In this document: piece after piece, positions 1 through 64,000 of the stretch
How the letters are laid out: each line of letters opens with the position of its first letter
How positions within the stretch are numbered: position 1 is the first letter of the stretch
Virus record (IMG/VR): IMGVR_UViG_3300044641_009805
Location: 62,001 to 126,000 of that record
DNA: 64,000 nucleotides
Source: a virus
Reading direction: 5' to 3' (one strand)
Translations under genes and position numbers: made by a program
Notes under the pieces: generated by a model
The model's database searches: none
What the model was told of the DNA's origin: nothing
What the model saw: the letters and a program-made list of their open reading frames with translations, nothing else

Positions 1-135
1 AATGGTCAACCGATCAAGAAGAAGCGTGGGCGTCCGCCGGGGACCAAGAACCGACCGAAGGAGATCGTGGTTGCGGAACGTAAGGCCAAGGCAGAGATGA
101 AGGCCAAGAAGAAAGCAAAGCGTAAGAAGGCTTGA
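1..135 (+). CDS. C-terminal part of AT-hook-like basic protein (5' cut by window edge)
   Basis: Frame 1 is open from the first base to a TGA at 133-135, giving 44 visible residues. The tail is extremely Lys/Arg rich and contains KKRGRPPGTKN, which has the RGRP core of an AT-hook, a minor-groove DNA-binding motif. The last 17 residues are almost all Lys, Ala and Arg. The start lies outside the window, so family and full length are unknown. It probably binds DNA or RNA non-specifically (inference). The tRNA-Arg follows 7 bp downstream. Confidence 0.7.
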   Translation, partial: NGQPIKKKRGRPPGTKNRPKEIVVAERKAKAEMKAKKKAKRKKA

Positions 136-142
136 TGGCCAT

Positions 143-216
143 GCCGCTGTAGCTCAGACGGATAGAGCAGATCATTCCTAACGATCAGGCCACAGGTTCG
201 ACTCCTGTCAGCGGTG
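143..216 (+). tRNA. tRNA-Arg (anticodon CCT)
   Basis: A full cloverleaf can be drawn. The acceptor is GCCGCTG/CAGCGGT with a terminal G-U pair. The D stem is GCTC/GAGC. The anticodon arm GATCA-TTCCTAA-CGATC places CCT at 34-36, reading AGG. The T arm is ACAGG-TTCGACT-CCTGT. The innermost anticodon-stem pair is an A-C mismatch. No CCA is encoded; the 3' sequence is G-CAA. The last acceptor base is also the first base of the TGCAAA box of the next promoter. AGG is usually rare in GC-rich bacteria, so the tRNA may supplement the host supply (inference). Confidence 0.85.
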
Positions 217-243
217 CAAAGTTAACCTCAAACAAGGTAAGGT
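215..243 (+). promoter_or_regulatory. Leaderless-type promoter for the Sir2 gene
   Basis: TGCAAA (215-220), 17-bp spacer, TAAGGT (238-243), then AGAACC and the ATG at 250. The -35 box overlaps the 3' end of the tRNA-Arg. Confidence 0.75.
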
Positions 244-249
244 AGAACC

Positions 250-1092
250 ATGGACACGCAAGAGACGCTTCAACGGGCAGCTCAGCTATTGCGAGTAGCT
301 GACGCACTCATCATCACGGCTGGAGCAGGAATGGGGGTGGATAGCGGTCTGCCCGATTTCCGAGGAGATGAAGGTTTCTGGAACGCCTATCCGGCGTACA
401 AGCACCTTGGTCTCACCTTCTCCGACATGGCCAACCCGAGGTGGTTTGAGGATAACCCGGCGTTGGCATGGGGATTCTATGGTCACCGGCTCAACCTGTA
501 CCGAGCGACCCAACCTCACGCAGGCTTCGACGTTCTTAAGCGTCTTGCTCGAGGCATGAAGCATGGTGCCTTCGTCTTCACGTCTAACGTGGATGGTGCC
601 TTCCAGAAGGCTGGTTTCGACCCTGATCGTATCGTGGAATGCCATGGATCCATCCATCACGTCCAGTGTACAAAGGGATGTGGCATCGGCATTCTGCCTG
701 CAGAACGTGTTAAGATCGACGTGGATTCCAAGACGTTTGAGGCCCAGAGCCCGCTACCCGCCTGCCCGCGCTGCGGAGAGCTCTTGAGGCCAAACATCCT
801 GATGTTTGGCGATCCGGGATGGAATTTCTCTCGTGCCGATGAGCAAGACGAGAGGATGACGGAGTGGGTCCGGACCTTAGCAGATCGTCATGTCGCAACC
901 GTTGTCATCGAGTTGGGCGCAGGCAAACACATCCCCAGCGTGCGGGCGAAGAGTTCTTTGTTGTCAAACAAACTCAATGCTCCACTCATTCGCATCAATA
1001 CTCGAGATTCCGATGGTTTCCCCAATACGTTGTCGTTGCCGATGAAGGCAAAGGAGGCTCTCATCGAACTGGAAATCTTGTCAAAATCTTAA
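250..1092 (+). CDS. Sir2-family NAD-dependent protein deacylase (sirtuin)
   Basis: 280 residues, a full-length single-domain sirtuin. Visible motifs are the NAD-binding GAGMGVDSGLPDFRG (25-39), TSNVD (111-115), the catalytic His132 in ECHGS, four zinc-type cysteines (140, 144, 172, 175) and RPNILMFGD (180-188). Sirtuins remove acyl groups from lysine using NAD+ and release nicotinamide and O-acyl-ADP-ribose. No other domain is fused, unlike the Sir2-effector proteins of bacterial antiphage systems. It heads the array of promoter-per-gene small ORFs and is probably expressed early, acting on host or phage proteins or on the NAD pool (inference). The start is fixed by the promoter 6 bp upstream. 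Confidence 0.93.
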   Translation: MDTQETLQRAAQLLRVADALIITAGAGMGVDSGLPDFRGDEGFWNAYPAYKHLGLTFSDMANPRWFEDNPALAWGFYGHRLNLYRATQPHAGFDVLKRLARGMKHGAFVFTSNVDGAFQKAGFDPDRIVECHGSIHHVQCTKGCGIGILPAERVKIDVDSKTFEAQSPLPACPRCGELLRPNILMFGDPGWNFSRADEQDERMTEWVRTLADRHVATVVIELGAGKHIPSVRAKSSLLSNKLNAPLIRINTRDSDGFPNTLSLPMKAKEALIELEILSKS

Positions 1093-1102
1093 CACCACGC
1101 GG

Positions 1103-1131
1103 TGCAAACCTTAGACCCATCGTGATATACT
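1103..1131 (+). promoter_or_regulatory. TGCAAA-type promoter with a leader
   Basis: TGCAAA (1103-1108), 17-bp spacer, TATACT (1126-1131). Here the ATG (1184) lies about 46 nt beyond the predicted +1, so this member of the family has an untranslated leader. Confidence 0.65.
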
Positions 1132-1183
1132 GATTTCAACGCTGGCCACTAACCACAACCTCTTGACCTTGAAAGAAAAAGAA

Positions 1184-1375
1184 ATGAGCAACGAGAACAG
1201 CAACATCAGCACGGACACCTGCGACGACTGCGGACGACATGGCCCCGGGACACGTTACGTGCAGGACGACTCGACGACATACTTCATCTGCATGTCGTGT
1301 GGGCCAAAGCAATTCGAAAAGACCGCACGTCGGGACATCGACTCATGGCTGGCAGGAGGTGACTTCGGGGGATGA
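1184..1375 (+). CDS. Small zinc-ribbon protein
   Basis: 63 residues from the ATG at 1184; an upstream in-frame TTG at 1163 would add seven residues. Two CxxC pairs (Cys13/16 and Cys36/39) spaced about 20 residues apart form a typical zinc ribbon. The first 11 residues are polar and rich in Asn and Ser. A purine-rich stretch before the ATG could serve as ribosome binding site. Its stop codon overlaps the next gene's start (GATGA at 1371-1375), so the two are probably translated as a pair. The function is not known; zinc ribbons this small usually contact nucleic acid or another protein. Confidence 0.75.
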   Translation: MSNENSNISTDTCDDCGRHGPGTRYVQDDSTTYFICMSCGPKQFEKTARRDIDSWLAGGDFGG

Positions 1376-1626
1376 GCTGGAATTACCGAGTTGTCCGCAA
1401 GATCCTCTCTGGTGAAGGATACACCACAACTCAGTACGGAATCCATGAGGTCTACTACGATGACGATCACGTACCGACTTCATGTACCGTCAACCCTGTC
1501 ACCCCTTATGGTGAGTCCGAGGACGAGTTGGCCCAAGACGTGCGGCATTACGCCTCGGCCTTGGAGAAGCCGGTTCTTGATTACGATTCGATCGGTGTAA
1601 AGTCAGAGTCGAACGTGGTAGAGTAG
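1372..1626 (+). CDS. Conserved small phage protein, MSWNYRVVR type
   Basis: 84 residues beginning MSWNYRVVRKIL and containing HEVYYDDDHVPTSC. This resembles an uncharacterised protein type met in many phages and some bacteria (recalled, not searched). A second copy lies at 2579-2839: both have R(V/I)VR(K/Q)IL near the N-terminus, an EVYYD core followed by PTS, and a later R-x3-A-x2-(K/R)P(V/I)L. The start codon overlaps the stop of the zinc-ribbon gene. The promoter for the next gene lies inside its 3' end (1596-1624). Function unknown. Confidence 0.8.
   Translation: MSWNYRVVRKILSGEGYTTTQYGIHEVYYDDDHVPTSCTVNPVTPYGESEDELAQDVRHYASALEKPVLDYDSIGVKSESNVVE
1596..1624 (+). promoter_or_regulatory. 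Leaderless-type promoter inside an upstream CDS
   Basis: TGTAAA (1596-1601), 17 bp, TAGAGT (1619-1624), AGAACC, ATG at 1631. It lies within the last 31 bp of the 1372-1626 gene. Confidence 0.7.
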
Positions 1627-1630
1627 AACC

Positions 1631-1765
1631 ATGAAGAACAAGAGGAAGCAAAACCCTATCGCCGTGGCCATGACTCTTCGACACGCCACGACGACAACCC
1701 GTATGAAGGATCGTCGTAACCGGCGCCCGAAGGACGCCCGCCACAAGGAGGACTGGTACAAGTAG
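1631..1765 (+). CDS. 44-residue highly basic peptide
   Basis: Starts at the promoter-defined ATG and runs MKNKRKQNPIAV... to ...KEDWYK, TAG at 1763-1765. About 40% of the residues are Lys, Arg or His, with a central RMKDRRNRRPKDARHK block. Such composition suggests RNA or DNA binding, or a short-lived inhibitor of a host nucleic-acid enzyme, but no family is recognised. The exact promoter fit upstream is the main argument that it is real. Confidence 0.6.
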   Translation: MKNKRKQNPIAVAMTLRHATTTTRMKDRRNRRPKDARHKEDWYK

Positions 1766-1809
1766 ACCCAACGGGTTTACCATTGGCGCAGCAGAGATAC
1801 ATTGCGGCA

Positions 1810-2082
1810 ATGGCACGAAAGAAGAAGCAAGAGGCACAAGATAAGCAAGCCTCGATAATCGAGATTCAAATACCGGAAGCAAAGATGGTTCCTGCAAATC
1901 AAGTGGTGCCTGGACAGGTCGTCAAAATTCCAGGCGGTGAGTTTCACAAGGTCGTATCTGTGGATCCCATCCTCGACCCGTCTCACCCTCAGCTCTGGGG
2001 CAATGAAGTCATTGCCAGGGTACAAGATGGCGGGGGAACGAAGCTGGTGATCCTGAAGGGACGGGTCGAACTAGCGGCTTGA
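1810..2082 (+). CDS. Hypothetical protein, 90 residues
   Basis: Starts MARKKKQEAQDK at ATG 1810. A TTG at 1783 would add nine residues, and neither start has a convincing ribosome binding site. After a basic N-terminus comes a beta-rich stretch (PGQVVKIPGGEFHKVVSV) reminiscent of a small SH3-like barrel, ending in VILKGRVELAA. It follows the basic peptide after a short gap and ends just before the first long stem-loop. No promoter of the local family precedes it, so it may be co-transcribed. Function unknown. Confidence 0.65.
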   Translation: MARKKKQEAQDKQASIIEIQIPEAKMVPANQVVPGQVVKIPGGEFHKVVSVDPILDPSHPQLWGNEVIARVQDGGGTKLVILKGRVELAA

Positions 2083-2093
2083 TCCTGACACCC

Positions 2094-2172
2094 GGATGAC
2101 CCAGGAGAGGTTTTTAGCAAATCATGGAAGGTTACCAAGGGGTGGCTTTTCGTAACCTCTCCTGGGTCATCC
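2094..2172 (+). repeat. Long stem-loop element, copy 1
   Basis: Perfect 19-bp inverted repeat: GGATGACCCAGGAGAGGTT (2094-2112) with its complement at 2154-2172, loop 41 nt. The same 17-bp core stem recurs at 9534-9620 and 11039-11118. There is no T-run after it. The next promoter starts 8 bp downstream. The loop holds GGTTACC, the reverse complement of the GGTAACC found in the other two loops. Confidence 0.9.
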
Positions 2173-2180
2173 TCAGGTAG

Positions 2181-2208
2181 TGTAAAGTCTCAAGGAAAGT
2201 GATATATT
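2181..2208 (+). promoter_or_regulatory. Leaderless-type promoter
   Basis: TGTAAA (2181-2186), 16-bp spacer, TATATT (2203-2208), AAGACC, ATG at 2215. It lies directly after the stem-loop. Confidence 0.7.
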
Positions 2209-2214
2209 AAGACC

Positions 2215-2493
2215 ATGACCGAGGTTCTTGAGTCGATTCCGATTGATCCCATCGTAGAACACCCGACGGATGACATCGCAGCTGGGCCTCTACTTGAGAT
2301 CATGTTCGAAGGAGTTTGGATCCTGGCAGAGGAGGACGTGTTCGGGTGTTGGACTGGGTTGCGGAGGAAGAACGGCGAAGAGATCCATGGGTCGATCTAT
2401 CCTCTCGGGGGGAAGACGTTCTACACAGGTTCTCGGGTCTGCGGGTGCAAGGCATGTCAGGAACATGTGGAGGCGAAGTTCAAGAAGAACTGA
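2215..2493 (+). CDS. Hypothetical protein with a C-terminal Cys cluster
   Basis: 92 residues. An acidic N-terminal third (many Glu, Asp and Pro) is followed by a beta-rich region (LLEIMFEGVWILAEED) and a C-terminal CGCKACQEH, which could bind a metal with Cys47 or the final His. The start is set by the promoter 6 bp upstream. It leads a short run of tightly packed genes to 3057 whose stop and start codons touch or overlap. No family is recognised. Confidence 0.75.
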   Translation: MTEVLESIPIDPIVEHPTDDIAAGPLLEIMFEGVWILAEEDVFGCWTGLRRKNGEEIHGSIYPLGGKTFYTGSRVCGCKACQEHVEAKFKKN

Positions 2494-2495
2494 TC

Positions 2496-2582
2496 ATGGA
2501 TGAGATGACATTTGGCGACAAAGTTCTGGCTGTTCTCACCATCGGCATCGTGCTGATGGTCTTCGCGATGGAGTTGAAATGA
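2496..2582 (+). CDS. 28-residue single-pass membrane peptide
   Basis: ATG 2496 lies 2 bp after the preceding stop. MDEMTFGDKVLAVL is followed by a continuous hydrophobic stretch to residue 27, long enough for one membrane helix, with the acidic N-terminus probably outside or periplasmic. The stop overlaps the next start (ATGA at 2579-2582), which argues for real translation within an operon. Tiny phage membrane peptides often modify host membrane functions; no role can be assigned here. Confidence 0.6.
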   Translation: MDEMTFGDKVLAVLTIGIVLMVFAMELK

Positions 2583-2839
2583 AGTCAGACCAACGCATCG
2601 TGAGGCAGATCCTTCCATCAGGTGCCACCTACGATGGTATCTATGAGGTCTACTATGATGAGGAAGGTAGACCTACATCCAGGGCCACTCAACTGTCTAC
2701 TCTCCTCGCCCCAACAACAAAGGCTCTTGTCATAGGACTGAGCGACATGAGACGGGCTTTTGATCGACCTATCTTGCTCGAGGTGAACGATGAACAAGGA
2801 AGATTCGTAGAGATATCTACACAAGGAGACATGACATGA
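2579..2839 (+). CDS. Paralogue of the 1372-1626 protein
   Basis: 86 residues with RIVRQIL near the start and the core GIYEVYYDEEGRPTS. It aligns along its length with the 84-residue protein at 1372, but lacks the Trp of MSWNYR and has a longer tail. The ATG overlaps the stop of the membrane peptide and its own stop overlaps the next start (ATGACATGA at 2833), so it sits in a translationally coupled string. Function unknown. Confidence 0.8.
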   Translation: MKSDQRIVRQILPSGATYDGIYEVYYDEEGRPTSRATQLSTLLAPTTKALVIGLSDMRRAFDRPILLEVNDEQGRFVEISTQGDMT

Positions 2840-3057
2840 CGACATTCTACAACCAAGAAAAAGCAGCGCTGCTCCAGGCTTTCGTTGCAATCCTCAATGA
2901 TGCAGAGGCCATCCTAGACAAGATCGAAGCCCTTGACATCACGCACAAAGGAGAACCTGATCACGATCATCTGGCTCTGAACGACCTGGTGGCCGACGCC
3001 ATCGAACTCGCGGAGGGGCTACGCGACGCCGCAGACAGCGTCAAAGAAGGAATCTAA
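2836..3057 (+). CDS. Hypothetical helical acidic protein
   Basis: 73 residues, predicted almost entirely helical, with heptad-like Leu/Ile spacing (LLQAFVAILNDAEAILDKIEAL and a second helix LADAIELAEGLRDAADSVKE-like), suggesting a helical hairpin. It has a good ribosome binding site (AAGGAGAC) before the ATG, and the ATGA overlap couples it to the preceding gene. No family recognised. Confidence 0.75.
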   Translation: MTTFYNQEKAALLQAFVAILNDAEAILDKIEALDITHKGEPDHDHLALNDLVADAIELAEGLRDAADSVKEGI

Positions 3058-3065
3058 CCAAGCGG

Positions 3066-3284
3066 TTGGAAGATACCTTAGACCTGCACGGGGTGTCTCA
3101 TGAGGATGCCTCTGAAATGGTCCACAGGTTCATCAATGATCATTGGGTAGAAGGGTGGACCCTTCACGTCATCACGGGAAACTCTACGAAGATGAAGTCC
3201 ATCGTTCAATCCGTCCTGAACCTGTATCAGGTCGACTGGATTGATGACGAATGGAACGCTGGCAGCATCAAGATTTTTACATAG
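3066..3284 (+). CDS. Smr-domain-like protein
   Basis: 72 residues, read from a TTG at 3066; no earlier in-frame ATG is available. The order LDLHGVSHEDA (6-16), then LHVITGNSTKMKSIVQSVL (about 33-51) matches the Smr (small MutS-related) fold, whose signatures are LDLHG near the start and a central (I/V)xGxG(T/S) loop. Here the second motif reads ITGNSTK. Smr domains are nicking endonucleases or RNA-binding modules, found alone or at the end of MutS2. Stand-alone copies of about 80 residues are normal. It is the last gene of the 2215-3284 run. Confidence is moderate because the motif is short. Confidence 0.6.
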   Translation: MEDTLDLHGVSHEDASEMVHRFINDHWVEGWTLHVITGNSTKMKSIVQSVLNLYQVDWIDDEWNAGSIKIFT

Positions 3285-3289
3285 CTTGT

Positions 3290-3318
3290 TGTAAAGTCAC
3301 TGAAACAAATGATAGGGT
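3290..3318 (+). promoter_or_regulatory. Leaderless-type promoter
   Basis: TGTAAA (3290-3295), 17 bp, TAGGGT (3313-3318), ATAATC, ATG at 3325. A TATAAT also lies at 3318-3323, but at non-standard spacing. Confidence 0.65.
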
Positions 3319-3324
3319 ATAATC

Positions 3325-3537
3325 ATGCGGATCTTGCCGACAGACAACGTCGACCTGACGTACTACTCTTCTTCACATCTTAGGTCGATCGGCGAAGCTC
3401 TTGTCGAACGTTTGAAGAAGGGTCAGGTAAGCCTGGTCGGGCTAGATCAAGCTGCTCTAGCGGCTGCAAAATCAGGGATGCCGACACTCCGCGATGTTCT
3501 CAGGTTGAAGGAGGCCTGCAGGCTTGCGGGGGTGTGA
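3325..3537 (+). CDS. Hypothetical protein, 70 residues
   Basis: Begins MRILPTDNVDLTYYSS at the promoter-defined ATG. Two helices follow (IGEALVERLKKGQVSL and a Leu/Arg-rich C-terminal helix LRDVLRLKEACRLAGV). The pattern is compatible with a small helical bundle. Its stop overlaps the GTG of the next gene (GTGTGA at 3532-3537). No family recognised. Confidence 0.7.
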   Translation: MRILPTDNVDLTYYSSSHLRSIGEALVERLKKGQVSLVGLDQAALAAAKSGMPTLRDVLRLKEACRLAGV

Positions 3538-3803
3538 CAGTGGCGTGGATTGATGACCATAGGATCCTGTTCATCTTCAGAACGGCCATGGAATCATTGA
3601 AGAGAGGAGATGAGGCCTCAGCTCAGTTCTATCTGAAACAAATCCCCCCAGAACAAATGGAGTATGTTTGGGGTCTTGTATCCCAGGCGACGGGTCGACC
3701 CATCCATGAACTTCGTAAACCTTGGTGGAAACGCCACATCAAACTGTTCGTTTCGGGGTTTGTGATTCTTGGAACCATTCTTTACTATACCACACGAGGG
3801 TAA
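3534..3803 (+). CDS. Tail-anchored small membrane protein
   Basis: 89 residues from a GTG at 3534 that overlaps the previous stop. The soluble part (1-65) is helical, with LKRGDEASAQFYLKQIPPEQ. The C-terminal end is basic KPWWKRHIK followed by one hydrophobic segment LFVSGFVILGTILYY, giving a single membrane anchor with the N-terminus in the cytoplasm by the positive-inside rule. The next gene's ATG follows its stop directly. Role unknown. Confidence 0.7.
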   Translation: MTVAWIDDHRILFIFRTAMESLKRGDEASAQFYLKQIPPEQMEYVWGLVSQATGRPIHELRKPWWKRHIKLFVSGFVILGTILYYTTRG

Positions 3804-4025
3804 ATGAACAACGATGAATTCAATGACTTGATCATGCGACTCCGCGACTCCTCCACCCCACCACATCTGCGTGAGGAGGTCATCATGGCACTCAAACACC
3901 AACGTCAGATGTTAGAGGATATTTACCTAGGGGCGCGCAACGGACTTCACGTAGCACCAGAGCACCTTGCAGGGGTCGCCCTCGGTAAAACAGGTTACGG
4001 GGGATTGGGTGACATGGGATTCTGA
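3804..4025 (+). CDS. Hypothetical protein, 73 residues
   Basis: ATG directly after the preceding TAA. Predicted helical to about residue 55 (FNDLIMRLRDSS, EEVIMALKHQRQML), then a Gly-rich tail GKTGYGGLGDMGF. It sits in the promoter-less string 3325-4251, with gene ends touching. No family recognised. Confidence 0.7.
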   Translation: MNNDEFNDLIMRLRDSSTPPHLREEVIMALKHQRQMLEDIYLGARNGLHVAPEHLAGVALGKTGYGGLGDMGF

Positions 4026-4026
4026 T

Positions 4027-4251
4027 ATGCAAACGATGACGTCATGCTGGGTGATTCGCACCAAAAATGGTGTTCGAGGTGGACAAGAATTCGTCTACTG
4101 GAACCTTAATGAGGGTTGGGTCTACGATCCAATGTTAGCGACTCGTTATGCAGACGAAGCGGAGGCCTGCGGGTCGATTGCAAACTATGCTGCGAACGGG
4201 TTGTTTCCAGAAAATGGTGTGTCCGCTGTGCAAATCTTCACGACGTCGTGA
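4027..4251 (+). CDS. Hypothetical protein, 74 residues
   Basis: Starts MQTMTSCWVIRTKN at 4027, 1 bp after the upstream stop; the longer open frame before it overlaps the upstream gene and is unlikely to be used. The sequence reads like a small alpha/beta domain that begins with a strand (CWVIRTKNG, EFVYWNLNEGWV) and then a helix with Ala/Glu (YADEAEACGSIANYAA). It is the last gene of the 3325-4251 string. Function unknown. Confidence 0.7.
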   Translation: MQTMTSCWVIRTKNGVRGGQEFVYWNLNEGWVYDPMLATRYADEAEACGSIANYAANGLFPENGVSAVQIFTTS

Positions 4252-4263
4252 TACAGTACGAAT

Positions 4264-4322
4264 GGGTCCATAAATGTGGTTGCGATGGTGACATCGATTC
4301 TGGTTCGAATCCAGATGGATCC
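4264..4322 (+). other. Degenerate tRNA-like element
   Basis: A 7-bp acceptor-like pairing GGGTCCA (4264-4270) with TGGATCC (4316-4322) encloses a near-perfect T arm, TCTGG-TTCGAAT-CCAGA (4299-4315). Between them is only a short hairpin CGATG-GTGA-CATCG (4283-4296). The space is about 13 nt too short for normal D and anticodon arms, and the hairpin loop has 4 nt. It therefore cannot be a standard tRNA: either a tRNA remnant or a tRNA-mimicking RNA. The rest of 4252-4486 shows only a short GGAGGA/TCCTCC hairpin near 4437. Confidence 0.4.
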
Positions 4323-4486
4323 CCTGGGATACAGGTCGTGGTAACTTGTAATCCTGACCAAACAATCGTTATGATTGTGGTCATTAGCGGCATGAAGGGC
4401 TGCCACGACAGGAAGCTGCCGATTAAGTAGGTGAACGGAGGACCTTCTTCCTCCATAGTAACTAACCCCGGGTTTCGGAGGAAACA

Positions 4487-4831
4487 GTGTACAACGATTC
4501 GATTTTCAAGCTAAAGTTGCAGATCGAATTTCTGAATAAGGGTGTCGTACCCCTTGCGTGGAGGCAAGAAAGTGGAGCTCCGACCCACTTCGACATCAAC
4601 AAGATCCTTGCCGAGTTCCCCCCGGACGAGGCCCGCGCGATGAAGCGCAAGTTCCGCAAGCTCTGGAGGAAGCTGGTTGAGCACAGCCTGAAGCGTCCAG
4701 GAAAAAACTCCAGGCGCCGGCTTCATAACATCGAACATGGCGAGGCGATCCCATCCCGCAAGGCGAAGAACTTCAGAAAGGGCGAGGTCCTCAATGCCAT
4801 TCACCGCAAAGTTGCCAAGGCACCCAAATGA
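4487..4831 (+). CDS. Basic hypothetical protein
   Basis: 114 residues from a GTG at 4487, chosen because a strong GGAGG lies 6 nt upstream and no better ATG exists. The N-terminal half is mixed, with a FPPDEARAMKRKFRKLWRKL helix. The C-terminal half is very basic (RPGKNSRRRLHN, RKAKNFRKGE), which suggests nucleic-acid binding. The stop overlaps the ATG of the following gene (ATGA at 4828), indicating coupled translation. No family recognised. Confidence 0.75.
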   Translation: MYNDSIFKLKLQIEFLNKGVVPLAWRQESGAPTHFDINKILAEFPPDEARAMKRKFRKLWRKLVEHSLKRPGKNSRRRLHNIEHGEAIPSRKAKNFRKGEVLNAIHRKVAKAPK

Positions 4832-5109
4832 AGCTGACAGGAACCATGTGGCAGGTGAAGCCCTACGCTCCATCGATATGGGGTAACATCACGGATCATC
4901 CAGCGACGTACGTTGACGTCATCAACAACCGGGTGACCATGATGGGATGCATCCGGCCAGGAGACACGATCCTCATCATCTCTGAGAGAACGAGGTTCTC
5001 CGGTCTGGACAAATACCTCGAGGCTGTCAAAGTGGCCACTCCTGTCCCTGGGTGGTGCAATGCCACATATTTCACCAGCGACTCCTTGTGGATGGAAAGA
5101 ATCGCATAG
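4828..5109 (+). CDS. Hypothetical protein, 93 residues
   Basis: Starts MKLTGTMWQVKPYAP. Although it begins MKLT, the helix pattern of the head-signal family does not follow, so it is not counted with them. The body is beta-rich (YVDVINNRVTMMGCIRPGDTILIIS) and could be a small barrel with a loop at RPGD. Coupled by ATGA overlap to the basic protein upstream. Function unknown. Confidence 0.7.
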   Translation: MKLTGTMWQVKPYAPSIWGNITDHPATYVDVINNRVTMMGCIRPGDTILIISERTRFSGLDKYLEAVKVATPVPGWCNATYFTSDSLWMERIA

Positions 5110-5110
5110 G

Positions 5111-5139
5111 TGCAAATCTGCACCTGAACAAGATATAAA
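5111..5139 (+). promoter_or_regulatory. TGCAAA-type promoter within an inverted repeat
   Basis: TGCAAA (5111-5116), 17 bp, TATAAA (5134-5139). ATGs follow at 5144 and 5147. The -35 box lies inside GGTGCA-AATC-TGCACC (5109-5124), a possible operator. Confidence 0.6.
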
Positions 5140-5143
5140 CAGC

Positions 5144-5317
5144 ATGATGACTCGTGAGGAAATGAAGGCCGCGGCCGACTTCTTGAGGAAGTACGCCACT
5201 GCCGTGGAGACGAAGTTGTACTGGAACATGTCGACCAGTGAGGCGAAGGCTGAAATCAAGGAGGCCAAACATCTAGCAACGTTATTGGACGAGGCAGCAG
5301 AAAAAGAGTGCAACTAG
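5144..5317 (+). CDS. Hypothetical helical protein, 57 residues
   Basis: Starts MMTREEMKAAADFLRKYA; either of the two adjacent ATGs (5144, 5147) may be used, and 5147 fits a leaderless start best. The whole protein is predicted as two amphipathic helices rich in Glu, Lys and Ala, with a short linker WNMSTSEA. No domain is recognised. Between its stop and the next gene is an ACGTGT-type palindrome (GCACGTGTACACG region). Confidence 0.65.
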   Translation: MMTREEMKAAADFLRKYATAVETKLYWNMSTSEAKAEIKEAKHLATLLDEAAEKECN

Positions 5318-5351
5318 TTACACGCACGTGTACACGGGAGCGGTTTTTTGA

Positions 5352-5738
5352 ATGAAGCGATCTGACACCGAGATGTTGCTGATGGCCGCCGGTGCAGGCC
5401 TGCGTAAGTCCGACCTACGGGCATTCAGACTTGGTGCAGTAGGCATCCGGAACGATGGTATCCTCGTATCGGCATCCAATGGTCCTGCCCCTTTCCCCCA
5501 TCCTGATGCCCATGCTGAGGCTCGGCTGACGATGAAGCTGACTCCCGGGTCTGAGATCTGGGTGGCACGTGTTCGGAAGGATGGAACCCTTGGTATCGCC
5601 CGGCCTTGTCCCCGGTGCATGGTGCGTATCCGGGCCGCCGGGGTATCTCGAGTGGCCTACACGATTTCAGATATAGAACATGGAGTGATCCATTTGCACT
5701 CCGGTGGTGAAGTAATGAAGCCGATGAGAGGGCGATGA
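5352..5738 (+). CDS. Cytidine/dCMP-deaminase-superfamily protein
   Basis: 128 residues. The two zinc motifs of the superfamily are in the right order: HAE (54-56) and PCPRC (85-89, Cys86 and Cys89), with AGLRKSD and a conserved-looking GIRNDGILVSASNG strand before them. The family hydrolytically deaminates cytosine-containing nucleosides or nucleotides. In phages dCMP deaminase feeds dTMP synthesis, but this protein is shorter than T4 Cd (about 190 residues) and lacks an obvious allosteric insertion, so the substrate is open. It could also act on nucleic acid or a modified base. Start: ATG 5352 with a weak GGGAG 13 nt upstream. Confidence 0.75.
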   Translation: MKRSDTEMLLMAAGAGLRKSDLRAFRLGAVGIRNDGILVSASNGPAPFPHPDAHAEARLTMKLTPGSEIWVARVRKDGTLGIARPCPRCMVRIRAAGVSRVAYTISDIEHGVIHLHSGGEVMKPMRGR

Positions 5739-5741
5739 AGC

Positions 5742-5933
5742 ATGCGTGTCAAGAGAATGAAAGAAGGCAAACGTGTGACGCATGAGATGTCGCACAGGGA
5801 GAAGCTTCACTACGATCCTCACCTCGACGTGTACTGGATCGTGACGTTGTTGCCTGACGGGACGCAACACATCGGGTCGCCGTTCGCCACGAGCGCCTTG
5901 GATACCCTGTACAACGCATCTTGGGGGTCGTGA
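5742..5933 (+). CDS. Hypothetical basic protein, 63 residues
   Basis: Starts MRVKRMKEGKRVTHEM 3 bp after the deaminase stop, so it is probably co-transcribed with it. A basic, His-containing N-terminal third is followed by LDVYWIVTLLPDGTQHIGSPF, which looks like a beta-hairpin, and a short helix. No family recognised. After its stop comes an A-tract (TGAAAAAAAA) that leads into the next promoter. Confidence 0.65.
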   Translation: MRVKRMKEGKRVTHEMSHREKLHYDPHLDVYWIVTLLPDGTQHIGSPFATSALDTLYNASWGS

Positions 5934-5952
5934 AAAAAAAGCGCGGGAGCAG

Positions 5953-5981
5953 TGCAAAGTTTGCGGAAGAAAGTGTATACT
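5953..5981 (+). promoter_or_regulatory. Leaderless-type promoter
   Basis: TGCAAA, 17 bp, TATACT (5976-5981), GGGACC, ATG 5988. An A8 tract lies about 12 bp upstream of the -35 box. Confidence 0.75.
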
Positions 5982-5987
5982 GGGACC

Positions 5988-6176
5988 ATGGACCACGTCA
6001 AGAAGCTCACGGTCGTCGACGCAGACAACTCCCGCGAGTACCGCATCGAGGTGGAAGAGGGCCCGCTGCCTTACACGACGCGGATCGTGTTCGGGCCAAG
6101 CTTCTCGATCACCCTCCAGAACGAGGACGTCGCGACGCTCGCTCAGCTTCTCATGCAGGCTTCTTCGGACGTCTGA
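5988..6176 (+). CDS. Hypothetical acidic protein, 62 residues
   Basis: The promoter-defined ATG gives MDHVKKLTVVDADN. An earlier in-frame codon at 5952 would put the promoter inside the gene and is rejected. Three probable strands (LTVVDADN, YRIEVEEG, TRIVFGPSFSITL) precede a helix (VATLAQLLMQAS), a small beta-then-alpha fold. Function unknown. Confidence 0.75.
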   Translation: MDHVKKLTVVDADNSREYRIEVEEGPLPYTTRIVFGPSFSITLQNEDVATLAQLLMQASSDV

Positions 6177-6194
6177 AAAAAGTTCTCCACCCGG

Positions 6195-6223
6195 TGCAAA
6201 GTTCCACTTCGAAAATGTATATA
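6195..6223 (+). promoter_or_regulatory. Leaderless-type promoter
   Basis: TGCAAA (6195-6200), 17 bp, TATATA (6218-6223), 7 bp to ATG 6231; one base longer than the standard spacing. Confidence 0.7.
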
Positions 6224-6230
6224 TAGGATC

Positions 6231-6593
6231 ATGAACAGCATCAAGTACGTGGCCATCCTCAACGACACCATCAAGACCCTCCGACTCAATGTCGATCCGG
6301 CGCAGCTGAACCACCTGCGTGCCGCCGCCGCGGAGATCGACCAACTCCGTGGAGAGGTCGCCGACCTCGCCTTCGGCCTGTCGAAACGGCTCGCCGCCTA
6401 CGCGGCCGACATCGACGCTGGCCGCACCAGCGTCGAGCTACCTACCGCGTCGATGAAGGGTGCGAACGACCTTCTCTTCATGCAAAAGAAGAACGACGCC
6501 CTCCTGCGAAAAGCCGAGGGCTTCCCGCTCCTCCTCACCGGGGCTCTCGGTTTCGAAGCCGAGAAGAAGTTCTTCGAACTCATCCGGGGCTGA
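6231..6593 (+). CDS. Hypothetical helical protein, paralogue of 13595-13957
   Basis: 120 residues, predicted all-helical. It aligns end to end with the 120-residue protein at 13595: shared features include LR-x-A-A-x2-I-D-x-LR, (S/A)KRL-x3-A-x-DI-x-(A/D)GRT, and a C-terminal KKFFELIRG against KEFFRILRGV. The identical length and shared ends show an old tandem-array duplication followed by strong divergence. Both are high in Ala and Leu and could dimerise as coiled coils. Function unknown. Confidence 0.8.
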   Translation: MNSIKYVAILNDTIKTLRLNVDPAQLNHLRAAAAEIDQLRGEVADLAFGLSKRLAAYAADIDAGRTSVELPTASMKGANDLLFMQKKNDALLRKAEGFPLLLTGALGFEAEKKFFELIRG

Positions 6594-6612
6594 AAAAAAG
6601 TTCTCCCCTCGG

Positions 6613-6641
6613 TGCAAAGTTCTACCTCGAAAAGGTATACT
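6613..6641 (+). promoter_or_regulatory. Leaderless-type promoter
   Basis: TGCAAA, 17 bp, TATACT (6636-6641), GAAGCC, ATG 6648. A7 tract upstream, after the preceding stop. Confidence 0.75.
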
Positions 6642-6647
6642 GAAGCC

Positions 6648-6920
6648 ATGAACACCTTCCCGATCATCCTCGACGGTTCGAAGTTCGACTGGTACAACGC
6701 CTCCGCCGCGCACGGCATGGGATCGATCAGCGATCATCCTGGCTTCCCGCAGTCCGGCTGGGCACCGGGTCAGGTCGCGGTCCGCAGCCACCGTACGGGC
6801 AAGGTGGTGGCCTTCAAGTTCGTCGAGATCGCCAACGACGGCGAGGGCAACGTCAGCCTCAACTACGAGGGCACTCTCCCCGACGGCCGCTACTGCGCAC
6901 TTTCTCTCGCGGTCGGCTGA
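6648..6920 (+). CDS. Hypothetical protein, 90 residues
   Basis: MNTFPIILDGSKFDW at the promoter-defined ATG. Beta-rich throughout (GQVAVRSHRTGKVVAFKFVEI, VSLNYEGTL), with a Gly/His loop SAAHGMGSISDHPGF. It may be a small barrel. No signal peptide or membrane segment. No family recognised. Confidence 0.75.
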   Translation: MNTFPIILDGSKFDWYNASAAHGMGSISDHPGFPQSGWAPGQVAVRSHRTGKVVAFKFVEIANDGEGNVSLNYEGTLPDGRYCALSLAVG

Positions 6921-6926
6921 GGGCAG

Positions 6927-6955
6927 TGCAAAGTCAACCTCAGGTAAGGTAAGGT
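6927..6955 (+). promoter_or_regulatory. Leaderless-type promoter
   Basis: TGCAAA, 17 bp, TAAGGT (6950-6955), AGAACC, ATG 6962. It begins 7 bp after the preceding stop. Confidence 0.75.
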
Positions 6956-6961
6956 AGAACC

Positions 6962-7192
6962 ATGAAGCGAAACTCCTCTCCCAAGTCGAAGGTTCTCGAG
7001 CTGGCTTCCTTCTGCGTCTCGGAAGGCACACCCCTCGAGGTCCGCAGCACCCGCATCAAGGGGCGGTTCGGTGGCGACTTCCTCGTCGAGGTCGACGCGG
7101 GCACTCAGGTCTTGGCCCGAGCCCGCCACCGCAACTGGCGCACGGCCTACAAGCTTCTCGGCATCGAACTGTCACGCCGGGGTGTCGCCTGA
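6962..7192 (+). CDS. Hypothetical basic protein, 76 residues
   Basis: A basic N-terminus (MKRNSSPKSK) is followed by a helix with VLELASFCV and a beta-hairpin (TRIKGRFGGDFLVEVDAG), then a basic helix HRNWRTAYKLLGIEL. The pattern is compatible with a small nucleic-acid-binding domain, but no known family is identifiable. High codon GC, like its neighbours. Confidence 0.7.
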   Translation: MKRNSSPKSKVLELASFCVSEGTPLEVRSTRIKGRFGGDFLVEVDAGTQVLARARHRNWRTAYKLLGIELSRRGVA

Positions 7193-7193
7193 G

Positions 7194-7222
7194 TGCAAAG
7201 CGCACGGTGAATGAGGTAAGAT
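7194..7222 (+). promoter_or_regulatory. Leaderless-type promoter
   Basis: TGCAAA, 17 bp, TAAGAT (7217-7222), AGAACC, ATG 7229. Confidence 0.75.
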
Positions 7223-7228
7223 AGAACC

Positions 7229-7960
7229 ATGGACGCCACACCCCGGATCGAAGCCCTCCGCACCGCTAAGGCCATCATCGGCTCTCACGGTGTGGTTGCG
7301 CACATGAACAAGTACAACCGAGAAGTCCTCGCTCGGGAGGTGACCGAGGGATCGACGGGGATGCGGTGCGACTTCAACCTGGACCCCGCTCGCAGCGCCT
7401 GGCACGAGTCCAACCCGTCGGTCACGTTGGTGGTCGCCTACAATGCGGACCCGAAGGGGGCACAGCTCAATGATGAAGGTGCCATGGTGCTAGAAAACTA
7501 CCTACGTATCGCCGTGGGGACTTCAGGCGGCGACATGGACCTAGAGACGCTGAAGCAGCGGGAAAGCATGGTCTCGATGGTTGCCATGCTGGGAGAAATG
7601 CTGACAACGACGTTGCCCCAGAAGATCACGTTGACCATGGAGTCACCCGCTCAGGTGGTCGAGAGGACACAACGCCAGCACGAGCAGTTCGTTGGCAAGC
7701 AAATCTACGACAACCTCGGTGAGGCGGCCTTCAAGGGCCTCCGCGTCGATGGCTCAGGCCGATTCGTACGCCTCACTTCCACCTACGCTTCTGTGGCCGG
7801 AAAGTACCCGGATTCTGGGACCTACCGGTTCCGTCACGTCCGTCGAGTTGACCGTAGGGGTTGCCCCAAGGAAGTCGCCAACTATTCGATCCGGGTGTTC
7901 GGGTGTGGAGACGGTAGCCTCCCTCCTTCGGTCGCGATTCATCGCATCAAGGCAGTGTAA
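7229..7960 (+). CDS. Hypothetical protein, 243 residues
   Basis: One of the two largest products of the left-arm array after Sir2. Mixed alpha/beta N-terminal part (IEALRTAKAIIGSHGV, SVTLVVAYNADPKGA), a helical centre (LETLKQRESMVSMVAMLGEML) and a Cys-containing, Arg-rich beta C-terminus (YRFRHVRRVDRRGC, RVFGCGDGSLPPSV). No catalytic motif is recognised. The start is set by the promoter 6 bp upstream. The next promoter starts inside its last codons (7956). Confidence 0.8.
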   Translation: MDATPRIEALRTAKAIIGSHGVVAHMNKYNREVLAREVTEGSTGMRCDFNLDPARSAWHESNPSVTLVVAYNADPKGAQLNDEGAMVLENYLRIAVGTSGGDMDLETLKQRESMVSMVAMLGEMLTTTLPQKITLTMESPAQVVERTQRQHEQFVGKQIYDNLGEAAFKGLRVDGSGRFVRLTSTYASVAGKYPDSGTYRFRHVRRVDRRGCPKEVANYSIRVFGCGDGSLPPSVAIHRIKAV

Positions 7961-7984
7961 AGTTCCTCAGAGAGGTGATAGAGT
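7956..7984 (+). promoter_or_regulatory. Leaderless-type promoter for an 8-codon ORF
   Basis: TGTAAA, 17 bp, TAGAGT (7979-7984), AGAACC, ATG 7991. It overlaps the end of the upstream gene. Confidence 0.7.
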
Positions 7985-7990
7985 AGAACC

Positions 7991-8017
7991 ATGGAAACGA
8001 TCAAGATCGGCATCTGA
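7991..8017 (+). CDS. 8-residue leader peptide ORF
   Basis: The ATG sits at the exact position of all other leaderless starts in the array but opens METIKIGI followed by TGA. The next gene begins 38 nt downstream with its own AGGAG site. It may be a true upstream ORF that regulates 8056-8451, or the remnant of a gene replaced during an exchange. Confidence 0.45.
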   Translation: METIKIGI

Positions 8018-8055
8018 CCCAATCCACCCGCCAACCTTCCGCCCAGGAGAACTAC

Positions 8056-8451
8056 ATGTCGACTCGCTCTTTCATCGGAATCCAGAATCTCGACGGCACG
8101 GTCACCGGCGTCTACTGCCACCATGATGGATATCTCGACGGCGTCGGAGCGACCCTCAAGGCCCACTACACGACGGTCCGCCAGGTGCTCGACCTCGTGG
8201 CGCTCGGCTCGTTGTCCTCTCTCCATGAGGACCTCGACTACACGCAGGCCTACCATCGTGACCGTGGTGATGACCTCGACATCTCCACCTACGACTCCCC
8301 TGTTGACATCAGCTTCGACGACGGAGGCTACGAGTTCGTCTACCTCTTCCGGCCGTCGGATGAGCGAGGATCGACCTATAGCTGGCACTACGCAGACCGT
8401 GAGGTCTTCGGCAAAGGTCCCGAGTTCAAGCCCCTCGCCTTCGCGGTGTAA
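8056..8451 (+). CDS. Conserved phage protein of unknown function (STRSxIGIxNxDG type)
   Basis: 131 residues. The N-terminal MSTRSFIGIQNLDGTV, followed by GVYCHHDGYLDGVGATL and HYTT, resembles an uncharacterised protein type recalled from many phages and bacteria; its conserved Cys, His and Asp residues (YCHHDGY) suggest a metal or small-ligand site. A C-terminal YEFVYLF strand follows. Unlike its neighbours it uses a classical ribosome binding site (CAGGAGAACTAC before the ATG), after a short leader ORF. The family's role is not known to me. Confidence 0.8.
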   Translation: MSTRSFIGIQNLDGTVTGVYCHHDGYLDGVGATLKAHYTTVRQVLDLVALGSLSSLHEDLDYTQAYHRDRGDDLDISTYDSPVDISFDDGGYEFVYLFRPSDERGSTYSWHYADREVFGKGPEFKPLAFAV

Positions 8452-8475
8452 AGTCAACCCCCAACAAGATAAGGT
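8447..8475 (+). promoter_or_regulatory. Leaderless-type promoter
   Basis: TGTAAA (8447-8452), 17 bp, TAAGGT (8470-8475), AACAAC, ATG 8482. The -35 box overlaps the upstream stop codon. Confidence 0.75.
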
Positions 8476-8481
8476 AACAAC

Positions 8482-8724
8482 ATGACACGACGAGTTACGA
8501 ACAAGCTTCTCGAGATGATGGAAGAGGGCGCCTTGGATGCCGAGGTGCTGGTGAGGGCCTGCCTGACCTTCATGTCGGAGGCCGACGTGGCCGAGATGGC
8601 CGTGGGTGAGGGGTTCCTCGAGGAGGAGGACGCAGAGATCGACGAGGACGAAGATGAGGATGAGGTAGGCGAGGATGATGAGGAGGAAGAGCCCCTCTCA
8701 ACCTTCGGGGTGGACGACGACTGA
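8482..8724 (+). CDS. Acidic-tail protein, 80 residues
   Basis: The first 50 residues form a helical region (VTNKLLEMMEEGALDAEVLVRACL, MSEADVAEMAVGEGF). From about residue 48 the chain is nearly all Glu and Asp, with a run of more than 25 acidic positions ending EEEEPLSTFGVDDD. Such tails mimic DNA or bind basic proteins; a DNA-mimic or histone-like partner role is possible but unproven. Confidence 0.75.
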   Translation: MTRRVTNKLLEMMEEGALDAEVLVRACLTFMSEADVAEMAVGEGFLEEEDAEIDEDEDEDEVGEDDEEEEPLSTFGVDDD

Positions 8725-8741
8725 AAAAGTGCGGGCGGCGG

Positions 8742-8770
8742 TGCAAAGTCCTGTGTGATCGTGGTAGATT
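8742..8770 (+). promoter_or_regulatory. Leaderless-type promoter
   Basis: TGCAAA, 17 bp, TAGATT (8765-8770), GGAACC, ATG 8777. An A5 tract follows the upstream stop. Confidence 0.75.
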
Positions 8771-8776
8771 GGAACC

Positions 8777-9520
8777 ATGCCGATCATCAAGAAGAGCTAC
8801 GCCTACGGTCCCGGCCCCTCCACGTCGGAGGTGTACTTCCAGCACCGCGTCCTGCGGATCGAGAAGACCACGGAGACCCGCAACTGGTCGGACACGCTCG
8901 ACTACTCGGACCACCGCTCGACGGAGTGCACCTGGGCCCTCGTGTGGCTCGGTACCCGCGGCGTTCCAGCCCGCGATGCCCACTACGCCGGCGGTCGCAC
9001 CGTCGCCTACTTCGACGCCCTCAAGTGGGACGCCGACAAGATCCGCGACCTCGAGGTCCACGAGCAGTTTGCCTGGGTGGATTGCACCAACCTCTTCGTG
9101 GATCGTAACGGCTACTCGCTGGTGCCTTCGGTCGATCCTTTCGACATGCAGCTCCTCCACGGCGGTCCGGAGATGATCGAGGGGCTCGCGGTCTGGGAGG
9201 CCTACCACACGGCTCGGATCGCCCGTGCGGAGGCGGAACGGATGGCCAAGGTCGCCGAAGCTGCTGCCCAGGTCGCCGCCGAGAAGGCGAAGAGGGATGC
9301 CCGCCAAGCAAAGCGAGATGCCAAGCTCCAGGCCGAGAAGGCGGTGGCTGAGGGTCAGTTGGCCCGGATCCCCGCCAAGGGCACCACGGTCACGGTCGAT
9401 GGGTTCACCGGCAAGGTCTTCTGGATCGGTGTCTCCAAGTACCGCGGCAAGTGGAATGCCCGGGCAGGGGTGAAGGACCCCAAAGGGAACGTCCAGTGGG
9501 TCCCGGCAGATAAGTTCTGA
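8777..9520 (+). CDS. Hypothetical protein with coiled coil and C-terminal SH3-like region
   Basis: 247 residues in three parts. An N-terminal mixed domain (1-130) is rich in aromatic residues and Asp/His. A charged Ala/Lys/Glu/Arg helix (about 140-200, AAAQVAAEKAKRDARQAKRD) should form a coiled coil. The C-terminal part, about 45 residues with KGTTVTVDGFTGKVFWIGVS and VKDPKGNVQWVP, reads like a small beta barrel of KOW/SH3 type. This could be a nucleic-acid or ribosome-associated protein (inference). A stem-loop element follows the gene. Confidence 0.75.
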   Translation: MPIIKKSYAYGPGPSTSEVYFQHRVLRIEKTTETRNWSDTLDYSDHRSTECTWALVWLGTRGVPARDAHYAGGRTVAYFDALKWDADKIRDLEVHEQFAWVDCTNLFVDRNGYSLVPSVDPFDMQLLHGGPEMIEGLAVWEAYHTARIARAEAERMAKVAEAAAQVAAEKAKRDARQAKRDAKLQAEKAVAEGQLARIPAKGTTVTVDGFTGKVFWIGVSKYRGKWNARAGVKDPKGNVQWVPADKF

Positions 9521-9533
9521 CCCTCGTCCCACC

Positions 9534-9620
9534 CCCAGGATGACCCAGGAGAGGTTCCTGAAACTGGGGGTGGGGTAACCTAGGTCGAATTGTCCTAGGC
9601 CTCTCCTGGGTCATCCTGGG
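9534..9620 (+). repeat. Long stem-loop element, copy 2
   Basis: Perfect 21-bp inverted repeat, 9534-9554 with 9600-9620 (core GGATGACCCAGGAGAGG), 45-nt loop containing GGGGTAACC and an inner CCTAGG/CCTAGG pairing. A competing 11-bp helix, CCCACCCCCAG (9528-9538) with CTGGGGGTGGG (9564-9574), overlaps the left arm. Confidence 0.9.
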
Positions 9621-9647
9621 TGACCTGAGAAAAAGTGCCCATGTCGG

Positions 9648-9676
9648 TGCAAAGTTCCACCGGGAAAGGGTATACT
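9648..9676 (+). promoter_or_regulatory. Leaderless-type promoter
   Basis: TGCAAA, 17 bp, TATACT (9671-9676), GGGACC, ATG 9683. It lies 27 bp after stem-loop copy 2, with an A5 tract between. Confidence 0.75.
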
Positions 9677-9682
9677 GGGACC

Positions 9683-9769
9683 ATGAAGAACGCCGCCGCT
9701 GACATCCTCGGAGCCATCGTCACCGTCGCCACCACGGCCTTCGCGGCCTGGTGGATGATGGCCGCCTGA
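9683..9769 (+). CDS. 28-residue single-pass membrane peptide
   Basis: MKNAAADILGAIVTV continues as an uninterrupted hydrophobic segment TTAFAAWWMMAA to the stop at 9767-9769. One membrane helix with a Lys at the N-terminus. The start coincides with the leaderless promoter position and the next promoter begins 7 bp after the stop, so the ORF fills its slot in the array. Probably acts at the inner membrane; role unknown. Confidence 0.65.
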   Translation: MKNAAADILGAIVTVATTAFAAWWMMAA

Positions 9770-9775
9770 ACCCGG

Positions 9776-9803
9776 TGCAAAGTCACCCATGACAAGATAT
9801 ATA
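9776..9803 (+). promoter_or_regulatory. Leaderless-type promoter with -10 in a hairpin loop
   Basis: TGCAAA (9776-9781), 16 bp, TATATA (9798-9803), 6 bp to ATG 9810. The -10 forms the loop of the perfect palindrome at 9789-9811. Confidence 0.7.
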
Positions 9804-9811
9804 CTTGTCAT
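9789..9811 (+). promoter_or_regulatory. Perfect palindrome across the start codon
   Basis: ATGACAAG-ATATATA-CTTGTCAT, 8-bp arms and a 7-nt AT loop, with the right arm ending in the AT of the start codon. It may be an operator or an RNA hairpin. Confidence 0.7.
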
Positions 9812-10136
9812 GAAACTGACCACGAAACAGCTAAGAAGCTTGATCAACGAAGTCCTTGAAGAAGAAGGAGTGACACCGGCCATGACCACCGACCAACTCA
9901 AGGAGATCGCGGCGGAACTCACCAAGGCGGAGAAGGCGGCCTTCCTCAACGCCCGGCCTTACCCCCCGGATGGTCGGGTCCAACTGCCTTCGGGCCGGGT
10001 CCTCGACGTCGGCTCTTGGGAAGCCGCCATGGAACTCAACACCCTCGTCATGTTGCCGCAGAAGAAGATCGGAACAGGCCGAGGTGGTCTGAAGGGTCGC
10101 CCGGCCTGGCTGAAAAAAGCGCTCGGCTACTACTGA
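9810..10136 (+). CDS. Head-signal family protein (MKLT N-terminus), 108 residues
   Basis: Starts MKLTTKQLRSLINEVLEEEG, the clearest member of the N-terminal amphipathic helix family, with a possible (L/I)xE cleavage site at LEEE/G (residues 16-20). The rest has a helix DQLKEIAAELTKAEKAAFL and a basic, Gly-rich C-terminus (KKIGTGRGGLKGRPAWLKK). By analogy with T4 internal head proteins, the helix would direct the protein into the prohead core and be removed by the prohead protease (inference). It is unusual in being encoded in the left-arm small-gene array. An in-frame start at 9789 is rejected because it would include the promoter. Confidence 0.75.
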   Translation: MKLTTKQLRSLINEVLEEEGVTPAMTTDQLKEIAAELTKAEKAAFLNARPYPPDGRVQLPSGRVLDVGSWEAAMELNTLVMLPQKKIGTGRGGLKGRPAWLKKALGYY

Positions 10137-10140
10137 GCGG

Positions 10141-10169
10141 TGCAAAGTCAACCTCGAACAGGATAAGGT
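10141..10169 (+). promoter_or_regulatory. Leaderless-type promoter
   Basis: TGCAAA, 17 bp, TAAGGT (10164-10169), AGAACC, ATG 10176. Confidence 0.75.
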
Positions 10170-10175
10170 AGAACC

Positions 10176-10397
10176 ATGGACAACATCAAGATCTTCGTGG
10201 TGCAGCAGGGTGCAATGTCCTATTCCAACGTCGACGAGGTCACCTACGTGTTCCTCAACGAGGCGGACGCTCGGGTCAAGTACGCGTACCTCCTCGAGAA
10301 CCGGGTGGTCGAGTGCGACTCTTACGACAGGACCTGGACTTCCCTCCACGCGGTGACTCCTGGCGACGAGGTGTCGCAGGACAACAAGATCGCCTGA
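10176..10397 (+). CDS. Hypothetical protein, 73 residues
   Basis: MDNIKIFVVQQGAMSYSNVDEV followed by VFLNEADARVKYAYLLENRVV: a strand, a loop and a helix in ferredoxin-like order, then a second strand (TWTSLHAVTPGDEV). The promoter behind it is nearly identical in sequence to the one in front of it, suggesting recent copying of the promoter cassette. Function unknown. Confidence 0.75.
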   Translation: MDNIKIFVVQQGAMSYSNVDEVTYVFLNEADARVKYAYLLENRVVECDSYDRTWTSLHAVTPGDEVSQDNKIA

Positions 10398-10398
10398 G

Positions 10399-10427
10399 TG
10401 CAAAGTCAACCTCGAACAGGATAAGGT
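10399..10427 (+). promoter_or_regulatory. Leaderless-type promoter
   Basis: TGCAAA, 17 bp, TAAGGT (10422-10427), AGAACC, ATG 10434. From -35 to ATG it is identical to the promoter at 10141. Confidence 0.75.
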
Positions 10428-10433
10428 AGAACC

Positions 10434-10751
10434 ATGAACATCATCGAGTACGTCTCCGGCGGCCGTAGGTACCGGGCCACCCTCGTCCCTGGGAAGCACA
10501 TCATCGTGGAGTGCTTCCGGGATGATCAGTTCGTCTCCATGCGGAAGTTCGAGGTCGGCGATGTGGCCGAGTACGACTCCTTCAACCTCCGCTACACCGC
10601 GCCCATCGTCTCCATCGGCAAGTCCACGGTCACGTTCAATGTGTACGACAGCAAGAGGCGCCTCAAGGCTGAGAACTTCGCCTGGCGCAATTGGAACTTC
10701 AACGCCGAGGAGATCGCCCGTCGGAACGCGGAGACGAGCCAGCACATCTGA
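10434..10751 (+). CDS. Hypothetical phage protein, 105 residues
   Basis: Beta-rich N-terminal two thirds with FEVGDVAEYDSFNLRY, then IGKSTVTFNVYDSKRRLK, and a C-terminal helix FNAEEIARRNAETSQHI. The EVGDVAEYDSxNLxY and EEIARRNxxTS elements are ones I associate with a small uncharacterised phage protein type (recalled, not searched). It may be a barrel with a terminal helix. No enzymatic residues stand out. Confidence 0.75.
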   Translation: MNIIEYVSGGRRYRATLVPGKHIIVECFRDDQFVSMRKFEVGDVAEYDSFNLRYTAPIVSIGKSTVTFNVYDSKRRLKAENFAWRNWNFNAEEIARRNAETSQHI

Positions 10752-10757
10752 ACCCGG

Positions 10758-10786
10758 TGCAAAGTTCGACCGTGATAGGGTATACT
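10758..10786 (+). promoter_or_regulatory. Leaderless-type promoter
   Basis: TGCAAA, 17 bp, TATACT (10781-10786), AGGACC, ATG 10793. Confidence 0.75.
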
Positions 10787-10792
10787 AGGACC

Positions 10793-11035
10793 ATGAACAA
10801 GTTCGATGCTTTCGCGGCCAAGGCGAAGATCCTCGGGGAGATGCTGGAGACCGTCGGCAAGCTGCGGGACTCCGACCTGGAGAAGCTCGTGGCGCCGATG
10901 GAAGGCATGACGGTGTGGTCCCACGACGATGTTGAGTCGCTGACTGACTCGATCAACCACCTCTTCGAGGAGCTGATGATGCTCCAGGAAGAACTCCAGT
11001 CCTTCACCAGCCCGGCTGAGAGGTCGAGTGGCTGA
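10793..11035 (+). CDS. Hypothetical helical protein, 80 residues
   Basis: The promoter-defined ATG gives MNKFDAFAAKAKILGEML. All-helical, with heptad spacing (ILGEMLETVGKL, LTDSINHLFEELMMLQEEL) that should form a coiled coil. Acidic overall. The longer open frame back to 10691 overlaps the previous gene and is not used. Function unknown. Confidence 0.75.
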   Translation: MNKFDAFAAKAKILGEMLETVGKLRDSDLEKLVAPMEGMTVWSHDDVESLTDSINHLFEELMMLQEELQSFTSPAERSSG

Positions 11036-11038
11036 CCC

Positions 11039-11118
11039 AGGATGACCCAGGAGAGGCCCTGAGAATTCCCGGTGGGGTAACCTCCGCCTCGAACCTCCGG
11101 CCTCTCCTGGGTCATCCT
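11039..11118 (+). repeat. Long stem-loop element, copy 3
   Basis: Perfect 20-bp inverted repeat, 11039-11058 with 11099-11118 (core GGATGACCCAGGAGAGG), 40-nt loop with GGTGGGGTAACCT. It starts 3 bp after the preceding stop codon and 21 bp before the next promoter. Confidence 0.9.
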
Positions 11119-11139
11119 CGAGGGAGTGCAAGGGGACGG

Positions 11140-11168
11140 TGCAAAGTTCCACCGGAGAGGGATAAGAT
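11140..11168 (+). promoter_or_regulatory. Leaderless-type promoter
   Basis: TGCAAA, 17 bp, TAAGAT (11163-11168), GGACCC, ATG 11175. Confidence 0.75.
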
Positions 11169-11174
11169 GGACCC

Positions 11175-11705
11175 ATGACAGTGATATCGTGGATCGCCCT
11201 CCTCGTCGCCATAGTGGCCCTTGCTGACTCGCAAGAGACTCGAGCACGCCTCAAGACACTCAGCCGCATCCCCGGTCCACGAGGGCTCCGAGGTCTACGT
11301 GGGGCGCCAGGACCGAGAGGAGAGGCCGGAGAGGTAGGCCCATGTGGCCCACCAGGACCCCAAGGTGAAACAGGTCCCCAAGGAACCCCAGGCATTCCTG
11401 GGCCAAAGGGAGACCCAGGAGACGGTGGGCCAATGGGACCCCAAGGCCCGACAGGGGAAGCAGGACCCAAGGGTGAGACCGGTCTAACGGGTGACCAGGG
11501 TCCAAGCGGCCCAACAGGTCCCCAGGGTCCTCGAGGTGAGGCAGGACCGACCGGACCCCAAGGTGATATGGGACCACCTGGCCCACGGGGAGAAGTGGGA
11601 CCTAGAGGTCCCCAGGGCTTCAAGGGTGAGTCCAGCGGACCGGCCGAACGGGAACTCCTCGCCCATTGGGCCCACGAGGCACTGAAGCCCCGAGGCGAAG
11701 AATGA
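11175..11705 (+). CDS. Membrane-anchored collagen-like protein
   Basis: 176 residues. Residues 3-18 ([16 protein letters not shown]) form one membrane helix without a cleavage site. A short charged linker follows, and from Gly34 to about residue 153 there are 40 uninterrupted Gly-X-Y triplets rich in Pro, Glu, Lys and Arg, with one Cys (GPCGPP). A 20-residue helical tail ends the protein. Such repeats form collagen triple helices. Phage collagen repeats are best known from tail fibres, but this one has a membrane anchor, no fibre domains and a promoter of the small-gene array. That points to a trimeric rod attached to the host membrane (inference). Confidence 0.85.
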
Positions 11706-11716
11706 CACGAGATCGG

Positions 11717-11745
11717 TGCAAAGTCACCCCTGAATAGGGTATACT
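11717..11745 (+). promoter_or_regulatory. Leaderless-type promoter with GTG start
   Basis: TGCAAA, 17 bp, TATACT (11740-11745), GGGACC, GTG 11752. The only GTG among the leaderless-type starts. Confidence 0.75.
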
Positions 11746-11751
11746 GGGACC

Positions 11752-11949
11752 GTGAAGATCATCTACCTGTTGTTCAGCGACGTGACCTTCGGGACCCACG
11801 AGCACGGCTTCATCCCGCGCAAAGTCGTTCAGGATCCGGACGACGAGGACGCCCGCTACGAGCGCCACCTGAAGTCCAAGGGCATCAATGCCCGTGTGTA
11901 CGACGGCAAGGTGAAGCTCCTTGAGCCCGGGGAAAAGTTCACGATCTGA
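11752..11949 (+). CDS. Hypothetical protein, 65 residues
   Basis: Starts at GTG 11752, at the standard distance from the promoter: MKIIYLLFSDVTFGTHEHG. It is a strand, loop and helix (DDEDARYERHLKSKG), then a beta hairpin RVYDGKVKLLEPGEKF. Small alpha/beta fold, no known family. The preceding collagen gene and this one are separated by only the promoter. Confidence 0.7.
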   Translation: MKIIYLLFSDVTFGTHEHGFIPRKVVQDPDDEDARYERHLKSKGINARVYDGKVKLLEPGEKFTI

Positions 11950-11950
11950 G

Positions 11951-11979
11951 TGCAAAGTTCAACCTCGAAAGGATATACT
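11951..11979 (+). promoter_or_regulatory. Leaderless-type promoter
   Basis: TGCAAA, 17 bp, TATACT (11974-11979), AGGATC, ATG 11986. Confidence 0.75.
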
Positions 11980-11985
11980 AGGATC

Positions 11986-12213
11986 ATGAACAACGCAATC
12001 CAACCCGGCGATCGAGTCATCCTCTCCCCCGTCAACGGCCTCGGGTGCAGTGCCTTCCTCGTCCTGGAGGTCGACCCCAACGTGCATCCGACCCACCGCC
12101 TCTACGTCGAAGGCCGGAATGGCCAGCGCTGGTGGGCCCGGATCGAGGGAGCGCGGATCCTCCCGGAGGAACCTGAGGGGAACTTCACCTCGAGCCGTCA
12201 CGGCGATTGGTGA
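11986..12213 (+). CDS. Hypothetical protein, SH3-like, 75 residues
   Basis: MNNAIQPGDRVILSPVNGLG opens like a small SH3/KOW barrel (PGDRV, then AFLVLEVDPNV, RLYVEGRNGQRWWARIEG, ARILPEE). The tail GNFTSSRHGDW is polar. The start is fixed by the promoter; an in-frame codon at 11950 lies within the promoter and is rejected. Function unknown; such barrels often bind nucleic acids or proteins. Confidence 0.75.
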   Translation: MNNAIQPGDRVILSPVNGLGCSAFLVLEVDPNVHPTHRLYVEGRNGQRWWARIEGARILPEEPEGNFTSSRHGDW

Positions 12214-12232
12214 GAAAAAGCCCTCCATCCGG

Positions 12233-12261
12233 TGCAAAGTCAACCCCGAACGAGGTAAGGT
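12233..12261 (+). promoter_or_regulatory. Leaderless-type promoter
   Basis: TGCAAA, 17 bp, TAAGGT (12256-12261), AGAACC, ATG 12268. A5 tract upstream after the preceding stop. Confidence 0.75.
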
Positions 12262-12267
12262 AGAACC

Positions 12268-12462
12268 ATGGACACCGCATTCGAAGTCTTCATCTCCGAC
12301 ACCATCCATGGCACCTCCGACCGTCGGGCATACAAGACCCGGGAGCGGGCCGTGGCTCGGTACGAGGAGCTGACGCGGAACCACAAACGCAATGGCCACT
12401 CCGCCGTGATCCTCCGCCAGGGCAAAGCACAGATCTTCCCGGCACCGATCTGCGGCCGCTGA
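12268..12462 (+). CDS. Hypothetical protein, 64 residues
   Basis: MDTAFEVFISDTIHGT, then a basic helix RAVARYEELTRNHKRNG and a strand SAVILRQGKAQIF. The strand-helix-strand plan resembles that of the 73-residue protein at 10176, though the identity is too low to claim homology by eye. Basic overall. Function unknown. Confidence 0.7.
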   Translation: MDTAFEVFISDTIHGTSDRRAYKTRERAVARYEELTRNHKRNGHSAVILRQGKAQIFPAPICGR

Positions 12463-12463
12463 G

Positions 12464-12492
12464 TGCAAAGTTCACAGAGGAAAGGATATACT
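12464..12492 (+). promoter_or_regulatory. Leaderless-type promoter
   Basis: TGCAAA, 17 bp, TATACT (12487-12492), AGGACC, ATG 12499. Confidence 0.75.
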
Positions 12493-12498
12493 AGGACC

Positions 12499-12714
12499 AT
12501 GAAGAACATCATCACCCTCCTCAACGACGGCGAGACCTTCACCTCCGCGGAGGGCACCTCGGTCTGCTTCCTCTCCGACGACGACGTGGATCTCCTCGCC
12601 TCGGGTGAACGCACCATCGACGAGCTGGTCGGTGCCGTGGGCCGGCGACGGTACGACCTCACCAACCCGGCCCACCTCCGCCTCCTCGCGGACCGGCTCG
12701 AAAAGAACCGCTGA
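12499..12714 (+). CDS. Hypothetical acidic protein, 71 residues
   Basis: MKNIITLLNDGETFTSAEGT, then SVCFLSDDDVDLLASGERTIDELV and a C-terminal helix HLRLLADRLEKNR. Acidic in the middle and basic at the end. Possible small alpha/beta regulator; no family recognised. Confidence 0.7.
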   Translation: MKNIITLLNDGETFTSAEGTSVCFLSDDDVDLLASGERTIDELVGAVGRRRYDLTNPAHLRLLADRLEKNR

Positions 12715-12718
12715 CCGG

Positions 12719-12747
12719 TGCAAAGTTCGACTCCGAAAGGATATACT
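12719..12747 (+). promoter_or_regulatory. Leaderless-type promoter
   Basis: TGCAAA, 17 bp, TATACT (12742-12747), AAGACC, ATG 12754. Confidence 0.75.
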
Positions 12748-12753
12748 AAGACC

Positions 12754-12936
12754 ATGAAGATCTCCCGCGCCCAAATGACCTTCGACCGCAACAAGGACGC
12801 CGTGGGCATCCACCTCACCCTCGACGACGCGAAGCGGATCCGGGCAGCCTTGAGCGACCTGGACGGGGAAGACCTGGACAACTACGGCGGGATCCTCGAA
12901 CGCCTGCGGAAGGCCATTCCCCAACAGTGGGGCTGA
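12754..12936 (+). CDS. Hypothetical protein, 60 residues
   Basis: MKISRAQMTFDRNKDAVGIH followed by a helical part LTLDDAKRIRAALSDLDGED and LRKAIPQQWG. Strand then helices; no recognisable family. The stop is followed by an A5 tract that precedes the next promoter. Confidence 0.7.
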   Translation: MKISRAQMTFDRNKDAVGIHLTLDDAKRIRAALSDLDGEDLDNYGGILERLRKAIPQQWG

Positions 12937-12953
12937 AAAAGTTCACCCCTCGG

Positions 12954-12982
12954 TGCAAAGTTCGACCCCGAAAGGATAAGGT
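12954..12982 (+). promoter_or_regulatory. Leaderless-type promoter
   Basis: TGCAAA, 17 bp, TAAGGT (12977-12982), AGAACC, ATG 12989. Confidence 0.75.
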
Positions 12983-12988
12983 AGAACC

Positions 12989-13174
12989 ATGGACGCCAAA
13001 CACATCGCCCAGCTCATCGCCCAGGTGACCGACCTCCTCACCGCGGGGAAGATCGACCACGAGATGCAGGCCAACCTCACCGCCTCCCTCTGGGAGCTGG
13101 CGGCGCGGAAGGACCTCCGCGAGGAGGTGACGGAAATCCTTCGCCAGGACGCCCTCGAAGAGATGGGGGTGTGA
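12989..13174 (+). CDS. Hypothetical helical protein, 61 residues
   Basis: MDAKHIAQLIAQVTDLLTAG and two further helices (MQANLTASLWELAARK, REEVTEILRQDALEEMGV). An all-helical small bundle with regular Leu spacing. No known family. Confidence 0.7.
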   Translation: MDAKHIAQLIAQVTDLLTAGKIDHEMQANLTASLWELAARKDLREEVTEILRQDALEEMGV

Positions 13175-13207
13175 CGGGGACCCTCTGAAAAAAAAGCCTC
13201 GGGGCGG

Positions 13208-13236
13208 TGCAAAGTTCCACCGGGAAAAGGTATACT
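13208..13236 (+). promoter_or_regulatory. Leaderless-type promoter
   Basis: TGCAAA, 17 bp, TATACT (13231-13236), AAGACC, ATG 13243. A8 tract about 12 bp upstream. Confidence 0.75.
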
Positions 13237-13242
13237 AAGACC

Positions 13243-13521
13243 ATGGAAAACATCTCCAAGGGTTTCAAAAGCTGGCAAGGCATCGCTCGGATTCCGTCGG
13301 CGGACAATGCCGTCCAAATCTGGGATCTCATGGCAGCCGACTGGACCTACCACAAGGACAACTTTCCGGACCGCGTCCCGGCCGGGTTCGAAAACTGCTC
13401 CTTTGAGGACCTCGAGTTCACCTCCCATCCCCGCAAGGACCGTCTCCTGGCTCGGCCGGCCGGCACCAAAATCCCCTTCCACATCTGGCGGGGAGCCCTC
13501 CAAGGCTTCAATACAAAGTGA
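13243..13521 (+). CDS. Hypothetical protein, 92 residues
   Basis: MENISKGFKSWQGIARIPSA with several Trp and Phe residues (WDLMAADWTYHKDNF, ENCSFEDLEF) and a basic C-terminal third (HPRKDRLLARPAGTK). A soluble aromatic-rich domain of unknown family. It is followed directly by a strong terminator. Confidence 0.7.
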   Translation: MENISKGFKSWQGIARIPSADNAVQIWDLMAADWTYHKDNFPDRVPAGFENCSFEDLEFTSHPRKDRLLARPAGTKIPFHIWRGALQGFNTK

Positions 13522-13527
13522 CCGGTT

Positions 13528-13556
13528 GGGGGAGGACCTTCGGGTCCTCCCCCTTT
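13528..13556 (+). terminator. Rho-independent terminator
   Basis: GGGGGAGGACC-TTCG-GGTCCTCCCCC, a perfect 11-bp GC-rich stem with a UUCG tetraloop, followed by TTT. The next promoter begins 3 bp later. Confidence 0.9.
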
Positions 13557-13559
13557 CCG

Positions 13560-13588
13560 TGCAAAGTTCCCACCAGAAAAGGTACACT
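13560..13588 (+). promoter_or_regulatory. Leaderless-type promoter
   Basis: TGCAAA, 17 bp, TACACT (13583-13588), GAGACC, ATG 13595. The last member of the array. Confidence 0.75.
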
Positions 13589-13594
13589 GAGACC

Positions 13595-13957
13595 ATGAAG
13601 AACCCCGGCAAGGGCGAGTCCACCCTGGCCACCACCATCCAGTCACTCGGCCTCGAGGCACACATGGACAAGGCCAACTTCCTCGAACTCCGTGAGGCGG
13701 CCTACACGATCGACCGCCTCCGTGCCGACCTCACCGACTGCTCTCGGCTCATGGCGAAACGTCTCACCTCCTTCGCGGATGACATCGCCGATGGCCGCAC
13801 TCACATGTCTCCCCCCACGGGCAGCTCCCTCCTCGACGACATCACGGAGAAGACCGCGGTGCTCAATGAGAAGACCTCGGCCTTCCCCACCCTCCTCCGC
13901 CTCGTGCTCGGCCCCGACGGGTCGAAGGAGTTCTTCCGGATCCTCCGCGGAGTGTGA
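13595..13957 (+). CDS. Hypothetical helical protein, paralogue of 6231-6593
   Basis: 120 residues, same length as the protein at 6231. The alignment covers the central ELREAAYTIDRLRADL, the MAKRLTSFADDIADGRT stretch and the end FFRILRGV. The start is the ATG placed by the promoter at 13560; the long open frame back to 13307 overlaps the previous gene in another frame. All-helical and Ala/Leu rich. Function unknown. Confidence 0.8.
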   Translation: MKNPGKGESTLATTIQSLGLEAHMDKANFLELREAAYTIDRLRADLTDCSRLMAKRLTSFADDIADGRTHMSPPTGSSLLDDITEKTAVLNEKTSAFPTLLRLVLGPDGSKEFFRILRGV

Positions 13958-13986
13958 AGCTCCACCTCGTCAGCAGCTGACACGCG

Positions 13987-14007
13987 GGAGGATGATATAT
14001 ATCCTCC
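13987..14007 (+). promoter_or_regulatory. Palindrome with TATAT loop directly before a start codon
   Basis: GGAGGAT-GATATAT-ATCCTCC, 7-bp arms and a 7-nt loop, ending at the base before ATG 14008. It holds both the only Shine-Dalgarno-like GGAGG and a TATAT box, so folding would hide the ribosome site. Confidence 0.65.
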
Positions 14008-14295
14008 ATGAAGCTAACGTCAGAACAACTACGCATCATCATCGACGACGTCATCGCCGAGGACCTCAAGAACGTCCGCGGCAAACACGAACACACCATC
14101 GCAGGCACCACCGCCCTTCGACGAATGCACGATGCGCCCGGCGTACTCGAGGCGCTATCACAGATCACGGACCCCAAAGAACTGGCGCAGGTCATCGAGG
14201 CCATCATCGACGCGGTGCCCATGGTCAAACGCGGCGACGTCCTGGAAACATTGGCGAAGGTGACGCGCCACGAACGATCAACGCGGAGGTTCTGA
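14008..14295 (+). CDS. Head-signal family protein (MKLT N-terminus), 95 residues
   Basis: Starts MKLTSEQLRIIIDDVIAEDL, which fits the shared N-terminal amphipathic helix, with VIAE/D a possible cleavage point. The remainder is helical (APGVLEALSQITDPKELAQVI) with a basic C-terminal end. Instead of the TGCAAA promoter it has the TATAT hairpin, so it may be expressed with the late or head genes rather than with the array (inference). Followed 1 bp later by a membrane peptide gene. Confidence 0.75.
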   Translation: MKLTSEQLRIIIDDVIAEDLKNVRGKHEHTIAGTTALRRMHDAPGVLEALSQITDPKELAQVIEAIIDAVPMVKRGDVLETLAKVTRHERSTRRF

Positions 14296-14296
14296 C

Positions 14297-14395
14297 ATGA
14301 ACCTCAACAGATCACACCTCATAGCCTTCCTCGAAGGCGCGGCCATCGGCATCATCATCGGCTGGGTGCTGTGGTGGGGCCTGCTGCAAGGTTGA
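14297..14395 (+). CDS. 32-residue single-pass membrane peptide
   Basis: MNLNRSHLIAFLEG followed by the hydrophobic segment AAIGIIIGWVLWWGLLQG to the stop at 14393-14395. One membrane helix with a Gly-rich face. It starts 1 bp after the MKLT gene, so it is presumably translated with it. No function assignable. Confidence 0.6.
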   Translation: MNLNRSHLIAFLEGAAIGIIIGWVLWWGLLQG

Positions 14396-14545
14396 ACTAC
14401 AAGGGGCCTGTGGAGAGAGCAAACGGGCCTAGGGGCCGCCCCCTTGCAAGGGCCCCTCAAAGGCCCCTCTTTAGGCCCCTAAAATGGGGCCCCGGCCCCG
14501 CCCCTAAAAGGGGCATTTTCTGTGGGGTTTTTGGGGCCGCCGGGG
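14376..14545 (+). repeat. GGGGCC/GGCCCC palindrome cluster
   Basis: Octamer AGGGGCCT at 14402 and its complement AGGCCCCT at 14461 and 14473 (12 bp apart), plus AAGGGCCCCT at 14449 and GGGGCC cores at 14376, 14432 and 14486. Nested inverted repeats include GGCCCC-TAAAAT-GGGGCC (14474-14491) and CCCC-TAAAA-GGGG (14501-14513). 14396-14634 holds no gene I can support. Downstream is AATCTC/GAGATT dyad symmetry near 14566-14587. The cluster marks the change in base composition. Candidate origin, terminator array or recombination boundary. Confidence 0.7.
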
Positions 14546-14634
14546 GGCGCTAAACCCGCGCGCAAATCTCGAGAAATTTTGAGATTAAAGCGGTCCTTAC
14601 CCACGCTCGTGGGGGCACATGCCTATTTATAAGC

Positions 14635-14817
14635 ATGTTAAAGCTCAGCCCCGGAGATCTGTGCGTCTACGAAGATGATGGCGTGGCACCGAGAGAGATC
14701 TTGGATCGAGTCTTGGTGTTCCTGTATCATCTCGATGAACAGCCGGATGAGGGAATCTTCCTGTGCAACGACGGGACGGTTGACTTCGAGTACATAGCCT
14801 TTCTAAAGAGGTTGTGA
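14635..14817 (+). CDS. Hypothetical acidic protein, 60 residues
   Basis: MLKLSPGDLCVYEDDGVAPRE with LVFLYHLDEQPDEGIFLCNDG: a small barrel-like beta protein with a PGD turn near the start. Preceded by CTATTTATAAGC ending at the ATG, a TATA-type sequence unlike the left-arm promoters. Codon GC is clearly lower than in the array. Function unknown. Confidence 0.65.
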   Translation: MLKLSPGDLCVYEDDGVAPREILDRVLVFLYHLDEQPDEGIFLCNDGTVDFEYIAFLKRL

Positions 14818-14948
14818 ATTGAGTTCCGGCTCCGCGGATTTTCTGGAGCTGTTGTGGTGCTCGAAAATTTCTCGGGAAATTTTTTGCGTCGAAATGACCG
14901 TTGTTCTTCGCGTCTGGAGCGACGTACCATGGTGGCTGAGGTGATGAG

Positions 14949-15053
14949 ATGCGTATGAGGTATGGTAAGATGTTTGAGAGGATGTTCGTGGCTTCGGTGT
15001 TTCGGTTGATCATTGGAGCCTTGTTGGCCCCGTTGCGGCGGCTCTTTCGGTAG
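14949..15053 (+). CDS. 34-residue basic membrane-active peptide
   Basis: MRMRYGKMFERMFVASVFRL continues IIGALLAPLRRLFR. Seven Arg residues flank a hydrophobic centre, giving an amphipathic or membrane-inserting helix. A GAGGTGAT ribosome site lies just upstream. No supporting overlap or homologue was available, so it is a possible gene only. Confidence 0.4.
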   Translation: MRMRYGKMFERMFVASVFRLIIGALLAPLRRLFR

Positions 15054-15096
15054 ATGTCAGGTAGCGTGATATATATGTGTTGAGACAGGAGACGAC

Positions 15097-15474
15097 ATGA
15101 AGCTGACGCTGCCGAGATTGAGACAGATCATCAAAGAAGAACTTGAGACGCTGACGGGAGGAGATGGGCCTGGGGGACAGTGGAGGCTCACGGCAGAGCC
15201 TGCGATGGACATTTTGGCGGATGAGGCGGCGTCAAATCCTGCTCTCGTGTACGACGCGAATCCTGATGTGGATGAGACTCGTGAGGGCGTCCTTTCCAGG
15301 TTGAGTGATCCTGAAACGGGCGCGTTCGTGGAGCTCTCTCTAAGAGAGACCGACCAAGTTGTCGTGCGCTGGGCAGCCTCGAGGGCGCGCCCCAAGGTCA
15401 GCGTTTTGAAAGGCGATTCTCGTGACGACCGTACCATGATGGACGTGATGGACGACGCCTTTGGTGGCGTCTGA
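15097..15474 (+). CDS. Head-signal family protein (MKLT N-terminus), 125 residues
   Basis: Starts MKLTLPRLRQIIKEELETLT, with the same spacing of L/I residues as the other members, then a Gly-rich break GGDGPGGQW suitable for cleavage. The mature part is alpha/beta (TAEPAMDILADEAASNPALV, GAFVELSLRETDQVVVRWAA). Promoter-like GATATATAT at 15068-15076 and a good AGGAG before the ATG. Likely packaged with the head if the signal hypothesis holds. Confidence 0.75.
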   Translation: MKLTLPRLRQIIKEELETLTGGDGPGGQWRLTAEPAMDILADEAASNPALVYDANPDVDETREGVLSRLSDPETGAFVELSLRETDQVVVRWAASRARPKVSVLKGDSRDDRTMMDVMDDAFGGV

Positions 15475-15604
15475 GAATCTTTTTAAATTGTCGTGTGTGG
15501 AAAACCAATAAATTATCGAAGAATGATTCTTGGGCTTTGTGGTGCATAGAGGCACCGACTTGTTGTACAAGTGACCTTAAGGAATTAAGGTAGTAATCAA
15601 GCTT

Positions 15605-16540
15605 ATGGCATTAGGCGTTTGTTGCCATTGGATTCGGCGCGAGACCGCGCCGCGGAGTGGCAAGTTGCAAGTCATTAACGAGTTGGATGAGAAGACGCTG
15701 CAGTTGGGTCGGTACGAACGAGGAGCGTATTCCGAAGATGCGATTCGTTCGTTGTACCTTCACAACGCTCGAATGTTACGCGACGTGTTGCGGAAGGTGG
15801 CCGCGAGTGGCGTGCGGTTATTTCGCGTGTCAAGCGCCATGTTTCCGTTGAGCGATCGCGTGCCTCGGAGGTTGTGGGACAACGATGCCTTGCGGGGCGA
15901 GCTGGCGTTGTGTGGCGAGGTGGCTCGGAAGTGTGGTATTCGGTTGACGACGCATCCGGGTCAGTTCTGCGTGTTGTCGTCGGATTCTGACTCGGTGGTT
16001 GAGAAGGCGATCGTCGAGCTCGAGCATCACGCGTGGATGTTTGATTCGATGGGGATGCCGCGGAGTCCGTACGCTGCGATCAACGTGCATGGTGGTAAGG
16101 CGGATCGGCAGACGAGGTTGATCGACGCGATTCGGTCATTGCCGGAGGCTAGTCGATCGCGATTGACGCTGGAGAATTGCGAGACGTGTTATTCGTTGGT
16201 GGATCTGTTGCCGGTGTCGATGGAGACGGGTGTGCCGATCGTGTGGGATTCGCATCATCATGTTTTCAACGACGGTGGATTGGACGGCGCAGAGGCTGCG
16301 GACGCAGCCGATGAGACGTGGCCTAAGGGTGTGAAACCCCTGCAACACATCAGCAATACCGAGCCAGGCATGGAAGGTGGATCTTTCACCGAGCGGCGCA
16401 AGCACAGCGACATGATCCATTATATTCCTGCGGTGCAGCTCGAGCGCCTGCGGCGCGATGCAGTGGATCTAGAGGTGGAGGCGAAGATGAAAAATCTCGC
16501 TGTCCTCGAGATGCCTAAGAAATTTGATGTGCCCCTTTAA
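15605..16540 (+). CDS. uvsE: UV-damage endonuclease UvsE/UvdE
   Basis: 311 residues, the normal size for the compact bacterial and phage form. Reads MALGVCCHWI at the start, as UvdE proteins do (LGYxC). Metal-binding stations of the TIM barrel are visible: HPGQFCVLSS (about 119-128), INVHGGKADRQTR, LENCETCYS, IVWDSHHHVFN and the C-terminal DMIHYIP. The enzyme cuts 5' of UV photoproducts and starts repair independent of UvrABC. Upstream TGTACA-16-TAAGGT (15562-15589) may be its promoter. Moderately GC-rich compared with the genes that follow. Confidence 0.92.
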   Translation: MALGVCCHWIRRETAPRSGKLQVINELDEKTLQLGRYERGAYSEDAIRSLYLHNARMLRDVLRKVAASGVRLFRVSSAMFPLSDRVPRRLWDNDALRGELALCGEVARKCGIRLTTHPGQFCVLSSDSDSVVEKAIVELEHHAWMFDSMGMPRSPYAAINVHGGKADRQTRLIDAIRSLPEASRSRLTLENCETCYSLVDLLPVSMETGVPIVWDSHHHVFNDGGLDGAEAADAADETWPKGVKPLQHISNTEPGMEGGSFTERRKHSDMIHYIPAVQLERLRRDAVDLEVEAKMKNLAVLEMPKKFDVPL

Positions 16541-16548
16541 TCTTCCAG

Positions 16549-16575
16549 TGCAATGTTAATGTTGCATGGTATAAA
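16549..16575 (+). promoter_or_regulatory. TGCAAT/TATAAA promoter, divergent member of the TGCAAA family
   Basis: TGCAAT (16549-16554), 15-bp spacer, TATAAA (16570-16575), with GTT after the -35 box as in the left-arm family. It has a leader of about 40 nt to ATG 16624. Confidence 0.5.
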
Positions 16576-16623
16576 AAGAATTTGTTCCCTGGATTTGATG
16601 AACGCACGAAAGTGAGAAAAAAA

Positions 16624-16905
16624 ATGGCAAAGAAAGCAAAGACAAACAAGATCAACGTTGATTCCCCGATTCCTTTTCCTCAGGTGCACACGTTCGATGA
16701 GTTGGCTGTCATCGATGACGATTCATTGAACAACATGCAGCGATCGCTGACGGATTCCATCTCTAGGGTGAATAGTCATGGGTTGAATCCTTCAGCATGG
16801 GAGGTTGAGATGTGTTATGTACAGCGAGAGCTGCAGATTCGAACAGCTCGTCGTGAGGCCCACGCAAAGTATGTTTCGACTGTTTCCGTCACGGAGGAGG
16901 ATTGA
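16624..16905 (+). CDS. Hypothetical protein upstream of sigma
   Basis: 93 residues from ATG 16624 (MAKKAKTNKINVDSP). Basic N-terminus, then DELAVIDDDSLNNMQRSLTDSISRV and a helix with VQRELQIRTARREAHAKY. Its stop overlaps the sigma start region, and the strong GGAGGAGG inside its last codons serves the sigma gene, so the two are coupled. Similar small proteins with a LxxMxxxLxxxxxRxxxxGxxxxxWExExCYxQRE pattern are familiar from phages (recalled), with unknown role. Confidence 0.75.
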   Translation: MAKKAKTNKINVDSPIPFPQVHTFDELAVIDDDSLNNMQRSLTDSISRVNSHGLNPSAWEVEMCYVQRELQIRTARREAHAKYVSTVSVTEED

Positions 16906-16907
16906 AT

Positions 16908-17735
16908 TTGAGTTCTCAAGGCACAATTTCTCGAGAAAACTCTCGAGAGTCAGCCTTCGGCGGCGATTCAATGAATCGCTACTTTTCTTCTCTAAAGAAC
17001 CATCAACAGCTTTCGCATGAGCAGATGATGGAGCTCTTTAAGGTCCTCGAAGCAGGGGGTCTTGACGCGCCTCTCGCGAAGAAAAAGTTGATCGAGACCA
17101 ATCTTCGTTTGGTCGTTTATGTGGCGAAGCAGTACAAGAACCACAGCATGCCTCTCGAAGACATCATTCAAGAAGGCAACATGGGGTTGATGAGAGCGAT
17201 TGAGAAGTTTGATTGGAAGAAGGGATTTAGGTTCTCAACCTACGCGACCTGGTGGGTTAGGCAAGCGATTGGTCAACACATCCTGAAGCAGAAGCGGGTC
17301 ATCAGAATGTCCGCGCATGCCGTGAATACTCAAAAGAAGTTGTTGACAGCCGCCGAAGAATACAGGAACGCGATGGGATGTGAGCCAACTCCTGAAGAGT
17401 TGAAGGAGTTGACAGGCACTTCAGATGCAATCTTCAACGCGATGAGGATCAGTGGTCGATCGATTATTTCGCTTGATCAACCTCTGTCCTCAGATCCAGA
17501 TGCTGACACGATTGAAGATAAGATTGAGGCGGATCCTACGTCAGATCCACTCGAGATTTTTTCTTCCAAGCAAATGTTAGAGTTGGCTCAACGAGTCATC
17601 GTGGGCCTTTCTCCAAAGGAAGCTGCGATTTTGAGGTTACGGTTCGGGCTGGTCGACGACGTGTTGAGCGATGAATCTTATAAGATCACTCAAGAGCAAG
17701 TTGAGAAGATCTCAATGGGAGAAGGTCTCACGTGA
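16908..17735 (+). CDS. Sigma-70 family factor lacking region 4.2
   Basis: 275 residues from TTG 16908, chosen for the GGAGGAGG 7 nt upstream; an ATG at 16971 is the alternative. Region 2 is well conserved: LRLVVYVAKQYKNHSMPLED, IIQEGNMGLMRAIEKFD and the -10-reading FRFSTYATWWVRQAIGQHI (about 108-126), then region 3 (RMSAHAVNTQKKL, EPTPEELKELTG). Region 4.1 is present (LSPKEAAILRLRFGL), but the chain stops at QEQVEKISMGEGLT where the -35-binding helix-turn-helix 4.2 should follow. No frameshift restores it. T4 gp55 also lacks sigma-4 and works with gp33 and the sliding clamp. A separate 4.2-type protein is encoded at 57419. Probably the late-transcription sigma (inference). Confidence 0.88.
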   Translation: MSSQGTISRENSRESAFGGDSMNRYFSSLKNHQQLSHEQMMELFKVLEAGGLDAPLAKKKLIETNLRLVVYVAKQYKNHSMPLEDIIQEGNMGLMRAIEKFDWKKGFRFSTYATWWVRQAIGQHILKQKRVIRMSAHAVNTQKKLLTAAEEYRNAMGCEPTPEELKELTGTSDAIFNAMRISGRSIISLDQPLSSDPDADTIEDKIEADPTSDPLEIFSSKQMLELAQRVIVGLSPKEAAILRLRFGLVDDVLSDESYKITQEQVEKISMGEGLT

Positions 17736-17992
17736 CCAGCGAAAGTCTGATTCTTGTCCTATGTTCGATCAATCTGGTCACTTCTTTTGTTAGTTTGTAC
17801 ATGTTGATCCGTGACAAGAAATCTGATGAAATTGAGGAGGAAGAAGACGTAAAAGAAGATCTGCTGGTCGAACGGAACTTAAATTCAAGATTGCGATACT
17901 TGCAGACGACCAGATTTGGTCCATCAATGGTACCTCATTCTAGGGGCGAGACATTTCATAGGAAAAATGACAATGACAATGAAAAAAGGTAG
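17732..17992 (+). CDS. Small membrane protein with acidic cytoplasmic part
   Basis: 86 residues from GTG 17732 overlapping the sigma stop. Residues 5-26 (SLILVLCSINLVTSFVSLYM) form one membrane helix followed by RDKKSDEIEEEEDVKED and a polar, Arg-rich tail. Single-pass topology. The next gene overlaps its 3' end in another frame. Function unknown. Confidence 0.65.
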   Translation: MTSESLILVLCSINLVTSFVSLYMLIRDKKSDEIEEEEDVKEDLLVERNLNSRLRYLQTTRFGPSMVPHSRGETFHRKNDNDNEKR

Positions 17993-18281
17993 CAAATTTG
18001 TTGGTGGGTACGCAACAATTGACGATAATGGTGTTAATTATCGTGATATTGCGGATACAATGACAGAGCTTGGGTATAAAATGAACCATTCCTCAGCGAG
18101 GAATTACGTACTTCGAGTCATGCGCAAGTTTGTTGATGCAATAGCAGATCAGCATAACATTCACGTCGATTCTGAATCAGCTGAGATGATTTCGAAATCT
18201 CCGTTGTTCCAAAGTGGAATCTCTGACTTGTTACAAGATCTAGAGTCTCATAGAAAATTGGTGAAAAATGAAAGCAACTAA
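17967..18281 (+). CDS. Helix-turn-helix protein, sigma-4-like
   Basis: About 104 residues. Three ATGs in a row (17967, 17973, 17979) follow an AGGA; 17973 has the best spacing. VNYRDIADTMTELGYKMNHS, then SARNYVLRVMRKFVDAIA, reads as a helix-turn-helix with a long recognition helix, in the same style as sigma region 4 proteins. It lies two genes after the truncated sigma factor and may be another transcription cofactor. The C-terminal 40 residues are acidic and helical. The longer frame back to 17916 starts at a poor TTG and is not used. Confidence 0.65.
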   Translation: MTMTMKKGSKFVGGYATIDDNGVNYRDIADTMTELGYKMNHSSARNYVLRVMRKFVDAIADQHNIHVDSESAEMISKSPLFQSGISDLLQDLESHRKLVKNESN

Positions 18282-18696
18282 GTATCAAAAGAAGTCTTTG
18301 ATCAGACTAGAAGATCTTCTTCGTCGCAGAAAGACCACGTTAAAAAAGTTTTTGATTGAGAGAGGTATCACCACCTACAGCGTTCTTGAAGAGACTTGCA
18401 ATAGATTAGGTGTTGTGACTCCTGGTTTCGAAGCATTCAATTTATGCATTCCTTCGTACGTTTCTGATCCAACGGCAGGCGTCGTTGTTGTTCCTCCGTT
18501 AGATGTCGTTGCAGAGGCGACTGGTGAGAAAGAAAATTTGAACGAGGTTTTTGCAGCTATTCCTCCAACTACCGCGTATGAAGACGTTCTGTCTCAAGAA
18601 AATCTTTCTCTCGTCGAAGATGAAGATGGAGATGCATCCAAGCTAGACCCAACATCAGAAACGAAGAATTACCAGAAGAAGAAGTTAAAAAAGTAG
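18268..18696 (+). CDS. Hypothetical protein, 142 residues
   Basis: Starts MKATKYQKKSLIRLEDLLRR 14 bp inside the previous gene. The N-terminal half is basic, with a helix-turn-helix-like KFLIERGITTYSVLEETCNR and then LGVVTPGFEAF. The middle is Val/Pro-rich linker, and the end is acidic, closing with a Lys-rich YQKKKLKK. Possibly DNA-binding; proteins with ERGITTYxxLxxRC-type N-termini occur in phages (recalled). Confidence 0.65.
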   Translation: MKATKYQKKSLIRLEDLLRRRKTTLKKFLIERGITTYSVLEETCNRLGVVTPGFEAFNLCIPSYVSDPTAGVVVVPPLDVVAEATGEKENLNEVFAAIPPTTAYEDVLSQENLSLVEDEDGDASKLDPTSETKNYQKKKLKK

Positions 18697-18963
18697 GTGA
18701 AAACAAAGATGAGACGAGTCGTATACGAAGTAGAAAAGATCAATAGTAATAAAGTGAGCGAAAAGCAGAATGATTGGTCGTTCGAAAAGCAAAAAATTGC
18801 TTTTAAGTTGATTAACAATGCTTCAATTTTGACCGACGCAGTACAGACGTGTAGGAGCGTTCTAGAAAAGAATCCTGATTCTGAACTGAAAGTTGCGATC
18901 GCTAAGATCGACGGAGTGATCGAAGAGCTAAAGATAGATTTCAGAAAAAACTACAAGTTTTGA
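18697..18963 (+). CDS. Hypothetical helical protein, 88 residues
   Basis: GTG at 18697 directly after the preceding stop; an ATG at 18709 is the alternative start. Basic and helical (KIAFKLINNASILTDAVQTC, SELKVAIAKIDGVIEELKID). End of the sigma-linked gene string; the ligase gene follows after 81 bp with its own start region. Function unknown. Confidence 0.65.
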   Translation: MKTKMRRVVYEVEKINSNKVSEKQNDWSFEKQKIAFKLINNASILTDAVQTCRSVLEKNPDSELKVAIAKIDGVIEELKIDFRKNYKF

Positions 18964-19044
18964 GAAACTCGAATGAATCTAGGTTAGATTCTTGTCAAGA
19001 AAACTGTGAAATCTGTGAGTAGGGTTGGTTAATATAACCTCATA

Positions 19045-20382
19045 ATGACAGTCATCGACATTCTTGAATCTCTAGAGTCTAACAATTCTCGAATCTTTAA
19101 AGAAGAGTTGTTGGACACTCATAGTAACAATCAACTCTTGCAAAGGATTTTTGTATCTGTTGGTGATCCTTACACGAACTTTTTTGTCAACAAGTTCAAG
19201 ATGCCTTCTTCTTGTGGTGTTGGAGATGATGATGATGAAGTCATTGATAGTTTTTTGGATTTCGTAAATCATTCGTTGGCTCAACGCAACATCACAGGAA
19301 ATGCTGCAAAAGATGCCGTCGTTTCTTTTTTTGCACGTTTGACGGCAAACCAACAGAAGTGGTGTCTCAGAATTTTATTGAAAAATTTACGATGTGGTGT
19401 GCAGTCCACCACTGTCAATAAGATTTGGCCGAATTCTATCGTCGGGTTTTCAGTGCAGTTAGCTGAGAGCTTGCAGACGAGATTCGATCCTAATTCAGGA
19501 ATCATCATCAACGACAGCATCAGCTATCCTGTCCGCGTTGAGCCTAAGTTGGACGGATTGCGATGCATCATCGTGAAGAAAGATGGTCTAGCCACCATGT
19601 TTACCAGAAGTGGTACGGTTCTAGAGACGCTTCCGAAGATTAAGAAAGCGATCGAAGACGCGCCATGGGACAACTTTGTCTTGGATGGTGAGGCGATGGG
19701 TTCCGATTGGAATGAATCTGCGTCTGTGGTGATGTCTCACAAACGAGGCAAGGATGATTCTAACATCATGTTTCATGTGTTCGATTCCATGCCTTTTTCT
19801 GATTGGCACGATCAAGAAAGTTCGATGGAGCTGCTGACTCGAGTTGAACTGACCGAAGAACTAGTTTCGCAGGTCAATAACTCTTCGGTGGCACATGTTA
19901 AAGGCATCACCGTTAATGATTCAGGTGAACTATTGGATTTTTATTCAAAAAATCTAGAAAGCGGATTCGAAGGAATCATGATCAAGGATCTCTCGGCTCT
20001 TTATTCGTTTAAGAGATCTAACTCAGTTAAAAAGATGAAGCCGATTGCCACCTATGAAGGTATGATTGTCGGTCACTACATGGGAAACAGAGGTTCAAAG
20101 AGAGAAGGTCTGTGGGGTGGATTTGAGGTCATGATGCCAAACGGGATCATCACACGTGTGGGTGGAGGTTTCACCGACGCATTAAAAGCTGAGATCGGAA
20201 TGGATCCTGACTCATGGATTGGAAAAGTGGTTGAGCTAGAAGGTCAACCTGAACCTTCCACGTCGAATGGATTGACGAAGGACGGAAAAGTCAGATTTCC
20301 TGTCTTTATCCGCGAGAGAAGCATCAACGATGTCGATCCTAAAATTGCTGAGGTCGGTCAAAAATTCTTAAACATAGTTTGA
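19045..20382 (+). CDS. ATP-dependent DNA ligase (T4 gp30-type)
   Basis: 445 residues. The N-terminal DNA-binding domain (1-150) contains TANQQKWCLRILLKNLRCGV, typical of this group. Adenylation motif I is EPKLDGLRC with the nucleophile Lys168. Later come the motif III-type FVLDGEAMG, motif IV EGIMIKD and motif V VKKMKP, followed by an OB-fold with FEVMMPNGIITRVGGG. It seals nicks in replication and recombination. The size is close to T4 ligase (487). The short intergenic region before it contains GGTT-N7-ATAACC dyad symmetry. Composition about midway between the GC-rich left arm and the AT-rich right arm. Confidence 0.92.
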   Translation: MTVIDILESLESNNSRIFKEELLDTHSNNQLLQRIFVSVGDPYTNFFVNKFKMPSSCGVGDDDDEVIDSFLDFVNHSLAQRNITGNAAKDAVVSFFARLTANQQKWCLRILLKNLRCGVQSTTVNKIWPNSIVGFSVQLAESLQTRFDPNSGIIINDSISYPVRVEPKLDGLRCIIVKKDGLATMFTRSGTVLETLPKIKKAIEDAPWDNFVLDGEAMGSDWNESASVVMSHKRGKDDSNIMFHVFDSMPFSDWHDQESSMELLTRVELTEELVSQVNNSSVAHVKGITVNDSGELLDFYSKNLESGFEGIMIKDLSALYSFKRSNSVKKMKPIATYEGMIVGHYMGNRGSKREGLWGGFEVMMPNGIITRVGGGFTDALKAEIGMDPDSWIGKVVELEGQPEPSTSNGLTKDGKVRFPVFIRERSINDVDPKIAEVGQKFLNIV

Positions 20383-20451
20383 ATTTACCTTATAGTTATG
20401 TCACGGGTTGTATCACAATTGAACACAGCCTCTTACAGGAGATTATATAAA

Positions 20452-20673
20452 ATGTCAAAGTTTGTATTCGTTATCGCTTCAGTTTGTCTCGTCGCATGTG
20501 CATCAACCGACGCACCAGCACCAGCTGCATCCGCTACAGCCACGGCTGATGTTGCAGTTTCGGCAGAGCCTGCTGCTTCTGCAGCTCCTGCAACGGCGGC
20601 AACTGTTGTCGAGTCAGCTGCACCTGTGGTTGCTCCAAGCGCCGCAGTCAGTGCAACACCAGCTGCAAAGTGA
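20452..20673 (+). CDS. Small Ala/Pro-rich lipoprotein
   Basis: 73 residues from ATG 20452 (AGGAG 10 nt upstream); an earlier frame to 20398 lacks a signal. MSKFVFVIASVCLVAC is a lipoprotein signal peptide with lipobox LVAC, so Cys16 would be lipidated; Ala at +2 would send it to the outer membrane. The mature part is almost only Ala, Pro, Ser, Thr and Val, an extended unstructured tether. Candidates are an outer-membrane spanin-like part or a superinfection-exclusion lipoprotein as in T5 Llp. No Rz partner is adjacent. Confidence 0.75.
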   Translation: MSKFVFVIASVCLVACASTDAPAPAASATATADVAVSAEPAASAAPATAATVVESAAPVVAPSAAVSATPAAK

Positions 20674-20716
20674 TTTGAACAAATGGGACTGCTTGTATTA
20701 TAAGTAGTCCCATAAT

Positions 20717-20788
20717 GGTCCCATCGTCTAGAGGTTAGGACAGTGCCCTTTCAAGGCGCTTGCGGGGGTTCAATTCCCCCTGGGATCG
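20717..20788 (+). tRNA. tRNA-Glu (anticodon TTC)
   Basis: Acceptor GGTCCCA/TGGGATC with one G-U pair, D arm typical of tRNA-Glu (CATCGTCTAGAGG), anticodon stem GTGCC/GGCGC with loop CTTTCAA (anticodon TTC, reads GAA), T arm GGGGG-TTCAATT-CCCCC, discriminator G. No encoded CCA. GAA is the preferred Glu codon of AT-rich genes such as the right arm, which may explain its retention. Confidence 0.92.
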
Positions 20789-20791
20789 CTG

Positions 20792-20821
20792 AAAGCCATC
20801 TTTTATAGATGGCTTTTTTAT
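20792..20821 (+). terminator. Rho-independent terminator after tRNA-Glu
   Basis: AAAGCCATCT-N4-AGATGGCTTTTTTAT: about 9-bp stem followed by T6, starting 4 bp after the tRNA. Confidence 0.85.
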
Positions 20822-20822
20822 T

Positions 20823-21017
20823 ATGAACTCTTTACCTGAAATTGGCGAAAGAATCGTCGTTTATGGAATGCTACAAGAAGCAAAGGTAGCATCTGTTTGT
20901 TGGGATACTACCTCTTTTGATTGGATCATCAATCTTGATTGGGGATTTCACGGACAATCTAAAGTTAGATTGCACGATGAGAACAAGACCTGGTATAGAT
21001 TTTCAAAGGTCAATTAA
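20823..21017 (+). CDS. Hypothetical protein, SH3-like, 64 residues
   Basis: MNSLPEIGERIVVYGMLQEA with alternating strands (VASVCWDTTSFDWIINLDWG, SKVRLHDENKTWYRF) reads as a small five-strand barrel. It begins 2 bp after the terminator with no clear ribosome site, so expression is uncertain. It converges on the 21019-21345 gene. Function unknown. Confidence 0.6.
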   Translation: MNSLPEIGERIVVYGMLQEAKVASVCWDTTSFDWIINLDWGFHGQSKVRLHDENKTWYRFSKVN

Positions 21018-21018
21018 A

Positions 21019-21345
21019 TCAAGAACCTGTTTTAATCTGTTTTATTAACCCAATGATAGACTGGATATCTCCTGGATCAGATATTATGATCTTTAAGAAA
21101 GCCGTTCCTAACGCTTGTCTTTCCATCTTGTCGATAAGTTTTTCGTCGCTTATAGCAGCAGCTGCATCTTTAGATTTTGCCACGTCTTTTATTGCCGAAG
21201 CTAGTTTTGTTGCATTCGCTTCGGGGGCTAACTTTTGAAGTTTGGTGCGTAATTGATCTATAGGTCCTTCGACTTCTCCTGCTTCGTGAATGTTCTTTAT
21301 TTCTTCTAGTATGATCTTGCGTAGCTGACGTTCTGTTAATTTCAT
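21019..21345 (-). CDS. Head-signal family protein (MKLT N-terminus), 108 residues
   Basis: Starts MKLTERQLRKIILEEIKNIH, a textbook member of the family, with IHE/A (residues 19-22) matching an (L/I)xE cleavage site. The mature part is helical and Ala/Lys rich (LASAIKDVAKSKDAAAAISD, KMERQALGTAFLKIIIS) and could be an internal DNA-associated head protein. ATAGATATATT (21361-21371, minus strand) and AAGGA precede the ATG. Divergent from 21420. Confidence 0.75.
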   Translation of the reverse strand: MKLTERQLRKIILEEIKNIHEAGEVEGPIDQLRTKLQKLAPEANATKLASAIKDVAKSKDAAAAISDEKLIDKMERQALGTAFLKIIISDPGDIQSIIGLIKQIKTGS

Positions 21346-21419
21346 GTTGGGTCCTTCGGTAATATATCTATGTAATTAACCACGATAGTTTGCAAAAAAG
21401 ATTATATTTAAGATTCGAA

Positions 21420-22658
21420 ATGAAGAACAAGAGAACCAATCGTCGTCCGCTCGTAGAAATGAAGAAGGCTTCTGGACTAGGGAAGTTATTCGATTCTTTA
21501 TACGAAGACATCTTAAAAGATTCTGGTGGAGATAAGAAACAAGCTCTTGATAATTTCATAGATCAAGTCATGGCATACACTGCTGGTGGATCTCCTGATA
21601 TGGGTTCTTCTAGATTGGCAGTCATTCACGGAGATGAAGTTATTAAGGTTGCTCTTAATGAAGCAGGCTTCGCGCAGAATGGAATTGAGGCCACAGCAGG
21701 AAATGACTCTGAAGTGAGCGATATAGTCGTTCCTGTGCTTAGTGCTAGCGATTTCACGGATCATGACGGATACTTGTGGATAGTTTCGCAGAAGGTCAAA
21801 CCCCTGACAATCCCGGGATTTTCTAAAGAATGGCAGATGGTTAGATCAGCATTGAAGCAAGCAGCAAGCGACGCGGCTTCAGGAAAAACTCCTAAGGCCC
21901 CTCCACCACCAGCAGCCCCCACTTCTGCCGCAACAAAAAAGGCTCCTAATGCGCAGGTTGATCCTGATGCCACAAAGGTTGCAGTTCCTCAAGGTGCTGC
22001 AATGAAGCAAGCAGCTAATGTGACTTCTCAGCTTCAGTCGACTGGATTGGACAAAATGTTGACTGATGAATTCCTTGGATCCTTTGCAAAACTTGTCACA
22101 AGGTATTCTGAGATAAACACAGGAGATCTATACAAGCCTGATTCTTGGGGTGTGGATGGCGATAACATCAAGTTATTGGACGCTGGATTAACAAAGTCAA
22201 TCAGCAAGAGCTATTATAAGAGCACAGGTTCTGGTCTAATATTTGCTGGATCAGAGCAGGCCAAGCAAGCCAAAGCCGAAAAAGAATCTTCTAGAACCTC
22301 CTCTATTGAATCTAGACGATCTCAAAATGAGGAGTTTGCCAAGGATGCTTTACAATTATCTTCGTATCCTGAAGAAACAGCGTTGCTTCTCTACGTGAGA
22401 GGATTGGTTGAACCTCTTCCTCGTTCTATCTTTTCCTACGATCCCGACAAGGGATTGTCAAAGTTTGACATACGTTCTGCTTCTAAAACGTTGCGAGACC
22501 AGTACGACAAGGTCGTCGGACTCATTGAAAAAATCTCAGATTCTTCTTTGAAAGATTCTCTTCTCAACGGGCTGGACGGGATCTTGACGTTGCAGGAATC
22601 TGTAGGACGATCTCAACTCAGAAGCCTCATCAGGATGCATCTGAAGACTCTGATTTAA
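21420..22658 (+). CDS. Hypothetical protein with C-terminal head-signal-like helix
   Basis: 412 residues from ATG 21420; a TTG at 21390 would add ten. An N-terminal alpha/beta domain (about 1-150; LAVIHGDEVIKVALNE, DGYLWIVSQKVKPL) is followed by an Ala/Pro/Lys linker (KAPPPPAAPTSAATKKAP). The C-terminal domain includes DSWGVDGDNIKLLDAGLTKS and ends RSQLRSLIRMHLKTLI. That last helix matches the MKLT-type signal (xxQLRxLIxxxL) placed at the C-terminus instead of the N-terminus. Pseudokinase-like wording in the first domain (VIKVALNE, LLDAGL) recalls bacterial kinase folds, but key catalytic residues are not identifiable. Probably a virion or head-associated protein (inference). Confidence 0.7.
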   Translation: MKNKRTNRRPLVEMKKASGLGKLFDSLYEDILKDSGGDKKQALDNFIDQVMAYTAGGSPDMGSSRLAVIHGDEVIKVALNEAGFAQNGIEATAGNDSEVSDIVVPVLSASDFTDHDGYLWIVSQKVKPLTIPGFSKEWQMVRSALKQAASDAASGKTPKAPPPPAAPTSAATKKAPNAQVDPDATKVAVPQGAAMKQAANVTSQLQSTGLDKMLTDEFLGSFAKLVTRYSEINTGDLYKPDSWGVDGDNIKLLDAGLTKSISKSYYKSTGSGLIFAGSEQAKQAKAEKESSRTSSIESRRSQNEEFAKDALQLSSYPEETALLLYVRGLVEPLPRSIFSYDPDKGLSKFDIRSASKTLRDQYDKVVGLIEKISDSSLKDSLLNGLDGILTLQESVGRSQLRSLIRMHLKTLI

Positions 22659-22977
22659 TCTTCATAACGACCAACGGGTTATCTTTTATTTTCCAAAATT
22701 GTTTTTCTAACGGTGGTTCTTGTCCTTCCTTGAACCACATCAACTTGCGGCCTTCGGTCGAGTCGTAGACGCCGATGATCGTTATTTGCCCTGCATGAAT
22801 TAAATCGTGACAGACATGACACACGACGCTGAGATTGTAGTTGTTGTTCGTTGATCTAGGATCTCTACGAGGAATTATGTGATGAATGTTAAGAGCTGCG
22901 GGATTGTTGTACCTGCAAATCTCACACTCATTCTTCTTTAATTTCTCTTGATTTCTAAACCTACGTTGAACCATCAT
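22630..22977 (-). CDS. HNH endonuclease
   Basis: 115 residues from ATG 22977; TTG 22989 is possible. CEICRYNNPAALNIHHIIPR carries the first CxxC and the HH of the HNH motif, followed by NYNLSVVCHVCHDLIHAG, which supplies the Asn, second CxxC and last His. Complete ββα-metal site. HNH proteins of this size are usually free-standing homing endonucleases in phages. TATAAT lies 3 bp before the ATG. It converges on and overlaps the end of the 21420-22658 gene by 29 bp. Confidence 0.88.
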   Translation of the reverse strand: MMVQRRFRNQEKLKKNECEICRYNNPAALNIHHIIPRRDPRSTNNNYNLSVVCHVCHDLIHAGQITIIGVYDSTEGRKLMWFKEGQEPPLEKQFWKIKDNPLVVMKIKSESSDAS

Positions 22978-23004
22978 AGTATTATACAAACGCGTGCGGA
23001 ACTC

Positions 23005-23406
23005 TTATCCCGTTCTATCATTCAACGAGTTCTGTGGGTCAGATGTTCGTCTTTGCGATTCGACCGCGGGACCCTTGTAGGTCTCTAACATCCTGCGCAG
23101 AGTCTTAACGATTGCGTCATACCCAACAACAGACACGCCGCCTGAAAGCGTGTAAGCTAGTATCGATCCCGCTAGCGTCTTTCCAAATGCGATTGGCACG
23201 GGCAAACCATATTCGTATCCGATCAATCCGACTCCTGCTCCCACAGCTAGGGCGTGAAGAGGTAAGGTTGCCCAGTAGATTCTTCTCCATCCGACGTGCC
23301 CATCAGATTCTCGCCTCTTGTTTCCAAGGATGATGTTACGAACTACCTGACCACACATCCCTATGATGAAGGGAACCACCCCTAGAATAATTATCCAATC
23401 TTGCAT
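23005..23406 (-). CDS. Small multi-pass membrane protein (candidate holin)
   Basis: 133 residues from ATG 23406. Membrane segments: 3-22 (WIIILGVVPFIIGMCGQVV), about 46-66 (WATLPLHALAVGAGVGLIGY) and about 75-98 (AFGKTLAGSILAYTLSGGVS), then a charged cytoplasmic tail (RRMLETYKG, ESQRRTSDPQNSLNDRTG). Three helices and a polar tail fit a class I holin, but no lysis partner (endolysin) is next to it, so the assignment is tentative. Confidence 0.6.
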   Translation of the reverse strand: MQDWIIILGVVPFIIGMCGQVVRNIILGNKRRESDGHVGWRRIYWATLPLHALAVGAGVGLIGYEYGLPVPIAFGKTLAGSILAYTLSGGVSVVGYDAIVKTLRRMLETYKGPAVESQRRTSDPQNSLNDRTG

Positions 23407-23467
23407 GACCAATAACTATAAGAATTATTCATAGATTATCACGCGTCATCCTCACATTATGATATAC

Positions 23468-23495
23468 TTCAAAAGCCTCTTCCGAGGCTTTTGAA
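23468..23495 (-). terminator. Terminator after the 23518-24315 gene
   Basis: TTCAAAAGCCTC/GAGGCTTTTGAA, 12-bp perfect stem with a 4-nt loop. The A/T ends could work in both directions. Confidence 0.8.
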
Positions 23496-23517
23496 AAGTG
23501 CATTTGAATCTTAGGTT

Positions 23518-24315
23518 TTACTTTACGATTCCTGCAAGACGCTGCCAACGCTCAACAATTATATTTCCATCATTGTGAAGAGATTCTTTTTTTGTCTCTG
23601 AATTTAATTTTATGACTACTAATGGCGCGCTTCTTTCACCTCCCGCATATTTCAAGATAGTGCTTGAGGGCTGTTCCATGTTCAAAGAGATTTTTTCTTG
23701 CATCTTTTCTCCCAATGCTTCTGTCACGCCTTCTCTTTTTTGTTTTTTAGCATGAATTGCTTGAAATGAATCTACACACTCGTTCCAAAAATCAACAAAT
23801 GTTTTACCAATAGATTGAGCTGCTTCCAACTTCCCAGTTTTTTCATAAAAGTTAGCCCATCCATATACGGTTTTTGGTTCGTAATTTTTATCATATCCAG
23901 AGACAGAAGAAGGCGGATTATCATCCATGAAATTTTTAGGTGCTAACAACCCTTTAAAACTTTCCCCAAACCCAATTGCGTACACAGCATCACTCTTGGG
24001 TAAAACACGCGTCAAAGATACTCTTCCTTGAGGAGTTAAGTCTATTCTTATACCGCTACGGACTTGTGTTGAAAAGTCCTTAAAATGAGCATTTACAGCT
24101 TTTTCGTACTGTTGCTGTCTATCGTTACATATTTTTTCAAACTCTTCAAAAGACTTGACTGCTGGTAAGATTTCTTCTTTAGGTTCTTCTTTTTTTCCAC
24201 TAAAAGCGCTTTTTATCGTGTCAAAAAAACCTTCTTTTGTTAACTCGGTTTTTTTAGTTTGTTGTGATATTTCTTCTACAACTAGTTCTCTAAGTCTTGA
24301 TTTCGTTAACTTCAT
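23518..24315 (-). CDS. Head-signal family protein with both N- and C-terminal motifs
   Basis: 265 residues. The N-terminus MKLTKSRLRELVVEEISQQT is the shared helix; LTKEGFF at 25-31 gives a possible (L/I)xE/G site (LTKE/G), and GFFDTIKSAF matches GFLDSAKDAI in the 39028 protein. The C-terminus IIVERWQRLAGIVK matches the scaffold's ERWAKLAGIAK. The body has an alpha/beta domain with RSGIRIDLTPQGRVSLTRVL and a Tyr-rich loop. It lies directly downstream of the capsid gene behind a terminator. Probably an internal head protein processed with the capsid (inference). Confidence 0.75.
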   Translation of the reverse strand: MKLTKSRLRELVVEEISQQTKKTELTKEGFFDTIKSAFSGKKEEPKEEILPAVKSFEEFEKICNDRQQQYEKAVNAHFKDFSTQVRSGIRIDLTPQGRVSLTRVLPKSDAVYAIGFGESFKGLLAPKNFMDDNPPSSVSGYDKNYEPKTVYGWANFYEKTGKLEAAQSIGKTFVDFWNECVDSFQAIHAKKQKREGVTEALGEKMQEKISLNMEQPSSTILKYAGGERSAPLVVIKLNSETKKESLHNDGNIIVERWQRLAGIVK

Positions 24316-24394
24316 GGATAGAGTCTCTTTCTAAAACTTTGATAATTATAGATCTCTCGATCAATCAATTAAAATTTAAGCAAAATTAAATGTC

Positions 24395-24419
24395 AAAGGC
24401 CACCTTTCGGTGGCCTTTG
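24395..24419 (-). terminator. Terminator after the major capsid gene
   Basis: AAAGGCCACC/GGTGGCCTTT, perfect 10-bp stem, 4-nt loop, ending in TTT on the minus strand; it lies 23 bp after the capsid stop. Confidence 0.9.
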
Positions 24420-24441
24420 TTACATACATCTAAATTTTACT

Positions 24442-26328
24442 TCAGATGATGTTCATGTCGAGAACCGTGACCGTTCCGTAGAAGTCCGAACGGACCATCT
24501 TCTTACCGTAGCGGGTCATCACGCCCTTACGTGGTGTGAAGTCCTCTGGTGCGAAGATTGTTGGTGTCACGATGAGTGGAACGTATGGTGCGTATACGTA
24601 GCCTGTCTCGAGGTAGCTGCCACCCTTGTAACCGACGAGGATCTTGTTACGTGGGAAGTAAGGATCCTTGTAGACCGTGAAGCGGTTGCTGACCGTGCCG
24701 ATTGCCTCTGCACCGATTGTGAAGGGGCTGCCGACCTGACCTTCACCGTCGATCGAGAACTTGGGCTTGTAGAGGACCGAGCTCTCGAGGATTGTTGCAA
24801 CGTCTGGTCCTGTGACCATGAAGTTTGCTGATCCGCGGAGTGTCTTGCGGTGGATCGTGTTGGCAACGTCGATGACTGTCTCAACGAGCGTCTCATACCA
24901 CTCGCGAACCGTACCGGTGAATTGTGGTCCGATTGAGAGGCTTGAGGCGAGTGTTACAGGCTGTCCTGTTGTCTTGTTGACGAACTTACCAGGAGCGCGT
25001 GACCAGTAGTAGTTGGCGCCGTTGGCCTGTGTGACGAGGTCGTTGAGGATCTCGCGGTCGATCTCGAGGGCGATCTGCTCCGAGAGGATCGAGGTGAGCT
25101 CAACCTCTGCGTCCATGCTGTGGTAGGCGTTGAGGTCCTGTGCGAGCTCTGGTGACCAGCGAGCACGGAGCTTGCGGGTTGTTGCTGTGATTGCAATCGA
25201 CTCGATCTTGATGTCGATCTCTGGGATTGCTGGTGCTGGTGTTGCTCCGAAGTCAGACTCGAATGAAGGTACTGTGAGAGTTGCACCAGTCGAAGCGACT
25301 TCGAGTGAAGCTGCCTTCGAGAAGGTGACTCGTCCAGCGCCTGAAGTGAGAACTGACAATCCATTTGCTCCCTTGATAACGAATTGGAGATAGTTACCAT
25401 TCAATGCATCAGGAGTGAATGTATGTGCTGATGTACCGCCACCCGTGAGAGTGCCGCGCTTCGTGAGTCTACGGAGGTTGAGTACGCCTGTTCCTCCTTG
25501 GAATGTCTCGCCCCATGCTGTTGCGTTTGCTCCGAATCCGCTGAATACCGCGACCTGTTCAGCCGAGAGGAGGTCTGCTCCTGCTGCGGTGAATGCCGTC
25601 GTAGGAACGTAAACGAAGAGCGCATCGAGCTGATTGGCTTCGATAGAATTCTGAACCTGCGAATCAAAATCCATGAGACGTGCGTTCGAGCCGCTGAAGT
25701 CAGCTAACGTTGCAACGGTTGCACCGTTTGACCAGGTGAGTCCGTCAACTCCCTTGTATGAACCTGAGTAGACCGTGCCTGCTGAGAAGTCGAATGTCTG
25801 AAGTGAACCAGTTACTTTTGAGTAACCTGCTCCGACAAGATCATACATACCACCCGTCGCGAGTGATCCGCTTTGAACCCCTCTGCCTGTTGGGTTGTTG
25901 TAGATTGATTGACCTCTTGTATAGGTCGACTCTCCTGATGCTCCTACTGCCTGTCCAACGTTCGTACCGTATGTGTAATCGAGGTAGAAGATGAGACCTG
26001 AGGGGAGGCTCATTGGCTGGATCGAAACGAGCTCGTTTGAAACGAGACCGCCGAATACGCGGCGGACGATTGGGAATGCGATGTTTGTGAAGCCCTGGAT
26101 CTGTCCGCTGGATGTCACGTTGCCGCCGCCTGTTGAGAGGCTGTTGCTCTCCTTGAGGACCTGTGCTGCCTGGTTCTCAAGAAGCTGTGCCATTACTTCG
26201 CGACGTGTGCCATCGAGGCCACGGAGGAGGCCTGTGCGGCTCCACTTCTCTGTAAGACGGGCACGCTCGGCGCCTACGTGACGCTCTTTGATGCCCTGTG
26301 CAAGCTGATCAATTGTAAAAGATTTCAT
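24442..26328 (-). CDS. Major capsid protein, T4 gp23-type
   Basis: 628 residues. The N-terminal RLTEKWSRTGLLRG and the following AQLLENQAAQVLKES correspond in style and position to the gp23 propeptide; LKE/S after residue 60 fits prohead-protease cleavage (gp23 is cut after residue 65). VRRVFGGLVSNELVSIQPMS, then PSGLIFYLDYTYG, is the conserved gp23 core; the second half contains LTSILSEQIALEIDREILND and the C-terminal FAPEDFTPRKGVMTRYGKK. An inserted beta-rich region (about 200-370) makes it longer than T4 gp23 (521). GC content is clearly higher than in flanking genes, as expected for codon selection on an abundant protein. AGGAG precedes the ATG. Confidence 0.95.
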   Translation of the reverse strand: MKSFTIDQLAQGIKERHVGAERARLTEKWSRTGLLRGLDGTRREVMAQLLENQAAQVLKESNSLSTGGGNVTSSGQIQGFTNIAFPIVRRVFGGLVSNELVSIQPMSLPSGLIFYLDYTYGTNVGQAVGASGESTYTRGQSIYNNPTGRGVQSGSLATGGMYDLVGAGYSKVTGSLQTFDFSAGTVYSGSYKGVDGLTWSNGATVATLADFSGSNARLMDFDSQVQNSIEANQLDALFVYVPTTAFTAAGADLLSAEQVAVFSGFGANATAWGETFQGGTGVLNLRRLTKRGTLTGGGTSAHTFTPDALNGNYLQFVIKGANGLSVLTSGAGRVTFSKAASLEVASTGATLTVPSFESDFGATPAPAIPEIDIKIESIAITATTRKLRARWSPELAQDLNAYHSMDAEVELTSILSEQIALEIDREILNDLVTQANGANYYWSRAPGKFVNKTTGQPVTLASSLSIGPQFTGTVREWYETLVETVIDVANTIHRKTLRGSANFMVTGPDVATILESSVLYKPKFSIDGEGQVGSPFTIGAEAIGTVSNRFTVYKDPYFPRNKILVGYKGGSYLETGYVYAPYVPLIVTPTIFAPEDFTPRKGVMTRYGKKMVRSDFYGTVTVLDMNII

Positions 26329-26381
26329 TCTTATATTCTCCTATAAACAAATTGAAAGATTAATCTACATGCCCTCAAGCA

Positions 26382-28286
26382 TCACTTAGCTATGCCTGCG
26401 AGCTTTGCCCAACGCTCTGCTTCATAACCCTCGTTGAGGGGTTGTGCCGAAGCCGAACGTGTTGCCTGAGAAGAAGATCCAAGAACGCGACCTTCTGTTA
26501 CAGGCTTACGCGGAGCTGCCAATGTCTTGGCGAGGCTCTCATATACAAGCTTCACTTCGCGGAGCGTGGCTGCTTCATCGAGCTGCGCAATAACCTGCGA
26601 TTTCTGGCGCGAGGTTAAGGCTTCTGATTGAAGAAGCTTGTTCGTGAACATGAGCTTGGCGTTGAGCAGATTCGTTTCTGCCAACTTGTTGCGGAGCTGA
26701 ACATCGCCTGCGCTCGCACCAGGTTTCACGTTGCTATTAGAGCGAACGTTGCTTGGACGCTTTGCTTCAGCAAGCGCCTCTGAAAGTTTGTTGAATCGTT
26801 TAACAGATTCGTTGTAACGCTTTGCGAATCCCGTGTAGGCTGCCTTGTGAGCATCTCCATGACGAGCAATTTCCTTGCGTTCAGAAAGTGTGCGGGTCTT
26901 GTTGAACTTTGCTTTAGATGCCTCATAAAGGCGTGCTGCGCCGCGAGCTCTTGCACGGAGAGACTCTTGAAGCTTTAGCTCTGCGACCATCTGACGACGG
27001 ATTGACTCACACTTAGCTGCTTCGTCGGCAGGGTTTTCAGCTCCCTCTTCATCTTCGTCAGCTTCATTGACTGGAGAATCAGACTGGACATTTGGCTGCT
27101 CAGCTCCTGAAGGCTTTGTTAATGAATCAGTTCTTTTAGCTGCTTCACCCTCTACGCCATAGGCTTCGTAGGTCTCATCCGTCATGCTAGCTTCGTCGAC
27201 TTCACTCAATGTCATCTCAAGAGGCTCGCCTTCTTCTTCGGCGTCGCCGAAGTCGTCAAACTCATCTGATCCAGGGGCTTCTCCCTTGGTTGAAGGAACT
27301 GCCTCTTCACGAATAGCCTTCATGCGTGCAATTTCACGACGTAACATGCCTTCGTCGATCTCGACAATCAAATTATCGTTGAGACGACGAGATTCTGTCG
27401 TCGGCATATTAGGCATAGACATTTCTTCCATGTCTTCTTCGTCCTCAGCGCCTTCTTCGTCATCTCCGCCGAGGTCTTCCATGTCATCGCCACCCTCTTC
27501 CTCGCCACCGAGGTCTTCCATGTCTTCGCCTGCTTCTTCGTCTTCCTCTTCGCCGCCTCCGGAGACCAAATTGACTCCAAGGCTCTCGAGGTCGACGTCG
27601 TCAGGAACTCCTGTTAATTCAATGCTAATTGTTTCTTCATCCAAACGACCATTTCTCTTCTTCATTTTAATCTCCTGAAGCTTTTCTAGTTTTTTTAAGC
27701 AATTCTGTATTTTAAGGTTACAGCTCAACTTTTGAGTTGAACTTACGATACGCGTGTTTGCATGTTCATAAAGCTCTGAGATCGTTTCTTCAAGAGAAGA
27801 GACTTTGTTTTCAAAGCTTTTTGATTCTTTCATGCTTTGTTCAATTGATGATAACGAATCGATCATCTTTTCGACATAGCGTAACTTTTCTTCAAATTCG
27901 CGGAGCGTTTCGTTCTTGCTCTTCGACGCGATTATCTCCATGACATCTTCAAGCGTTACCTCGGAAGCGGTTTGGTCCTCTTCAACTTTTTTCTCATCTT
28001 CTTCTGAGGTTAATTCGCCAATTGACATGGACATTTCGTTATTTTTAGCTTCAGGTCCTTTTTTAGTAGGATCATCTGTCAATATTTTATCATGATTTTT
28101 ATCATCATGATCATCCTCCGCAGACATGTCTGCGGAGGATTCTTCCAATAACTCTTTTTCTATCAGCTCACGAATTCGTGGAGCAACTGCCTCGATAACT
28201 GCTCTTTTAGCGTTATCTTCAGCTATTTCTTTTAGTTTTTTTACGTCTGCTATTGCTTCTTCGTAGAGCTGTTTAGACATTTTCAA
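26382..28286 (-). CDS. Prohead core scaffold protein (gp22-like)
   Basis: 634 residues, very acidic, mostly coiled coil. After a helical N-terminus (YEEAIADVKKLKEIAEDNAK) come Gly/Glu/Asp repeats (EDMEDLGGEEEGGDDMEDLG, about 245-285) and a conserved-looking C-terminal region: LRNKLAETNLLNAKLMFTNK, LTSRQKSQVIAQLDEA and LREVKLVYESL, a pattern I associate with T4-type core proteins. It ends ERWAKLAGIAK. It lies between protease and capsid exactly as T4 gene 22. It forms the inner prohead core and should be digested by the protease. Longer than T4 gp22 (269) because of the acidic repeats. Confidence 0.88.
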   Translation of the reverse strand: MKMSKQLYEEAIADVKKLKEIAEDNAKRAVIEAVAPRIRELIEKELLEESSADMSAEDDHDDKNHDKILTDDPTKKGPEAKNNEMSMSIGELTSEEDEKKVEEDQTASEVTLEDVMEIIASKSKNETLREFEEKLRYVEKMIDSLSSIEQSMKESKSFENKVSSLEETISELYEHANTRIVSSTQKLSCNLKIQNCLKKLEKLQEIKMKKRNGRLDEETISIELTGVPDDVDLESLGVNLVSGGGEEEDEEAGEDMEDLGGEEEGGDDMEDLGGDDEEGAEDEEDMEEMSMPNMPTTESRRLNDNLIVEIDEGMLRREIARMKAIREEAVPSTKGEAPGSDEFDDFGDAEEEGEPLEMTLSEVDEASMTDETYEAYGVEGEAAKRTDSLTKPSGAEQPNVQSDSPVNEADEDEEGAENPADEAAKCESIRRQMVAELKLQESLRARARGAARLYEASKAKFNKTRTLSERKEIARHGDAHKAAYTGFAKRYNESVKRFNKLSEALAEAKRPSNVRSNSNVKPGASAGDVQLRNKLAETNLLNAKLMFTNKLLQSEALTSRQKSQVIAQLDEAATLREVKLVYESLAKTLAAPRKPVTEGRVLGSSSQATRSASAQPLNEGYEAERWAKLAGIAK

Positions 28287-28308
28287 AAATTCTCCATTTC
28301 AATTATTG

Positions 28309-28803
28309 TCATGTTGATGAATCAGAGGTTCCCATTTTGGTGGCACCATTCAGCATCAAAGATCCAATTTTCTTAGCGTATTGTGCTGGTGAACGAGTGC
28401 CAGTTGCAGGACCTCCAGGGACATAGTTTGGTTTAACATCGACTGCCTTTATTCCAGGATCTGCGGACTTGTCGACGCCATCCGTCTTTCCAGGTCCAGG
28501 TGATGAAAGATCTGGTGTAAAAGAATTAGCAGGGTCTCCAGGATTTTTCCAAGCGCCATCAGCACCTGCTAATATATCTGGAGAATTTTCGTAGTTAAGA
28601 CTTACCTTGGGACCAAAGAATGCGTCGCCTGTCGTTGAAGAAGGAGCTAGATATGCATTGCCTGTGCTAACGACAGCTGCTCTATACTCATTTTCTTTTC
28701 CAACAAAATTTGCTGTCGGGGATTCTGGATACAGCTTGCTCATTAAATTATTTTTTGCGTTCGATTCCGGTGCGTACACCGTGTATTTCCCTTGTCCAGG
28801 CAT
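28309..28803 (-). CDS. Hypothetical head-region protein, 164 residues
   Basis: Starts MPGQGKYTVYAPESNAKNNL behind a strong AAGGAGG. Low in hydrophobic core residues and rich in Pro, Gly, Ser and Asp (PGDPANSFTPDLSSPGPGKT, YVPGGPATGTRSPAQYAKK); probably extended or disordered. The location between scaffold and the small core genes suggests a head component. No family identified; similar GxGKYTxYxxxxN N-termini are recalled from other phages in this position. Confidence 0.7.
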   Translation of the reverse strand: MPGQGKYTVYAPESNAKNNLMSKLYPESPTANFVGKENEYRAAVVSTGNAYLAPSSTTGDAFFGPKVSLNYENSPDILAGADGAWKNPGDPANSFTPDLSSPGPGKTDGVDKSADPGIKAVDVKPNYVPGGPATGTRSPAQYAKKIGSLMLNGATKMGTSDSST

Positions 28804-28830
28804 AATTTCCTCCTTAAAGATTAAGTAAGG

Positions 28831-29067
28831 TCACTTGTTTCGAAGAGCTCTTTTTGCTTCACGAATTTTCTCTAAACGTTTCACTAATCTAGCTTCTTCA
28901 AGACCAAGTGCCTTGTAATAATTATGAGGATTCTCAATAGTATCTGCAAATTCATCAGCATCTACTTCTTCGGCATCTTTTGCTGCATCTTCTGTGCTAC
29001 GTTCTGCCTTAAATTTTGCGACCTCTTGCATGATGATTCTCTTCAACAAATTCGATGTTAGTTTCAT
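28831..29067 (-). CDS. Small prohead-core-type protein (MKLT N-terminus), 78 residues
   Basis: ATG 29067 gives MKLTSNLLKRIIMQEVAKFK. The helical signal is followed by a very acidic stretch (STEDAAKDAEEVDADEFADT) and a basic helix (LEEARLVKRLEKIREAKRAL). Position and composition recall the small T4 core proteins gp67 and gp68 encoded between portal and scaffold. CCTATATATTT (29087-29097, minus strand) and AAAGGTG precede the start. Confidence 0.75.
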   Translation of the reverse strand: MKLTSNLLKRIIMQEVAKFKAERSTEDAAKDAEEVDADEFADTIENPHNYYKALGLEEARLVKRLEKIREAKRALRNK

Positions 29068-29124
29068 AAAAAGACACCTTTCGTGCAAATATATAGGCTA
29101 AGTATTCTAATCTATTTTAAAACA

Positions 29125-29550
29125 TCAAAATTTCTTTGATGTGTCCATAAACGCTAGCGCTGCCCATTTCGACGCTGCTTCATCCCCAAATAGTTCTTCT
29201 GGATTTGTAGAAGCTACGATTCTTTCTACAGAACCAACCGGTTGTGGTGTGTGATTGTGACCTTCATTCATTAACATGTTTGGTAGTGTAGTTGAAGCTG
29301 TGTCAGCTAAAATTGCAGCAAGAATAGGATCACCTTTAGACTCTGTCTTTATGACTTCGCTTATTCTTTTCTTATCCATTATCTGATTTCTTTGGCCATA
29401 AGAAATCATATCAGCAGGTTTTTTATGCACTTTTTTTTCTTGAAAAGCGAATGACTCTTTTAATTTTGTGGAATTTCCCATGCCTTCGGATAAAATTTCC
29501 ACAAGACATTCTTTCACTAGATCTTTCAGTTCATTACGAGTCATTTTCAT
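29125..29550 (-). CDS. Conserved head-module protein (MKMT N-terminus), 141 residues
   Basis: Starts MKMTRNELKDLVKECLVEIL, with ILSE/G at residues 20-24 as a possible protease site. Later ILAAILADTASTTLPNMLMN and the C-terminal LFGDEAASKWAALAFMD. The ADTAxTTL and AAxxWAALAF elements are familiar from proteins next to the prohead protease in other T4-type phages (recalled). It carries both an N-terminal signal and a C-terminal W-x2-LA motif related to RWxxLAGI. Likely a core or internal protein. Confidence 0.8.
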   Translation of the reverse strand: MKMTRNELKDLVKECLVEILSEGMGNSTKLKESFAFQEKKVHKKPADMISYGQRNQIMDKKRISEVIKTESKGDPILAAILADTASTTLPNMLMNEGHNHTPQPVGSVERIVASTNPEELFGDEAASKWAALAFMDTSKKF

Positions 29551-29580
29551 ATGGCTGCTTCCTTTTTGACCCTTACAATA

Positions 29581-30189
29581 TTACTTCTTTGTAGATAAAA
29601 TATCATTAATAATTCTATTGATTCTGTCAGAACGATTAAAAATTCCTCTTACCTCAGAGGGATTTATTGTTTTTCCTTCTGCCATCATGAACGCACCTGG
29701 TGTTGATGGTTCAGAAACATAGTCCCAACAGATCAATTGAAAATCATCTTGAACTATCTGATAATCGCCTTGCTTTTTTGTAGAACCAACTCCTCTAGAT
29801 GATATTCCTAATTTTACTCCGCTTTCGACTAAGGATTGTAGTATCTTACCAGAAGGGGTGTCTAGAATTTCCACGCTTCCATAGACGACATCTCCGTCTA
29901 AGTATGCTTCACGAACTATATGAGAAACATTTTTTAAATTTACCACTGAAGAATCAGGATGATCTAACTCTCCTAAAGCTCTATTTTCAGCTATAAACTT
30001 TTGATAGTTTCTTATTTCTCTTTCTAGAATATTTTTCGGGTAGATTCTGCCATTTTGATTCAAGGTATCTGCTTTTTGCAGAATACCTTTCATCAAGATT
30101 TTTCCATCGTTCTTTTCTCTGGACTCTTTTATAGTTTCAGAAGAATAATCAAATATTTCATAAGAATTTAAGAGTTTCAAGTCAGACAT
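29581..30189 (-). CDS. Prohead core protease (T4 gp21-type, S78/S80-like fold)
   Basis: 202 residues, close to T4 gp21 (212). The catalytic His is His77 in GELDHPDSS and the nucleophile Ser130 or Ser131 in KLGISSRGVGS; the third residue is probably in the VSEPSTPGAFM region. The family matures proheads by cleaving scaffold, internal proteins and capsid after (L/I)xE. AGGAGG 8 nt before the ATG; the gene overlaps the upstream 30182-31042 gene by 8 bp. Confidence 0.93.
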   Translation of the reverse strand: MSDLKLLNSYEIFDYSSETIKESREKNDGKILMKGILQKADTLNQNGRIYPKNILEREIRNYQKFIAENRALGELDHPDSSVVNLKNVSHIVREAYLDGDVVYGSVEILDTPSGKILQSLVESGVKLGISSRGVGSTKKQGDYQIVQDDFQLICWDYVSEPSTPGAFMMAEGKTINPSEVRGIFNRSDRINRIINDILSTKK

Positions 30190-31042
30190 TTGACCCTCCT
30201 GAAGTTAGTTCATCAACTAACTTTGCGTATAACATGTATTCAGAAATAGTGGAATCGTTAACTTCATTTAACGGTTCGAACAACTTATTCTTTACTTCTA
30301 ATAATTTAGTGTTCAAATACTTTGAAGATTCTTTTGACTCCAGATAATCATTGATAGATTCCAATAATCTTTCTCTTATTTCACTCAATTTTTTTAAGAT
30401 CGTAGAGCTGTCGTCATTGGCTGTAGCAAAAGCATAAGCTTTGATAAGAGATTTTTGATCAGACGTAAGAGCTCCATCGTATTTTTCGCTTAACTTCTTC
30501 ATCATGACTTTCATAAGAAGACGATTCGTTCCTACTGAGTTTTCGTTGACCTTTTCTTCTTGCAACTGACTCTTTGGAGAAACAAGCCACTTCATCAATG
30601 CTTCTTCATATTCAGCTGTTTTTTGCAAGTCAGAATTAGGGTTCCTCCAACTGTTGAGCAAATTCTGTATTGTTGCAAACATCTTGTATTCATTGATATG
30701 CTGGTCATAAAAATTATCGTCTTTTAATTGGTGGTTTATACTCCTAATTAAAATTGATTTTTCTCTGTCTAATTCATGCATATCATGACTTCTAGCAGCG
30801 TTTTTTGCTTCAAAAATTATTGAAGCAGCAATTGATTCTGATCCAACTGTAGTTTTCATTAAAGCATTTATGAGTCTAAATTCTCTATATAACTCAGTAC
30901 CAGATTTGAAATTTTGCTTAATGATTTTAAGCGCTTTTGATGATTGAGGTTTGTTATTTTCTACGAGCGCTTTTGATATGGTTTTAATTAGAAACTCGTA
31001 AATTAATCCAGTATTTCTTTTTTTATTATGTGAGGATGACAT
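30182..31042 (-). CDS. Conserved head-module protein between portal and protease
   Basis: 286 residues from ATG 31042 (MSSSHNKKRNTGLIYEFLIK); an in-frame TTG at 31051 is too close to the AAAGGA. All-helical, basic at the N-terminus. NTGLIYEFLxxxISxALVE and FKxGTELYREFRLxNAL recall a protein of the same position in marine T4-like phages, annotated only as hypothetical. No enzymatic motif is visible. Probably part of prohead assembly. Confidence 0.75.
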   Translation of the reverse strand: MSSSHNKKRNTGLIYEFLIKTISKALVENNKPQSSKALKIIKQNFKSGTELYREFRLINALMKTTVGSESIAASIIFEAKNAARSHDMHELDREKSILIRSINHQLKDDNFYDQHINEYKMFATIQNLLNSWRNPNSDLQKTAEYEEALMKWLVSPKSQLQEEKVNENSVGTNRLLMKVMMKKLSEKYDGALTSDQKSLIKAYAFATANDDSSTILKKLSEIRERLLESINDYLESKESSKYLNTKLLEVKNKLFEPLNEVNDSTISEYMLYAKLVDELTSGGSNV

Positions 31043-31093
31043 TCTGGTCAATTCCTTTCAACAGTTGAATTACTCTAATGAATAGATATACTT

Positions 31094-33082
31094 TCAGTCT
31101 TCGATGTCAAGATCTAAAGCCGCTTCCTCGTTAGATTCTGTTAATAATCCTTCTTTATTTTTTTGAATCTTCAAAGCTACTGTCATCTTTTTTAGAGAAG
31201 ACATTACATCAGGAGGAAGACTTGTCACGTGATAAGTTTCGTTTATCGACTCTGATAATCCTAATGGATCTTTAAATTGGTTTTTTAACCACTTCGTATC
31301 ATACGGGTCATTCAACGCTTGATGAGTTGACGTCATTTTTACGAAATCTGGTTCATGTAGTTGCCATTTTTTTCTTCTAGAACTATCATACTGCGCTTTT
31401 TTATTGCTGTATTTAGTCTTATTTGATTTCTTTATGGGTAGCTTGTCTTTTTCGTATAAATTTGGCATTTGTTCGGGTTCATCTACCGATAATAGCAACT
31501 TTGCATCAGGAGATGCATCATCTGAAGGTTTATCTCCTGCAAATAATCCGCCTCCTCCGCCGCCTGCTTCTTCTTCTTCGCCTCCTGCTTCTTCTCCAGC
31601 AGGCGCTTCTTCTTCACCTCCGCCTGCTTCTTCTTCGCCACCAGCAGGCGCTTCTTCTTCACCTTCAGGTTTAGCAGCTTCTACTTCAGCATCAATGATC
31701 TTTTCTTGCTTTCTTTGTTCATTGATTGCAAGAATTTGTTCGTCATTCAATCCCCAAATTTCTTTTTGAATAAATCTTTTGCTTCCCATTCCTTCAGGTA
31801 AAGCACCACCTATTTCAAACTTTGATCTCCAGAGTTCTAGCTTCTGTTGTTGGGCAACAGTCGAAGGGTTAGAAAGACGTAAAGTAAAGTTTTGTAAATC
31901 TTCGTTGTCAAATCCATTTGCATAAAGATGTATAATCGCCAACTTATTAAGTTCAGAAACAATCGTCTTTTGAACCACATTTATCGTTCTAGAAAATCTG
32001 ATATCTTCTTGAGCTAATGTAGCTTTTGAAGACAACATTTCATCATATCCCAAATAAGCTCTTGGAATTTTTAATGCGGCAAATAGCTTTTTTTGAATGT
32101 AAGCTACATCTTCAACCGAAGCTGCATTTTGACCACCTGCCAAGGTGTCAATCTTTGTTCCGCTTTCTCCGCCTCTCACTGGAATGAAATAATCATCTTC
32201 TACACTCAAAGGAGAATATCTTAGATCGACCCTACCTGTGTTCCTATCAACAACTTGATTAGTTCTAAGGTTCTTTCTTTGTTCTTCAACGTACATTGGA
32301 ACGTTCTCGGCCGGAATATTCGCAACGTCTACGTAAAATACACGACGTTCTGGTGCGCGGACAACTCTATACACAAGCATAGCGTCTTCAAGAAGAATTA
32401 GTTGACGCCAGATTCTTCTGGCGGCTTCTATGACTGAAGATCCATAAGGTAGAAACATGTCATTTCCGATGTACCTAAAATGAGAAATTTCCCAATTTTC
32501 TAATGTTCTATTTCCCATAGTCGTCCAACGATATCTTACTGCAAATGGATCTTCTCTATCGTAATTTTCTTCTCTTTCAATTTCGTTTACTGGAATTGGG
32601 AATGCGTTGATAACTCCTTGCGTGGGAGATACATCATTATAGAGAAAGAAGTCTCCATACTTAACCAAATTTCTAGCCCATGAACGTAAGTTAAATTCTA
32701 CATTTAGAGTGTTGTAGAATAGATCTTCTAATATCTGTTTTATTTTTTCGTTATCTGAATAAATGTGAAGTACTCTACCCTTTTCATCTTGCGCGCATGT
32801 TTCGTCGGCGTAGATATCGAGCGCCGCAGCAATTTCAGGCGTATATTCCATCTCTGCAAAATCTTGATATCTCATCAAACGTTCTGACAAGTTATAAGAA
32901 TTTGCAGTTATAGTAGAATAAGTGGGAGACATTGAACGCTGAAACAACAAGGCCGCTGACGATTTAGCTTTGTCAGCAACCGCTATTGTAGTGTCTAATG
33001 TCCGAATCTTTCTCTTGACTACAGGACCGCTTTTAAATAAGCGAGTAAGACGCTGAAATAAATTTTTTTCTTCTTTTGCCAC
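31094..33082 (-). CDS. Portal protein (T4 gp20-type)
   Basis: 662 residues from GTG 33082. The portal core is clear: RYQDFAEMEYTPEIAAALDI, YADETCAQDEKGRVL, PFAVRYRWTTMGNRTLENWE, VYRVVRAPERRVFYVDVANI, AFLKIPRAYLGYDE-like AALKIPRAYLGYDEMLSSKA and EDIRFSRTINVVQKTIVSEL. It differs from T4 gp20 (524) by an extra C-terminal region, including about 45 residues of Glu/Gly/Ala/Pro repeats (around 480-525) and a tail with KWLKNQFKDPLGL. It forms the twelve-fold ring for DNA entry and exit. Confidence 0.95.
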   Translation of the reverse strand: MAKEEKNLFQRLTRLFKSGPVVKRKIRTLDTTIAVADKAKSSAALLFQRSMSPTYSTITANSYNLSERLMRYQDFAEMEYTPEIAAALDIYADETCAQDEKGRVLHIYSDNEKIKQILEDLFYNTLNVEFNLRSWARNLVKYGDFFLYNDVSPTQGVINAFPIPVNEIEREENYDREDPFAVRYRWTTMGNRTLENWEISHFRYIGNDMFLPYGSSVIEAARRIWRQLILLEDAMLVYRVVRAPERRVFYVDVANIPAENVPMYVEEQRKNLRTNQVVDRNTGRVDLRYSPLSVEDDYFIPVRGGESGTKIDTLAGGQNAASVEDVAYIQKKLFAALKIPRAYLGYDEMLSSKATLAQEDIRFSRTINVVQKTIVSELNKLAIIHLYANGFDNEDLQNFTLRLSNPSTVAQQQKLELWRSKFEIGGALPEGMGSKRFIQKEIWGLNDEQILAINEQRKQEKIIDAEVEAAKPEGEEEAPAGGEEEAGGGEEEAPAGEEAGGEEEEAGGGGGGLFAGDKPSDDASPDAKLLLSVDEPEQMPNLYEKDKLPIKKSNKTKYSNKKAQYDSSRRKKWQLHEPDFVKMTSTHQALNDPYDTKWLKNQFKDPLGLSESINETYHVTSLPPDVMSSLKKMTVALKIQKNKEGLLTESNEEAALDLDIED

Positions 33083-33140
33083 GTTCTATAACCCTACGTA
33101 TGAATATATTACTATAGAGTTATCTTGGGTAATAAATTCT

Positions 33141-33449
33141 TCAATCAACATCTTTAGTTGGTTTAAAAGTTACTCTTTGCTTTTCGGCCATTGTTGTTGA
33201 TTGTGGCACGTAGCTTGTAGGATTCTCTATCATTTTTTCAAGAGTGTCCTTCACGTTTTTTAAATGAGGAGTCAATGCATTAATAGCATCGGCGGTTGCA
33301 TTCTGTTCGAAATCTATGATTTCTTCATATAAATCTGCTGCAGAAGAAATTAAAGATTTTACCCCTGAAGAATCCACTCCTTCCATTAGTGCTTCTTTTT
33401 GTAGCAAAATTTTTGCATGAAGTTCAACAGAATTTAACTTTTTTGGCAT
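33141..33449 (-). CDS. Hypothetical helical protein, 102 residues
   Basis: MPKKLNSVELHAKILLQKEA, two long helices (SLISSAADLYEEIIDFEQNA, LTPHLKNVKDTLEKMIENP) and a basic tail. It sits between terminase and portal, where T4 has the tail sheath and tube genes. No family recognised; head or neck role inferred only from position. Confidence 0.65.
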   Translation of the reverse strand: MPKKLNSVELHAKILLQKEALMEGVDSSGVKSLISSAADLYEEIIDFEQNATADAINALTPHLKNVKDTLEKMIENPTSYVPQSTTMAEKQRVTFKPTKDVD

Positions 33450-33495
33450 ATTAGTCTCTTTTATCGTAACAGTAATGTCAAATATTTATTACGCT

Positions 33496-35139
33496 TCAAC
33501 GATACAACCAAGATAAATCTGCAATTAGTGGATCAGAATTAGCGTTGACATGTTTAACGTCGGTTGGTTCTCGCAATTTATACACATTTTGAGGATTAAT
33601 TCCAGTTGAAGCTCTTAATGAAGGACTGATGTATGGACTAGCTGAATTAGGGCCATTAGGAATTTCATTTAATTCTCTTCTAGAGATACCCGTCGCTTTT
33701 AGCATAGCATATGCCATAGCCATAGCAGATTCATTAGCACCACTTCCGTCTTCAACTAGCCACGCACCAATAGCAAGACTCATGATTAAATCATCATGAC
33801 TATCTTTAGAAGCCATAGGCTTATTACCATTCCAAATAAAAGCCTGAAGTTGATCGTACAGGCGTTGAGAATGGCACCTTAAAACCTTATTTCTTATAAG
33901 TTCTTCAAGCTTTGTTAAAACTTGAACTCTCGTTTTTTGATTCGTTGGGAATCCTGGTAGTTCTGAAGGATCTACTGAAGAGTAAGAAAACGGATCACCT
34001 TTATTGTTGTGGTAATACAATCGTGGATATCCGGAGTCTCTAAGCTTAACATTCACGAAATATCCAAATGTGTTATTCTCTGGACAGATGAAAGCATTAT
34101 TATATTTTTTACCCCATTCAGCCAATAACTCTGCAAACTTTTCTGGAGGTATTTTACCCATGTATTCTGCTACAATCTCACAAGCAGATTGATCTATTAC
34201 ATGAAACGCAGAATAATCTGATGCATCGCCTCTAGCAACATCTGCAGAAATTACATATGATTTTTCTGGTGAAGGGTGATCCCATATCCAAACGTTTCTA
34301 TCAAATCCTGATTTTTCAATAGGAGGAGATATTTTGGATCTTAAATCTTCTAGATCTTCTGACTGTAAGAACGTATCTCCAGACGTGATAAAATCGCAAA
34401 GATATTCTTGACTAACTTTTCTTTTTGGTAGATTTCTAGTTTCTTTTGTAAACCAAACTTCATCGTGCTCTGGGTGAACAGTCCACGGAAGTCTTATCGG
34501 ATTAAATTCGTTAGCCCCAGCTTCTGCTTCAACCCATAATCTGTAATATAAACCACCTACTCCATTAGGAGAAGAAATTAGAATAGCGTTACCACCTGTC
34601 GTAAGCGTGGGATAGAGACCTGTCCATATCGTGTCAAAATCTCTAATAAATGCACACTCGTCTACAATTAGCAAAGATAGAGCTTCAGAACGGCCTGCAT
34701 CTTCCGACGTAGGTACAGCCTTTATCTGAGATCCATTGCTAAAAGATATTTGTTGCTTTGATGGCTCAAACTTGGGCATCAAAAGCCATTTTGGCAAAGA
34801 TTGTAGTAAAACAGCTACTTTCTTAATAAAGTTCTGAGCAGTAGCAAGTTTTGTTGCAATAACTAATACGTTTTTATCTTTGTAAAAAATAGCTAACCAA
34901 GTGGCATATGCAGCTGAAACCGTTGATAAACCCAGCTGTCTGGATTTTAGCACAATGTTAAATCTATGCTTTTGAAAGTTTTCTAAGCATTCATCTTGAA
35001 AAGGATACAACTCAAATGGAATCGTGCCTTTTAATGGATGCTGGATTCTTGCGTAGTGCTTTATAAAATACGACGGATCTTTACCACAACGAATTATCTC
35101 GTTGACTTGTTGCTGTTTTGTTAACGTTTTTTCAGACAT
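33496..35139 (-). CDS. terL: Terminase large subunit (T4 gp17-type)
   Basis: 547 residues. The ATPase part has Walker A SRQLGLST (66-73), Walker B LLIVDE (156-161) and the coupling motif ISSPNG (189-194). The nuclease part starts at ISADVARGDASDYSAF (Asp300) with further acidic positions in ICPENN and SHDDLIMSLA. It cuts concatemers and pumps DNA through the portal. The ATG overlaps the stop of the upstream 35139-35519 gene. No intron or insertion. Confidence 0.96.
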   Translation of the reverse strand: MSEKTLTKQQQVNEIIRCGKDPSYFIKHYARIQHPLKGTIPFELYPFQDECLENFQKHRFNIVLKSRQLGLSTVSAAYATWLAIFYKDKNVLVIATKLATAQNFIKKVAVLLQSLPKWLLMPKFEPSKQQISFSNGSQIKAVPTSEDAGRSEALSLLIVDECAFIRDFDTIWTGLYPTLTTGGNAILISSPNGVGGLYYRLWVEAEAGANEFNPIRLPWTVHPEHDEVWFTKETRNLPKRKVSQEYLCDFITSGDTFLQSEDLEDLRSKISPPIEKSGFDRNVWIWDHPSPEKSYVISADVARGDASDYSAFHVIDQSACEIVAEYMGKIPPEKFAELLAEWGKKYNNAFICPENNTFGYFVNVKLRDSGYPRLYYHNNKGDPFSYSSVDPSELPGFPTNQKTRVQVLTKLEELIRNKVLRCHSQRLYDQLQAFIWNGNKPMASKDSHDDLIMSLAIGAWLVEDGSGANESAMAMAYAMLKATGISRRELNEIPNGPNSASPYISPSLRASTGINPQNVYKLREPTDVKHVNANSDPLIADLSWLYR

Positions 35140-35519
35140 TATGCTAGTTCAAATATACACTTTCTTCTGTACAAAGCAGTTCTTTTTGGATTGTGAACAT
35201 TAAGACCAATTATTTCAACAGATTCGCCTGAAGAAACTTCTTTAACTTTTAAAGACTGTCCAGACAGATCTTTATATTTGCTTTTAACGTTATCAACTAT
35301 CGATTTCACATTTTTTACAGCTTGCTCAGACTCAAATAATTTTACTCTAAGCATTTCTCGCTCTGAAGCAAAGTTAATCACAGTCTGATAAACCAAGTGA
35401 AGTTGATTTTGACCAGCAAGCGACATTTTTGCTGAAAAACCTGAAGTCAAAGGCATGGAAGATCTACCCCATGATGTATCGATTGCTTCTCCAAGAGAAC
35501 TAAGATCAATATCAGCCAT
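35139..35519 (-). CDS. Hypothetical protein upstream of terminase
   Basis: 126 residues. MADIDLSSLGEAIDTSWGRS, then a helix QLHLVYQTVINFASEREMLR and a C-terminal beta part GESVEIIGLNVHNPKRTALY. It overlaps the terminase start by one base. In many phages this slot holds the small terminase; no helix-turn-helix is visible and it is about the size of T4 gp16 (164) or less, so small terminase is possible but unsupported by motif. Confidence 0.6.
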   Translation of the reverse strand: MADIDLSSLGEAIDTSWGRSSMPLTSGFSAKMSLAGQNQLHLVYQTVINFASEREMLRVKLFESEQAVKNVKSIVDNVKSKYKDLSGQSLKVKEVSSGESVEIIGLNVHNPKRTALYRRKCIFELA

Positions 35520-35561
35520 TTTTTCCTCTTCAAAAACAAAGATAACTATGTATCATCACAT

Positions 35562-35855
35562 TTAAAATTCTAAATGAATATCTAACTTTTTTTGTTCTGC
35601 TTTCAAAAGAACAATCTCTTTTTCAGGTCTCCACCCATTTTTCCATTTTTCTTGGTTGGGTCTTGCCCATAACGTCTCACAGCTTTCACAGCATCCAAAG
35701 CTTTTATAAGATTTTTCATCTTCTGAAGATCTAAAAATACATTCGCAGACTGGACAAATCAATGGTACAATTTCTCTTGCAATTTTTGGTTTGATCACGT
35801 AGTAACCTGAACATTCTTTAATCAATCTTTCGTGCGAATAATCTTTCCACGTCAT
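35562..35855 (-). CDS. Zinc-ribbon protein, 97 residues
   Basis: PLICPVCECIFRSSEDEKSY, followed by GCCESCETLWARPNQEKWKN, supplies two CxxC pairs about 20 residues apart, with a GYYVIKPK lead-in and a Trp/Lys-rich second half. The start overlaps the SbcCD stop (ATGA at 35852-35855). Could accompany terminase or recombination proteins. Function unknown. Confidence 0.75.
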   Translation of the reverse strand: MTWKDYSHERLIKECSGYYVIKPKIAREIVPLICPVCECIFRSSEDEKSYKSFGCCESCETLWARPNQEKWKNGWRPEKEIVLLKAEQKKLDIHLEF

Positions 35856-38800
35856 GTGACAACCACCTTGGAATCTTTTTCTTGCTTGGTTATTTCGATA
35901 ATATGATCTGCCATATCTTTTATTCCATCCACATGGGTAATCATCAAAATTGTCTTAAAATACCTCTTCAGGCTATTGAGCAATCTACTACATGCTTCCA
36001 CTCCAGATTCGTCTAACGTTCCAAATCCTTCGTCAATTATAAACATATCCAATTTTGGAAGAGTTGAAATATTAACTAAGGCTACTCTAATTGCAATTGA
36101 TGAGATGGTTTTTTCCATTCCTGAACATAACTCAATTATCCTCCTGCTGTCTCCATAGTTGATGTATATTTCCGTAGAGTCTGTTTCATCATCATTTTCA
36201 AGTTCTACTGTAAAATCTACGATACCTTGTAAGATTTTTGAAATCTCTTGATTGATGACAGGAAGCTGAGTTTTCGTGATCATTAAAGGAAGACCTTTTT
36301 TTGAAAAGGCATCGCATATCATTTCCGTCGATTTCATCTCACGAATCAAACTCTCTCTAGAATCTTTTTCAGATTTCAATTTTTCTAGATCAGATAAAGC
36401 TCTTCCATGCTGAGTCGCTAATCGTATCTTTTCATCGTCATGATCTCTAGCAATACTAGATAATTCTTCTAATTTTGAACGTAAGGCAACAACCTCATAA
36501 TTTTCATTATTTTTTAAAGCCTTTTGAATGTCAACTAACTTGGTCTTTGCTTCTTTTAAGTTCTCTAAACAAATCTCGCAGGAAGATTTGCACTTTTCAA
36601 TTTCTGTTTCTTTCTTAGAGATTTCCAATTTGATGTTAGACAATAAACCAACAGCTTTTTCATATTTAGAGATTTTTGAAATTATGGAATTTTTATCTAA
36701 CAAATTTAAAGAGTTGATTGCCTTGTCAAGAGATGCTTTTATATTGGCTTCTTTTTCTTTTTGATTTTGAAATTTTGACTTATCTAAGTGAGCATCTTTG
36801 ATGAATTTGCACGTGGGGTATTCATCACCACAAGGGACTTCATCCAACAACGCAAGAGATTTTTGTTGTTGTTTTAAAGTAGCAGTTTCTAACTCGTAAG
36901 AATGTTTTAGACTTGTGATAGATTTTTCGATAGAATCTATTGCGGTAAGTTTGGTTTTAAGTTCATCAATGTCTTCACTTTCAATAAAAGAATTGACAGT
37001 TTCAAGTTTTGAAGTTAAAGATGATATTTCTGCTTTTAATGAATCGATATAAGAAGAGCATTCTTGCGCTTGCTTTTCTAGCGAAGAAACTTTTTTCTCT
37101 TGAGCTTCAAGCTGAATTTTTGTTACTGGCTTTAGATCTTTATGCAAAGACAGTTTGTACTTGACGTCCGTTAGCAAATTTTGAGTATCAGATATTTTGA
37201 TCTGCAGATCTTCAATCTTTTTTTGAAGGTCTATACAAAGATCTTCTCCTTGTTTCTTCAAGGCATCCCAATCTTTTTCTGGGTAATTCTTTAACCTTGC
37301 TTTAAATCCATTTAGCTCTTTGTTGCAATTTTCGTACATTTTATCAAAGACATCTAAATCTAGAAATCTAGACAACAATGATCTTCTTTTGGCTGATGAT
37401 AATGCAATGAATGCGTTGGTTTCTCCTTGCGCAGAAAAAGAAGTCAGCAAGAAGTCATCAGGAGATCCTAACAACGATCTAATGATCTTTTCAGTGTCTG
37501 TTCTTTGCTCGCCGCCTAGATCTTCTGCTTCATCGTCATTAATCTTAAAAAGGTTAAGAGCTGTTGAAGCACTTACTCCGCCTTTTTTATTCAGCTGTTT
37601 TGTCGTTTGCCTTTCTACAACATAAGATTTACCGTTATGTTCAAATATTGCCCTGGATGAACAGTAAGGCTTTCTTACGTTACAAACGTAAATGTTCTTC
37701 ATGGATCCTCTATCGGTCGTGTTGAATAAAGAATACATGATTGTGCCTATAATCGAAGATTTTCCAATCCTGTTGGGACCAAAAATTCCTACTATTCCAT
37801 TCAAGTTTGAAAAATCTATCTCATTGCCTTCGCCATAAGCAAAAATGTTATCCCATTTCAACTGTTTAAGAGACCATGAAGATCCTCTAGCTAAATCATC
37901 CGTCGTTGTGACCAAAGAAAGATACTTTTTTACATCATTTTCTACCGCTTCCCAGTTTACGTTAGAATACTTGTTTTCTTTTGCATAAGAACGCAAAAGA
38001 GATAAGATCACTTCATTAGATCTAATATCAGATTTCTCTATTACAACATCTGACGTTGAGATTTTTTTCGTCTCTACTTTACAGTCTGTTTTAAAAGTAA
38101 CTTCCGTTGCTTGAAATGTAGTTTTCAGTTGATTAGAAATCGTCTGAATGTCACCTTGTGACATTGGTACGTTAGATCTAATACGAAATCTTGACTGCTT
38201 TGGATAAAGCAAAGCTTCGTTGATTAACTTTTCATGATTCTCTTGCCAATCAATCGTTACGTAAGGCTTAACATTAGGAAGTTGACAAAACTTAACATCC
38301 CAGTTGGATGCTGAACCAATATCCCAAAGCAAATATCCATGATCTAACTCTTCTGCGTAGTTTTGCTGAATGGGTGTACCTGGAAATCCTATCCAAGGCT
38401 TTCCATCTCTGTAGGCTAACATTTGTCGTTTGTGTATGTCACCTAGAAATACAAAGTCATATTCATTGAAAAAATCAGTGCTGATGCCTTCTGTTATGTC
38501 CCATCCTGTTTCCGTTACGCATCCTCTTACTGATCCATGGAAACACGCGATGTTGATCATTCCTGGGACTGGTTTTACATCTTTCCAACCTTCTTCGTCA
38601 AAGAGACTAAAAACACACCAATTGTATCCAGGAGAAAATTCGTAAGTACCACTTTTCTTGTAGAGCTTTATCCGATCATTTTTCATTGCATCAACAATCG
38701 GAGAAACTGCGTCTTGCCTAGAAAGATTAGTTAGGTTACCATCATGGTTACCCAATATGATGTGCACCACTGCAACTTCAGACATGGCATTTAGCCACCA

Positions 38801-38989
38801 CGTTAGTTGGTTGATGTATTCAGGAGAAATTCCTGATGTTTTTGTATGAAAGATATCACCACCAATGAAGATGTGGTCGACGCGGCTCTTCTTACAGTCA
38901 TTTATAAAAGCAGAAAATATCTCTCGATATTCATCATGTCGACTAAGCCCACGCCAGTGCACGTCTGCTGTATGCGCAATTCGTAGCAT
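35852..38989 (-). CDS. Fused SbcD-SbcC (Mre11-Rad50; T4 gp47-gp46) nuclease-ATPase
   Basis: 1045 residues in one open frame. The Mre11-type phosphoesterase (1-about 350) shows HTADVHW (6-12), GGDIFH (43-48), GNHD (80-83), FHGSVRG and GDIHKRQ (183-189). The Rad50-type part begins at SWSLKQLKWDNIFAYGEG and has Walker A GPNRIGKS (404-411), long coiled coils around PCGDEYPTCKF (about 720, the hook region), the signature SGMEKTISSIAI and Walker B MFIIDEGFGTLDE near the C-terminus. In T4 these are two genes. The complex resects DNA ends in recombination-dependent replication. A 10-bp palindrome spans its start codon. Confidence 0.94.
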   Translation of the reverse strand: MLRIAHTADVHWRGLSRHDEYREIFSAFINDCKKSRVDHIFIGGDIFHTKTSGISPEYINQLTWWLNAMSEVAVVHIILGNHDGNLTNLSRQDAVSPIVDAMKNDRIKLYKKSGTYEFSPGYNWCVFSLFDEEGWKDVKPVPGMINIACFHGSVRGCVTETGWDITEGISTDFFNEYDFVFLGDIHKRQMLAYRDGKPWIGFPGTPIQQNYAEELDHGYLLWDIGSASNWDVKFCQLPNVKPYVTIDWQENHEKLINEALLYPKQSRFRIRSNVPMSQGDIQTISNQLKTTFQATEVTFKTDCKVETKKISTSDVVIEKSDIRSNEVILSLLRSYAKENKYSNVNWEAVENDVKKYLSLVTTTDDLARGSSWSLKQLKWDNIFAYGEGNEIDFSNLNGIVGIFGPNRIGKSSIIGTIMYSLFNTTDRGSMKNIYVCNVRKPYCSSRAIFEHNGKSYVVERQTTKQLNKKGGVSASTALNLFKINDDEAEDLGGEQRTDTEKIIRSLLGSPDDFLLTSFSAQGETNAFIALSSAKRRSLLSRFLDLDVFDKMYENCNKELNGFKARLKNYPEKDWDALKKQGEDLCIDLQKKIEDLQIKISDTQNLLTDVKYKLSLHKDLKPVTKIQLEAQEKKVSSLEKQAQECSSYIDSLKAEISSLTSKLETVNSFIESEDIDELKTKLTAIDSIEKSITSLKHSYELETATLKQQQKSLALLDEVPCGDEYPTCKFIKDAHLDKSKFQNQKEKEANIKASLDKAINSLNLLDKNSIISKISKYEKAVGLLSNIKLEISKKETEIEKCKSSCEICLENLKEAKTKLVDIQKALKNNENYEVVALRSKLEELSSIARDHDDEKIRLATQHGRALSDLEKLKSEKDSRESLIREMKSTEMICDAFSKKGLPLMITKTQLPVINQEISKILQGIVDFTVELENDDETDSTEIYINYGDSRRIIELCSGMEKTISSIAIRVALVNISTLPKLDMFIIDEGFGTLDESGVEACSRLLNSLKRYFKTILMITHVDGIKDMADHIIEITKQEKDSKVVVT

Positions 38990-39014
38990 TATCTAAATGT
39001 AACGTAGATAATGC
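38986..39014 (-). promoter_or_regulatory. Palindrome over the SbcCD start codon
   Basis: GCATTATCTA (38986-38995) and TAGATAATGC (39005-39014), perfect 10-bp arms with a 9-nt spacer. In the mRNA the hairpin would contain the ATG (38989-38987). Operator or translational control element. Confidence 0.6.
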
Positions 39015-39027
39015 GTATGTTCATATC

Positions 39028-39942
39028 TCATGCTCCGCTGACAATTTTTCGAACGTCAGCAAATCCTTTTGCTAGTTCGATACCTTTCACTGTTGTTGCA
39101 GTTCCCTCAACGAATCCTAACAATGATGCACCAGCTTTAAGCGCGCCTGCTAATCCTTGAAAAGCAAAATATATCAATAAAGCCTTATAGATTAATTCTG
39201 CTGTTTTTTGTTCTGACTTCGAAGATTTATATCTTTCGTAAGATAAAACTTCTTTTTCGCCAGCCGTGTGAAATCCTTTTTCAGCTAAAAACTTATATAC
39301 GAAATACGAAAGTTTGCTAGGGATTACAAATTTTATAAATTTTTGCTCAAAAGCGTGAGTAACATGTTCAGCTTTTTCAAAGATTGAAGCTAATTTTTCA
39401 GCTTTCAAATAGACAGCCAACTTAGTTAAGCCTTTAAATAACAAAGGTAAACCTCCGATGATCGCTAATCCTACTCCTACGCCAGCTATTATTCCTGCTT
39501 CATGTAAGTTTTTTCTTTGTTCGACGTAAGAATTATCGGACAATACAACATACATTTCTTTTAATTCTTTTGCTTTTGCGTAGATAGGACCAGATAATTC
39601 TTCTTCAGCAGAAGCAAGAGGATTTTCTTTACCGAGAGACTGAGCTAGCTTTAATGTTTCATCTAACTCTATTGATTCTCCTGTCGACTTCATTCCTTCT
39701 TTGAGTGCATTGACGATTGTCAATATCTCTGGAGGGATCGTCTGCATCATGTTTATCTTTTCAGAGATAACGTTTGCCCACTCGTTTGCCGCTTCCTTAA
39801 ATCTATTAGTAACTGCAACTGACAATTTTTTTATTGCATCTTTAGCAGAATCTAAAAATCCTTCTTCAAGGAGCTGTTGAATTGCTATTTCTTCTTGGAT
39901 TATTTCTCTAATCCTAGCTTCTGTAATTACGTACTTTCTCAC
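39028..39942 (-). CDS. Head-signal family protein with membrane segments
   Basis: 304 residues. The N-terminus YVITEARIREIIQEEIAIQQ, then LLEEGFLDSAKDAIKKL, is a variant of the signal helix; LLEE/G (24-28) is a good (L/I)xE site and GFLDSAKDAI matches the 23518 protein. Two hydrophobic stretches follow: IIAGVGVGLAIIGGLPLLF (about 151-169) and YKALLIYFAFQGLAGALKAG (near 255). A protein packed in the head and then membrane-inserting would fit an ejected protein that acts on the host envelope (inference). No enzyme motif. Confidence 0.7.
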   Translation of the reverse strand: MRKYVITEARIREIIQEEIAIQQLLEEGFLDSAKDAIKKLSVAVTNRFKEAANEWANVISEKINMMQTIPPEILTIVNALKEGMKSTGESIELDETLKLAQSLGKENPLASAEEELSGPIYAKAKELKEMYVVLSDNSYVEQRKNLHEAGIIAGVGVGLAIIGGLPLLFKGLTKLAVYLKAEKLASIFEKAEHVTHAFEQKFIKFVIPSKLSYFVYKFLAEKGFHTAGEKEVLSYERYKSSKSEQKTAELIYKALLIYFAFQGLAGALKAGASLLGFVEGTATTVKGIELAKGFADVRKIVSGA

Positions 39943-39957
39943 AATAACTAATTATCA

Positions 39958-40941
39958 CTAAAATGCAAAACTTACTGCAGTAGCTTTTTTTAACTTTCTA
40001 CTAAAGTTATCATCCCAGCTCATTGGTTTTGCTTCTTTTAATGCTTCTTCAAATTCAATTTTAGACATGCTACCTGGGTCTCCCCATGGACGAACATCGA
40101 CTACGATGACGTCTATATTATATTCCTGCAACTTTTTCGCTATTTTAGGAGTCTTTTTGTCCCACATGTCTCCGTCTAAAGATAATGCAATTGGTGTGTT
40201 GTGTAGTAAGATTTTATTAAAGATTTCGTGTCTCTCGTCAAGATCCGATCCTAATATTGCAGTAGAGTTTTCTGGGCACTTTACTAGATCGAATGAACCT
40301 TCTACTAGCACCAATCTCTTTGACCAATCTATGTTTAGATCGTTAAAGACGATAGGATTTTTATCTACGTCTGGGCTATCATACTTTGGCTTTTTGTCCT
40401 TATCGATCGCTCTAGCTACAAAAAAATTTAAATTTCCTTGCGCGTCAAATGAAGGCATGATGATTCTTCTCTTCCATCTAGGCTCATCAGAAACTCCTAG
40501 TTTGAAGTACCAAGCATCTCTGTCAGTAAGTCCTCGAGAGTACACATAGCGCCAGGCGGCCTTTACGTCAGGATCCATACTATTTGCTAACGTCAAAAGC
40601 CTAAAATCTTTTGGAAGTTCGAGCTTTTGTTTTTCTTCTTTTTCACCAGTCACTAGCTGAAAAGAGTTGTCAAATAGCCCAAACAACTCTTTGAATTCTG
40701 CTAGTTGATTTTGCGTTCCAAATTTTCTTATTAGGGGAATTACGGTACGAGATTTCCACCCACAAACCCAACAATGATTTGCGGTGGTGTCAGTGCGAAT
40801 AGAAAGTTTCTTTTTCGTTGGATCTGCCGAGGCGCATATTGGACAACGAACATCAAAGTTGATGCCGTTGGAAGATATACGTCCCTTACCAAAAACAGAT
40901 TCAAAAAAATTAATGCTATCAGAGACCGAACGAATGGCCAC
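39958..40941 (-). CDS. DnaG-type DNA primase
   Basis: 327 residues from GTG 40941. The N-terminal zinc domain has CPIC (33-36) and HCWVC (56-60). TOPRIM signatures follow: RLVLVEGSFDLVKCP with the conserved Glu, then IALSLDGDMWDKKTPKIA with the DxD-type acidic pair. RRIIMPSFDAQGNLNFFVAR resembles the RNA-polymerase basic domain. The size matches T4 gp61 (342). It makes RNA primers with a replicative helicase, which is not in the window unless distant. The GTG is preceded by GGTTGAACC. Confidence 0.9.
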   Translation of the reverse strand: MAIRSVSDSINFFESVFGKGRISSNGINFDVRCPICASADPTKKKLSIRTDTTANHCWVCGWKSRTVIPLIRKFGTQNQLAEFKELFGLFDNSFQLVTGEKEEKQKLELPKDFRLLTLANSMDPDVKAAWRYVYSRGLTDRDAWYFKLGVSDEPRWKRRIIMPSFDAQGNLNFFVARAIDKDKKPKYDSPDVDKNPIVFNDLNIDWSKRLVLVEGSFDLVKCPENSTAILGSDLDERHEIFNKILLHNTPIALSLDGDMWDKKTPKIAKKLQEYNIDVIVVDVRPWGDPGSMSKIEFEEALKEAKPMSWDDNFSRKLKKATAVSFAF

Positions 40942-40973
40942 GGTTCAACCGTAACACATTCTAGGCGAGTTGT

Positions 40974-41531
40974 TCACATGAGGCTGGCTGCTCTTGCAAT
41001 CACATATGCATCCGTCATGTCTCTTGATGCATCAATAGGTTGACCATTTTTTTTCTTTGGCCAATCAACATGCTTCAAATCATTTTCAGACATGTGTTTG
41101 AAGACTTGTTCCTTGCCATTCATTCCGGCGATGGACGTACGCTGCATCTTTATTCCGCATAATTTTCTGGCGTGCGAGGATGAGATGTAGGTTGGATCGA
41201 CCTGAAATATTCTTCTACCGATATAAGAAACTATACCGTTAAACCTCATGAGGGTGGTGATGGTTGTTGCTGATGACATTCCTTTTTGAAATCCTAACAA
41301 CGGTTCCTCAAGAGCGAATACGACTGGTGTTAGTTTCTGTCGATGGAATATGTCTGACAAAACTGATTCAATAACATCAGACTTCTCCCAAAACGTTTTA
41401 CACTTCTTGAACTCTACTTTGTCGAGGAGAAGGATGTGAGAACCTTTGTCATCAGGTTGAACATCTTTATCTATAACGCAAACACCTGTTACTGAAGTTG
41501 AAACGTCAAGACCTAAAACAATTTTTGACAC
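40974..41531 (-). CDS. RuvC-like Holliday-junction resolvase
   Basis: 185 residues from GTG 41531. The RNase H-like acidic set is visible: GLDVSTSVTG (Asp9), FALEEPLLGF (Glu) and ASRDMTDAYVIARAA (Asp). Size and order fit RuvC-type resolvases of phages; it replaces T4 endonuclease VII (gp49), which is not seen here. It lies next to primase and SbcCD and would resolve branches before packaging. Confidence 0.85.
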   Translation of the reverse strand: MSKIVLGLDVSTSVTGVCVIDKDVQPDDKGSHILLLDKVEFKKCKTFWEKSDVIESVLSDIFHRQKLTPVVFALEEPLLGFQKGMSSATTITTLMRFNGIVSYIGRRIFQVDPTYISSSHARKLCGIKMQRTSIAGMNGKEQVFKHMSENDLKHVDWPKKKNGQPIDASRDMTDAYVIARAASLM

Positions 41532-41571
41532 ATCTGATTATCATCATCAGGTGACATCAGGTAAAATCTTT

Positions 41572-41964
41572 TTATAAGATTCCCATATCTTTTAATTCTA
41601 ATTCAGTAAGAATTAAGAAAGAGGCATTGTTGATCATGCACCACTGTTGTGCCGCTGCCGATTTTTTCTTGACGGCCGAGGAATCTAACTTCCTTTTTTG
41701 TTTGATCTCCACGACGAGTAGATCGCCATTTTTCATCTTCACAAAAAAATCAGGATAGTACTTTCGAATTTTTCCTGAAGACTTATTAGAGATGTATTTG
41801 ATAACGATCTTTTCGTAAGACCAAGATTCTACGTTTGGGTCAGCATCTAAATACTCCATGTACTTTTGCTCCCATCCTGAACGAAACTTACACTCGCCAG
41901 CTAGAGGAGAATTATGAGTACCTCTATGATACCTTCCTTTTTTCTTTCTCTTTTTTACTGTCAT
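41572..41964 (-). CDS. TnsA-like nuclease, T4 gp4-type head completion protein
   Basis: 130 residues, basic N-terminus MTVKKRKKKGRYHRGTHNSP. FRSGWEQKYMEYLDADPNVE, then SWSYEKIVIKYISNKSSGKI, RKYYPDFFVKMKNGDLLVVE and IKQKRK give the E...PDF...ExK order of a restriction-type (TnsA-like) nuclease, which is also the layout of T4 gp4 (about 150 residues), a head completion protein with nuclease fold. Assignment to gp4 rests on recall of that pattern. Confidence 0.75.
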   Translation of the reverse strand: MTVKKRKKKGRYHRGTHNSPLAGECKFRSGWEQKYMEYLDADPNVESWSYEKIVIKYISNKSSGKIRKYYPDFFVKMKNGDLLVVEIKQKRKLDSSAVKKKSAAAQQWCMINNASFLILTELELKDMGIL

Positions 41965-41976
41965 GAACTAGATCTG

Positions 41977-44472
41977 TTACCAATCGTATTTCACTCTGAA
42001 AGCTATCTTGTCAGAGTGTCGTTTCATGATGGGCTGTGCAAGCTGAGTTTTCATGATCACGTTTAGATTATCATCATGAAAATTTATGCCTGAAATATAC
42101 ACAAAGTCAGAGTCATATTCATTAGGATTCAGCGTGGATGGAACCTTCACGAATGTGGGATTTGAAGATGAATTTAAATGATTGACTGGTGCTGACATGT
42201 CTAACTTCAAAACGTGAATGTTTTGTTCACCTTTAAATGAAACTTCAAAGTTTTCCTTACCAAAGAAATACAAATGCGGACTCTTTATTGCAATGATTCC
42301 TTCATTGTAATAAATGGTTCCCACAGTATTCCACTTGCAAGTAGGTGAATCGCTATCTGCTCTATACAATCCTCCGTTGCCGTTGTCTCTAATGGTAATC
42401 TTCATTTCTCCGTTAGAGCCTGAAAGAGAAACATCTTTTATCATGAAACTGCCGGGTAAAATACTCATCCCATAGTACAGATTGCTGATATCAAAGAAAG
42501 TTACTTGATTAGAGCTAGAATCTCCTGTTCTTTGATATATCGTCAATGGAGCATTTTCTTGAAGACCTTGTCCTGATTGTCCTGCATAAATTGCTTTGTT
42601 GGTATTTCTCAAATAATTCTTGTAAGCAGGCCCACCAGACGAAGCGGGATTTTCAGGCGTGACGCCGATCGTCTCTTTTATGAAGAAATCTGGGTCTTTT
42701 TCTGCTTTATTAGTAGATTCAGAATCTTCAAAAGAGGTGTTAAACACTAATGAAGATGTCAAAAGCATGTTATTAAGGCTGATAAATCCAGGAGTGAAGT
42801 TATCTAAATCATCTGAATAGAGGTTTTGCAATTCTTCATTTTTAAGCAAATCGTAATCAGGATAGAAATTTCCATCATCACACGGCGTGATCAACAAGTT
42901 TCTTTTTCTGACCATGGGTTGATCGTAAAGAAATTCATTCGCTGATCTAGCTGTCGTTGTGCTGTTTAATGCTGATGCTGAAAGGTGATGTTGCCTAGGA
43001 AAGTTGTTGGTGGCAAAATCTTTTAAAAAGTTTTCAGTGTTGATGTAATGGCCTGCCACACCAAATGCCATTGCAATGTTGAATGGATCAGCCGTGGTTC
43101 CATCGACTTCAATAAAAGGAGTTTGTAGTATTCCTCCCCACGTATTTACGAATTTTCTAACAGGCGTTGCTTCGACAAAGAAAGGAGGAACATAAAAAGC
43201 CACTCTAGAATCAATGCTTGAAGGACCTATCGAGCTAGAAACTTGTAAGTCGGCTTCTGACATATAGTAGTTTTTTATTGATAAATCATGGACCTCTGCT
43301 CTAAGAGGGTGATTAAAAGCATATTTGTCAGGTTCATCTACGCCCGTCGCTGGATCTAGTTCTAACAGACCTTCTCTGTTAGACGTGTCTCTTGCAAAAA
43401 AACTTTTAAGAGTATTAAATCCACTATTACTTCCTTCGTAATAATTTCCGATGCACAAAACATCTGGATTTGTTGGATCAGTTCCGTTGTCTGGAAATAC
43501 CAACGGAGCTATTGTTCCGGAAGGAACTACAAAGTAACCCTTGTCAACTCCGTCAACATTGAACGAACCTGTACCTGCATTAATTTCGCTTGTACCCCAC
43601 CTAACGACTACGTGGTGCCATTTATTAAATGTCAATGCATTGTCCTGAGACTCAAATACTAAATTATTTGGGTAAGAACCTTGCGTGGCAATTGATGGAG
43701 GAATATCGGCACTGTGACTTAGCTGTAACAGCATCTTAAACCCCAGGGGTCGTCCTCGACCATCTTTTAAGCTACCTGACACCAAAGACAACGCATACGT
43801 TGATGACAGATGAAAAATGGTTCCTGCTTTAAATCCTTCATCTATATTGTTATATCTGGGATTTATGTAAAAATCAAAACTGATGGCTCCACTTGGCATG
43901 TAAGCGCCGTAGGAGTAACCTTCATGGATTGTCCCATTGTCATAGTTGGGGTACAACAGGACCGATGAAGATGGGATACCGGAAGAAGAAAAAAAATTTA
44001 AAGAATTATAGTTAACATAAGCCCAGTGAGATGATGGGTATGCACCTCTGTAATAAGAAGATAAGTTCTCTTTTATCACCATCTTTCGCACTGTGTTCGA
44101 AGTGAAGTTAAAAGAAGGTGTGAATCTTATTACGTCAAGAACTTTTTTCTTCTTTGCAGATACGCCCTGATCATTTACGAAATTTAAAAAAGATTCGACT
44201 GCATTTTTTACATCTATCGAGCCTGTCGTCGAATTCTTTTTACTTTTTATCTGCTGCTTTATTCCTTGTATCGTCGAAGCGATGTCAACGTCATTGTGCG
44301 TCGCTTCAATGAAGGAAGATAAAGGCGCTGTCTCTTTTTCTATTTTCGATCTGCGCGCAAAAACGTGAACGGATCCCGTGACGCCACTTGAGCTTGAAGA
44401 ATAATATCTACTAGGATTAGTGGCGACAGTGATGCTTTGAAAGTCGGTCGGGTTTACTTTGTATATTGACAT
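41977..44472 (-). CDS. Virion protein with LamG-like domain, 831 residues
   Basis: The middle region (about 170-380) contains ISFDFYINPRYN, FESQDNALTFNKWHHVVVRW and GSFNVDGVDKGYF, as in concanavalin-like LamG domains that bind sugars or proteins. The C-terminal end LAQPIMKRHSDKIAFRVKYD closely parallels the end of the next gene's product (LSRPVEKSPERDLTFRVRLD). No signal peptide. Last gene of the 56-42 kb virion block; probably a tail or baseplate-associated structural protein (inference). Confidence 0.7.
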   Translation of the reverse strand: MSIYKVNPTDFQSITVATNPSRYYSSSSSGVTGSVHVFARRSKIEKETAPLSSFIEATHNDVDIASTIQGIKQQIKSKKNSTTGSIDVKNAVESFLNFVNDQGVSAKKKKVLDVIRFTPSFNFTSNTVRKMVIKENLSSYYRGAYPSSHWAYVNYNSLNFFSSSGIPSSSVLLYPNYDNGTIHEGYSYGAYMPSGAISFDFYINPRYNNIDEGFKAGTIFHLSSTYALSLVSGSLKDGRGRPLGFKMLLQLSHSADIPPSIATQGSYPNNLVFESQDNALTFNKWHHVVVRWGTSEINAGTGSFNVDGVDKGYFVVPSGTIAPLVFPDNGTDPTNPDVLCIGNYYEGSNSGFNTLKSFFARDTSNREGLLELDPATGVDEPDKYAFNHPLRAEVHDLSIKNYYMSEADLQVSSSIGPSSIDSRVAFYVPPFFVEATPVRKFVNTWGGILQTPFIEVDGTTADPFNIAMAFGVAGHYINTENFLKDFATNNFPRQHHLSASALNSTTTARSANEFLYDQPMVRKRNLLITPCDDGNFYPDYDLLKNEELQNLYSDDLDNFTPGFISLNNMLLTSSLVFNTSFEDSESTNKAEKDPDFFIKETIGVTPENPASSGGPAYKNYLRNTNKAIYAGQSGQGLQENAPLTIYQRTGDSSSNQVTFFDISNLYYGMSILPGSFMIKDVSLSGSNGEMKITIRDNGNGGLYRADSDSPTCKWNTVGTIYYNEGIIAIKSPHLYFFGKENFEVSFKGEQNIHVLKLDMSAPVNHLNSSSNPTFVKVPSTLNPNEYDSDFVYISGINFHDDNLNVIMKTQLAQPIMKRHSDKIAFRVKYDW

Positions 44473-44494
44473 TCACGCTTCAACTCGTTAAGGA

Positions 44495-45703
44495 TCAGAA
44501 ATCTAGACGTACTCTAAAGGTCAAGTCTCTTTCTGGACTCTTCTCTACTGGTCTACTTAACTTAGCAACTGCGAGCAAGTTATCATTCGGATCATAAAGT
44601 CCAACCGACGTCACGAAAGTGAAAGTCTGTTGCGTGTCTTCTTGCCCCGAATCAATTACAACTATTCTGTTTTGTGAATCTGTAAAAGTAGGATTCGAAG
44701 AATAGTTGAACTCATCAGCCGCTGCTCTGCAAAAGACTAACGTGCTGTTAATATTTGTCGTGTTTTGAAAAGTAATTGCCGTCTGCGATCCCGAACTAAA
44801 CCTGGTGGCACAAATGTGGTCTACTACGTTGTCAATAGAAGCTGAAACTATAAAGTCAGGAATAAACTTAGAGATTCCTGATGTTTCAGTCCCAGGTCCA
44901 CCTAACACGGCCAATCCTGTTGGAGACATGGCGTCAATATTTCCAGACACGAATTGGCTAGCTGATGTGATCTTTTCTAGATCCATCACGGCAATTCCTC
45001 TGTCATAGAACAGCAGACCGACAGTTCTATTCGTGTCAGCGGCATCAACTATGTTGCCTAGTTGACCACCAAACTCAGTTAGTTTGTTGGTAGAAGCTCC
45101 GATATCAGTGTAAATTGACATTCCAATCTCTGATGTTTTATAAAGATTAGGGATGTTAGGAGCTCCGTCGTATCTGCAAAGAGAAGCTGATTGAAAGAAT
45201 CTCATTGCAAATGATTCTCTCTTTATCGCATCACGAGCGAATAATCTCTTAAATGCTATAAAGAATGCGGCATCAATTTTATCATTCGCACTAACTGATC
45301 CATACGGAGCAACAAACTGAGAATTAGCATCTCCTAATAGAAGCTGCGCAAACTGACGATAGTTGTCAAGTTTTTCTCTCATCATCAATGAAGATGAAGG
45401 AAAAATTTCTTTTCCTGCGGAGTCTACTGACGACAAAGAAGACGAAGTAATATCAGAGTTGGGATAAATTCCAACAGTGCAGTCAAAAACAGGGTTAGCC
45501 GTTTGTAACGTAAAATCTTGATCATAGACGGTTTGAAATAACGAAGATGTAATTCCAGGACCAACACCTCCAGTTACGAAAACTTGATATTTTCTTCTTG
45601 AAGTTGATCCGCTGATGTCTTCTTGAATTACGTCAATCAATTGACTTAAAAAAGAACGAGCAGTTTTTACGTCTGATGGATCTAAGTTTTTATAGGTGGC
45701 CAT
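44495..45703 (-). CDS. Virion-type protein, 402 residues
   Basis: MATYKNLDPSDVKTARSFLS, followed by repeated short beta/Ser-rich stretches and a C-terminal domain with TFVTSVGLYDPNDNLLAVAK and LSRPVEKSPERDLTFRVRLD. I recall the VGLYxxxxxLLAVAKLSxPxxK pattern from structural proteins of marine phages. It belongs to the six-gene block of large structural proteins. Exact role unknown; a tail/neck or baseplate part is likely. Confidence 0.65.
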   Translation of the reverse strand: MATYKNLDPSDVKTARSFLSQLIDVIQEDISGSTSRRKYQVFVTGGVGPGITSSLFQTVYDQDFTLQTANPVFDCTVGIYPNSDITSSSLSSVDSAGKEIFPSSSLMMREKLDNYRQFAQLLLGDANSQFVAPYGSVSANDKIDAAFFIAFKRLFARDAIKRESFAMRFFQSASLCRYDGAPNIPNLYKTSEIGMSIYTDIGASTNKLTEFGGQLGNIVDAADTNRTVGLLFYDRGIAVMDLEKITSASQFVSGNIDAMSPTGLAVLGGPGTETSGISKFIPDFIVSASIDNVVDHICATRFSSGSQTAITFQNTTNINSTLVFCRAAADEFNYSSNPTFTDSQNRIVVIDSGQEDTQQTFTFVTSVGLYDPNDNLLAVAKLSRPVEKSPERDLTFRVRLDF

Positions 45704-45715
45704 ATATTTCTTTTT

Positions 45716-46435
45716 TCAACGTTTGAGTTCAACGGCTATGTCTTTCACAGCGCCTGATTGCATACCTGTCACGCGGACATAGGTCTTTATTGTATTTTTT
45801 TGCGTGCCTGTTCCATACACGTCAAATACAGTTTGCGTTAAAGATTTTGCATTAACAGTAAACATTAAAGTAGATCCAGCCGTGCTATTAGTTCCTGATT
45901 TGGTAAGAGTGTAATATGCTCTTTGCTGATTGTCTATATTGTTCGGAGATTTGTTACCAGAATCTACCAACAAGAACAAGTTTGGTACGTCAACAATAAA
46001 AGTTTGATCTCTCAATTCGACGTCAATTAACGTCTCATTCAGCACTGTCTGTTCTAAATTAACCTTAGAAGATGTAGCTTTTCCAGAAGTAGACACAGTG
46101 TATAAAGTTATAACACCCCCAGATGAAGCTGCATCTCCTGTGTATGTGAAGCTAGGTAATCTAACCAAATTAGGATTAGACACGCTTATGAGCCTATATT
46201 TCTGAGAATGAGCTTGATTCGTTAATGCTTCAAAAATAGGAGTGTTTTTTTCGATTTTTTCTCTGCCTACCGTTCTACCATATTTTTGTATAATGCTGTA
46301 GTTTACTTCATCATCTCCCAGAGCGAACTTAGTTAAAGTAAAATCGCCATTATTTCTTGACAAAAATTGTCGGCCCGTGTCTGTTAAAACGGCATCAAGG
46401 ATGATGTTATTGGTCGAATGATCAAGAAAACCCAT
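45716..46435 (-). CDS. Virion-type protein (TDTGRQFLSRN N-terminus), 239 residues
   Basis: The N-terminus GFLDHSTNNIILDAVLTDTG is followed by RQFLSRNNGDFTLTKFALGD and YGRTVGREKIEKNTPIFEAL, a pattern I associate with a conserved phage protein in structural clusters. The C-terminal part is beta-rich. The first 45 residues resemble those of the 54938 protein (IMDTIVTLEGRKQIADG), so both may share an assembly domain. Function unknown. Confidence 0.7.
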   Translation of the reverse strand: MGFLDHSTNNIILDAVLTDTGRQFLSRNNGDFTLTKFALGDDEVNYSIIQKYGRTVGREKIEKNTPIFEALTNQAHSQKYRLISVSNPNLVRLPSFTYTGDAASSGGVITLYTVSTSGKATSSKVNLEQTVLNETLIDVELRDQTFIVDVPNLFLLVDSGNKSPNNIDNQQRAYYTLTKSGTNSTAGSTLMFTVNAKSLTQTVFDVYGTGTQKNTIKTYVRVTGMQSGAVKDIAVELKR

Positions 46436-46517
46436 AATTCCTCTACTCTTAAATCTACACGTAAGTATTAGTTAGTTAAATATTGCTTTCCTTTATTTGC
46501 CAAGAATTGATTAACGC

Positions 46518-48347
46518 CTATCGAAAATCTTTCAAGTTAATAGTGAGTTGCGTAGAAGCTTGATTCTCTATGTTTATAAAATTTATTTTATATCTTCCAT
46601 TTTCTGTCACAATGACATCAGTTTTGACGTTATCATTATTGACTGAATAACAGGTTGGTGTGAAATAAACATGCATCGTATTTTTGTTGCTTGTTTTTAC
46701 TGAATCCAAAAATAGATCTTTTTCAAGATACATGTTAGGATAACTCTTAGGCGCATTTTGAGTAGAAACTAATCTTATTATTAGCTTATTTGCATATTGA
46801 TCAAATTTCACTTGAAACTGTTCAGAATAATTAGAACTAATTCCATGAGCATCTACAGATGCGACTGCGTAAATGTACTCCGAATTTTTGAAGAAATCAT
46901 CATCGTAATAAGAAGATTCTGGATTTGGTGTGACTACTTCTACTAACTTTTGATCAATCTTTTTTTCATCATCTGGAAATTTGATGGACGCATCGTTAAA
47001 GTCAAAAACTTTTAATAACTCAAATGGGTGTTCTAAACTTTTTCGTCTAAATACTTGAAATTTTTTGATGTCCATCTGCGAATTTACTGGAAATGACCAA
47101 TAAATTAACAAACTTCCTCTAATACCAGTTCCGGGTATGGTACCGTTTGAGATATGATCAAATTCTGCGGTCACAGGATTTATCCTATCAAAATCCCAAA
47201 CAAACTTTAATCCCGTAGGCGGAGGGGGAGCTATATCCTCTGTCGTTTCTACATAAGAAATCACGGGTTTTGAACTGATCAAAGAGCTGATCATCGATAT
47301 GCCTAGTCCGACATTATCGACAGCGGCAAAGGTTGCTTCCATTATTGATTTAACTTGATAAATGTAGACAGTACCATACCGTACATCAAAATCTGCATAG
47401 CTAGTTGATCTTGGATCCTCTATAATAATTGGATTAAAATCTCTTTGGGTTCCATCGGGGAAGATTTCTGTTTTTTCTATAACATAACCAACAAGCTTGT
47501 ATGTCGTTGGAACATTCGCATCATCTGCTGAGGATACTACGTTGATATATTGTACGTTCGTCTTAAATTCATCTTCGGTCAGGTCAAAATTACTGTTGTT
47601 ATTCCTTTTATTACCAACCGAATTTTTTAATTTTTTAAAAGAGTCCTTGTTTAAATTCAATGAATCATTGGATGCTCTTTGAACCAAGTCGTATAACAAA
47701 TTATTACTAATCTGCATGTTGGTCGAAACATTCTTTAAACTATTCAAGTAGTTGTTTATTGTTTTTTTACCATCATTTTTTTTATAGATAGTGTTGGAAA
47801 TGTATTCTTGCTGGCTTAGCACATTTCCTACTACTTTTTCATTAGAACTTCCCACCAAATTTTTTACAGATTGTACAGACTTTGAAGAATCAATTTCTTC
47901 AGTATCATGAAGCAGCATTGAAGCATTTTTAAAAATCGAAGCAGTCTGTTTGTCTATTTCATTATTTTTTAAATTTACAGCAGTGTAATAGCTGGTAGCA
48001 AACTGACTTTCTGACACAATCTTGTCAAAATTTTGAGCAATTATGTCATTCTCTTCTCCAGATTCTATGTAAGGTATCTTTTTAGGACCTTTGAATGTAA
48101 TTTTTACGTACCTTGGGAATTTTCTGCTACCATAATCCAAATAAGATTCTGCTAACTCAGTACGTGGTTTAGAGATGATATTTTGCGATAAATTCATATT
48201 TTTTATCGCGTCATCGGTTAAGATATCTTTGTCTCTGACAGCTTCATTAGGAACATAATAATTGTAAACAAATTCTGTCTTCAACTCAGTGACTTCAGGT
48301 ACGTCTACTGAATAGATGATTCTTGTCGGTATTGATTTTATTCCCAT
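46518..48347 (-). CDS. Virion-type protein with fibronectin III-like region, 609 residues
   Basis: A helical, Asn/Ser-rich centre (about 100-250) lies between an N-terminal beta domain and a C-terminal half with FN3-like strands: PPPPTGLKFVWDFDRINPVT, GSLLIYWSFPVNSQMDIKKF, QVFRRKS and YIYAVASVDAHGISSNYSEQ. FN3 modules are common on phage structural proteins. No catalytic residues. In line with the 54-42 kb block; probably a baseplate or tail-attached protein. Confidence 0.7.
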   Translation of the reverse strand: MGIKSIPTRIIYSVDVPEVTELKTEFVYNYYVPNEAVRDKDILTDDAIKNMNLSQNIISKPRTELAESYLDYGSRKFPRYVKITFKGPKKIPYIESGEENDIIAQNFDKIVSESQFATSYYTAVNLKNNEIDKQTASIFKNASMLLHDTEEIDSSKSVQSVKNLVGSSNEKVVGNVLSQQEYISNTIYKKNDGKKTINNYLNSLKNVSTNMQISNNLLYDLVQRASNDSLNLNKDSFKKLKNSVGNKRNNNSNFDLTEDEFKTNVQYINVVSSADDANVPTTYKLVGYVIEKTEIFPDGTQRDFNPIIIEDPRSTSYADFDVRYGTVYIYQVKSIMEATFAAVDNVGLGISMISSLISSKPVISYVETTEDIAPPPPTGLKFVWDFDRINPVTAEFDHISNGTIPGTGIRGSLLIYWSFPVNSQMDIKKFQVFRRKSLEHPFELLKVFDFNDASIKFPDDEKKIDQKLVEVVTPNPESSYYDDDFFKNSEYIYAVASVDAHGISSNYSEQFQVKFDQYANKLIIRLVSTQNAPKSYPNMYLEKDLFLDSVKTSNKNTMHVYFTPTCYSVNNDNVKTDVIVTENGRYKINFINIENQASTQLTINLKDFR

Positions 48348-48359
48348 GTTCGTTTCTCT

Positions 48360-51300
48360 TTATAGCTTACCAACGCTTTTTTTCGTTATGGATTTTTTGT
48401 CTTGTTGCTTTCTTGCTGATTCCTGCGCATTTTCGCTCTTTTGAATTGAAGTTAACAATTTTGGATCCGCAACAAAAGGCTCTGCATGAGTTTCTACGAC
48501 CGCAAAAAAAGCGTCTAGGGATGGATTTTCAAAAGATTTATCTACATCAACATAGACATTGGGATTACTTTTTTGTTTAATAGATTTTGCAGTTTTTATT
48601 AAAAATTCTAATTTAGAAGAACTACTTTGGGTTGATGTTGATTTTTCATAATCTATTTCAAACTCAGGATCAAATATAATGTTAAAGACTCTATCAAATT
48701 TTTTAGGCTGAACCAAGTTCTTAATATACAAATCTTGTCTTGGAATCAAAACATCTGCAACTATCAAATTTTTTAAAGCTTCATTCTTTATCTTCGGTAT
48801 CTTATTGAGACCAGAAGAATTTAAAACAGATTTTCCTGCATTTCCTAATCCTTTAGATAAAGAGTTAGAAGATTTAGAATCTTTAGTGGTCGAAGTAGAA
48901 CTTTGCAAATTCTTAGTTACATCATCGTTAGTTGAATTACCAGCTTCAGCAAGAGCATCTGCTTCTGTATTCGATAGATTAAATTGAACATCACCAACGT
49001 CAAACCCGGTCAAGATTTTTATGTAATTTTCTAGAAGAAAACTAGTTATATGATTTTCTATAATTTCATTTTTTTCTCTTGCTGTTAGAAAATTATATTC
49101 TTCTCCAAAAGAGCTGGTTTTATCGTCCCAATACGTAGATGCTCCTGTGTCTATCAAGTTCAAGCTTGTAAATAAAGAATAATTTCTAGTTGGAATTGCA
49201 TTAGCTATGTCGCTAATTCCTCTCACATTTGTATTGATTGGCTTTACTGATGAATAAACTCGTGTCGGGAATCTAGATGCTTCGAACAAAAATTCTTTTG
49301 GTTTATACACAATATCACTGTTAAAGATGTCTATCTTATAGATTAAGATCTTTATAATATCATTATGCTTATTGCTATCAGCCATTAAAGGATTTTTTAA
49401 CAACCCTTTAAGCAACCCTTGAGGAATTCCGATTGTGGCAATTTTTTTGTTATATCCTTTTGTCTCAGTGAATTCTGCGTCTGAAAAGAATCTTTGTAAA
49501 ACTGATACCATTTGTGGAGAATAATGCAAGCTTTTAAGATACTTGGTCGCCAAGATCATATCAGGATCTGTTTCTTCTGTCGAAAAGTTTTCAGTAAAAG
49601 TTTGAAAGTTCTGGTAGACGTCTTCCACTGATGATAGCAACATCATAAGTTGTTGTTCTCTCATCAAAATTGACAACTTTTCAGTCGTTTCCAGATATCC
49701 TAACAAATAAGCTATTGCTTCTTTATTGAATTTGTTAATCGTGTTGTATATAGTTTGAATTTTTCCATTCAGCGTATCCAAAAAATTGGCCACGGAAAAC
49801 ATCATTGAAGTTAAAGTTTTCATTTCATCTTCAATTATAGAGATGATTTCTTGCTGGCCTATAGAATGATTTGTTGGTGCAGAATCAACGTACACAACAA
49901 GTTCGTAGAAAGAAGCTCCTATGCTTGTAAAGTATTTTCTATTTTCAGGAGTTAATGAAAAAAAGCCATTTAATTCAACTGATTCAAATCCAAGAGCTGA
50001 TCCTATTATTCCGCCGCTTGAGGTTTTTACAGGATTTATAGTCTTTGAATATGGCGTTAAAAAATCTTGAAATGCATTTGTCGCAACTAAATTGTTGTCG
50101 GAAAATTTCTTAACTAAAGAGCAGATAACAGTAAAAGCCAACACAATTATAGTGTTAATGTTTAATTCAGAAAAAATAGTACTGTTAGTAGAACTTGAAG
50201 TTGCATAGTTAGAGAATGCATCCTTAATATCTTTTATTATGTTAACGATTGAAAGAAAAAGTTTGTTATTTCTTAGAGAATTTCCCAAATCTGCTGAGTT
50301 ATCATATTTGCAAGGAATTCTGTTGATTATATTTTTGCTTTCGTAATTTGCTACCAACGATATTTTAAGAGTTTTTTCTGTAAGATTTTTAAAGATATCA
50401 TTGTAATCATTCAAGTTCACGTTAAAAAGAGACGAAAATGCGATGCGGTCTGCTATTATTTGAGACAATAATTCCGGAGGAACGTTTTTTGATTCATTAA
50501 TTAAGAGCAACTGTAGATTTTCATCATTATTACCTGCGTTAACAGAATCTTCCACTAATTCAATCAAAGAAATTAATAGAGAAGCTCTTAGTTCTCTACC
50601 AAAATTGCTGTTCTCTCCAGCTTTTGCTAAAATAGCAACTATTCCCCTGTCTTTTTGAGCAAATATCTCAAGATCTGATTCTCTATCGGCAAAATCATAT
50701 GTTTTAGAGTTTCCTTCTCCATCGACAAGAACATTAAGAATATTTTTAGCAAAAGTTGCTGGATTGAAGGATGTAAATGAAGGTTTTTGAGAACTGTCAT
50801 TTTTCATGGTCTCAAACATGCTGTCATCTATCGGCAAAAATCCAAAATTTGAAATAATTTCAAAAAAGCCAGAATCTAATCTTTCAATTTCTCTAGAAAT
50901 TTCAAACATTCTAGATAAATTTATGCTATTTTGAGATATGTTATTGAATAGCGCTTGTGAATCAAAAAAATAACGACCTCCAGGAACCAATGTTGTAGAC
51001 ATGTTAGAAGATTCATTCTCTTCAAGAGTTAACACTATTTTAGAGCTATCTTCTACATGTCTAGAGTAAGTAAGATCAAATAAAGAAAATGAATTTACGT
51101 TAACGTTTTTGCTGGGTGCTTGAAAAACTTCAAAACCTGATTGATCTTGTCCAAATATTTTTTCAATGTAATTCGTGGAATTAATGACCCCTGTCCCAGT
51201 TGAACGAAAATTTCTTAAAAACTGAAAGTTTTGATCAAAACAAGCAGAATGTCTCAACTCTTTTGATAACAGATGAATCAATACAGGAGCTATATAATTT

Positions 51301-52400
51301 TCGCTTTTTAAGTTATTATCAAGAGACGTATCTATCTCTAACATAGACATTTTCAAATCAAAAACAAGAGTCTTTAAATCGGCATTCAACTTTGATTTAT
51401 CTAATTTTTGATCTTTTACGCTTGTTGGAATCTCTAAAGAAATTCCAATATTTTTTAAGTCTTTTTGCGCTTTTTCTAAATTTGATTGCTCCGATTCAGA
51501 AAGAGAATTTTGAAAAGTGGGAGCAACCACTAAATTTGAAGGTATATTAGCGTTTTTTTGAATGTTTTTTAATGATATTCTGTTTTTTCCGCCGTCAATT
51601 ATAGGAATTTGTCCTTTGATAGATGCTTGCTTTTCTTCAAGCGAATTTACATTCAAAGACTTCTTTGAATGAGTTTGTATTAATTTTGATAATTCACTTA
51701 CGCACGTCAACCATAGCTTTGTAGAAGAATAATTCTTTACAGTAGAAGGTGTAGAGATGATAGCATCCGCCAGAGATGTTTCTAAGGTCAATGTTTCAGG
51801 TAGCTTTTCTGCTATGGCGTCTAAATCTTCTTTTTTAGTTTTTCTTTGTGAGCCTTCAAACATTCTAGAAACAAACTCAGTTGGAGAAAATCTGTATATT
51901 GAGTTGTGAGAATTAATGTTCTTGTTGGCTGTTGCTAACATCTTAAGAATGTTATTGAGTTCGCTCAATCTGTTTCTTAAAATGGAAATTTGCTGTTTAA
52001 ACTGTTTGTTGTTATCTTTTATTAACTTCTTATTTTTTTCTGAGCTCATGGCAGATTGAGTTGAAGCATCAATCTGCCTTAATGTTTCTACGTATAGATC
52101 GAATAATTCTCCATATGCAGTCTTTGTTTGAGAATCAGTCAAGATAGGAGAAAAATTAGTTAGCGCAATCATTTCAGGTCTGTCTTCTGAAAGATTTGCT
52201 AGTTCTTCATATTTTGTTAACTTACGTTTATGAGAATTTGTAGAAGTTGCAGACGGATCAGAAGACGGATCTAGGTCTTTTTTTGGTATATAAACGGTAG
52301 ATGTTTTTCTAGAGTTGTTTGAATCAGAACTAACAACTCTTGTTTGCATGTTTCCTGACTTAAGAAACGTTCCATTGCTTGACTTAGGGAATCTAAACAT
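48360..52400 (-). CDS. Very large virion-type protein, 1346 residues
   Basis: The largest gene in the window. The N-terminal 120 residues are Ser/Lys/Asn rich and probably flexible (RVVSSDSNNSRKTSTVYIPK). A long, mainly helical body follows, with many Leu/Ile/Asn residues, and a Ser/Thr/Lys linker near 1175-1210 (NLQSSTSTTKDSKSSNSLSK). No known domain is recognised. The size and place suggest a baseplate, tape-measure-like or tail-fibre-network component, but the helical body is not regular enough to call tape measure. Confidence 0.65.
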   Translation of the reverse strand: MFRFPKSSNGTFLKSGNMQTRVVSSDSNNSRKTSTVYIPKKDLDPSSDPSATSTNSHKRKLTKYEELANLSEDRPEMIALTNFSPILTDSQTKTAYGELFDLYVETLRQIDASTQSAMSSEKNKKLIKDNNKQFKQQISILRNRLSELNNILKMLATANKNINSHNSIYRFSPTEFVSRMFEGSQRKTKKEDLDAIAEKLPETLTLETSLADAIISTPSTVKNYSSTKLWLTCVSELSKLIQTHSKKSLNVNSLEEKQASIKGQIPIIDGGKNRISLKNIQKNANIPSNLVVAPTFQNSLSESEQSNLEKAQKDLKNIGISLEIPTSVKDQKLDKSKLNADLKTLVFDLKMSMLEIDTSLDNNLKSENYIAPVLIHLLSKELRHSACFDQNFQFLRNFRSTGTGVINSTNYIEKIFGQDQSGFEVFQAPSKNVNVNSFSLFDLTYSRHVEDSSKIVLTLEENESSNMSTTLVPGGRYFFDSQALFNNISQNSINLSRMFEISREIERLDSGFFEIISNFGFLPIDDSMFETMKNDSSQKPSFTSFNPATFAKNILNVLVDGEGNSKTYDFADRESDLEIFAQKDRGIVAILAKAGENSNFGRELRASLLISLIELVEDSVNAGNNDENLQLLLINESKNVPPELLSQIIADRIAFSSLFNVNLNDYNDIFKNLTEKTLKISLVANYESKNIINRIPCKYDNSADLGNSLRNNKLFLSIVNIIKDIKDAFSNYATSSSTNSTIFSELNINTIIVLAFTVICSLVKKFSDNNLVATNAFQDFLTPYSKTINPVKTSSGGIIGSALGFESVELNGFFSLTPENRKYFTSIGASFYELVVYVDSAPTNHSIGQQEIISIIEDEMKTLTSMMFSVANFLDTLNGKIQTIYNTINKFNKEAIAYLLGYLETTEKLSILMREQQLMMLLSSVEDVYQNFQTFTENFSTEETDPDMILATKYLKSLHYSPQMVSVLQRFFSDAEFTETKGYNKKIATIGIPQGLLKGLLKNPLMADSNKHNDIIKILIYKIDIFNSDIVYKPKEFLFEASRFPTRVYSSVKPINTNVRGISDIANAIPTRNYSLFTSLNLIDTGASTYWDDKTSSFGEEYNFLTAREKNEIIENHITSFLLENYIKILTGFDVGDVQFNLSNTEADALAEAGNSTNDDVTKNLQSSTSTTKDSKSSNSLSKGLGNAGKSVLNSSGLNKIPKIKNEALKNLIVADVLIPRQDLYIKNLVQPKKFDRVFNIIFDPEFEIDYEKSTSTQSSSSKLEFLIKTAKSIKQKSNPNVYVDVDKSFENPSLDAFFAVVETHAEPFVADPKLLTSIQKSENAQESARKQQDKKSITKKSVGKL

Positions 52401-52429
52401 CTTTGATCCTTCTTTAATTTATTGCGCTT

Positions 52430-54919
52430 TTAATTTGCCTGTTCTATTAAAATCTTAGAAGATTCTACAGTATTACCTGAAGTGTAATCTAAATAAACGG
52501 GCGTCAAAAGGTAAGAAACAAGTCCTATATCATCTTTTGTTAAGTTATGAATAAAATTATGCAAATCAGAAAAGCTAGCCGACTTGCCCACCAAGGTTCT
52601 AACGTCATCAGTTGTTTTCATTACAAGTATATGATCAATTAAATTAGGATCTCCATCAATTTTCCAAGTTAGATAATTTTTGCTATTCGTTTGTCTAATT
52701 GAAAGACCATTTATCCGCGGATTTTTATTGGCAAATGAGATAGGAACTTCATAACTAGTTCCAAGCATACCTTTCATCATCTCTGGTCTTGGGTCGTTTT
52801 TTATAAAGTGATCTGATACAACATTTCCTTTTAACAAGGTCGCTGGATGGTGATGTTTTTGTGGGGTTATTTTGTAACTTTTCTTTGTTTCAGTATCAAC
52901 CATGTCTATGACTTTGTCAACGACAGTATTTGGATCTCTGACCAACGGATATATCACATACTTGTAAGATTGGCCGATTTCTACTGTCTTTATTCCTCTT
53001 TTACCTGATTCTATAGAATCAGAAAAAGTAGAATCATTGGAAATGATTCCCATGTCATCGACGTCACCCGTTAACGTGTTGTATCTGGTTATGCTGAATG
53101 CTATTAATTCAGAAAGTGTGCTTCTACCTACAGGATCTGAAATCTGCAATTGATCCAACATAGTCCTCAACATCTTGGTTTGATCATCAACTACGCTAGC
53201 AGCCACAGAAAATTGAACATCTATGGTATTTCCTCTGTTAGAAACAGTTAATGGTTTAGATATAACAACGTTTAGCGGAGTTCCGACGGGCGGAATATAC
53301 TCTAGACAAGCAGAATAATTTGATGGTATTTCATCTCCCATTTCGGTAATTAAAATCGTCTTAAATTCGTAAAGGTTATATGGGATTAAATTTTTTACAA
53401 TTAATCTAGAACTGTTTTGTTTATCAGAAAAATTGAAATTATTTACAACTTCAAAGTTTTTCTTACCGGTCGTCGCATTTCTTACTAAGAGTTTAGCGGC
53501 GACGACGTCTGGCAAATAATCGTTATATGCTGTTATCTCTATTCCTTCTCCTCCTTGTTTCGATAAGGAAGGAATAATGATTAATTTTCTTTCATTTACT
53601 CTAGGATTATCTCTTATCACCACATCAGTAAATTCATAAGATTGAATTTTTGTTATCCCGTTAAAAGGCACAAATCGAAAAATCGCTATGTTGTCTTTTA
53701 AATTAATAATGTTGAAACTAGCTTCTCCTTCTTTCGTTGTAACAGGAACAGAAGCTAGTTTTACATATTTCTCTCTTAAATTTCCATTGTTTATTGTTCG
53801 TTTATACACCGAAACAAAATTAGCGTTTGCATCCAATTGTTTTATTTTGAAAGTGATGTTTTGATTTGTCTTTGAAAATCTAACAAGAGGCGGAGTCGTA
53901 GGACGAAAAAGATTCGAAATGTAAGACTGTATGTTTAGATCTTTTTCTATTTTTTCAATGACCTTAACTTCTTTAACACCAGATTTTTTTGCTGTTGACT
54001 TCAAAAGTTCAAAGCTGACCAAAACCGTAGACTGATCTTTTGCAACTGATTCTTTTATATTAATTTCAGTATCTATCGAAATCTTATCATCAAAGATATC
54101 TTGAATAGACGCAAAAAAATCTTTTTTTGTTTCAAGACTTCTTTGACCTTCAAAAAGATGAGCATTAAGTAATTTTGTTTTTATATCTCCTACATATTCT
54201 TCTGTTTTTTGTTTTCTAGAAGTTCCTGAAGATGCATTATGAATTGATAAAGATCTATCTGAGAGTTGCGTTATTTGAGATGGCGAATTTTCTTTATTGA
54301 ATATTAGCTTTAATCTTTCATTTTTGACATTAACGAATGTAGAAAGATTGTTTTTCAGCAGTGTATCATTGTCTTTTATTTCTACAGTGTTGTGACCTAC
54401 TTGAGCTTCTAAAATAGAGTTCTTTGAAAAATTATTTATTTCGTTCTTTGCTAAGAACACTAGTTTGGATTTTTTTAATCCTTTAAGCTCACTTATGTCA
54501 TCACCATTTTTTAGAGCATTTAAGATTTGGTTGTTTACTCTTGAACCAATATCAGATTCTTTGATTAGTATTATAGAATCTTTTTCTTCTTTGTTTGAAT
54601 TGACAATGTTTATCTTTTGCATTAAGATATTTTCTACTAATTTTTTAGTATCAACTGATCCTACTTTAGTAGATTGAGTAATGCTATTTTTTGTTTTGTT
54701 TTTCTTTTTTACTGTGATTCTAACTGACAACGCATTCTCTTGCGTGACTTTTATTTGAGAAACCTTGTAAGTAAATTTGAACTTTAAACATGAATCAATG
54801 CGTTGGCTTTTAAAATCAGAACTAGAAGAAGCTGGTGGTCCTGTAATTTCTACCAACTCGGCAAAATTATCATCTATTTCTAATAATCCTTTTACGTTAT
54901 TTGCTGGATTAAAGTACAT
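52430..54919 (-). CDS. Virion-type protein with FN3-like repeats, 829 residues
   Basis: The first 330 residues are Lys/Asn-rich and helical. From about 335, beta repeats follow: PPLVRFSKTNQNITFKIKQL, ANFVSVYKRT, VRNATTGKKNFEVVNNFNFS, LIPYNLYEFKTILITEMGDE and NGLSIRQTNSKNYLTWKIDG, typical of fibronectin-type modules. The architecture parallels the 46518-48347 product, so the two may be distant relatives. Function unknown beyond a structural guess. Confidence 0.7.
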   Translation of the reverse strand: MYFNPANNVKGLLEIDDNFAELVEITGPPASSSSDFKSQRIDSCLKFKFTYKVSQIKVTQENALSVRITVKKKNKTKNSITQSTKVGSVDTKKLVENILMQKINIVNSNKEEKDSIILIKESDIGSRVNNQILNALKNGDDISELKGLKKSKLVFLAKNEINNFSKNSILEAQVGHNTVEIKDNDTLLKNNLSTFVNVKNERLKLIFNKENSPSQITQLSDRSLSIHNASSGTSRKQKTEEYVGDIKTKLLNAHLFEGQRSLETKKDFFASIQDIFDDKISIDTEINIKESVAKDQSTVLVSFELLKSTAKKSGVKEVKVIEKIEKDLNIQSYISNLFRPTTPPLVRFSKTNQNITFKIKQLDANANFVSVYKRTINNGNLREKYVKLASVPVTTKEGEASFNIINLKDNIAIFRFVPFNGITKIQSYEFTDVVIRDNPRVNERKLIIIPSLSKQGGEGIEITAYNDYLPDVVAAKLLVRNATTGKKNFEVVNNFNFSDKQNSSRLIVKNLIPYNLYEFKTILITEMGDEIPSNYSACLEYIPPVGTPLNVVISKPLTVSNRGNTIDVQFSVAASVVDDQTKMLRTMLDQLQISDPVGRSTLSELIAFSITRYNTLTGDVDDMGIISNDSTFSDSIESGKRGIKTVEIGQSYKYVIYPLVRDPNTVVDKVIDMVDTETKKSYKITPQKHHHPATLLKGNVVSDHFIKNDPRPEMMKGMLGTSYEVPISFANKNPRINGLSIRQTNSKNYLTWKIDGDPNLIDHILVMKTTDDVRTLVGKSASFSDLHNFIHNLTKDDIGLVSYLLTPVYLDYTSGNTVESSKILIEQAN

Positions 54920-54937
54920 AACAGTTATTTACCTTTG

Positions 54938-55921
54938 CTATTCAAAAACCACTGTAAAAAGTCTAACGAACGTGTTAGTACCATTATCATCCAACAACAC
55001 TTTTCCAACGAAAAATGCTTGTTTCATCTTATTTTTGTAACGATAAGATCCATAATCTATAACGTCTAGCTTTTTCATTTCTTCTTCATTTACTTCAAAG
55101 AATTGAGAAACTAATTTATTATTTAAAGATGTCGGATCAAAGACTATCGTTTTTTTGTATCCTAATTTTTCAAAGTTTGCTAAATCATCTTCTAACTTAA
55201 CAAAATCATACTTTTCAGCTTGATTTAAAGGCTGGTAATCGCCTATCTTGTTAGATTCAATTATTTCTTTTGAAGATTTATCCACCAAGTCGTTTTGCAC
55301 CTTATTTATTGGCGGCAAAAATTTGAAATTTAATACGTTGCTAAGCAACTTATCATTGAATAAACTTGGTATATCATTCAAGTTTTTTTCATAAAATTGG
55401 GGGCTAGAAATTGGATTATCTTTCAATATCTTAAATTCTATCTCACTATTTCCAATACCAAATCCATCATCTTCAAACAAATAATCTCTAGTCCCTAAGA
55501 CATAAAGCTTTTTGTAGTTATCTATTGAAGAGTTCAACAGGCTCTCTGCTGTTGAAGCAAACTGAGAGCCTGTCAAATAAACAGTCTCTTCTCTAGAAGA
55601 ACCTTCAAAGACTTGATTAATGACTTTTTTGGATAATTTTCCATTCAATACATCAATTTCATTAGCATTTTTGAATGGTTTTAATTTTCCTGAATCATCT
55701 GCTTCAAAAGTGATTTGATCTTGAGGTAAATGACATTGCTCAAAATACAACCTTTTAGTTACATCAGCAGATCCGCTAACGACATCCGCGCTATAAAAAG
55801 TGGAACTATCAGTAAAGCTGATGTATTCTATCTTTAATTTTCCATCAGCAATTTGCTTCCTGCCTTCCAACGTAACGATGGTATCCATGATACGTTTTCG
55901 GCTGTCTAATATACCACTCAT
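54938..55921 (-). CDS. Virion-type protein related at its N-terminus to 45716-46435
   Basis: 327 residues. SGILDSRKRIMDTIVTLEGR, followed by KQIADGKLKIEYISFTDSST, parallels the N-terminus of the 239-residue protein (ILDAVLTDTGRQFL...FTLTKFALGDD). The rest is a mix of helices and strands with Asp/Asn/Lys-rich turns and a C-terminal VGKVLLDDNGTNTFVRLFTV. First gene of the structural block, directly after PhoH. Function unknown. Confidence 0.65.
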   Translation of the reverse strand: MSGILDSRKRIMDTIVTLEGRKQIADGKLKIEYISFTDSSTFYSADVVSGSADVTKRLYFEQCHLPQDQITFEADDSGKLKPFKNANEIDVLNGKLSKKVINQVFEGSSREETVYLTGSQFASTAESLLNSSIDNYKKLYVLGTRDYLFEDDGFGIGNSEIEFKILKDNPISSPQFYEKNLNDIPSLFNDKLLSNVLNFKFLPPINKVQNDLVDKSSKEIIESNKIGDYQPLNQAEKYDFVKLEDDLANFEKLGYKKTIVFDPTSLNNKLVSQFFEVNEEEMKKLDVIDYGSYRYKNKMKQAFFVGKVLLDDNGTNTFVRLFTVVFE

Positions 55922-55964
55922 AGCAATAAATTATGTTTGATGTCATTATATGCAACCAAACAAT

Positions 55965-57356
55965 TTACAATATTTGAGAAGCCAATGTAGCAAGTTCGCT
56001 TCTTTCTCCTTTTAGCATAGTAACGTGTCCAGCTATATCATACTCTTTAAATTTTTCAATTGCGTATGTTAAACCGCATGTGTATGCATCAACATGCACA
56101 TTGTCGATCTGTTCAATATCTCCAGTAAGAACTATCTTTGTTCCGTCTCCTACTCTGGTTATGATCGTCTTTAATTCATGCATTGAAAGGTTTTGAGCCT
56201 CATCAATGACTATAAAAGAATTAGGTATAGATCTTCCTCTGATGAAGGTAATCGCTTCAATCTCAATTAACCCTTTTTCTTGCATTAAAGACAAATACGC
56301 ATTGCTATCGGTCTTGTTCCACCCGCTGTCTGCTTTTGTTCCGCCTCTGACTTTTGCTGCGTTACCTCTCTTACTTCCCATTAAGAAATTTAAATTGTCT
56401 TTGATGGGAGATATCCAAGGTTCCATTTTTTCTTGTAAAGTTCCAGGTAAAAATCCGATGTCTTTTCCTACAGGCTGAACTGGCTTTGTTACTATTAATT
56501 TTGAATACCTGGCTACTTCTGGACTTCCTATTCCTTTTAGCTGTTCTAGTGCTGCGGCTAACGCTAACAGGGTTTTTCCGCTTCCGCTTAATCCGACCAA
56601 GGTTAAAAGCTTAACGTCAGGATCAAAAAGCAAATCTAAAGAAAATGCTTGTTCTTTGTTCCTAGGTTTTAACCCAAAGACATTTTCAAACTTCTCGATT
56701 GGAACAAGCGTTTTAACTCCGTCAACAACTTTTAACTTTGTTATTGCTGATTTTACTGTCTTTTCGTTCTCTACGTGCTTGATTATGACGACTTGGTTTG
56801 GATATCTGACTTGAGGAACATCGATTACTAATTTTTCCTGATGATAAAAATTGTCTATTTCATCTTCAGATAGCTCTACAACTTCTACTCCTTTGTAAAA
56901 AGTTTTTGGATCATTAGTAATTCTTAATTTCAAATAATCTTCAGATACTATTCCTAAAGCATCACACTTAATTCTTACGTTAATATCTTTAGAAACCAGT
57001 ATGTAATCTCTTGGTAATCCTAACATTAAGCTTATGATTACGTTGTCTGCCTTCGTTGGATCTAGTTCTACTGGTAGTTTTTCTTTTACAACTGTAGAAT
57101 CAACTGATACTACTCGTAAAATTCCGCCTTCAGGCAATGCAACTCCGTCTATCAAACTATCATTAGATGATCTCATACCATCCAATGTTCTGCTCACGCT
57201 TCTGGCGTTGTGTCCTACTTCATCCATTCTGCTTTTATGGTGGTCTAATTCCTCTAAAACCACCATTGGAATAATGACATCATTATCTTGAAATGAAAAT
57301 ATAGCATTAGGATCGCTTAAAAGAACGTTCGTGTCAAGGACGTATGTTTTTTTCAT
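55965..57356 (-). CDS. phoH: PIN-PhoH fusion (PhoH2-like ATPase/RNase)
   Basis: 463 residues from ATG 57356. The PIN-type RNase domain is YVLDTNVLLSDPNAIF (Asp8), then VVLEELDHHK and NVRIKCDALGI. A PhoH P-loop ATPase domain follows: LLTLVGLSGSGKTLLALAAA (Walker A), SFIVIDEAQNLSMHELKTII (Walker B) and KIVLTGDIEQID. The two-domain layout is that of PhoH2 proteins, which unwind and cut RNA. The earlier in-frame codon at 57443 lacks support. Common as an auxiliary gene in marine T4-like phages. Confidence 0.92.
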   Translation of the reverse strand: MKKTYVLDTNVLLSDPNAIFSFQDNDVIIPMVVLEELDHHKSRMDEVGHNARSVSRTLDGMRSSNDSLIDGVALPEGGILRVVSVDSTVVKEKLPVELDPTKADNVIISLMLGLPRDYILVSKDINVRIKCDALGIVSEDYLKLRITNDPKTFYKGVEVVELSEDEIDNFYHQEKLVIDVPQVRYPNQVVIIKHVENEKTVKSAITKLKVVDGVKTLVPIEKFENVFGLKPRNKEQAFSLDLLFDPDVKLLTLVGLSGSGKTLLALAAALEQLKGIGSPEVARYSKLIVTKPVQPVGKDIGFLPGTLQEKMEPWISPIKDNLNFLMGSKRGNAAKVRGGTKADSGWNKTDSNAYLSLMQEKGLIEIEAITFIRGRSIPNSFIVIDEAQNLSMHELKTIITRVGDGTKIVLTGDIEQIDNVHVDAYTCGLTYAIEKFKEYDIAGHVTMLKGERSELATLASQIL

Positions 57357-57418
57357 GTTGATTTCAATATCTTCTTTGAACAATGTACCTTTTTTGCCTA
57401 AAGTATAAACAAATTCTA

Positions 57419-57697
57419 ATGACAAAAAGCAAAAGTTTACCAATACTAAAACAATCAGCTACTTGCTTTGAGACGCATGCTAAATACAACGTCAACTGCA
57501 ATAAAGACAGCTGCAAAAATTACATGAATGATAAAAATAATCAAAACTGTGTAATCGTTGCAGCTCAAAAAGGACCATATACCCTACAAAATATAGGAAA
57601 AATATATGGATTGACAAGAATGAGAATTTGTCAAATAGAAAAAAACATCATTCAAAAGTTAAAGTTTCAGCTGTTGTTTGATAATGATTTCTTTTGA
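57419..57697 (+). CDS. Stand-alone sigma-70 region 4.2 helix-turn-helix protein
   Basis: 92 residues from ATG 57419. Residues 55-74, TLQNIGKIYGLTRMRICQIE, are a near-canonical sigma region 4.2 (compare TLEEVGxxxGxTRERxRQIE), followed by KNIIQKLK. The N-terminal half has four Cys (16, 27, 32, 44) and may hold zinc. The protein contains no region 2 or 3. It supplies exactly what the 16908-17735 sigma factor lacks, like T4 gp33 for gp55. One of only two complete plus-strand genes in the right arm; a TATAAA lies 11 bp before the ATG. It overlaps the 57667-58086 gene tail to tail. Confidence 0.82.
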   Translation: MTKSKSLPILKQSATCFETHAKYNVNCNKDSCKNYMNDKNNQNCVIVAAQKGPYTLQNIGKIYGLTRMRICQIEKNIIQKLKFQLLFDNDFF

Positions 57698-58086
57698 AAT
57701 AATTGCTTTTTCTTTTGCTTTTCTGACTGTTCATCAACACTTTTATCAGTTGAAAAATTAACTTCCACTTTTTCTTCAAGAATTGCGGATTCAGCGTCAG
57801 CTTCTTTTTCTTTTAAGGAAGCATTAGTAGTAATGGTAGCTTTTTCGTTTTCAACTCTAGGACTAACGTCCACAATTTCGGTAAGCTTTTCTTGCTTTAA
57901 AGTTTCTACCTTAGTGGATTCTTCTTGCGCCGGTACAAAAACGAAACCTGGTTTAAGATTAAGATCTTTCTTCTTTTTTGAAGAAACATTCTTAAGCTTT
58001 CCATCTTTAGACAAAGATCTATGGGATTTTTTTGGATCTAATCCCAAGTTTAAGATATCTGCTAGGACTGCTCTAGGTGCTGGCAT
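57667..58086 (-). CDS. Hypothetical charged protein, 139 residues
   Basis: MPAPRAVLADILNLGLDPKK is followed by a Lys/Ser stretch (SLSKDGKLKNVSSKKKKDLN) and a long low-complexity acidic/basic tail ending in QKKKQLFQKKSLSNNS. Probably disordered except for the N-terminal helix. The APRxxLxDILxxGLDP opening looks specific, but I do not recognise a family. Function unknown. Confidence 0.65.
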   Translation of the reverse strand: MPAPRAVLADILNLGLDPKKSHRSLSKDGKLKNVSSKKKKDLNLKPGFVFVPAQEESTKVETLKQEKLTEIVDVSPRVENEKATITTNASLKEKEADAESAILEEKVEVNFSTDKSVDEQSEKQKKKQLFQKKSLSNNS

Positions 58087-58124
58087 TTTTTCCTCTTATT
58101 CAATTTAAATTTGAATATTAATTC

Positions 58125-58148
58125 AAACGGGTGCTGAAGCACCCGTTT
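58125..58148 (-). terminator. Bidirectional-type terminator after the Hc1-like gene
   Basis: AAACGGGTGC-TGAA-GCACCCGTTT, perfect 10-bp stem with T-runs on both strands, 10 bp after the stop of 58158-58361. Confidence 0.85.
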
Positions 58149-58157
58149 AATAATTAT

Positions 58158-58361
58158 TCACTTTGAATCTTTTGAACTTTTTTCAAAAGCAATCGTTGTT
58201 TTCACCATGTCGGATGCTTTTGTTTTTAATTCTCTCAAACCTTTTCTGACTCTGACGCCAGCCGCAGCAACTCCTCTAGCTGATTTTGCAACGTCATGTT
58301 CAAGAGATTCAACTAAAGATTTAACTTCATTCCATTTTGCTAAAACTTCATTATCGGACAT
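58158..58361 (-). CDS. Histone H1-like (Hc1-type) DNA-binding protein
   Basis: 67 residues from ATG 58361 (MSDNEVLAKWNEVKSLVESL). The pattern VESLEHDVAKSARGVAAAGV, then RVRKGLRELKTKASDMVKTT, is that of the N-terminal domain of chlamydial Hc1 and related bacterial H1-like proteins (long helix, Gly/Ala-Ala turn, RxRKxLxxL). The Lys/Ala-rich C-terminal tail of full Hc1 is missing. Small, basic and helical, it could compact DNA in the cell or head. Bounded by a terminator, so it is probably made in quantity. Confidence 0.7.
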   Translation of the reverse strand: MSDNEVLAKWNEVKSLVESLEHDVAKSARGVAAAGVRVRKGLRELKTKASDMVKTTIAFEKSSKDSK

Positions 58362-58414
58362 TTGATTGTTACCTCCAGAATTAATATACGGAATCACGTT
58401 TGCAGGTAAATATC

Positions 58415-60070
58415 TTAAAAAATTTTAAATGTTTCGTCAAACAATGTTCGATTCATTCTAAAAAACTTTTCCCAATCAGAATCTAATATGTAAGAGATTG
58501 CATGGTCACTTTCATTCCTAATTGATCTACCTAAAGATTGGATTATAGATTTGGCTGTCATATAAGGATACCAAAACTTGTTTTTTTCCATTCTCTTTTT
58601 TACGACCAAGTCTCCTAGATAAGGAAAAGGAATCTTACATATAATTTGAAAACGACTTAAATCGTCATGTAAGTCTACTCCTTCCATCATAGAAGGGCTG
58701 ACTAGCACAGTTGGATCCTTGCTGTTGACATGAAACTTTAGCATTTCTTCTCTATTGCTTGAATCATGAAGTACTAACCTGTGAGAATCTACGTTCTCTT
58801 TGATGTATTTTGCTACTTTGAAATTGGTACAATGAATGATTCCTTTTTCTTGAGGATGCTTTTCTAGCAACAATTTTACAACCTCTACCATTTTTGGAAG
58901 TGTAGAATCAATTGTCGATTTTGACATAGATCCTACAGGCAAAAAATGAACAGGCCTGTTTTCTACAGGAAATGGCGAAGGTATAGAAAGATAAGAAACA
59001 TCTTTCTCTTCAATGCCGATAGATCGAGAAAAAATTTCTTTGTTGACAATTGTTGCAGACATTAGCAACACTCTATTTCCTAATCTAAAAAAACTTGAAT
59101 ATGCGTAAGGTGAAACATCAATTGGTTTAAATTCGAATTTTTTACCTGCCTTCTTGTTATCGTATGAAGGTAATGCTACGTTCATGATCCAATTTTCAGG
59201 TTTATAGACTTCTATAAATCGATTGATCTTACACACATGTTTATCTAAAATCTCATATTGCTTTGAAAAATTGCCATATCCTTCAATATCATTGCTAAGT
59301 TTTTCTAGAGCCTTTTCTACTTCTTTGATGTGCTTCAACAAGGCTTTTTTGTAAGTCGAATTGATCCATTCAAAAATAGCAGATTGAGATTCTGATTTTG
59401 GAGACTTACACTTTAGAATGTCTCTAGCAAATTTTTCTGAAAAAGTAATCTCAATGAATTTTCCGAGCTCAGTTTCAGCATTGTGAGCTTCGTCTACGAT
59501 AAGCATAGCTCTAGGTTCTAATTTCCCTGCGTAAGTAGATTCTGCAAGAAGATAAGGAAAATTAGTAACAGCGATAGAAGAATCTATAAATTCTTGCTTT
59601 TCTATAGAATACTTGCAATTAGTTTTACAGTTTTTTTGAAAATCAGTTCCATTTAACTGTTTTCCTAAATTCATCAAGATTCTTTTAGATTCAGCGCACG
59701 TTTGATCTGAATAAAAAGAACACATATAATTGCTGGAAGATTTTATAGATTTGACAAGATTCTTCCCACAGCTTGGACCGAAGTCTCTTAGATACTGCTC
59801 TTGAAGAATTTTTTGCGTTGTAACCACATAAGAACCAACCAAACGATCACCATTCTCTCCAATTGAAATTGGAGCATGATTTTCCATGTATCTAGCAATT
59901 GTAATTCCTGTTGCGGATTTACCCACGCCAGTACCTAGCTCTAAGATTACATACTTCTTATTTTCGTTTAAGAAAGAGTTTAAAGCAAAGTTAATTGCTA
60001 CTTCTTGCTCTTTGCGAATCTTATCGAATGGAAAATACATTTTCCAATCTTCAATAGAGATTTTTTTCAT
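58415..60070 (-). CDS. DinG/XPD-family superfamily 2 helicase
   Basis: 551 residues. Motif I is ELGTGVGKSATG (44-55), motif II is LIVDEAHN, then LLMSATIVNKE (motif III type) and the C-terminal VLVSPSMMEGVDLHDD and IIQSLGRSIRNESDHAISYI (motif VI). Between I and II, cysteines in PSCGKN, YMCSF, QTCAES and NCKTNCKYS are in position for the 4Fe-4S cluster of DinG/XPD proteins. A 5'-3' DNA helicase for repair or replication restart is likely. A 12-bp hairpin (60079-60107) lies just upstream of the start. Confidence 0.88.
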   Translation of the reverse strand: MKKISIEDWKMYFPFDKIRKEQEVAINFALNSFLNENKKYVILELGTGVGKSATGITIARYMENHAPISIGENGDRLVGSYVVTTQKILQEQYLRDFGPSCGKNLVKSIKSSSNYMCSFYSDQTCAESKRILMNLGKQLNGTDFQKNCKTNCKYSIEKQEFIDSSIAVTNFPYLLAESTYAGKLEPRAMLIVDEAHNAETELGKFIEITFSEKFARDILKCKSPKSESQSAIFEWINSTYKKALLKHIKEVEKALEKLSNDIEGYGNFSKQYEILDKHVCKINRFIEVYKPENWIMNVALPSYDNKKAGKKFEFKPIDVSPYAYSSFFRLGNRVLLMSATIVNKEIFSRSIGIEEKDVSYLSIPSPFPVENRPVHFLPVGSMSKSTIDSTLPKMVEVVKLLLEKHPQEKGIIHCTNFKVAKYIKENVDSHRLVLHDSSNREEMLKFHVNSKDPTVLVSPSMMEGVDLHDDLSRFQIICKIPFPYLGDLVVKKRMEKNKFWYPYMTAKSIIQSLGRSIRNESDHAISYILDSDWEKFFRMNRTLFDETFKIF

Positions 60071-60078
60071 AAATGATA

Positions 60079-60107
60079 ATCGTCTGAGGATTTACTCCCC
60101 AGACGAT
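60079..60107 (-). promoter_or_regulatory. Hairpin between clpP and the helicase gene
   Basis: Minus strand ATCGTCTGGGGA-GTAAA-TCCTCAGACGAT, 12 bp with one G-T pair, no T-run, 9 nt before the helicase ATG. Transcript end, processing site or translational control. Confidence 0.6.
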
Positions 60108-60138
60108 CATAAAGCAAACTATCGATCAATTACAAAGT

Positions 60139-60753
60139 TTATGCACCAATAATTTTATCCACGATGCCTAATTTGATTGCTTCTTCAGGAGTCACATAAA
60201 AATCATGTCCAGATTTCATGATTTTTTCGACTTGCTCTTTTGTCATGTTGGATTCTTTTTGAAGAGATGAAACCATCAATTCTTGTAGCCTTTTGAATTC
60301 GTTGGTTTCACTCATGGATTCAAAAACGTTTCCGTAAAAACCTCCTGATATAGGATGCATCATAAGTCTTGCTGATGATCCAATTAAGCGTTTGCCTTTC
60401 ACGCCAGAAGCTAGCAGTAGCACACCTGCTGACATTACTTTACCCAACGCTATTGTATGGACAGGACATGGCAAAAATCTGATGGTATCATAAAGCGAAA
60501 ACATTTCATCTACAGACCCTCCATAAGTAGAAACCACTAGATGAATTGGTTTGTGGTTTTGATTTGCTAAATACAAGAGCTGATAGATTACTGCGGAAAT
60601 TGATTGTTCGCTGACCCCTCCGTATAATACTACGATTCTAGAATCTTCTCCATGTTTTGGATGAGGGAGCAAAGCTGCTAACTCAGCTTCATCATGATCG
60701 CCGGTTTTATTTTTTGTTGTAAACGGAGTTTTTACGTTAATTGATCTTCCCAT
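60139..60753 (-). CDS. clpP: ClpP-like serine protease
   Basis: 204 residues from ATG 60753, favoured over 60756 because of the distance to AAGGAG. Catalytic Ser108 in GKVMSAGVLLLASG and His133 in ARLMMHPISGG are in normal positions; the Asp is probably the one in SGHDFYVTPEEAIKLGIVD. YGGSVDEMFSLYDTIRFLPC is the usual oligomerisation region. ClpP forms tetradecameric chambers and normally needs a ClpX or ClpA partner, none of which is seen here. In some phages ClpP-type proteases mature the head, but this genome also has a gp21-type protease. Confidence 0.92.
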   Translation of the reverse strand: MGRSINVKTPFTTKNKTGDHDEAELAALLPHPKHGEDSRIVVLYGGVSEQSISAVIYQLLYLANQNHKPIHLVVSTYGGSVDEMFSLYDTIRFLPCPVHTIALGKVMSAGVLLLASGVKGKRLIGSSARLMMHPISGGFYGNVFESMSETNEFKRLQELMVSSLQKESNMTKEQVEKIMKSGHDFYVTPEEAIKLGIVDKIIGA

Positions 60754-60976
60754 CATCGCTCCTTGAGACAAAAATATCGTCTCCTGCAATTTCTTTAATC
60801 ACTTCTGTTAGGTCTTTTACATATTCTATATTCTCTAATTCAAGAGAAAGTAAATAAATAAGGAACATTTGTTGCCTTTGCGTAAGACCTACATTCAAAA
60901 TTTCTTTTACGATCTTTCGACATTCTTCATTTTCTTCTGCTAATTTTTCAGAAGAAAGCTTACCAAAAGTTTGCAT
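60737..60976 (-). CDS. Hypothetical helical protein, 79 residues
   Basis: Starts MQTFGKLSSEKLAEENEECR at ATG 60976, which has AGGTGAG at good spacing; a GTG at 60985 is an alternative. Helical, with LNVGLTQRQQMFLIYLLSLE and a closing EIAGDDIFVSRSDDG. Similar small proteins next to clpP are recalled from marine T4-like phages; function unknown. Overlaps the clpP start by 17 bp. Confidence 0.7.
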   Translation of the reverse strand: MQTFGKLSSEKLAEENEECRKIVKEILNVGLTQRQQMFLIYLLSLELENIEYVKDLTEVIKEIAGDDIFVSRSDDGKIN

Positions 60977-60977
60977 A

Positions 60978-61493
60978 TTACTCACCTAATGTTTCTTTTC
61001 TTATGTGAGAATCTACTTTGAATAATGAATCGCCTAAAATTCTGACGTATTTTATAACTTTATCTTCTTTTTCTACGTCAGTAGACAATATGACAATTTC
61101 TCCCCACTTTTTATTCTCAAGAATGTATTGAGCAAACTCCCAAGTAGGTAAATCACAATTGTGTCTATCTAATATCGAAGATAAGCTTTTGTTCATGGAA
61201 GATCTAATGTCTTCTATAGTCATAATAGAACTCATTGCATCTTTTCCACTCATTATTTCCGAAGAACATATGTCAACAACCTTGTGAACCACACCACAGT
61301 TATTACATTGAGAAAATTTCGGTTTTATTTGACCTTCAAATACTTCAGAAAAAACCACAAAACAATGAGGAGCAGGATTTGCAGTATTTTTCATTTGTGG
61401 CAAAATGCATCTACATTTTATTAGATGCTTTTGTCCAAAAGATTCTTTTAAGCTTGTTCCAGAATCCTGGATTTGGGCTTTTCTTTTCTTCAT
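60978..61493 (-). CDS. Hypothetical protein with Cys/His cluster, 171 residues
   Basis: The N-terminal half contains HLIKCRCILPQMKN, PAPHCFVVFSE and KFSQCNNCGVVHKVVDIC, a probable zinc-binding barrel (rubredoxin-like or ribbon). The C-terminal half is helical then beta (NCDLPTWEFAQYILENKKWG, IVILSTDVEKEDKVIKYVRI). I recall comparable ...CNNCGxxHxVxDxC phage proteins annotated as hypothetical. Adjacent to the next gene by one base. Confidence 0.7.
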   Translation of the reverse strand: MKKRKAQIQDSGTSLKESFGQKHLIKCRCILPQMKNTANPAPHCFVVFSEVFEGQIKPKFSQCNNCGVVHKVVDICSSEIMSGKDAMSSIMTIEDIRSSMNKSLSSILDRHNCDLPTWEFAQYILENKKWGEIVILSTDVEKEDKVIKYVRILGDSLFKVDSHIRKETLGE

Positions 61494-61499
61494 GATCTA

Positions 61500-61742
61500 C
61501 TATTTTTTTTTCTTTGGCTGTTCTTCAGTCATGTTTGATAAAGCGTTTAAGAAATTATTGTGGCCCTTATTGAATCCTTCATTAACTGACACATCAATAA
61601 GCCCTAAAATAGCAGGTAGTAAGCTTTCATTTACGTTAATTTGCTTCGTGTTGACAGCCGTGACTAAATTTCTCTTGGCGATTTCTTTTGTAACTTCAAA
61701 AAAATCCCAAGTTAATTTGCTTACTTTATTCTTGTTTAACAT
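61500..61742 (-). CDS. Hypothetical protein, 80 residues
   Basis: MLNKNKVSKLTWDFFEVTKE with helices to the end and a Lys-rich tail (NMTEEQPKKKK). Divergent from the 61764 gene; the 21-bp gap between their start codons must hold both upstream regions. TTATATC lies just before its ATG. No family recognised. Confidence 0.65.
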   Translation of the reverse strand: MLNKNKVSKLTWDFFEVTKEIAKRNLVTAVNTKQINVNESLLPAILGLIDVSVNEGFNKGHNNFLNALSNMTEEQPKKKK

Positions 61743-61763
61743 AAGTAAGATATAATTTATTAC

Positions 61764-62588
61764 ATGAGTGAAGTAAACAAAGTTAATGAAGATATCGTAG
61801 CGTTAAAAATCGCTTTATTAGAATCTAAGGTTCTAAAAGAGATATCTGAGAAGCAGCAAGAAGAATTGGAAAATTTTGTTGAAAAATCACAAAAAGCAGT
61901 AGAGTTGTTTTTAGACGCAATTACTAGCGAGAACATAAGTTCTACTGCTATTAAGGGATTTTTAGAAAAAGCAGAAGAAAAACAACGAGAATATCTAGAA
62001 AAGATTCAATCTGGTTCTTTAAAACCTAAAGACGAACAAAAAGCAATAGAGAACATAAAAAAAATAAATGGAGCTTTTGCAGGATTTGCCGTGGCAATGA
62101 AAAATATTCCAAAAGCAGGAATAGCAATAAAAGACTTCAAGAAAATATTAAAAAAAGAATTAGAAGACAGTAGAAATGATAATAGAACTTCTAAAAAAAT
62201 GTCAGAGCTATTTCCAAATGATTATCAGAAATTTTCAGCAGCCTTAAGTTCTTCTTTTAAAACTAAGATTAGCGTTTATGATCCTGTAAAATTGGGAATT
62301 CCTTGGGATACAAATGCTGTAGTTTCTGAATTCGTGAACATGCCTGTAAAAGCTTTAAATAGATTTACTGGTAAAGTTCAAGACAGCGAACCGCCTCCAA
62401 CTCCTCCTGCACCGACACCACCAGGGTCTCCACCGACACCTGCCGCACCTGATGTGAAAATTAAAGATATTTTCAAAGGTGCAAATGAACAAGACATTAG
62501 AAAGTTTAATGAAAAGTTTAAAGAAAAATTTGGATTTGAACTTTCTGATAAAGATGACCTAGCTGCAATACTTGCTAGTATGACATAA
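61764..62588 (+). CDS. Hypothetical protein with Pro-rich linker, 274 residues
   Basis: One of only two complete plus-strand genes right of 23 kb. Residues 1-190 are helical and highly charged, with likely coiled coil at SEKQQEELENFVEKSQKAVE. A linker of PPTPPAPTPPGSPPTPAAP (about 211-229) joins a 40-residue C-terminal helical domain (KGANEQDIRKFNEKFKEKFG). AGATATAATT lies 13 bp upstream. The Ala/Pro-linker style resembles the 21420 protein. It converges on and overlaps the GroEL-like gene by 14 bp. Confidence 0.7.
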   Translation: MSEVNKVNEDIVALKIALLESKVLKEISEKQQEELENFVEKSQKAVELFLDAITSENISSTAIKGFLEKAEEKQREYLEKIQSGSLKPKDEQKAIENIKKINGAFAGFAVAMKNIPKAGIAIKDFKKILKKELEDSRNDNRTSKKMSELFPNDYQKFSAALSSSFKTKISVYDPVKLGIPWDTNAVVSEFVNMPVKALNRFTGKVQDSEPPPTPPAPTPPGSPPTPAAPDVKIKDIFKGANEQDIRKFNEKFKEKFGFELSDKDDLAAILASMT

Positions 62589-63768
62589 TGACAGAGTTAT
62601 GTATTACTGCACCTAATGAATTTAATTTTTCAAAAAACAATTTAGAATATAAGTTAGAAGAGACATAAGATCCGTAAAGCTTAGAATCATTTATCACTCC
62701 AAATTCTATCATAGATTTTATTGATCTAAGACAATAATCAACAGATTGTCTTTTTACGACAAAATCGCTGGTATCTGGAAGTCTAATAATGACATTATTT
62801 GCTGACAAAGATCTTATTCTATCTTCATAGATTTCTTCTACATTTTTTGATTCTTCTCTTTTAGATAATAGAAATTTAATATGAGAATTGACATCAGATT
62901 TTGATGATTGATTTTTTATGCAAATTGAATTAACGTAAATAGAGATTTCATCTACTTTTCTTGCATCATCTATAGAAATATTAGAAATCAGTTGGCCTAA
63001 ATTGCTAGAAAACAAAGATGCAGAACAAGCTATTGAGATATCATTAAGTTTGTTTATTCCTTCCAGATTAAACTCAACTACAATAGGATAAACTTCAATA
63101 GCTCCTCTAATTCTATTGACTTTCAGTGTATTTAAAACTTCGTCATGAAGTCCTCTAGCTATTAGAATTACAGGGTGTTTTGTTGAACTTGCTCCTTCAA
63201 GCAATAAATTAATCTCAGAAACAGATTCAACAAATCCATCAATAACGATGACTCTAGGATTTACTATTTTTATTGGTTTTTCTTCAAAAGTTTTTACTTT
63301 AAAGGTAAAACCATCAATAGCTTCAATTGAAGTAAAGTTATTGCTAGACTTTTCTACAGATATTCTGCCACCAAACCCAGCTAAAAGCACAGCGTCAAAT
63401 AATAAGTTGCTTAACGTGTTATCGTCTTTTGTTTGAGAAAAAATGATTTTTTTTAGATCATTCAAAGTAGCCTTGTTTGAAGATCTGGTTTTATCATCAA
63501 GATTAGAGTTTAATATCCTGTGTAACGTAAAGTCAAACCCACCAGGAGATATTTTTTCTGATAAAATACAATGTTCTATAATCAACCTATGAATAGCTAA
63601 TTTCAGTTGATTAGAATATTTTAAATTAAAAATTCCTTGAAATGAAGTTTTTAACAAAACTTGATCTTTTTCAAGGAATAATACTTTTTCTGTATTTAAA
63701 AAATTTCTTAAATCATCGCATACTTCTTTAAATGATTCAAGTATTTCTTTTTTTAGAAAAATTGTCAC
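62575..63768 (-). CDS. Degenerate GroEL-like chaperonin
   Basis: 397 residues from GTG 63768 (GroEL: 548). The apical and intermediate domains align by pattern with GroEL: GGRISVEKSSNNFTSIEAID (GroEL GVITVEDG...VVEGM), NPRVIVIDGFVESVSEINLL, HPVILIARGLHDEVLNTLKV and NRIRGAIEVYPIV, followed by DDARKVDEISIYVNSICI and IKFLLSKREESKNVEEIYED and RIRSLSANNVIIRL (GroEL REKLQERVAKLAGGVAVI). The equatorial parts are short: no GDGTTT ATP motif is visible in the first 125 residues and the C-terminal equatorial half is cut off. ATP-driven folding is therefore unlikely; a scaffold, adaptor or GroEL antagonist is possible. Confidence 0.75.
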   Translation of the reverse strand: MTIFLKKEILESFKEVCDDLRNFLNTEKVLFLEKDQVLLKTSFQGIFNLKYSNQLKLAIHRLIIEHCILSEKISPGGFDFTLHRILNSNLDDKTRSSNKATLNDLKKIIFSQTKDDNTLSNLLFDAVLLAGFGGRISVEKSSNNFTSIEAIDGFTFKVKTFEEKPIKIVNPRVIVIDGFVESVSEINLLLEGASSTKHPVILIARGLHDEVLNTLKVNRIRGAIEVYPIVVEFNLEGINKLNDISIACSASLFSSNLGQLISNISIDDARKVDEISIYVNSICIKNQSSKSDVNSHIKFLLSKREESKNVEEIYEDRIRSLSANNVIIRLPDTSDFVVKRQSVDYCLRSIKSMIEFGVINDSKLYGSYVSSNLYSKLFFEKLNSLGAVIHNSVIMSY

Positions 63769-63799
63769 AAAATCATTGTAGCTTATTTTTGGCTAATGT

Positions 63800-64000
63800 T
63801 CAAATAATTTGAATATGCGAATTAATGTAAGCATGTATTATCTTACCAATAGCACCTAAAATTGCTGTACCTACTGCAATTGAAAGCCATCTAGTAAAAG
63901 CTGCTTGTTTTTGATACCAAGATTGTAATTCTTTAATTACTTCAGAATGTTGATTTATAATCTTTGCAAGATTTTCATCATTTAGTTCTTCTTTTTGAGC
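63800..64000 (-). CDS. Membrane protein with coiled coil, 5' end outside window
   Basis: 66 visible residues in frame from the window edge to TGA at 63800-63802. QHSEVIKELQSWYQKQAAFT is helical and charged, then WLSIAVGTAILGAIGKII is one membrane helix, and AYINSHIQII ends the protein. The arrangement of coiled coil, then Trp, then membrane helix near the C-terminus resembles XhlA-type holin-associated proteins, but the start is missing, so this is only a suggestion. Confidence 0.65.
   Translation of the reverse strand, partial: AQKEELNDENLAKIINQHSEVIKELQSWYQKQAAFTRWLSIAVGTAILGAIGKIIHAYINSHIQII

Follow-up and report, generated by a model that had tools for sequence, protein, structure and literature searches.

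PeSL cassettes reportedly occur in T4-type phages such as RB49 and phi1 (Arbiol et al. 2010; Comeau et al. 2014, both through citing literature). Long intergenic stems of double-stranded RNA also lie between phage genes where RNase III processes phage mRNAs, as in T7. PeSL stands for promoter early stem-loop, and the description used here draws in part on a citing paper (PMC4503421). The RB49 sequence served as our PeSL control; two of its terminator-plus-promoter intergenic regions have 9-10 bp stems with 4-nt loops and a T-run, followed by a TTGACA-type promoter. How large phages rearrange small variable genes while keeping each of them expressible is poorly understood.

The element described here resembles PeSLs in that a T4-like phage has a stem-loop and a promoter between its small variable genes, in the order stop codon, stem-loop, promoter, start codon. 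Its neighbours vary among relatives and homologous blocks end there, here at hairpin-free promoters too. In contrast to PeSLs, its arms are 17-29 bp long, its loop of 40-45 nt carries GGTWACC, 16 of 18 copies have no T-run, and the promoter is of the form TGYAAAGT-N15-TANNNT with predicted leaderless starts. Moreover, only 4 of the more than 30 array promoters have a hairpin. The likeness to PeSLs suggested by a sequence-only reading of this DNA thus holds for layout, for gain and loss at orthologous genes and for block ends at promoters, but not for terminator form and apparently not for promoter class. Since the form of an effective intrinsic terminator was tested and not found, we did not file the element as a PeSL; we read it as working like one in layout and shuffling while being built differently. 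T7-type RNase III sites share the long intergenic stems between genes, but the element differs from them in its conserved loop motif, co-varying stem and near-constant promoter spacing. The hairpins could possibly be RNase III sites, as had been proposed; a search for an RNase III gene of family PF14622 gave no match in the phage record.

Hairpins ahead of array promoters

The window, that is, the whole stretch of 64,000 nucleotides that was analysed, comprises bases 62001-126000 of a 278,435-bp virus record (G000). It contains three stem-loops with 100% complementary arms, termed copies Z, Y and W (Table 1). The 17-mer GGATGACCCAGGAGAGG has six occurrences in the window, each of them an arm of Z, Y or W, against 0.07 matches in a shuffled-sequence control with 3 mismatches permitted. 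These stem-loops are real and far beyond chance. A search of the whole record found the 17-mer nowhere else. A covariance model built from 13 copies, however, detected a fourth copy, V, at G000:59857-59945, 2.1 kb before the window, and no further copies in the record. The stem of V, GGATGCCCTTGG, has co-varied relative to the window copies.

Table 1. Hairpins, promoters and an empty site, in window coordinates
Feature	Position	Strand	Description	Preceding stop codon	Following promoter
Promoter array	215..13597	+	25 promoters TGYAAAGT-N15-TANNNT-N6-ATG, serving the hairpin-bearing small genes		
Copy Z	2094..2172	+	19-bp arms, 41-nt loop, sense loop AAGGTTACC	ORF 1783-2082, 11 nt before	2181, 8 nt after
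Promoter and start codon after copy Z	2181..2217	+			
Empty site X	5903..5952	+	Hairpin after the orthologous gene in five relatives, none here		
Copy Y	9534..9620	+	21-bp arms, 45-nt loop containing GGGGTAACC	ORF 8777-9520, 13 nt before	9648, 27 nt after
Promoter and start codon after copy Y	9648..9685	+			
Copy W	11039..11118	+	20-bp arms, 40-nt loop containing GGGGTAACC	Upstream ORF, 3 nt before	11140, 21 nt after
Promoter and start codon after copy W	11140..11177	+	Ahead of a collagen-like ORF		

Copies Z, Y and W lie within the 3' region of the preceding gene and, like those at sites X, S and T of relatives, stand close behind a stop codon and ahead of a promoter. The ORF upstream of W is listed as 10691-11035, and its promoter puts the start at 10793. 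Copy V has no upstream gene and is flanked by divergent promoters, one leftward and ending at 59764, the other rightward and starting at 59969 (record coordinates). Two divergent promoter arrays were seen in this region (G000:C1:51308-75597), leftward to ~59.8 kb and rightward from ~60.0 kb, with V between them.

The array promoters of the window are uniform. The exact TGYAAAGT-N15-TANNNT is present in 22 of 25, and the distance from the -10 to the start codon is exactly 6 nt in 23 of 25, from which leaderless transcripts are predicted. Each hairpin would therefore precede the point where transcription of the next gene is predicted to start. A scan for E. coli sigma70 promoters did not call the array promoter, though its uniform motif stands behind each hairpin. 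At the start of the array, in window 143-252 (+), a tRNA-Arg (CCT) ends at 217 and overlaps the array promoter TGCAAAGT, which begins at 215.

The sequence-only reading had described the three stem-loops, their shared 17-bp stem core, the stem-promoter gaps and the preceding stop codons of Z, Y and W correctly, and further copies do exist, the fourth in the record and others in relatives. Its placement of the element between a stop codon and a promoter is right for three copies and does not extend to V. It took the loop motif of the first copy, Z, to be inverted, which is a matter of reading: GGTWACC is palindromic save for its middle base and nearly the same on both strands, so Z need not carry a flipped loop. 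Every copy detected falls within the promoter array, which makes packaging or dispersed replication signals, also suggested, unlikely.

Stem covariation and strand asymmetry

Among 13 alignable copies, four stem pairs were changed on both sides, and the covariation score exceeded those of all 500 shuffles and all slid controls. Different phages can have stem type GACCCAGG or GCCCTTGG at one and the same site, with a similar loop, and one relative has an unrelated stem, CTCGAGGGCACCGG, enclosing GGGGTAACTAAGGCC, with the loop motif retained. In some relatives the 3' arm is shifted inward. GGTWACC is kept in the middle of the loop, ~19 nt from each arm, and in a consensus fold derived from copies X, Y and W the motif is closed as GG[GUAA]CC. 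A search of Rfam gave nothing above the curated threshold; its only hits at the hairpins were microRNA-precursor look-alikes far below it. In one element of a relative (L029:8141-8230; L111:5019-5108), an arm of type GACCCAGG is combined with an arm of type GCCCTTGG, as though copies exchanged arms one at a time.

The sense-strand fold was more stable than the antisense fold in 21 of 23 distinct copies, the antisense fold being slightly better in two Y copies; for copy V, 'sense' denotes the direction of the nearer promoter. The mean sense-antisense difference was -7.9 kcal/mol, compared to -0.2 (SD 7.0) in 842 control windows, and the asymmetry held on resampling by site (p=0.00017). G-U pairs in the arm duplexes numbered 50 in the sense and 23 in the antisense strand, and loops were slightly more stable than their shuffles in the sense strand only. 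As the copies are related, these strand statistics are strong hints and not independent proofs. They support, rather than prove, that the hairpin acts as sense-strand RNA.

The interpretation that we favour, at about even confidence, is that of a composite cassette shuffled by recombination, whose hairpin would serve at the RNA level as a 3'-end or insulator structure in a read-through transcript. Such a cassette would consist of the long hairpin, a spacer, which at several sites is rich in A, and an array promoter, and recombination would copy, drop and swap it within the small-gene array of a T4-like jumbo phage lineage. Selection would act on the hairpin as a single-strand structure, most likely RNA, with paired arms and GGTWACC at the tip. 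Transcription of the upstream gene would run toward the next promoter, and the hairpin would fold in the read-through RNA. There we infer that it marks or makes an RNA 3' end, through nuclease processing or factor-assisted termination and not as a classic U-tract terminator, and that the next promoter may thereby be insulated. Because V lies between divergent promoters without an upstream gene, not every copy can serve to form a 3' end, and we no longer assume that an upstream mRNA ends at each hairpin.

Spacing to the next start codon

The main rival to an RNA-level role is a promoter-upstream DNA element, which we consider rather unlikely. GGTWACC, at about -105 relative to the predicted transcription start, would be bound by a protein of phage or host that sets the timing or strength of a few array promoters, with the inverted arms forming part of the site or being extruded as a DNA hairpin. 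Such an element would fit the near-constant spacing, as at five sites whose neighbours differ (V, X, Y, S and T) the GGTWACC loop centre lies 103-107 bp ahead of the start codon. It would also fit the symmetry of GGTWACC and arms around a single centre, and the lack of an upstream gene at copy V leaves room for a DNA-level role. However, the distance is 96 at W and 82 at Z, and common descent of the cassette could explain the spacing. The spacers at several sites have a common A-rich core, and that of T resembles both Y of another phage (67%) and S (63%); inheritance of the whole hairpin and promoter cassette is therefore the simpler reading. The stem sequence, unlike a sequence-specific site, varies freely while pairing is kept, and the strand asymmetry is unexpected for double-stranded DNA. 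Extrusion as a cruciform is in addition disfavoured by a 40-nt loop.

Filled and empty sites in relatives

In this family of uncultured giant phages, the element is present in 13 of the 17 IMG/VR records searched, the window's own record included, and 23 distinct copies were collected at nine sites. Presence and absence differ between phages at the orthologous sites X, Y, U and S. Site Y, after gene 8777-9520, is filled here and in seven further records, in which the upstream protein ranges from 97% down to ~55% identity. Two records lack the element there and have a tRNA-Asn in its place. The site is also empty in record L116, with a gene that shares 91% identity with one at a filled site. 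Site X follows gene 5742-5933, and one filled relative remains 98.5% identical as far as the site itself. Site U lies behind a homologue of the Smr-domain gene 3066-3284, a gene without an element in this phage, and site W was seen in this phage only. At X and Y the upstream gene is constant and the downstream gene varies between phages.

A search for paired arms across 84,980 bacterial and archaeal species, each represented by one genome, found none, and BLAST of the element against named phages gave nothing useful. Single-arm matches in L002, L004, L005 and L012 and loop-pattern matches in L072-L081 had no second arm and were rejected as chance.

The presence or absence of the element at several sites, the swapping of arm types between sites and the mixed-arm element might also be expected of a transposable or recombination element. 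The arms would then be its ends or crossover sites, kept perfect by template switching in replication, and the RNA structure would be incidental. MITE- or REP-like palindromic units are similar in this respect, with a length of ~80 bp, inverted ends, several copies and presence or absence at orthologous sites. Here, however, the element is linked to a promoter, and its arms vary freely and co-vary between relatives, with no recognition sequence kept. No transposase was found among the 20 array ORFs scanned, and the comparison made at empty site X showed no recognisable target duplication; the empty phage differs there in the gene end as well. The same sites are filled in phages whose neighbouring proteins are only ~55% identical, and transposition leaves the strand asymmetry unexplained. 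We regard this explanation as improbable.

Exchange at promoters

The order of small genes is shuffled among relatives. When this array was compared with five relatives, 71% of 56 homologous block ends lay within 60 bp of a promoter, compared to 21% of random positions; some of these ends stem from matches between hairpin and promoter copies at different sites. The excess was also seen at promoters without a hairpin, which indicates that the hairpin is unnecessary for shuffling and suggests that promoter repeats drive most of the exchange. At some promoters the hairpin would be a passenger or partner in it. The element offers a countable, alignable marker of small-gene rearrangement in phages beyond the cultured T4 group. 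Given its presence or absence at orthologous genes, its near-constant spacing and its co-varying stem, what intergenic hairpins of this kind do can be tested directly. Tentatively, and with some doubt, the copies may belong to a new family of mobile structured elements, in which a rod-like, GGTWACC-tipped hairpin stands ~105 bp before the transcription start and arms are exchanged between copies with complementarity restored. Unlike known PeSLs, it might tie control of the next promoter to the 3' end of one early transcript.

Terminator form

Plain intrinsic terminators of the upstream genes would account for very stable stems between a stop codon and the next promoter, and in copy V 5 of the 9 nt behind the stem are even T. 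This is nevertheless the least probable explanation: in 16 of 18 copies no more than 3 of these 9 nt are T, the loops measure 40-45 nt, V has no gene to terminate, and hairpins are missing from most array genes, with 4 of them for more than 30 promoters. A terminator scan listed none of the hairpin copies, which its 8-nt loop limit excludes by design.

Other features of the phage

The record encodes a head protein, portal and terminase of T4-like phage families, the terminase being ~40% identical to those of Flavobacterium and Microcystis phages, which identifies a T4-like jumbo phage. Named phages yielded nothing useful in a BLAST with the initial 25 kb of the window, and 16 of the 20 array ORFs scanned had no Pfam match. 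The small-gene array is GC-rich (51-62%), compared to 30-50% in most of the remaining window; GC content drops sharply from ~60% in the array (1-16000) to ~35% in the structural and replication part (28000-64000). Sir2-family, Smr-domain and cytidine-deaminase-like proteins are encoded in the early array (250-1092, 3066-3284 and 5352-5738, +). The relatives of the Sir2 protein come from mixed phyla, with best matches 49-60% identical, and do not indicate the host. A collagen-triple-helix protein (11175-11705, +) adjoins copy W downstream and has homologues in L001/L109 and L010/L110. A 1045-aa protein encoded at 35852-38989 (-) matches an SbcD-like profile over residues 1-349 and an SbcC-like profile over residues 277-1043; the T4 gp46/gp47 nuclease subunits thus appear to be fused in one protein.

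Follow-up and report, generated by a model that had tools for sequence, protein, structure and literature searches.

A conserved short-form Hc1 gene in fixed order with a DinG-type helicase in a jumbo-phage lineage

The window analysed here, a stretch of 64,000 nucleotides, comes from a virus record of 278,435 bases (IMG/VR record IMGVR_UViG_3300044641_009805, positions 62,001 to 126,000) and carries on its minus strand, at 58158..58361, a small gene of the Hc1 family. Read on that strand, the interval translates as 67 codons and then a stop, with the ATG at 58361 and the stop codon at 58160-58158. A first-pass annotation, made from the sequence alone, had placed a 67-residue protein with the string RVRKGLRELK at 58158-58361; these coordinates are correct, and both the length and the string are present in the translation of the minus strand, to which the gene belongs. 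A plus-strand reading frame over the same interval is ruled out by stops all along it. The Shine-Dalgarno sequence GGAGGT can be read at 58371..58376 (minus strand), 9 nt 5' of the ATG, and GGAG or GAGG lies 5' of the start in 66 of 72 distinct upstream regions of Hc1 relatives. We also ruled out a longer frame opening with GTG at 58397: homologues and promoter put the start at 58361, and the GTG is unlikely because the conserved -10 box (58388-58383) would then fall within the gene. When IMG/VR was scanned with the window protein, 38 of 81 pattern-matching stretches proved to be loci encoding a relative. Over 60 codons, dN/dS was 0.03-0.10 in 13 of 15 Hc1 pairs; in the two remaining pairs, both of which include the window protein, silent sites are saturated and pN/pS is 0.18 and 0.22. 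The 67-aa frame is a real, conserved, phage-encoded Hc1 core protein.

The genes around it are those of a phage. A DinG-type DNA helicase (phrog_2488; 58415..60070, minus strand) lies directly upstream and a PhoH-like protein (phrog_2765; 55965..57356, minus strand) downstream, and both are conserved neighbours, the helicase being found upstream in 26 and PhoH downstream in 33 of the 38 Hc1 loci. Between Hc1 and PhoH is a gene for a low-complexity, Lys/Glu-rich protein of 139 aa (57667..58086, minus strand), for which neither PHROGs nor Pfam gave a family and which is matched in 13 of the 38 loci. A ClpP-like protease (phrog_94; 60139-60753), which also matches head-maturation protease families, and a GroEL-like protein (phrog_5725; 62575-63768) form a conserved block adjoining the helicase and Hc1. 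In addition to PhoH, ClpP-like, GroEL-like and DinG-type proteins, PHROGs matches among the 30 window proteins scanned include a major head protein, a prohead protease, a portal, a large terminase and a primase. Among annotated phages, the large terminase is best matched by its counterparts in Flavobacterium phages immuto (40% over 92%) and in Microcystis phage Mel-JY01 (42% over 87%). Judged by its genes, the record appears to belong to a jumbo phage related to T4, and it resembles the published moraphages.

To avoid the bias of searching with Hc1 itself, we surveyed contigs anchored on the helicase (best 80 of 251) and on PhoH (best 80 of at least 540). An Hc1 HMM, whose detection leans towards the lineage because it was built from sequences that include it, found Hc1 in 60 of the best 80 of 251 helicase contigs and in 48 of the best 80 of at least 540 PhoH contigs; near-identical contigs are included in these counts, and the 60 Hc1-bearing helicase contigs encode 55 distinct proteins. 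Among the best 80 of 251 helicase contigs, all 59 with a helicase identity of at least 52% (58 down to L171, plus the fragment L180) carry Hc1 downstream and on the same strand, and at identities of 51% or less Hc1 is present in one of 21 contigs only (L179), where it lies 3.2 kb away. The start of Hc1 falls 28-104 nt past the helicase match in 58 of the 60 Hc1-bearing contigs; in L170 the distance is 1.16 kb. The split by helicase identity therefore marks Hc1 as a core gene of one jumbo-phage lineage within the best 80 of 251 helicase contigs.

The first-pass annotation had called the product a phage-encoded, Hc1/H1-like histone with a core of chlamydial type, and had proposed an HMM search with the Hc1 family as a check. 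That search placed residues 9-61 on positions 3-56 of the 57-position Pfam Hc1 profile (PF07432) with an E value of 1e-10 and 41.7 bits against a cut-off of 23.5, which, with the phage genes around it, bears out a phage-encoded Hc1. The sole other Pfam row for the window protein, DUF6456 (E 0.02), is under that family's cut-off, no linker-histone match appeared in Pfam up to E 10, and PHROGs holds no family for it (best E 0.15). The chlamydial part of the earlier description stands for the short core alone: the N-terminal core domain is common to the window protein and chlamydial HctA (Hc1), but the NCBIfam HctA equivalog NF051889 gave 18.1 bits against a cut-off of 100. HctA has a long, basic, nucleic-acid-binding C-terminal region, in which its DNA-binding domain is located (PMC3469542), whereas the 67-aa window protein has no such region, ends in KSSKDSK and carries a net charge of +4. 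The winged-helix globular domain of eukaryotic linker histone H1 is likewise absent from its AlphaFold model, which consists of two helices. The window protein thus belongs to the Hc1 domain family and not to HctA or H1.

A dedicated promoter can be recognised between the helicase and Hc1. Its -10 box, TATATT, occupies 58383..58388 (minus strand), 21 nt 5' of the ATG, and a -35-like box, TTTAC, lies at 58406..58410 (minus strand), 17 nt 5' of the -10 box. With a spacing of 16-18 nt and TATA(T/C)(T/C) as -10 box, the promoter is present in 23 of the 38 Hc1 loci. The exact form occurs in 48 of 72 distinct Hc1 upstreams, against 0.07 on average and at most 2 when the upstreams were put through 200 rounds of plain letter shuffles; it is missing from 24, six of which have a looser form. 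Across 76 distinct helicase loci, a count that leaves out L180, 43 of 52 promoter occurrences are situated 10-45 nt 5' of Hc1 and 9 elsewhere, with none at the helicase start in any of the 76. Within 44 upstreams, whose box letters were fixed by the pattern used to choose them, 13 of the 17 spacer positions carry at most 0.31 bits. Since the upstream regions of related loci have a common origin, what argues for the promoter is this largely unconserved spacer together with position, and not any independence of the rows. All but 2,000 bases of the phage's own contig were searched, and of six promoter occurrences the one at Hc1 is the sole example with a Shine-Dalgarno-led frame at promoter distance; another has a short frame 162 nt away. 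With its 17-nt spacer and near-TATAAT -10 box, TTTAC-N17-TATATT is, we presume, akin to a housekeeping sigma70 promoter and not to a T4-late-type element. A T4-late-type promoter for the Hc1 gene was ruled out, the word ATAAATA occurring in only 1 of 38 Hc1 upstreams. Genome-wide word counts for a late motif returned weak matches only (CATAATT, ATAGTTAT), with no clear link of these words to head genes. Nothing certain about the timing of expression can be read from the class of the promoter.

At the other end of the gene, a hairpin of the form TTAAACGGGTGC-TTCA-GCACCCGTTTGA (58123..58150, minus strand) starts 7 nt past the Hc1 stop codon. The folded stretch has a predicted energy of -22.2 kcal/mol, with a z score of -5.1 against shuffles, and the hairpin fits a terminator pattern on both strands, being terminator-like on the plus strand too. 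The gene had earlier been described as flanked by its own terminator, and this description agrees with the z score and the pattern match; the promoter can now be added to it. In a raw count made without a shuffle control, 28 of the 38 loci have a hairpin with a stem of at least 10 no more than 90 nt from the stop, 6 have a shorter one and 4 have none. The terminators of L005, L007, L010, L011, L013 and L018 have in common a stem of the GGGATACATAT...TGTATCCC type, to which the window stem is unrelated. With start and stop signals of its own, the Hc1 gene appears to form a monocistronic unit.

The AlphaFold model of the protein (28 sequences) predicts two long helices, 3-28 and 32-66, with a mean pLDDT of 91.6 and a pTM of 0.70. 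When the model was compared by Foldseek with the PDB and with viral models, no match reached E<=0.001, and no relative of the window protein was found among solved structures. Two of the viral models listed bear the name 'Histone H1' (E 0.4 and 0.93, not significant). Conservation is concentrated on basic positions. In 75 sequences of the lineage, from which six rows had been dropped beforehand as divergent or outside (L265, L259, L266, L234, L239, L169), K26, R37 and R39 are invariant, R43 is basic in all 75, K40 in 74, and K54 in 74-75. Arginines matching R37 and R39 are present in 45 of 45 bacterial Hc1 sequences, many of which had been picked by a motif containing R-x-R, and the R-x-R-K core is kept; three bacterial loci (L079, L087, L112) were dropped because they had no readable motif. 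The apparent invariance of AGVRVRK among the phage proteins is an artefact of scanning with patterns that included all or most of this word; in the helicase-anchored contigs, AGVRARK, AGVRTRK and other variants occur. The window protein has a short tail. Of the 73 distinct relatives, 15 extend at least 8 residues past the core; 12 have a basic tail, with a net charge of at least +3, and some nine of the basic tails look rich in Lys, Pro and Ala by eye.

Hc1 extends beyond this lineage. PF07432 exceeded its cut-off in 26 of 26 records scanned, all chosen beforehand for holding a relative, and L169 gave no match with Pfam's own Hc1 model. The 26 include the huge phages Lak-C1 and Lak-B5 (77-78 bits), LR756500.1 (79 bits), LR745206.1 and LR756502.1; by tblastn, 15 Lak records match Hc1. 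In LR745206.1 (W03) there are two different Hc1 matches, at 567427-567558 and 246465-246620, with 61.1 and 26.2 bits. A gene of cyanophage S-SRM01 (L078) annotated as histone H1 passes the Pfam Hc1 model with 53.8 bits. Some 3 kb separate this gene (3941-4129) from one for DNA starvation/stationary phase protection (7187-7621), which we take to be of the Dps type and DNA-condensing. A tblastn search of annotated phages with the window protein gave no match, a result that we attribute to limited sensitivity because Hc1 did turn up in several annotated phages with other queries and with the Pfam model. No DinG or PhoH was seen in the few flanking frames scanned (three in LR756500.1, two in Lak-C1 and one in LR745206.1) or in the annotated flanks of the S-SRM01 gene. 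On the bacterial side, Hc1 was found in 87 of 148 sampled genomes of the phylum of Olivibacter (Bacteroidota) and in 10 of 99 of the phylum of a Phycisphaerales genome (Planctomycetota). The short-form Hc1 of these two phyla falls in the same length class as the phage protein (56-69 aa) and has, with few exceptions, the same N-x-AAG-x-R-x-R-K core, but its further conserved basic positions are K41 and R48 (L052 numbering), against R43 and K54 in the phages. An alignment scan of bacterial genomes for the form typical of the window lineage yielded 48 matches to the pattern, none of them a relative. A tree was built from 79 sequences and 66 columns; it is poorly resolved, with long branches flagged, and shows the window lineage as a group of 25 set apart from the bacterial short form on a long stem (support 100/99). 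Although they exceed the same Pfam cut-off as the window protein, the Lak, LR756500.1, LR745206.1, LR756502.1 and S-SRM01 proteins belong to other lineages in this tree, and Lak, other huge phages and the IMG/VR group L035-L037 fall outside the window lineage. The topology is compatible with several uptakes of Hc1 by phages, without a firm count.

That such phages carry Hc1 is already known. Perez-Hernandez et al. (2025) report PF07432 in their four complete moraphages (PMC12619734), jumbo phages which, like the record studied here, have T4-like modules, PhoH and Hc1. The available text of that paper names Bacteroidota as the predicted host phylum of 23 of 25 moraphages (a prediction for those phages, not for this one), suggests by analogy with giant viruses that Hc1 compacts the genome during packaging, and gives no Hc1 promoter, gene order, tail or spread past the moraphages. 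It was the only match for 'PF07432' in the open-licence literature, and among the open-licence papers listed none took up, in its title or the first lines of its abstract, Hc1 of Lak phages, an Hc1 promoter or Hc1 gene order; the word 'histone' is absent from the available text of a jumbo-phage paper (PMC7824862) and of the S-SRM01 paper (PMC8557907). The additions made here are the regulation of the gene, its tight synteny and its spread.

We are now able to propose a function, to which we give about an even chance of being right: short-form Hc1 would be a core nucleoid-associated protein of the phage, made from its own sigma70-like unit and organising DNA in the infected cell. The proposal builds on family membership, synteny, selection, the anatomy of promoter and terminator, and the conserved basic residues. 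Hc1 would be transcribed alone from TTTAC-N17-TATATT, in a unit completed by a near-minimal leader, a strong ribosome site and the gene's own terminator; with these signals it could therefore be made in quantity and independently of its neighbours, perhaps early or continuously. The helical hairpin probably pairs into dimers, and the invariant AG-x-R-x-R-K-x-x-R of the second helix would bind DNA without sequence preference, assisted in some relatives by a basic tail. Once bound, Hc1 may bridge or compact DNA inside the infected cell, with the replicating phage DNA as its most likely target. That the window protein condenses DNA or shields it from nucleases, as first suggested for it, is plausible. 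The net charge of +4, the short tail and the missing HctA-type C-terminal region count against a DNA-organising role. Over-production of HctA condenses the nucleoid of E. coli and inhibits growth and, in Chlamydia, nucleoids were still condensed when both histone genes were knocked down (available text of PMC13317200); in view of the latter result, the family may have a main function other than condensation.

Two other functions, each of them unlikely in our estimation, deserve to be weighed against a nucleoid role. Hc1 could instead be a virion or packaging protein that is made late, condenses or neutralises the genome as it is packaged and leaves with the virion, as proposed for the moraphages in the available text of PMC12619734. 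The gene does share its strand with the terminase, portal, protease and major head genes, some 23-34 kb away, and a link to the head is conceivable because the ClpP-like neighbour also matches head-maturation protease families. Its nearest company, however, is a helicase, PhoH and that ClpP-like protease, and its dedicated -35/-10 promoter, with a 17-nt spacer, is housekeeping-sigma-like, the near-absence of ATAAATA from Hc1 upstreams pointing in the same direction. The same promoter would suit a protein for host takeover, made early from host-type signals, that acts on the host chromosome by coating, compacting or silencing it, or else disables host Hc1 by pairing with it. Such a function, too, is improbable, even though HctA has the effect on E. 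coli noted above and Hc1 occurs in 87 of 148 sampled genomes of Bacteroidota, the phylum predicted to host 23 of 25 moraphages. Against it stands the fixed order in which Hc1 is kept as a core gene throughout the lineage (best 80 of 251 helicase contigs). Takeover genes tend to differ among relatives. Finally, it is very doubtful that the protein has no business with DNA and serves as a small helical-hairpin adaptor (e.g. for RNA, polymerase or a nuclease) with an Hc1 core, since the R-x-R-K basic motif is common to bacterial Hc1 and basic tails recur among relatives, despite the low net charge of the window protein and the generic nature of two-helix hairpins, the best PDB fold match being the phage anti-activator Aqs1 (E 0.65, not significant). 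As for other phage proteins that might fill a nucleoid role, no match to HU/IHF was found in the phage's own contig at E<=0.001.

If short-form Hc1 is indeed a phage nucleoid protein, its occurrence beyond this lineage would allow a broader and rather speculative extension. The largest tailed phages may have repeatedly taken up bacterial Hc1 as a chromatin protein of their own, in this lineage under a dedicated host-type promoter; in hosts that bear Hc1, the phage protein would replace or mix with that of the host from the start of infection, such that phage DNA is arranged as a nucleoid and host DNA loses its architecture. Phages of 250-650 kb must keep their DNA ordered, shielded and transcribable. 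How they do so can be tested directly on a small core protein that comes from a known bacterial DNA-organising family, stands behind a conserved promoter of its own and recurs among very large phages of several lineages. The minimal Hc1 core, with and without a tail, would also offer a way to ask what the widespread short Hc1 of bacteria does.

A separate observation concerns the start of the window. Positions 1-17000 have a GC content of 0.49-0.62, against 0.30-0.39 in 28-64 kb, and contain many short genes with a common repeated leader (gtgcaaagt...ggtatact..gatcATG). A chimeric contig as the cause of this step is not favoured, because both types of sequence occur together in one of the three related contigs examined: in the 212,804-base contig of L001, the GC-rich piece is scattered at 76-91% identity and the terminase region is 100% identical (rounded). 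The contigs of L002 and L018 match the terminase region only. The GC-rich 1-17000 has the look of a rapidly changing island, not of a misassembly.
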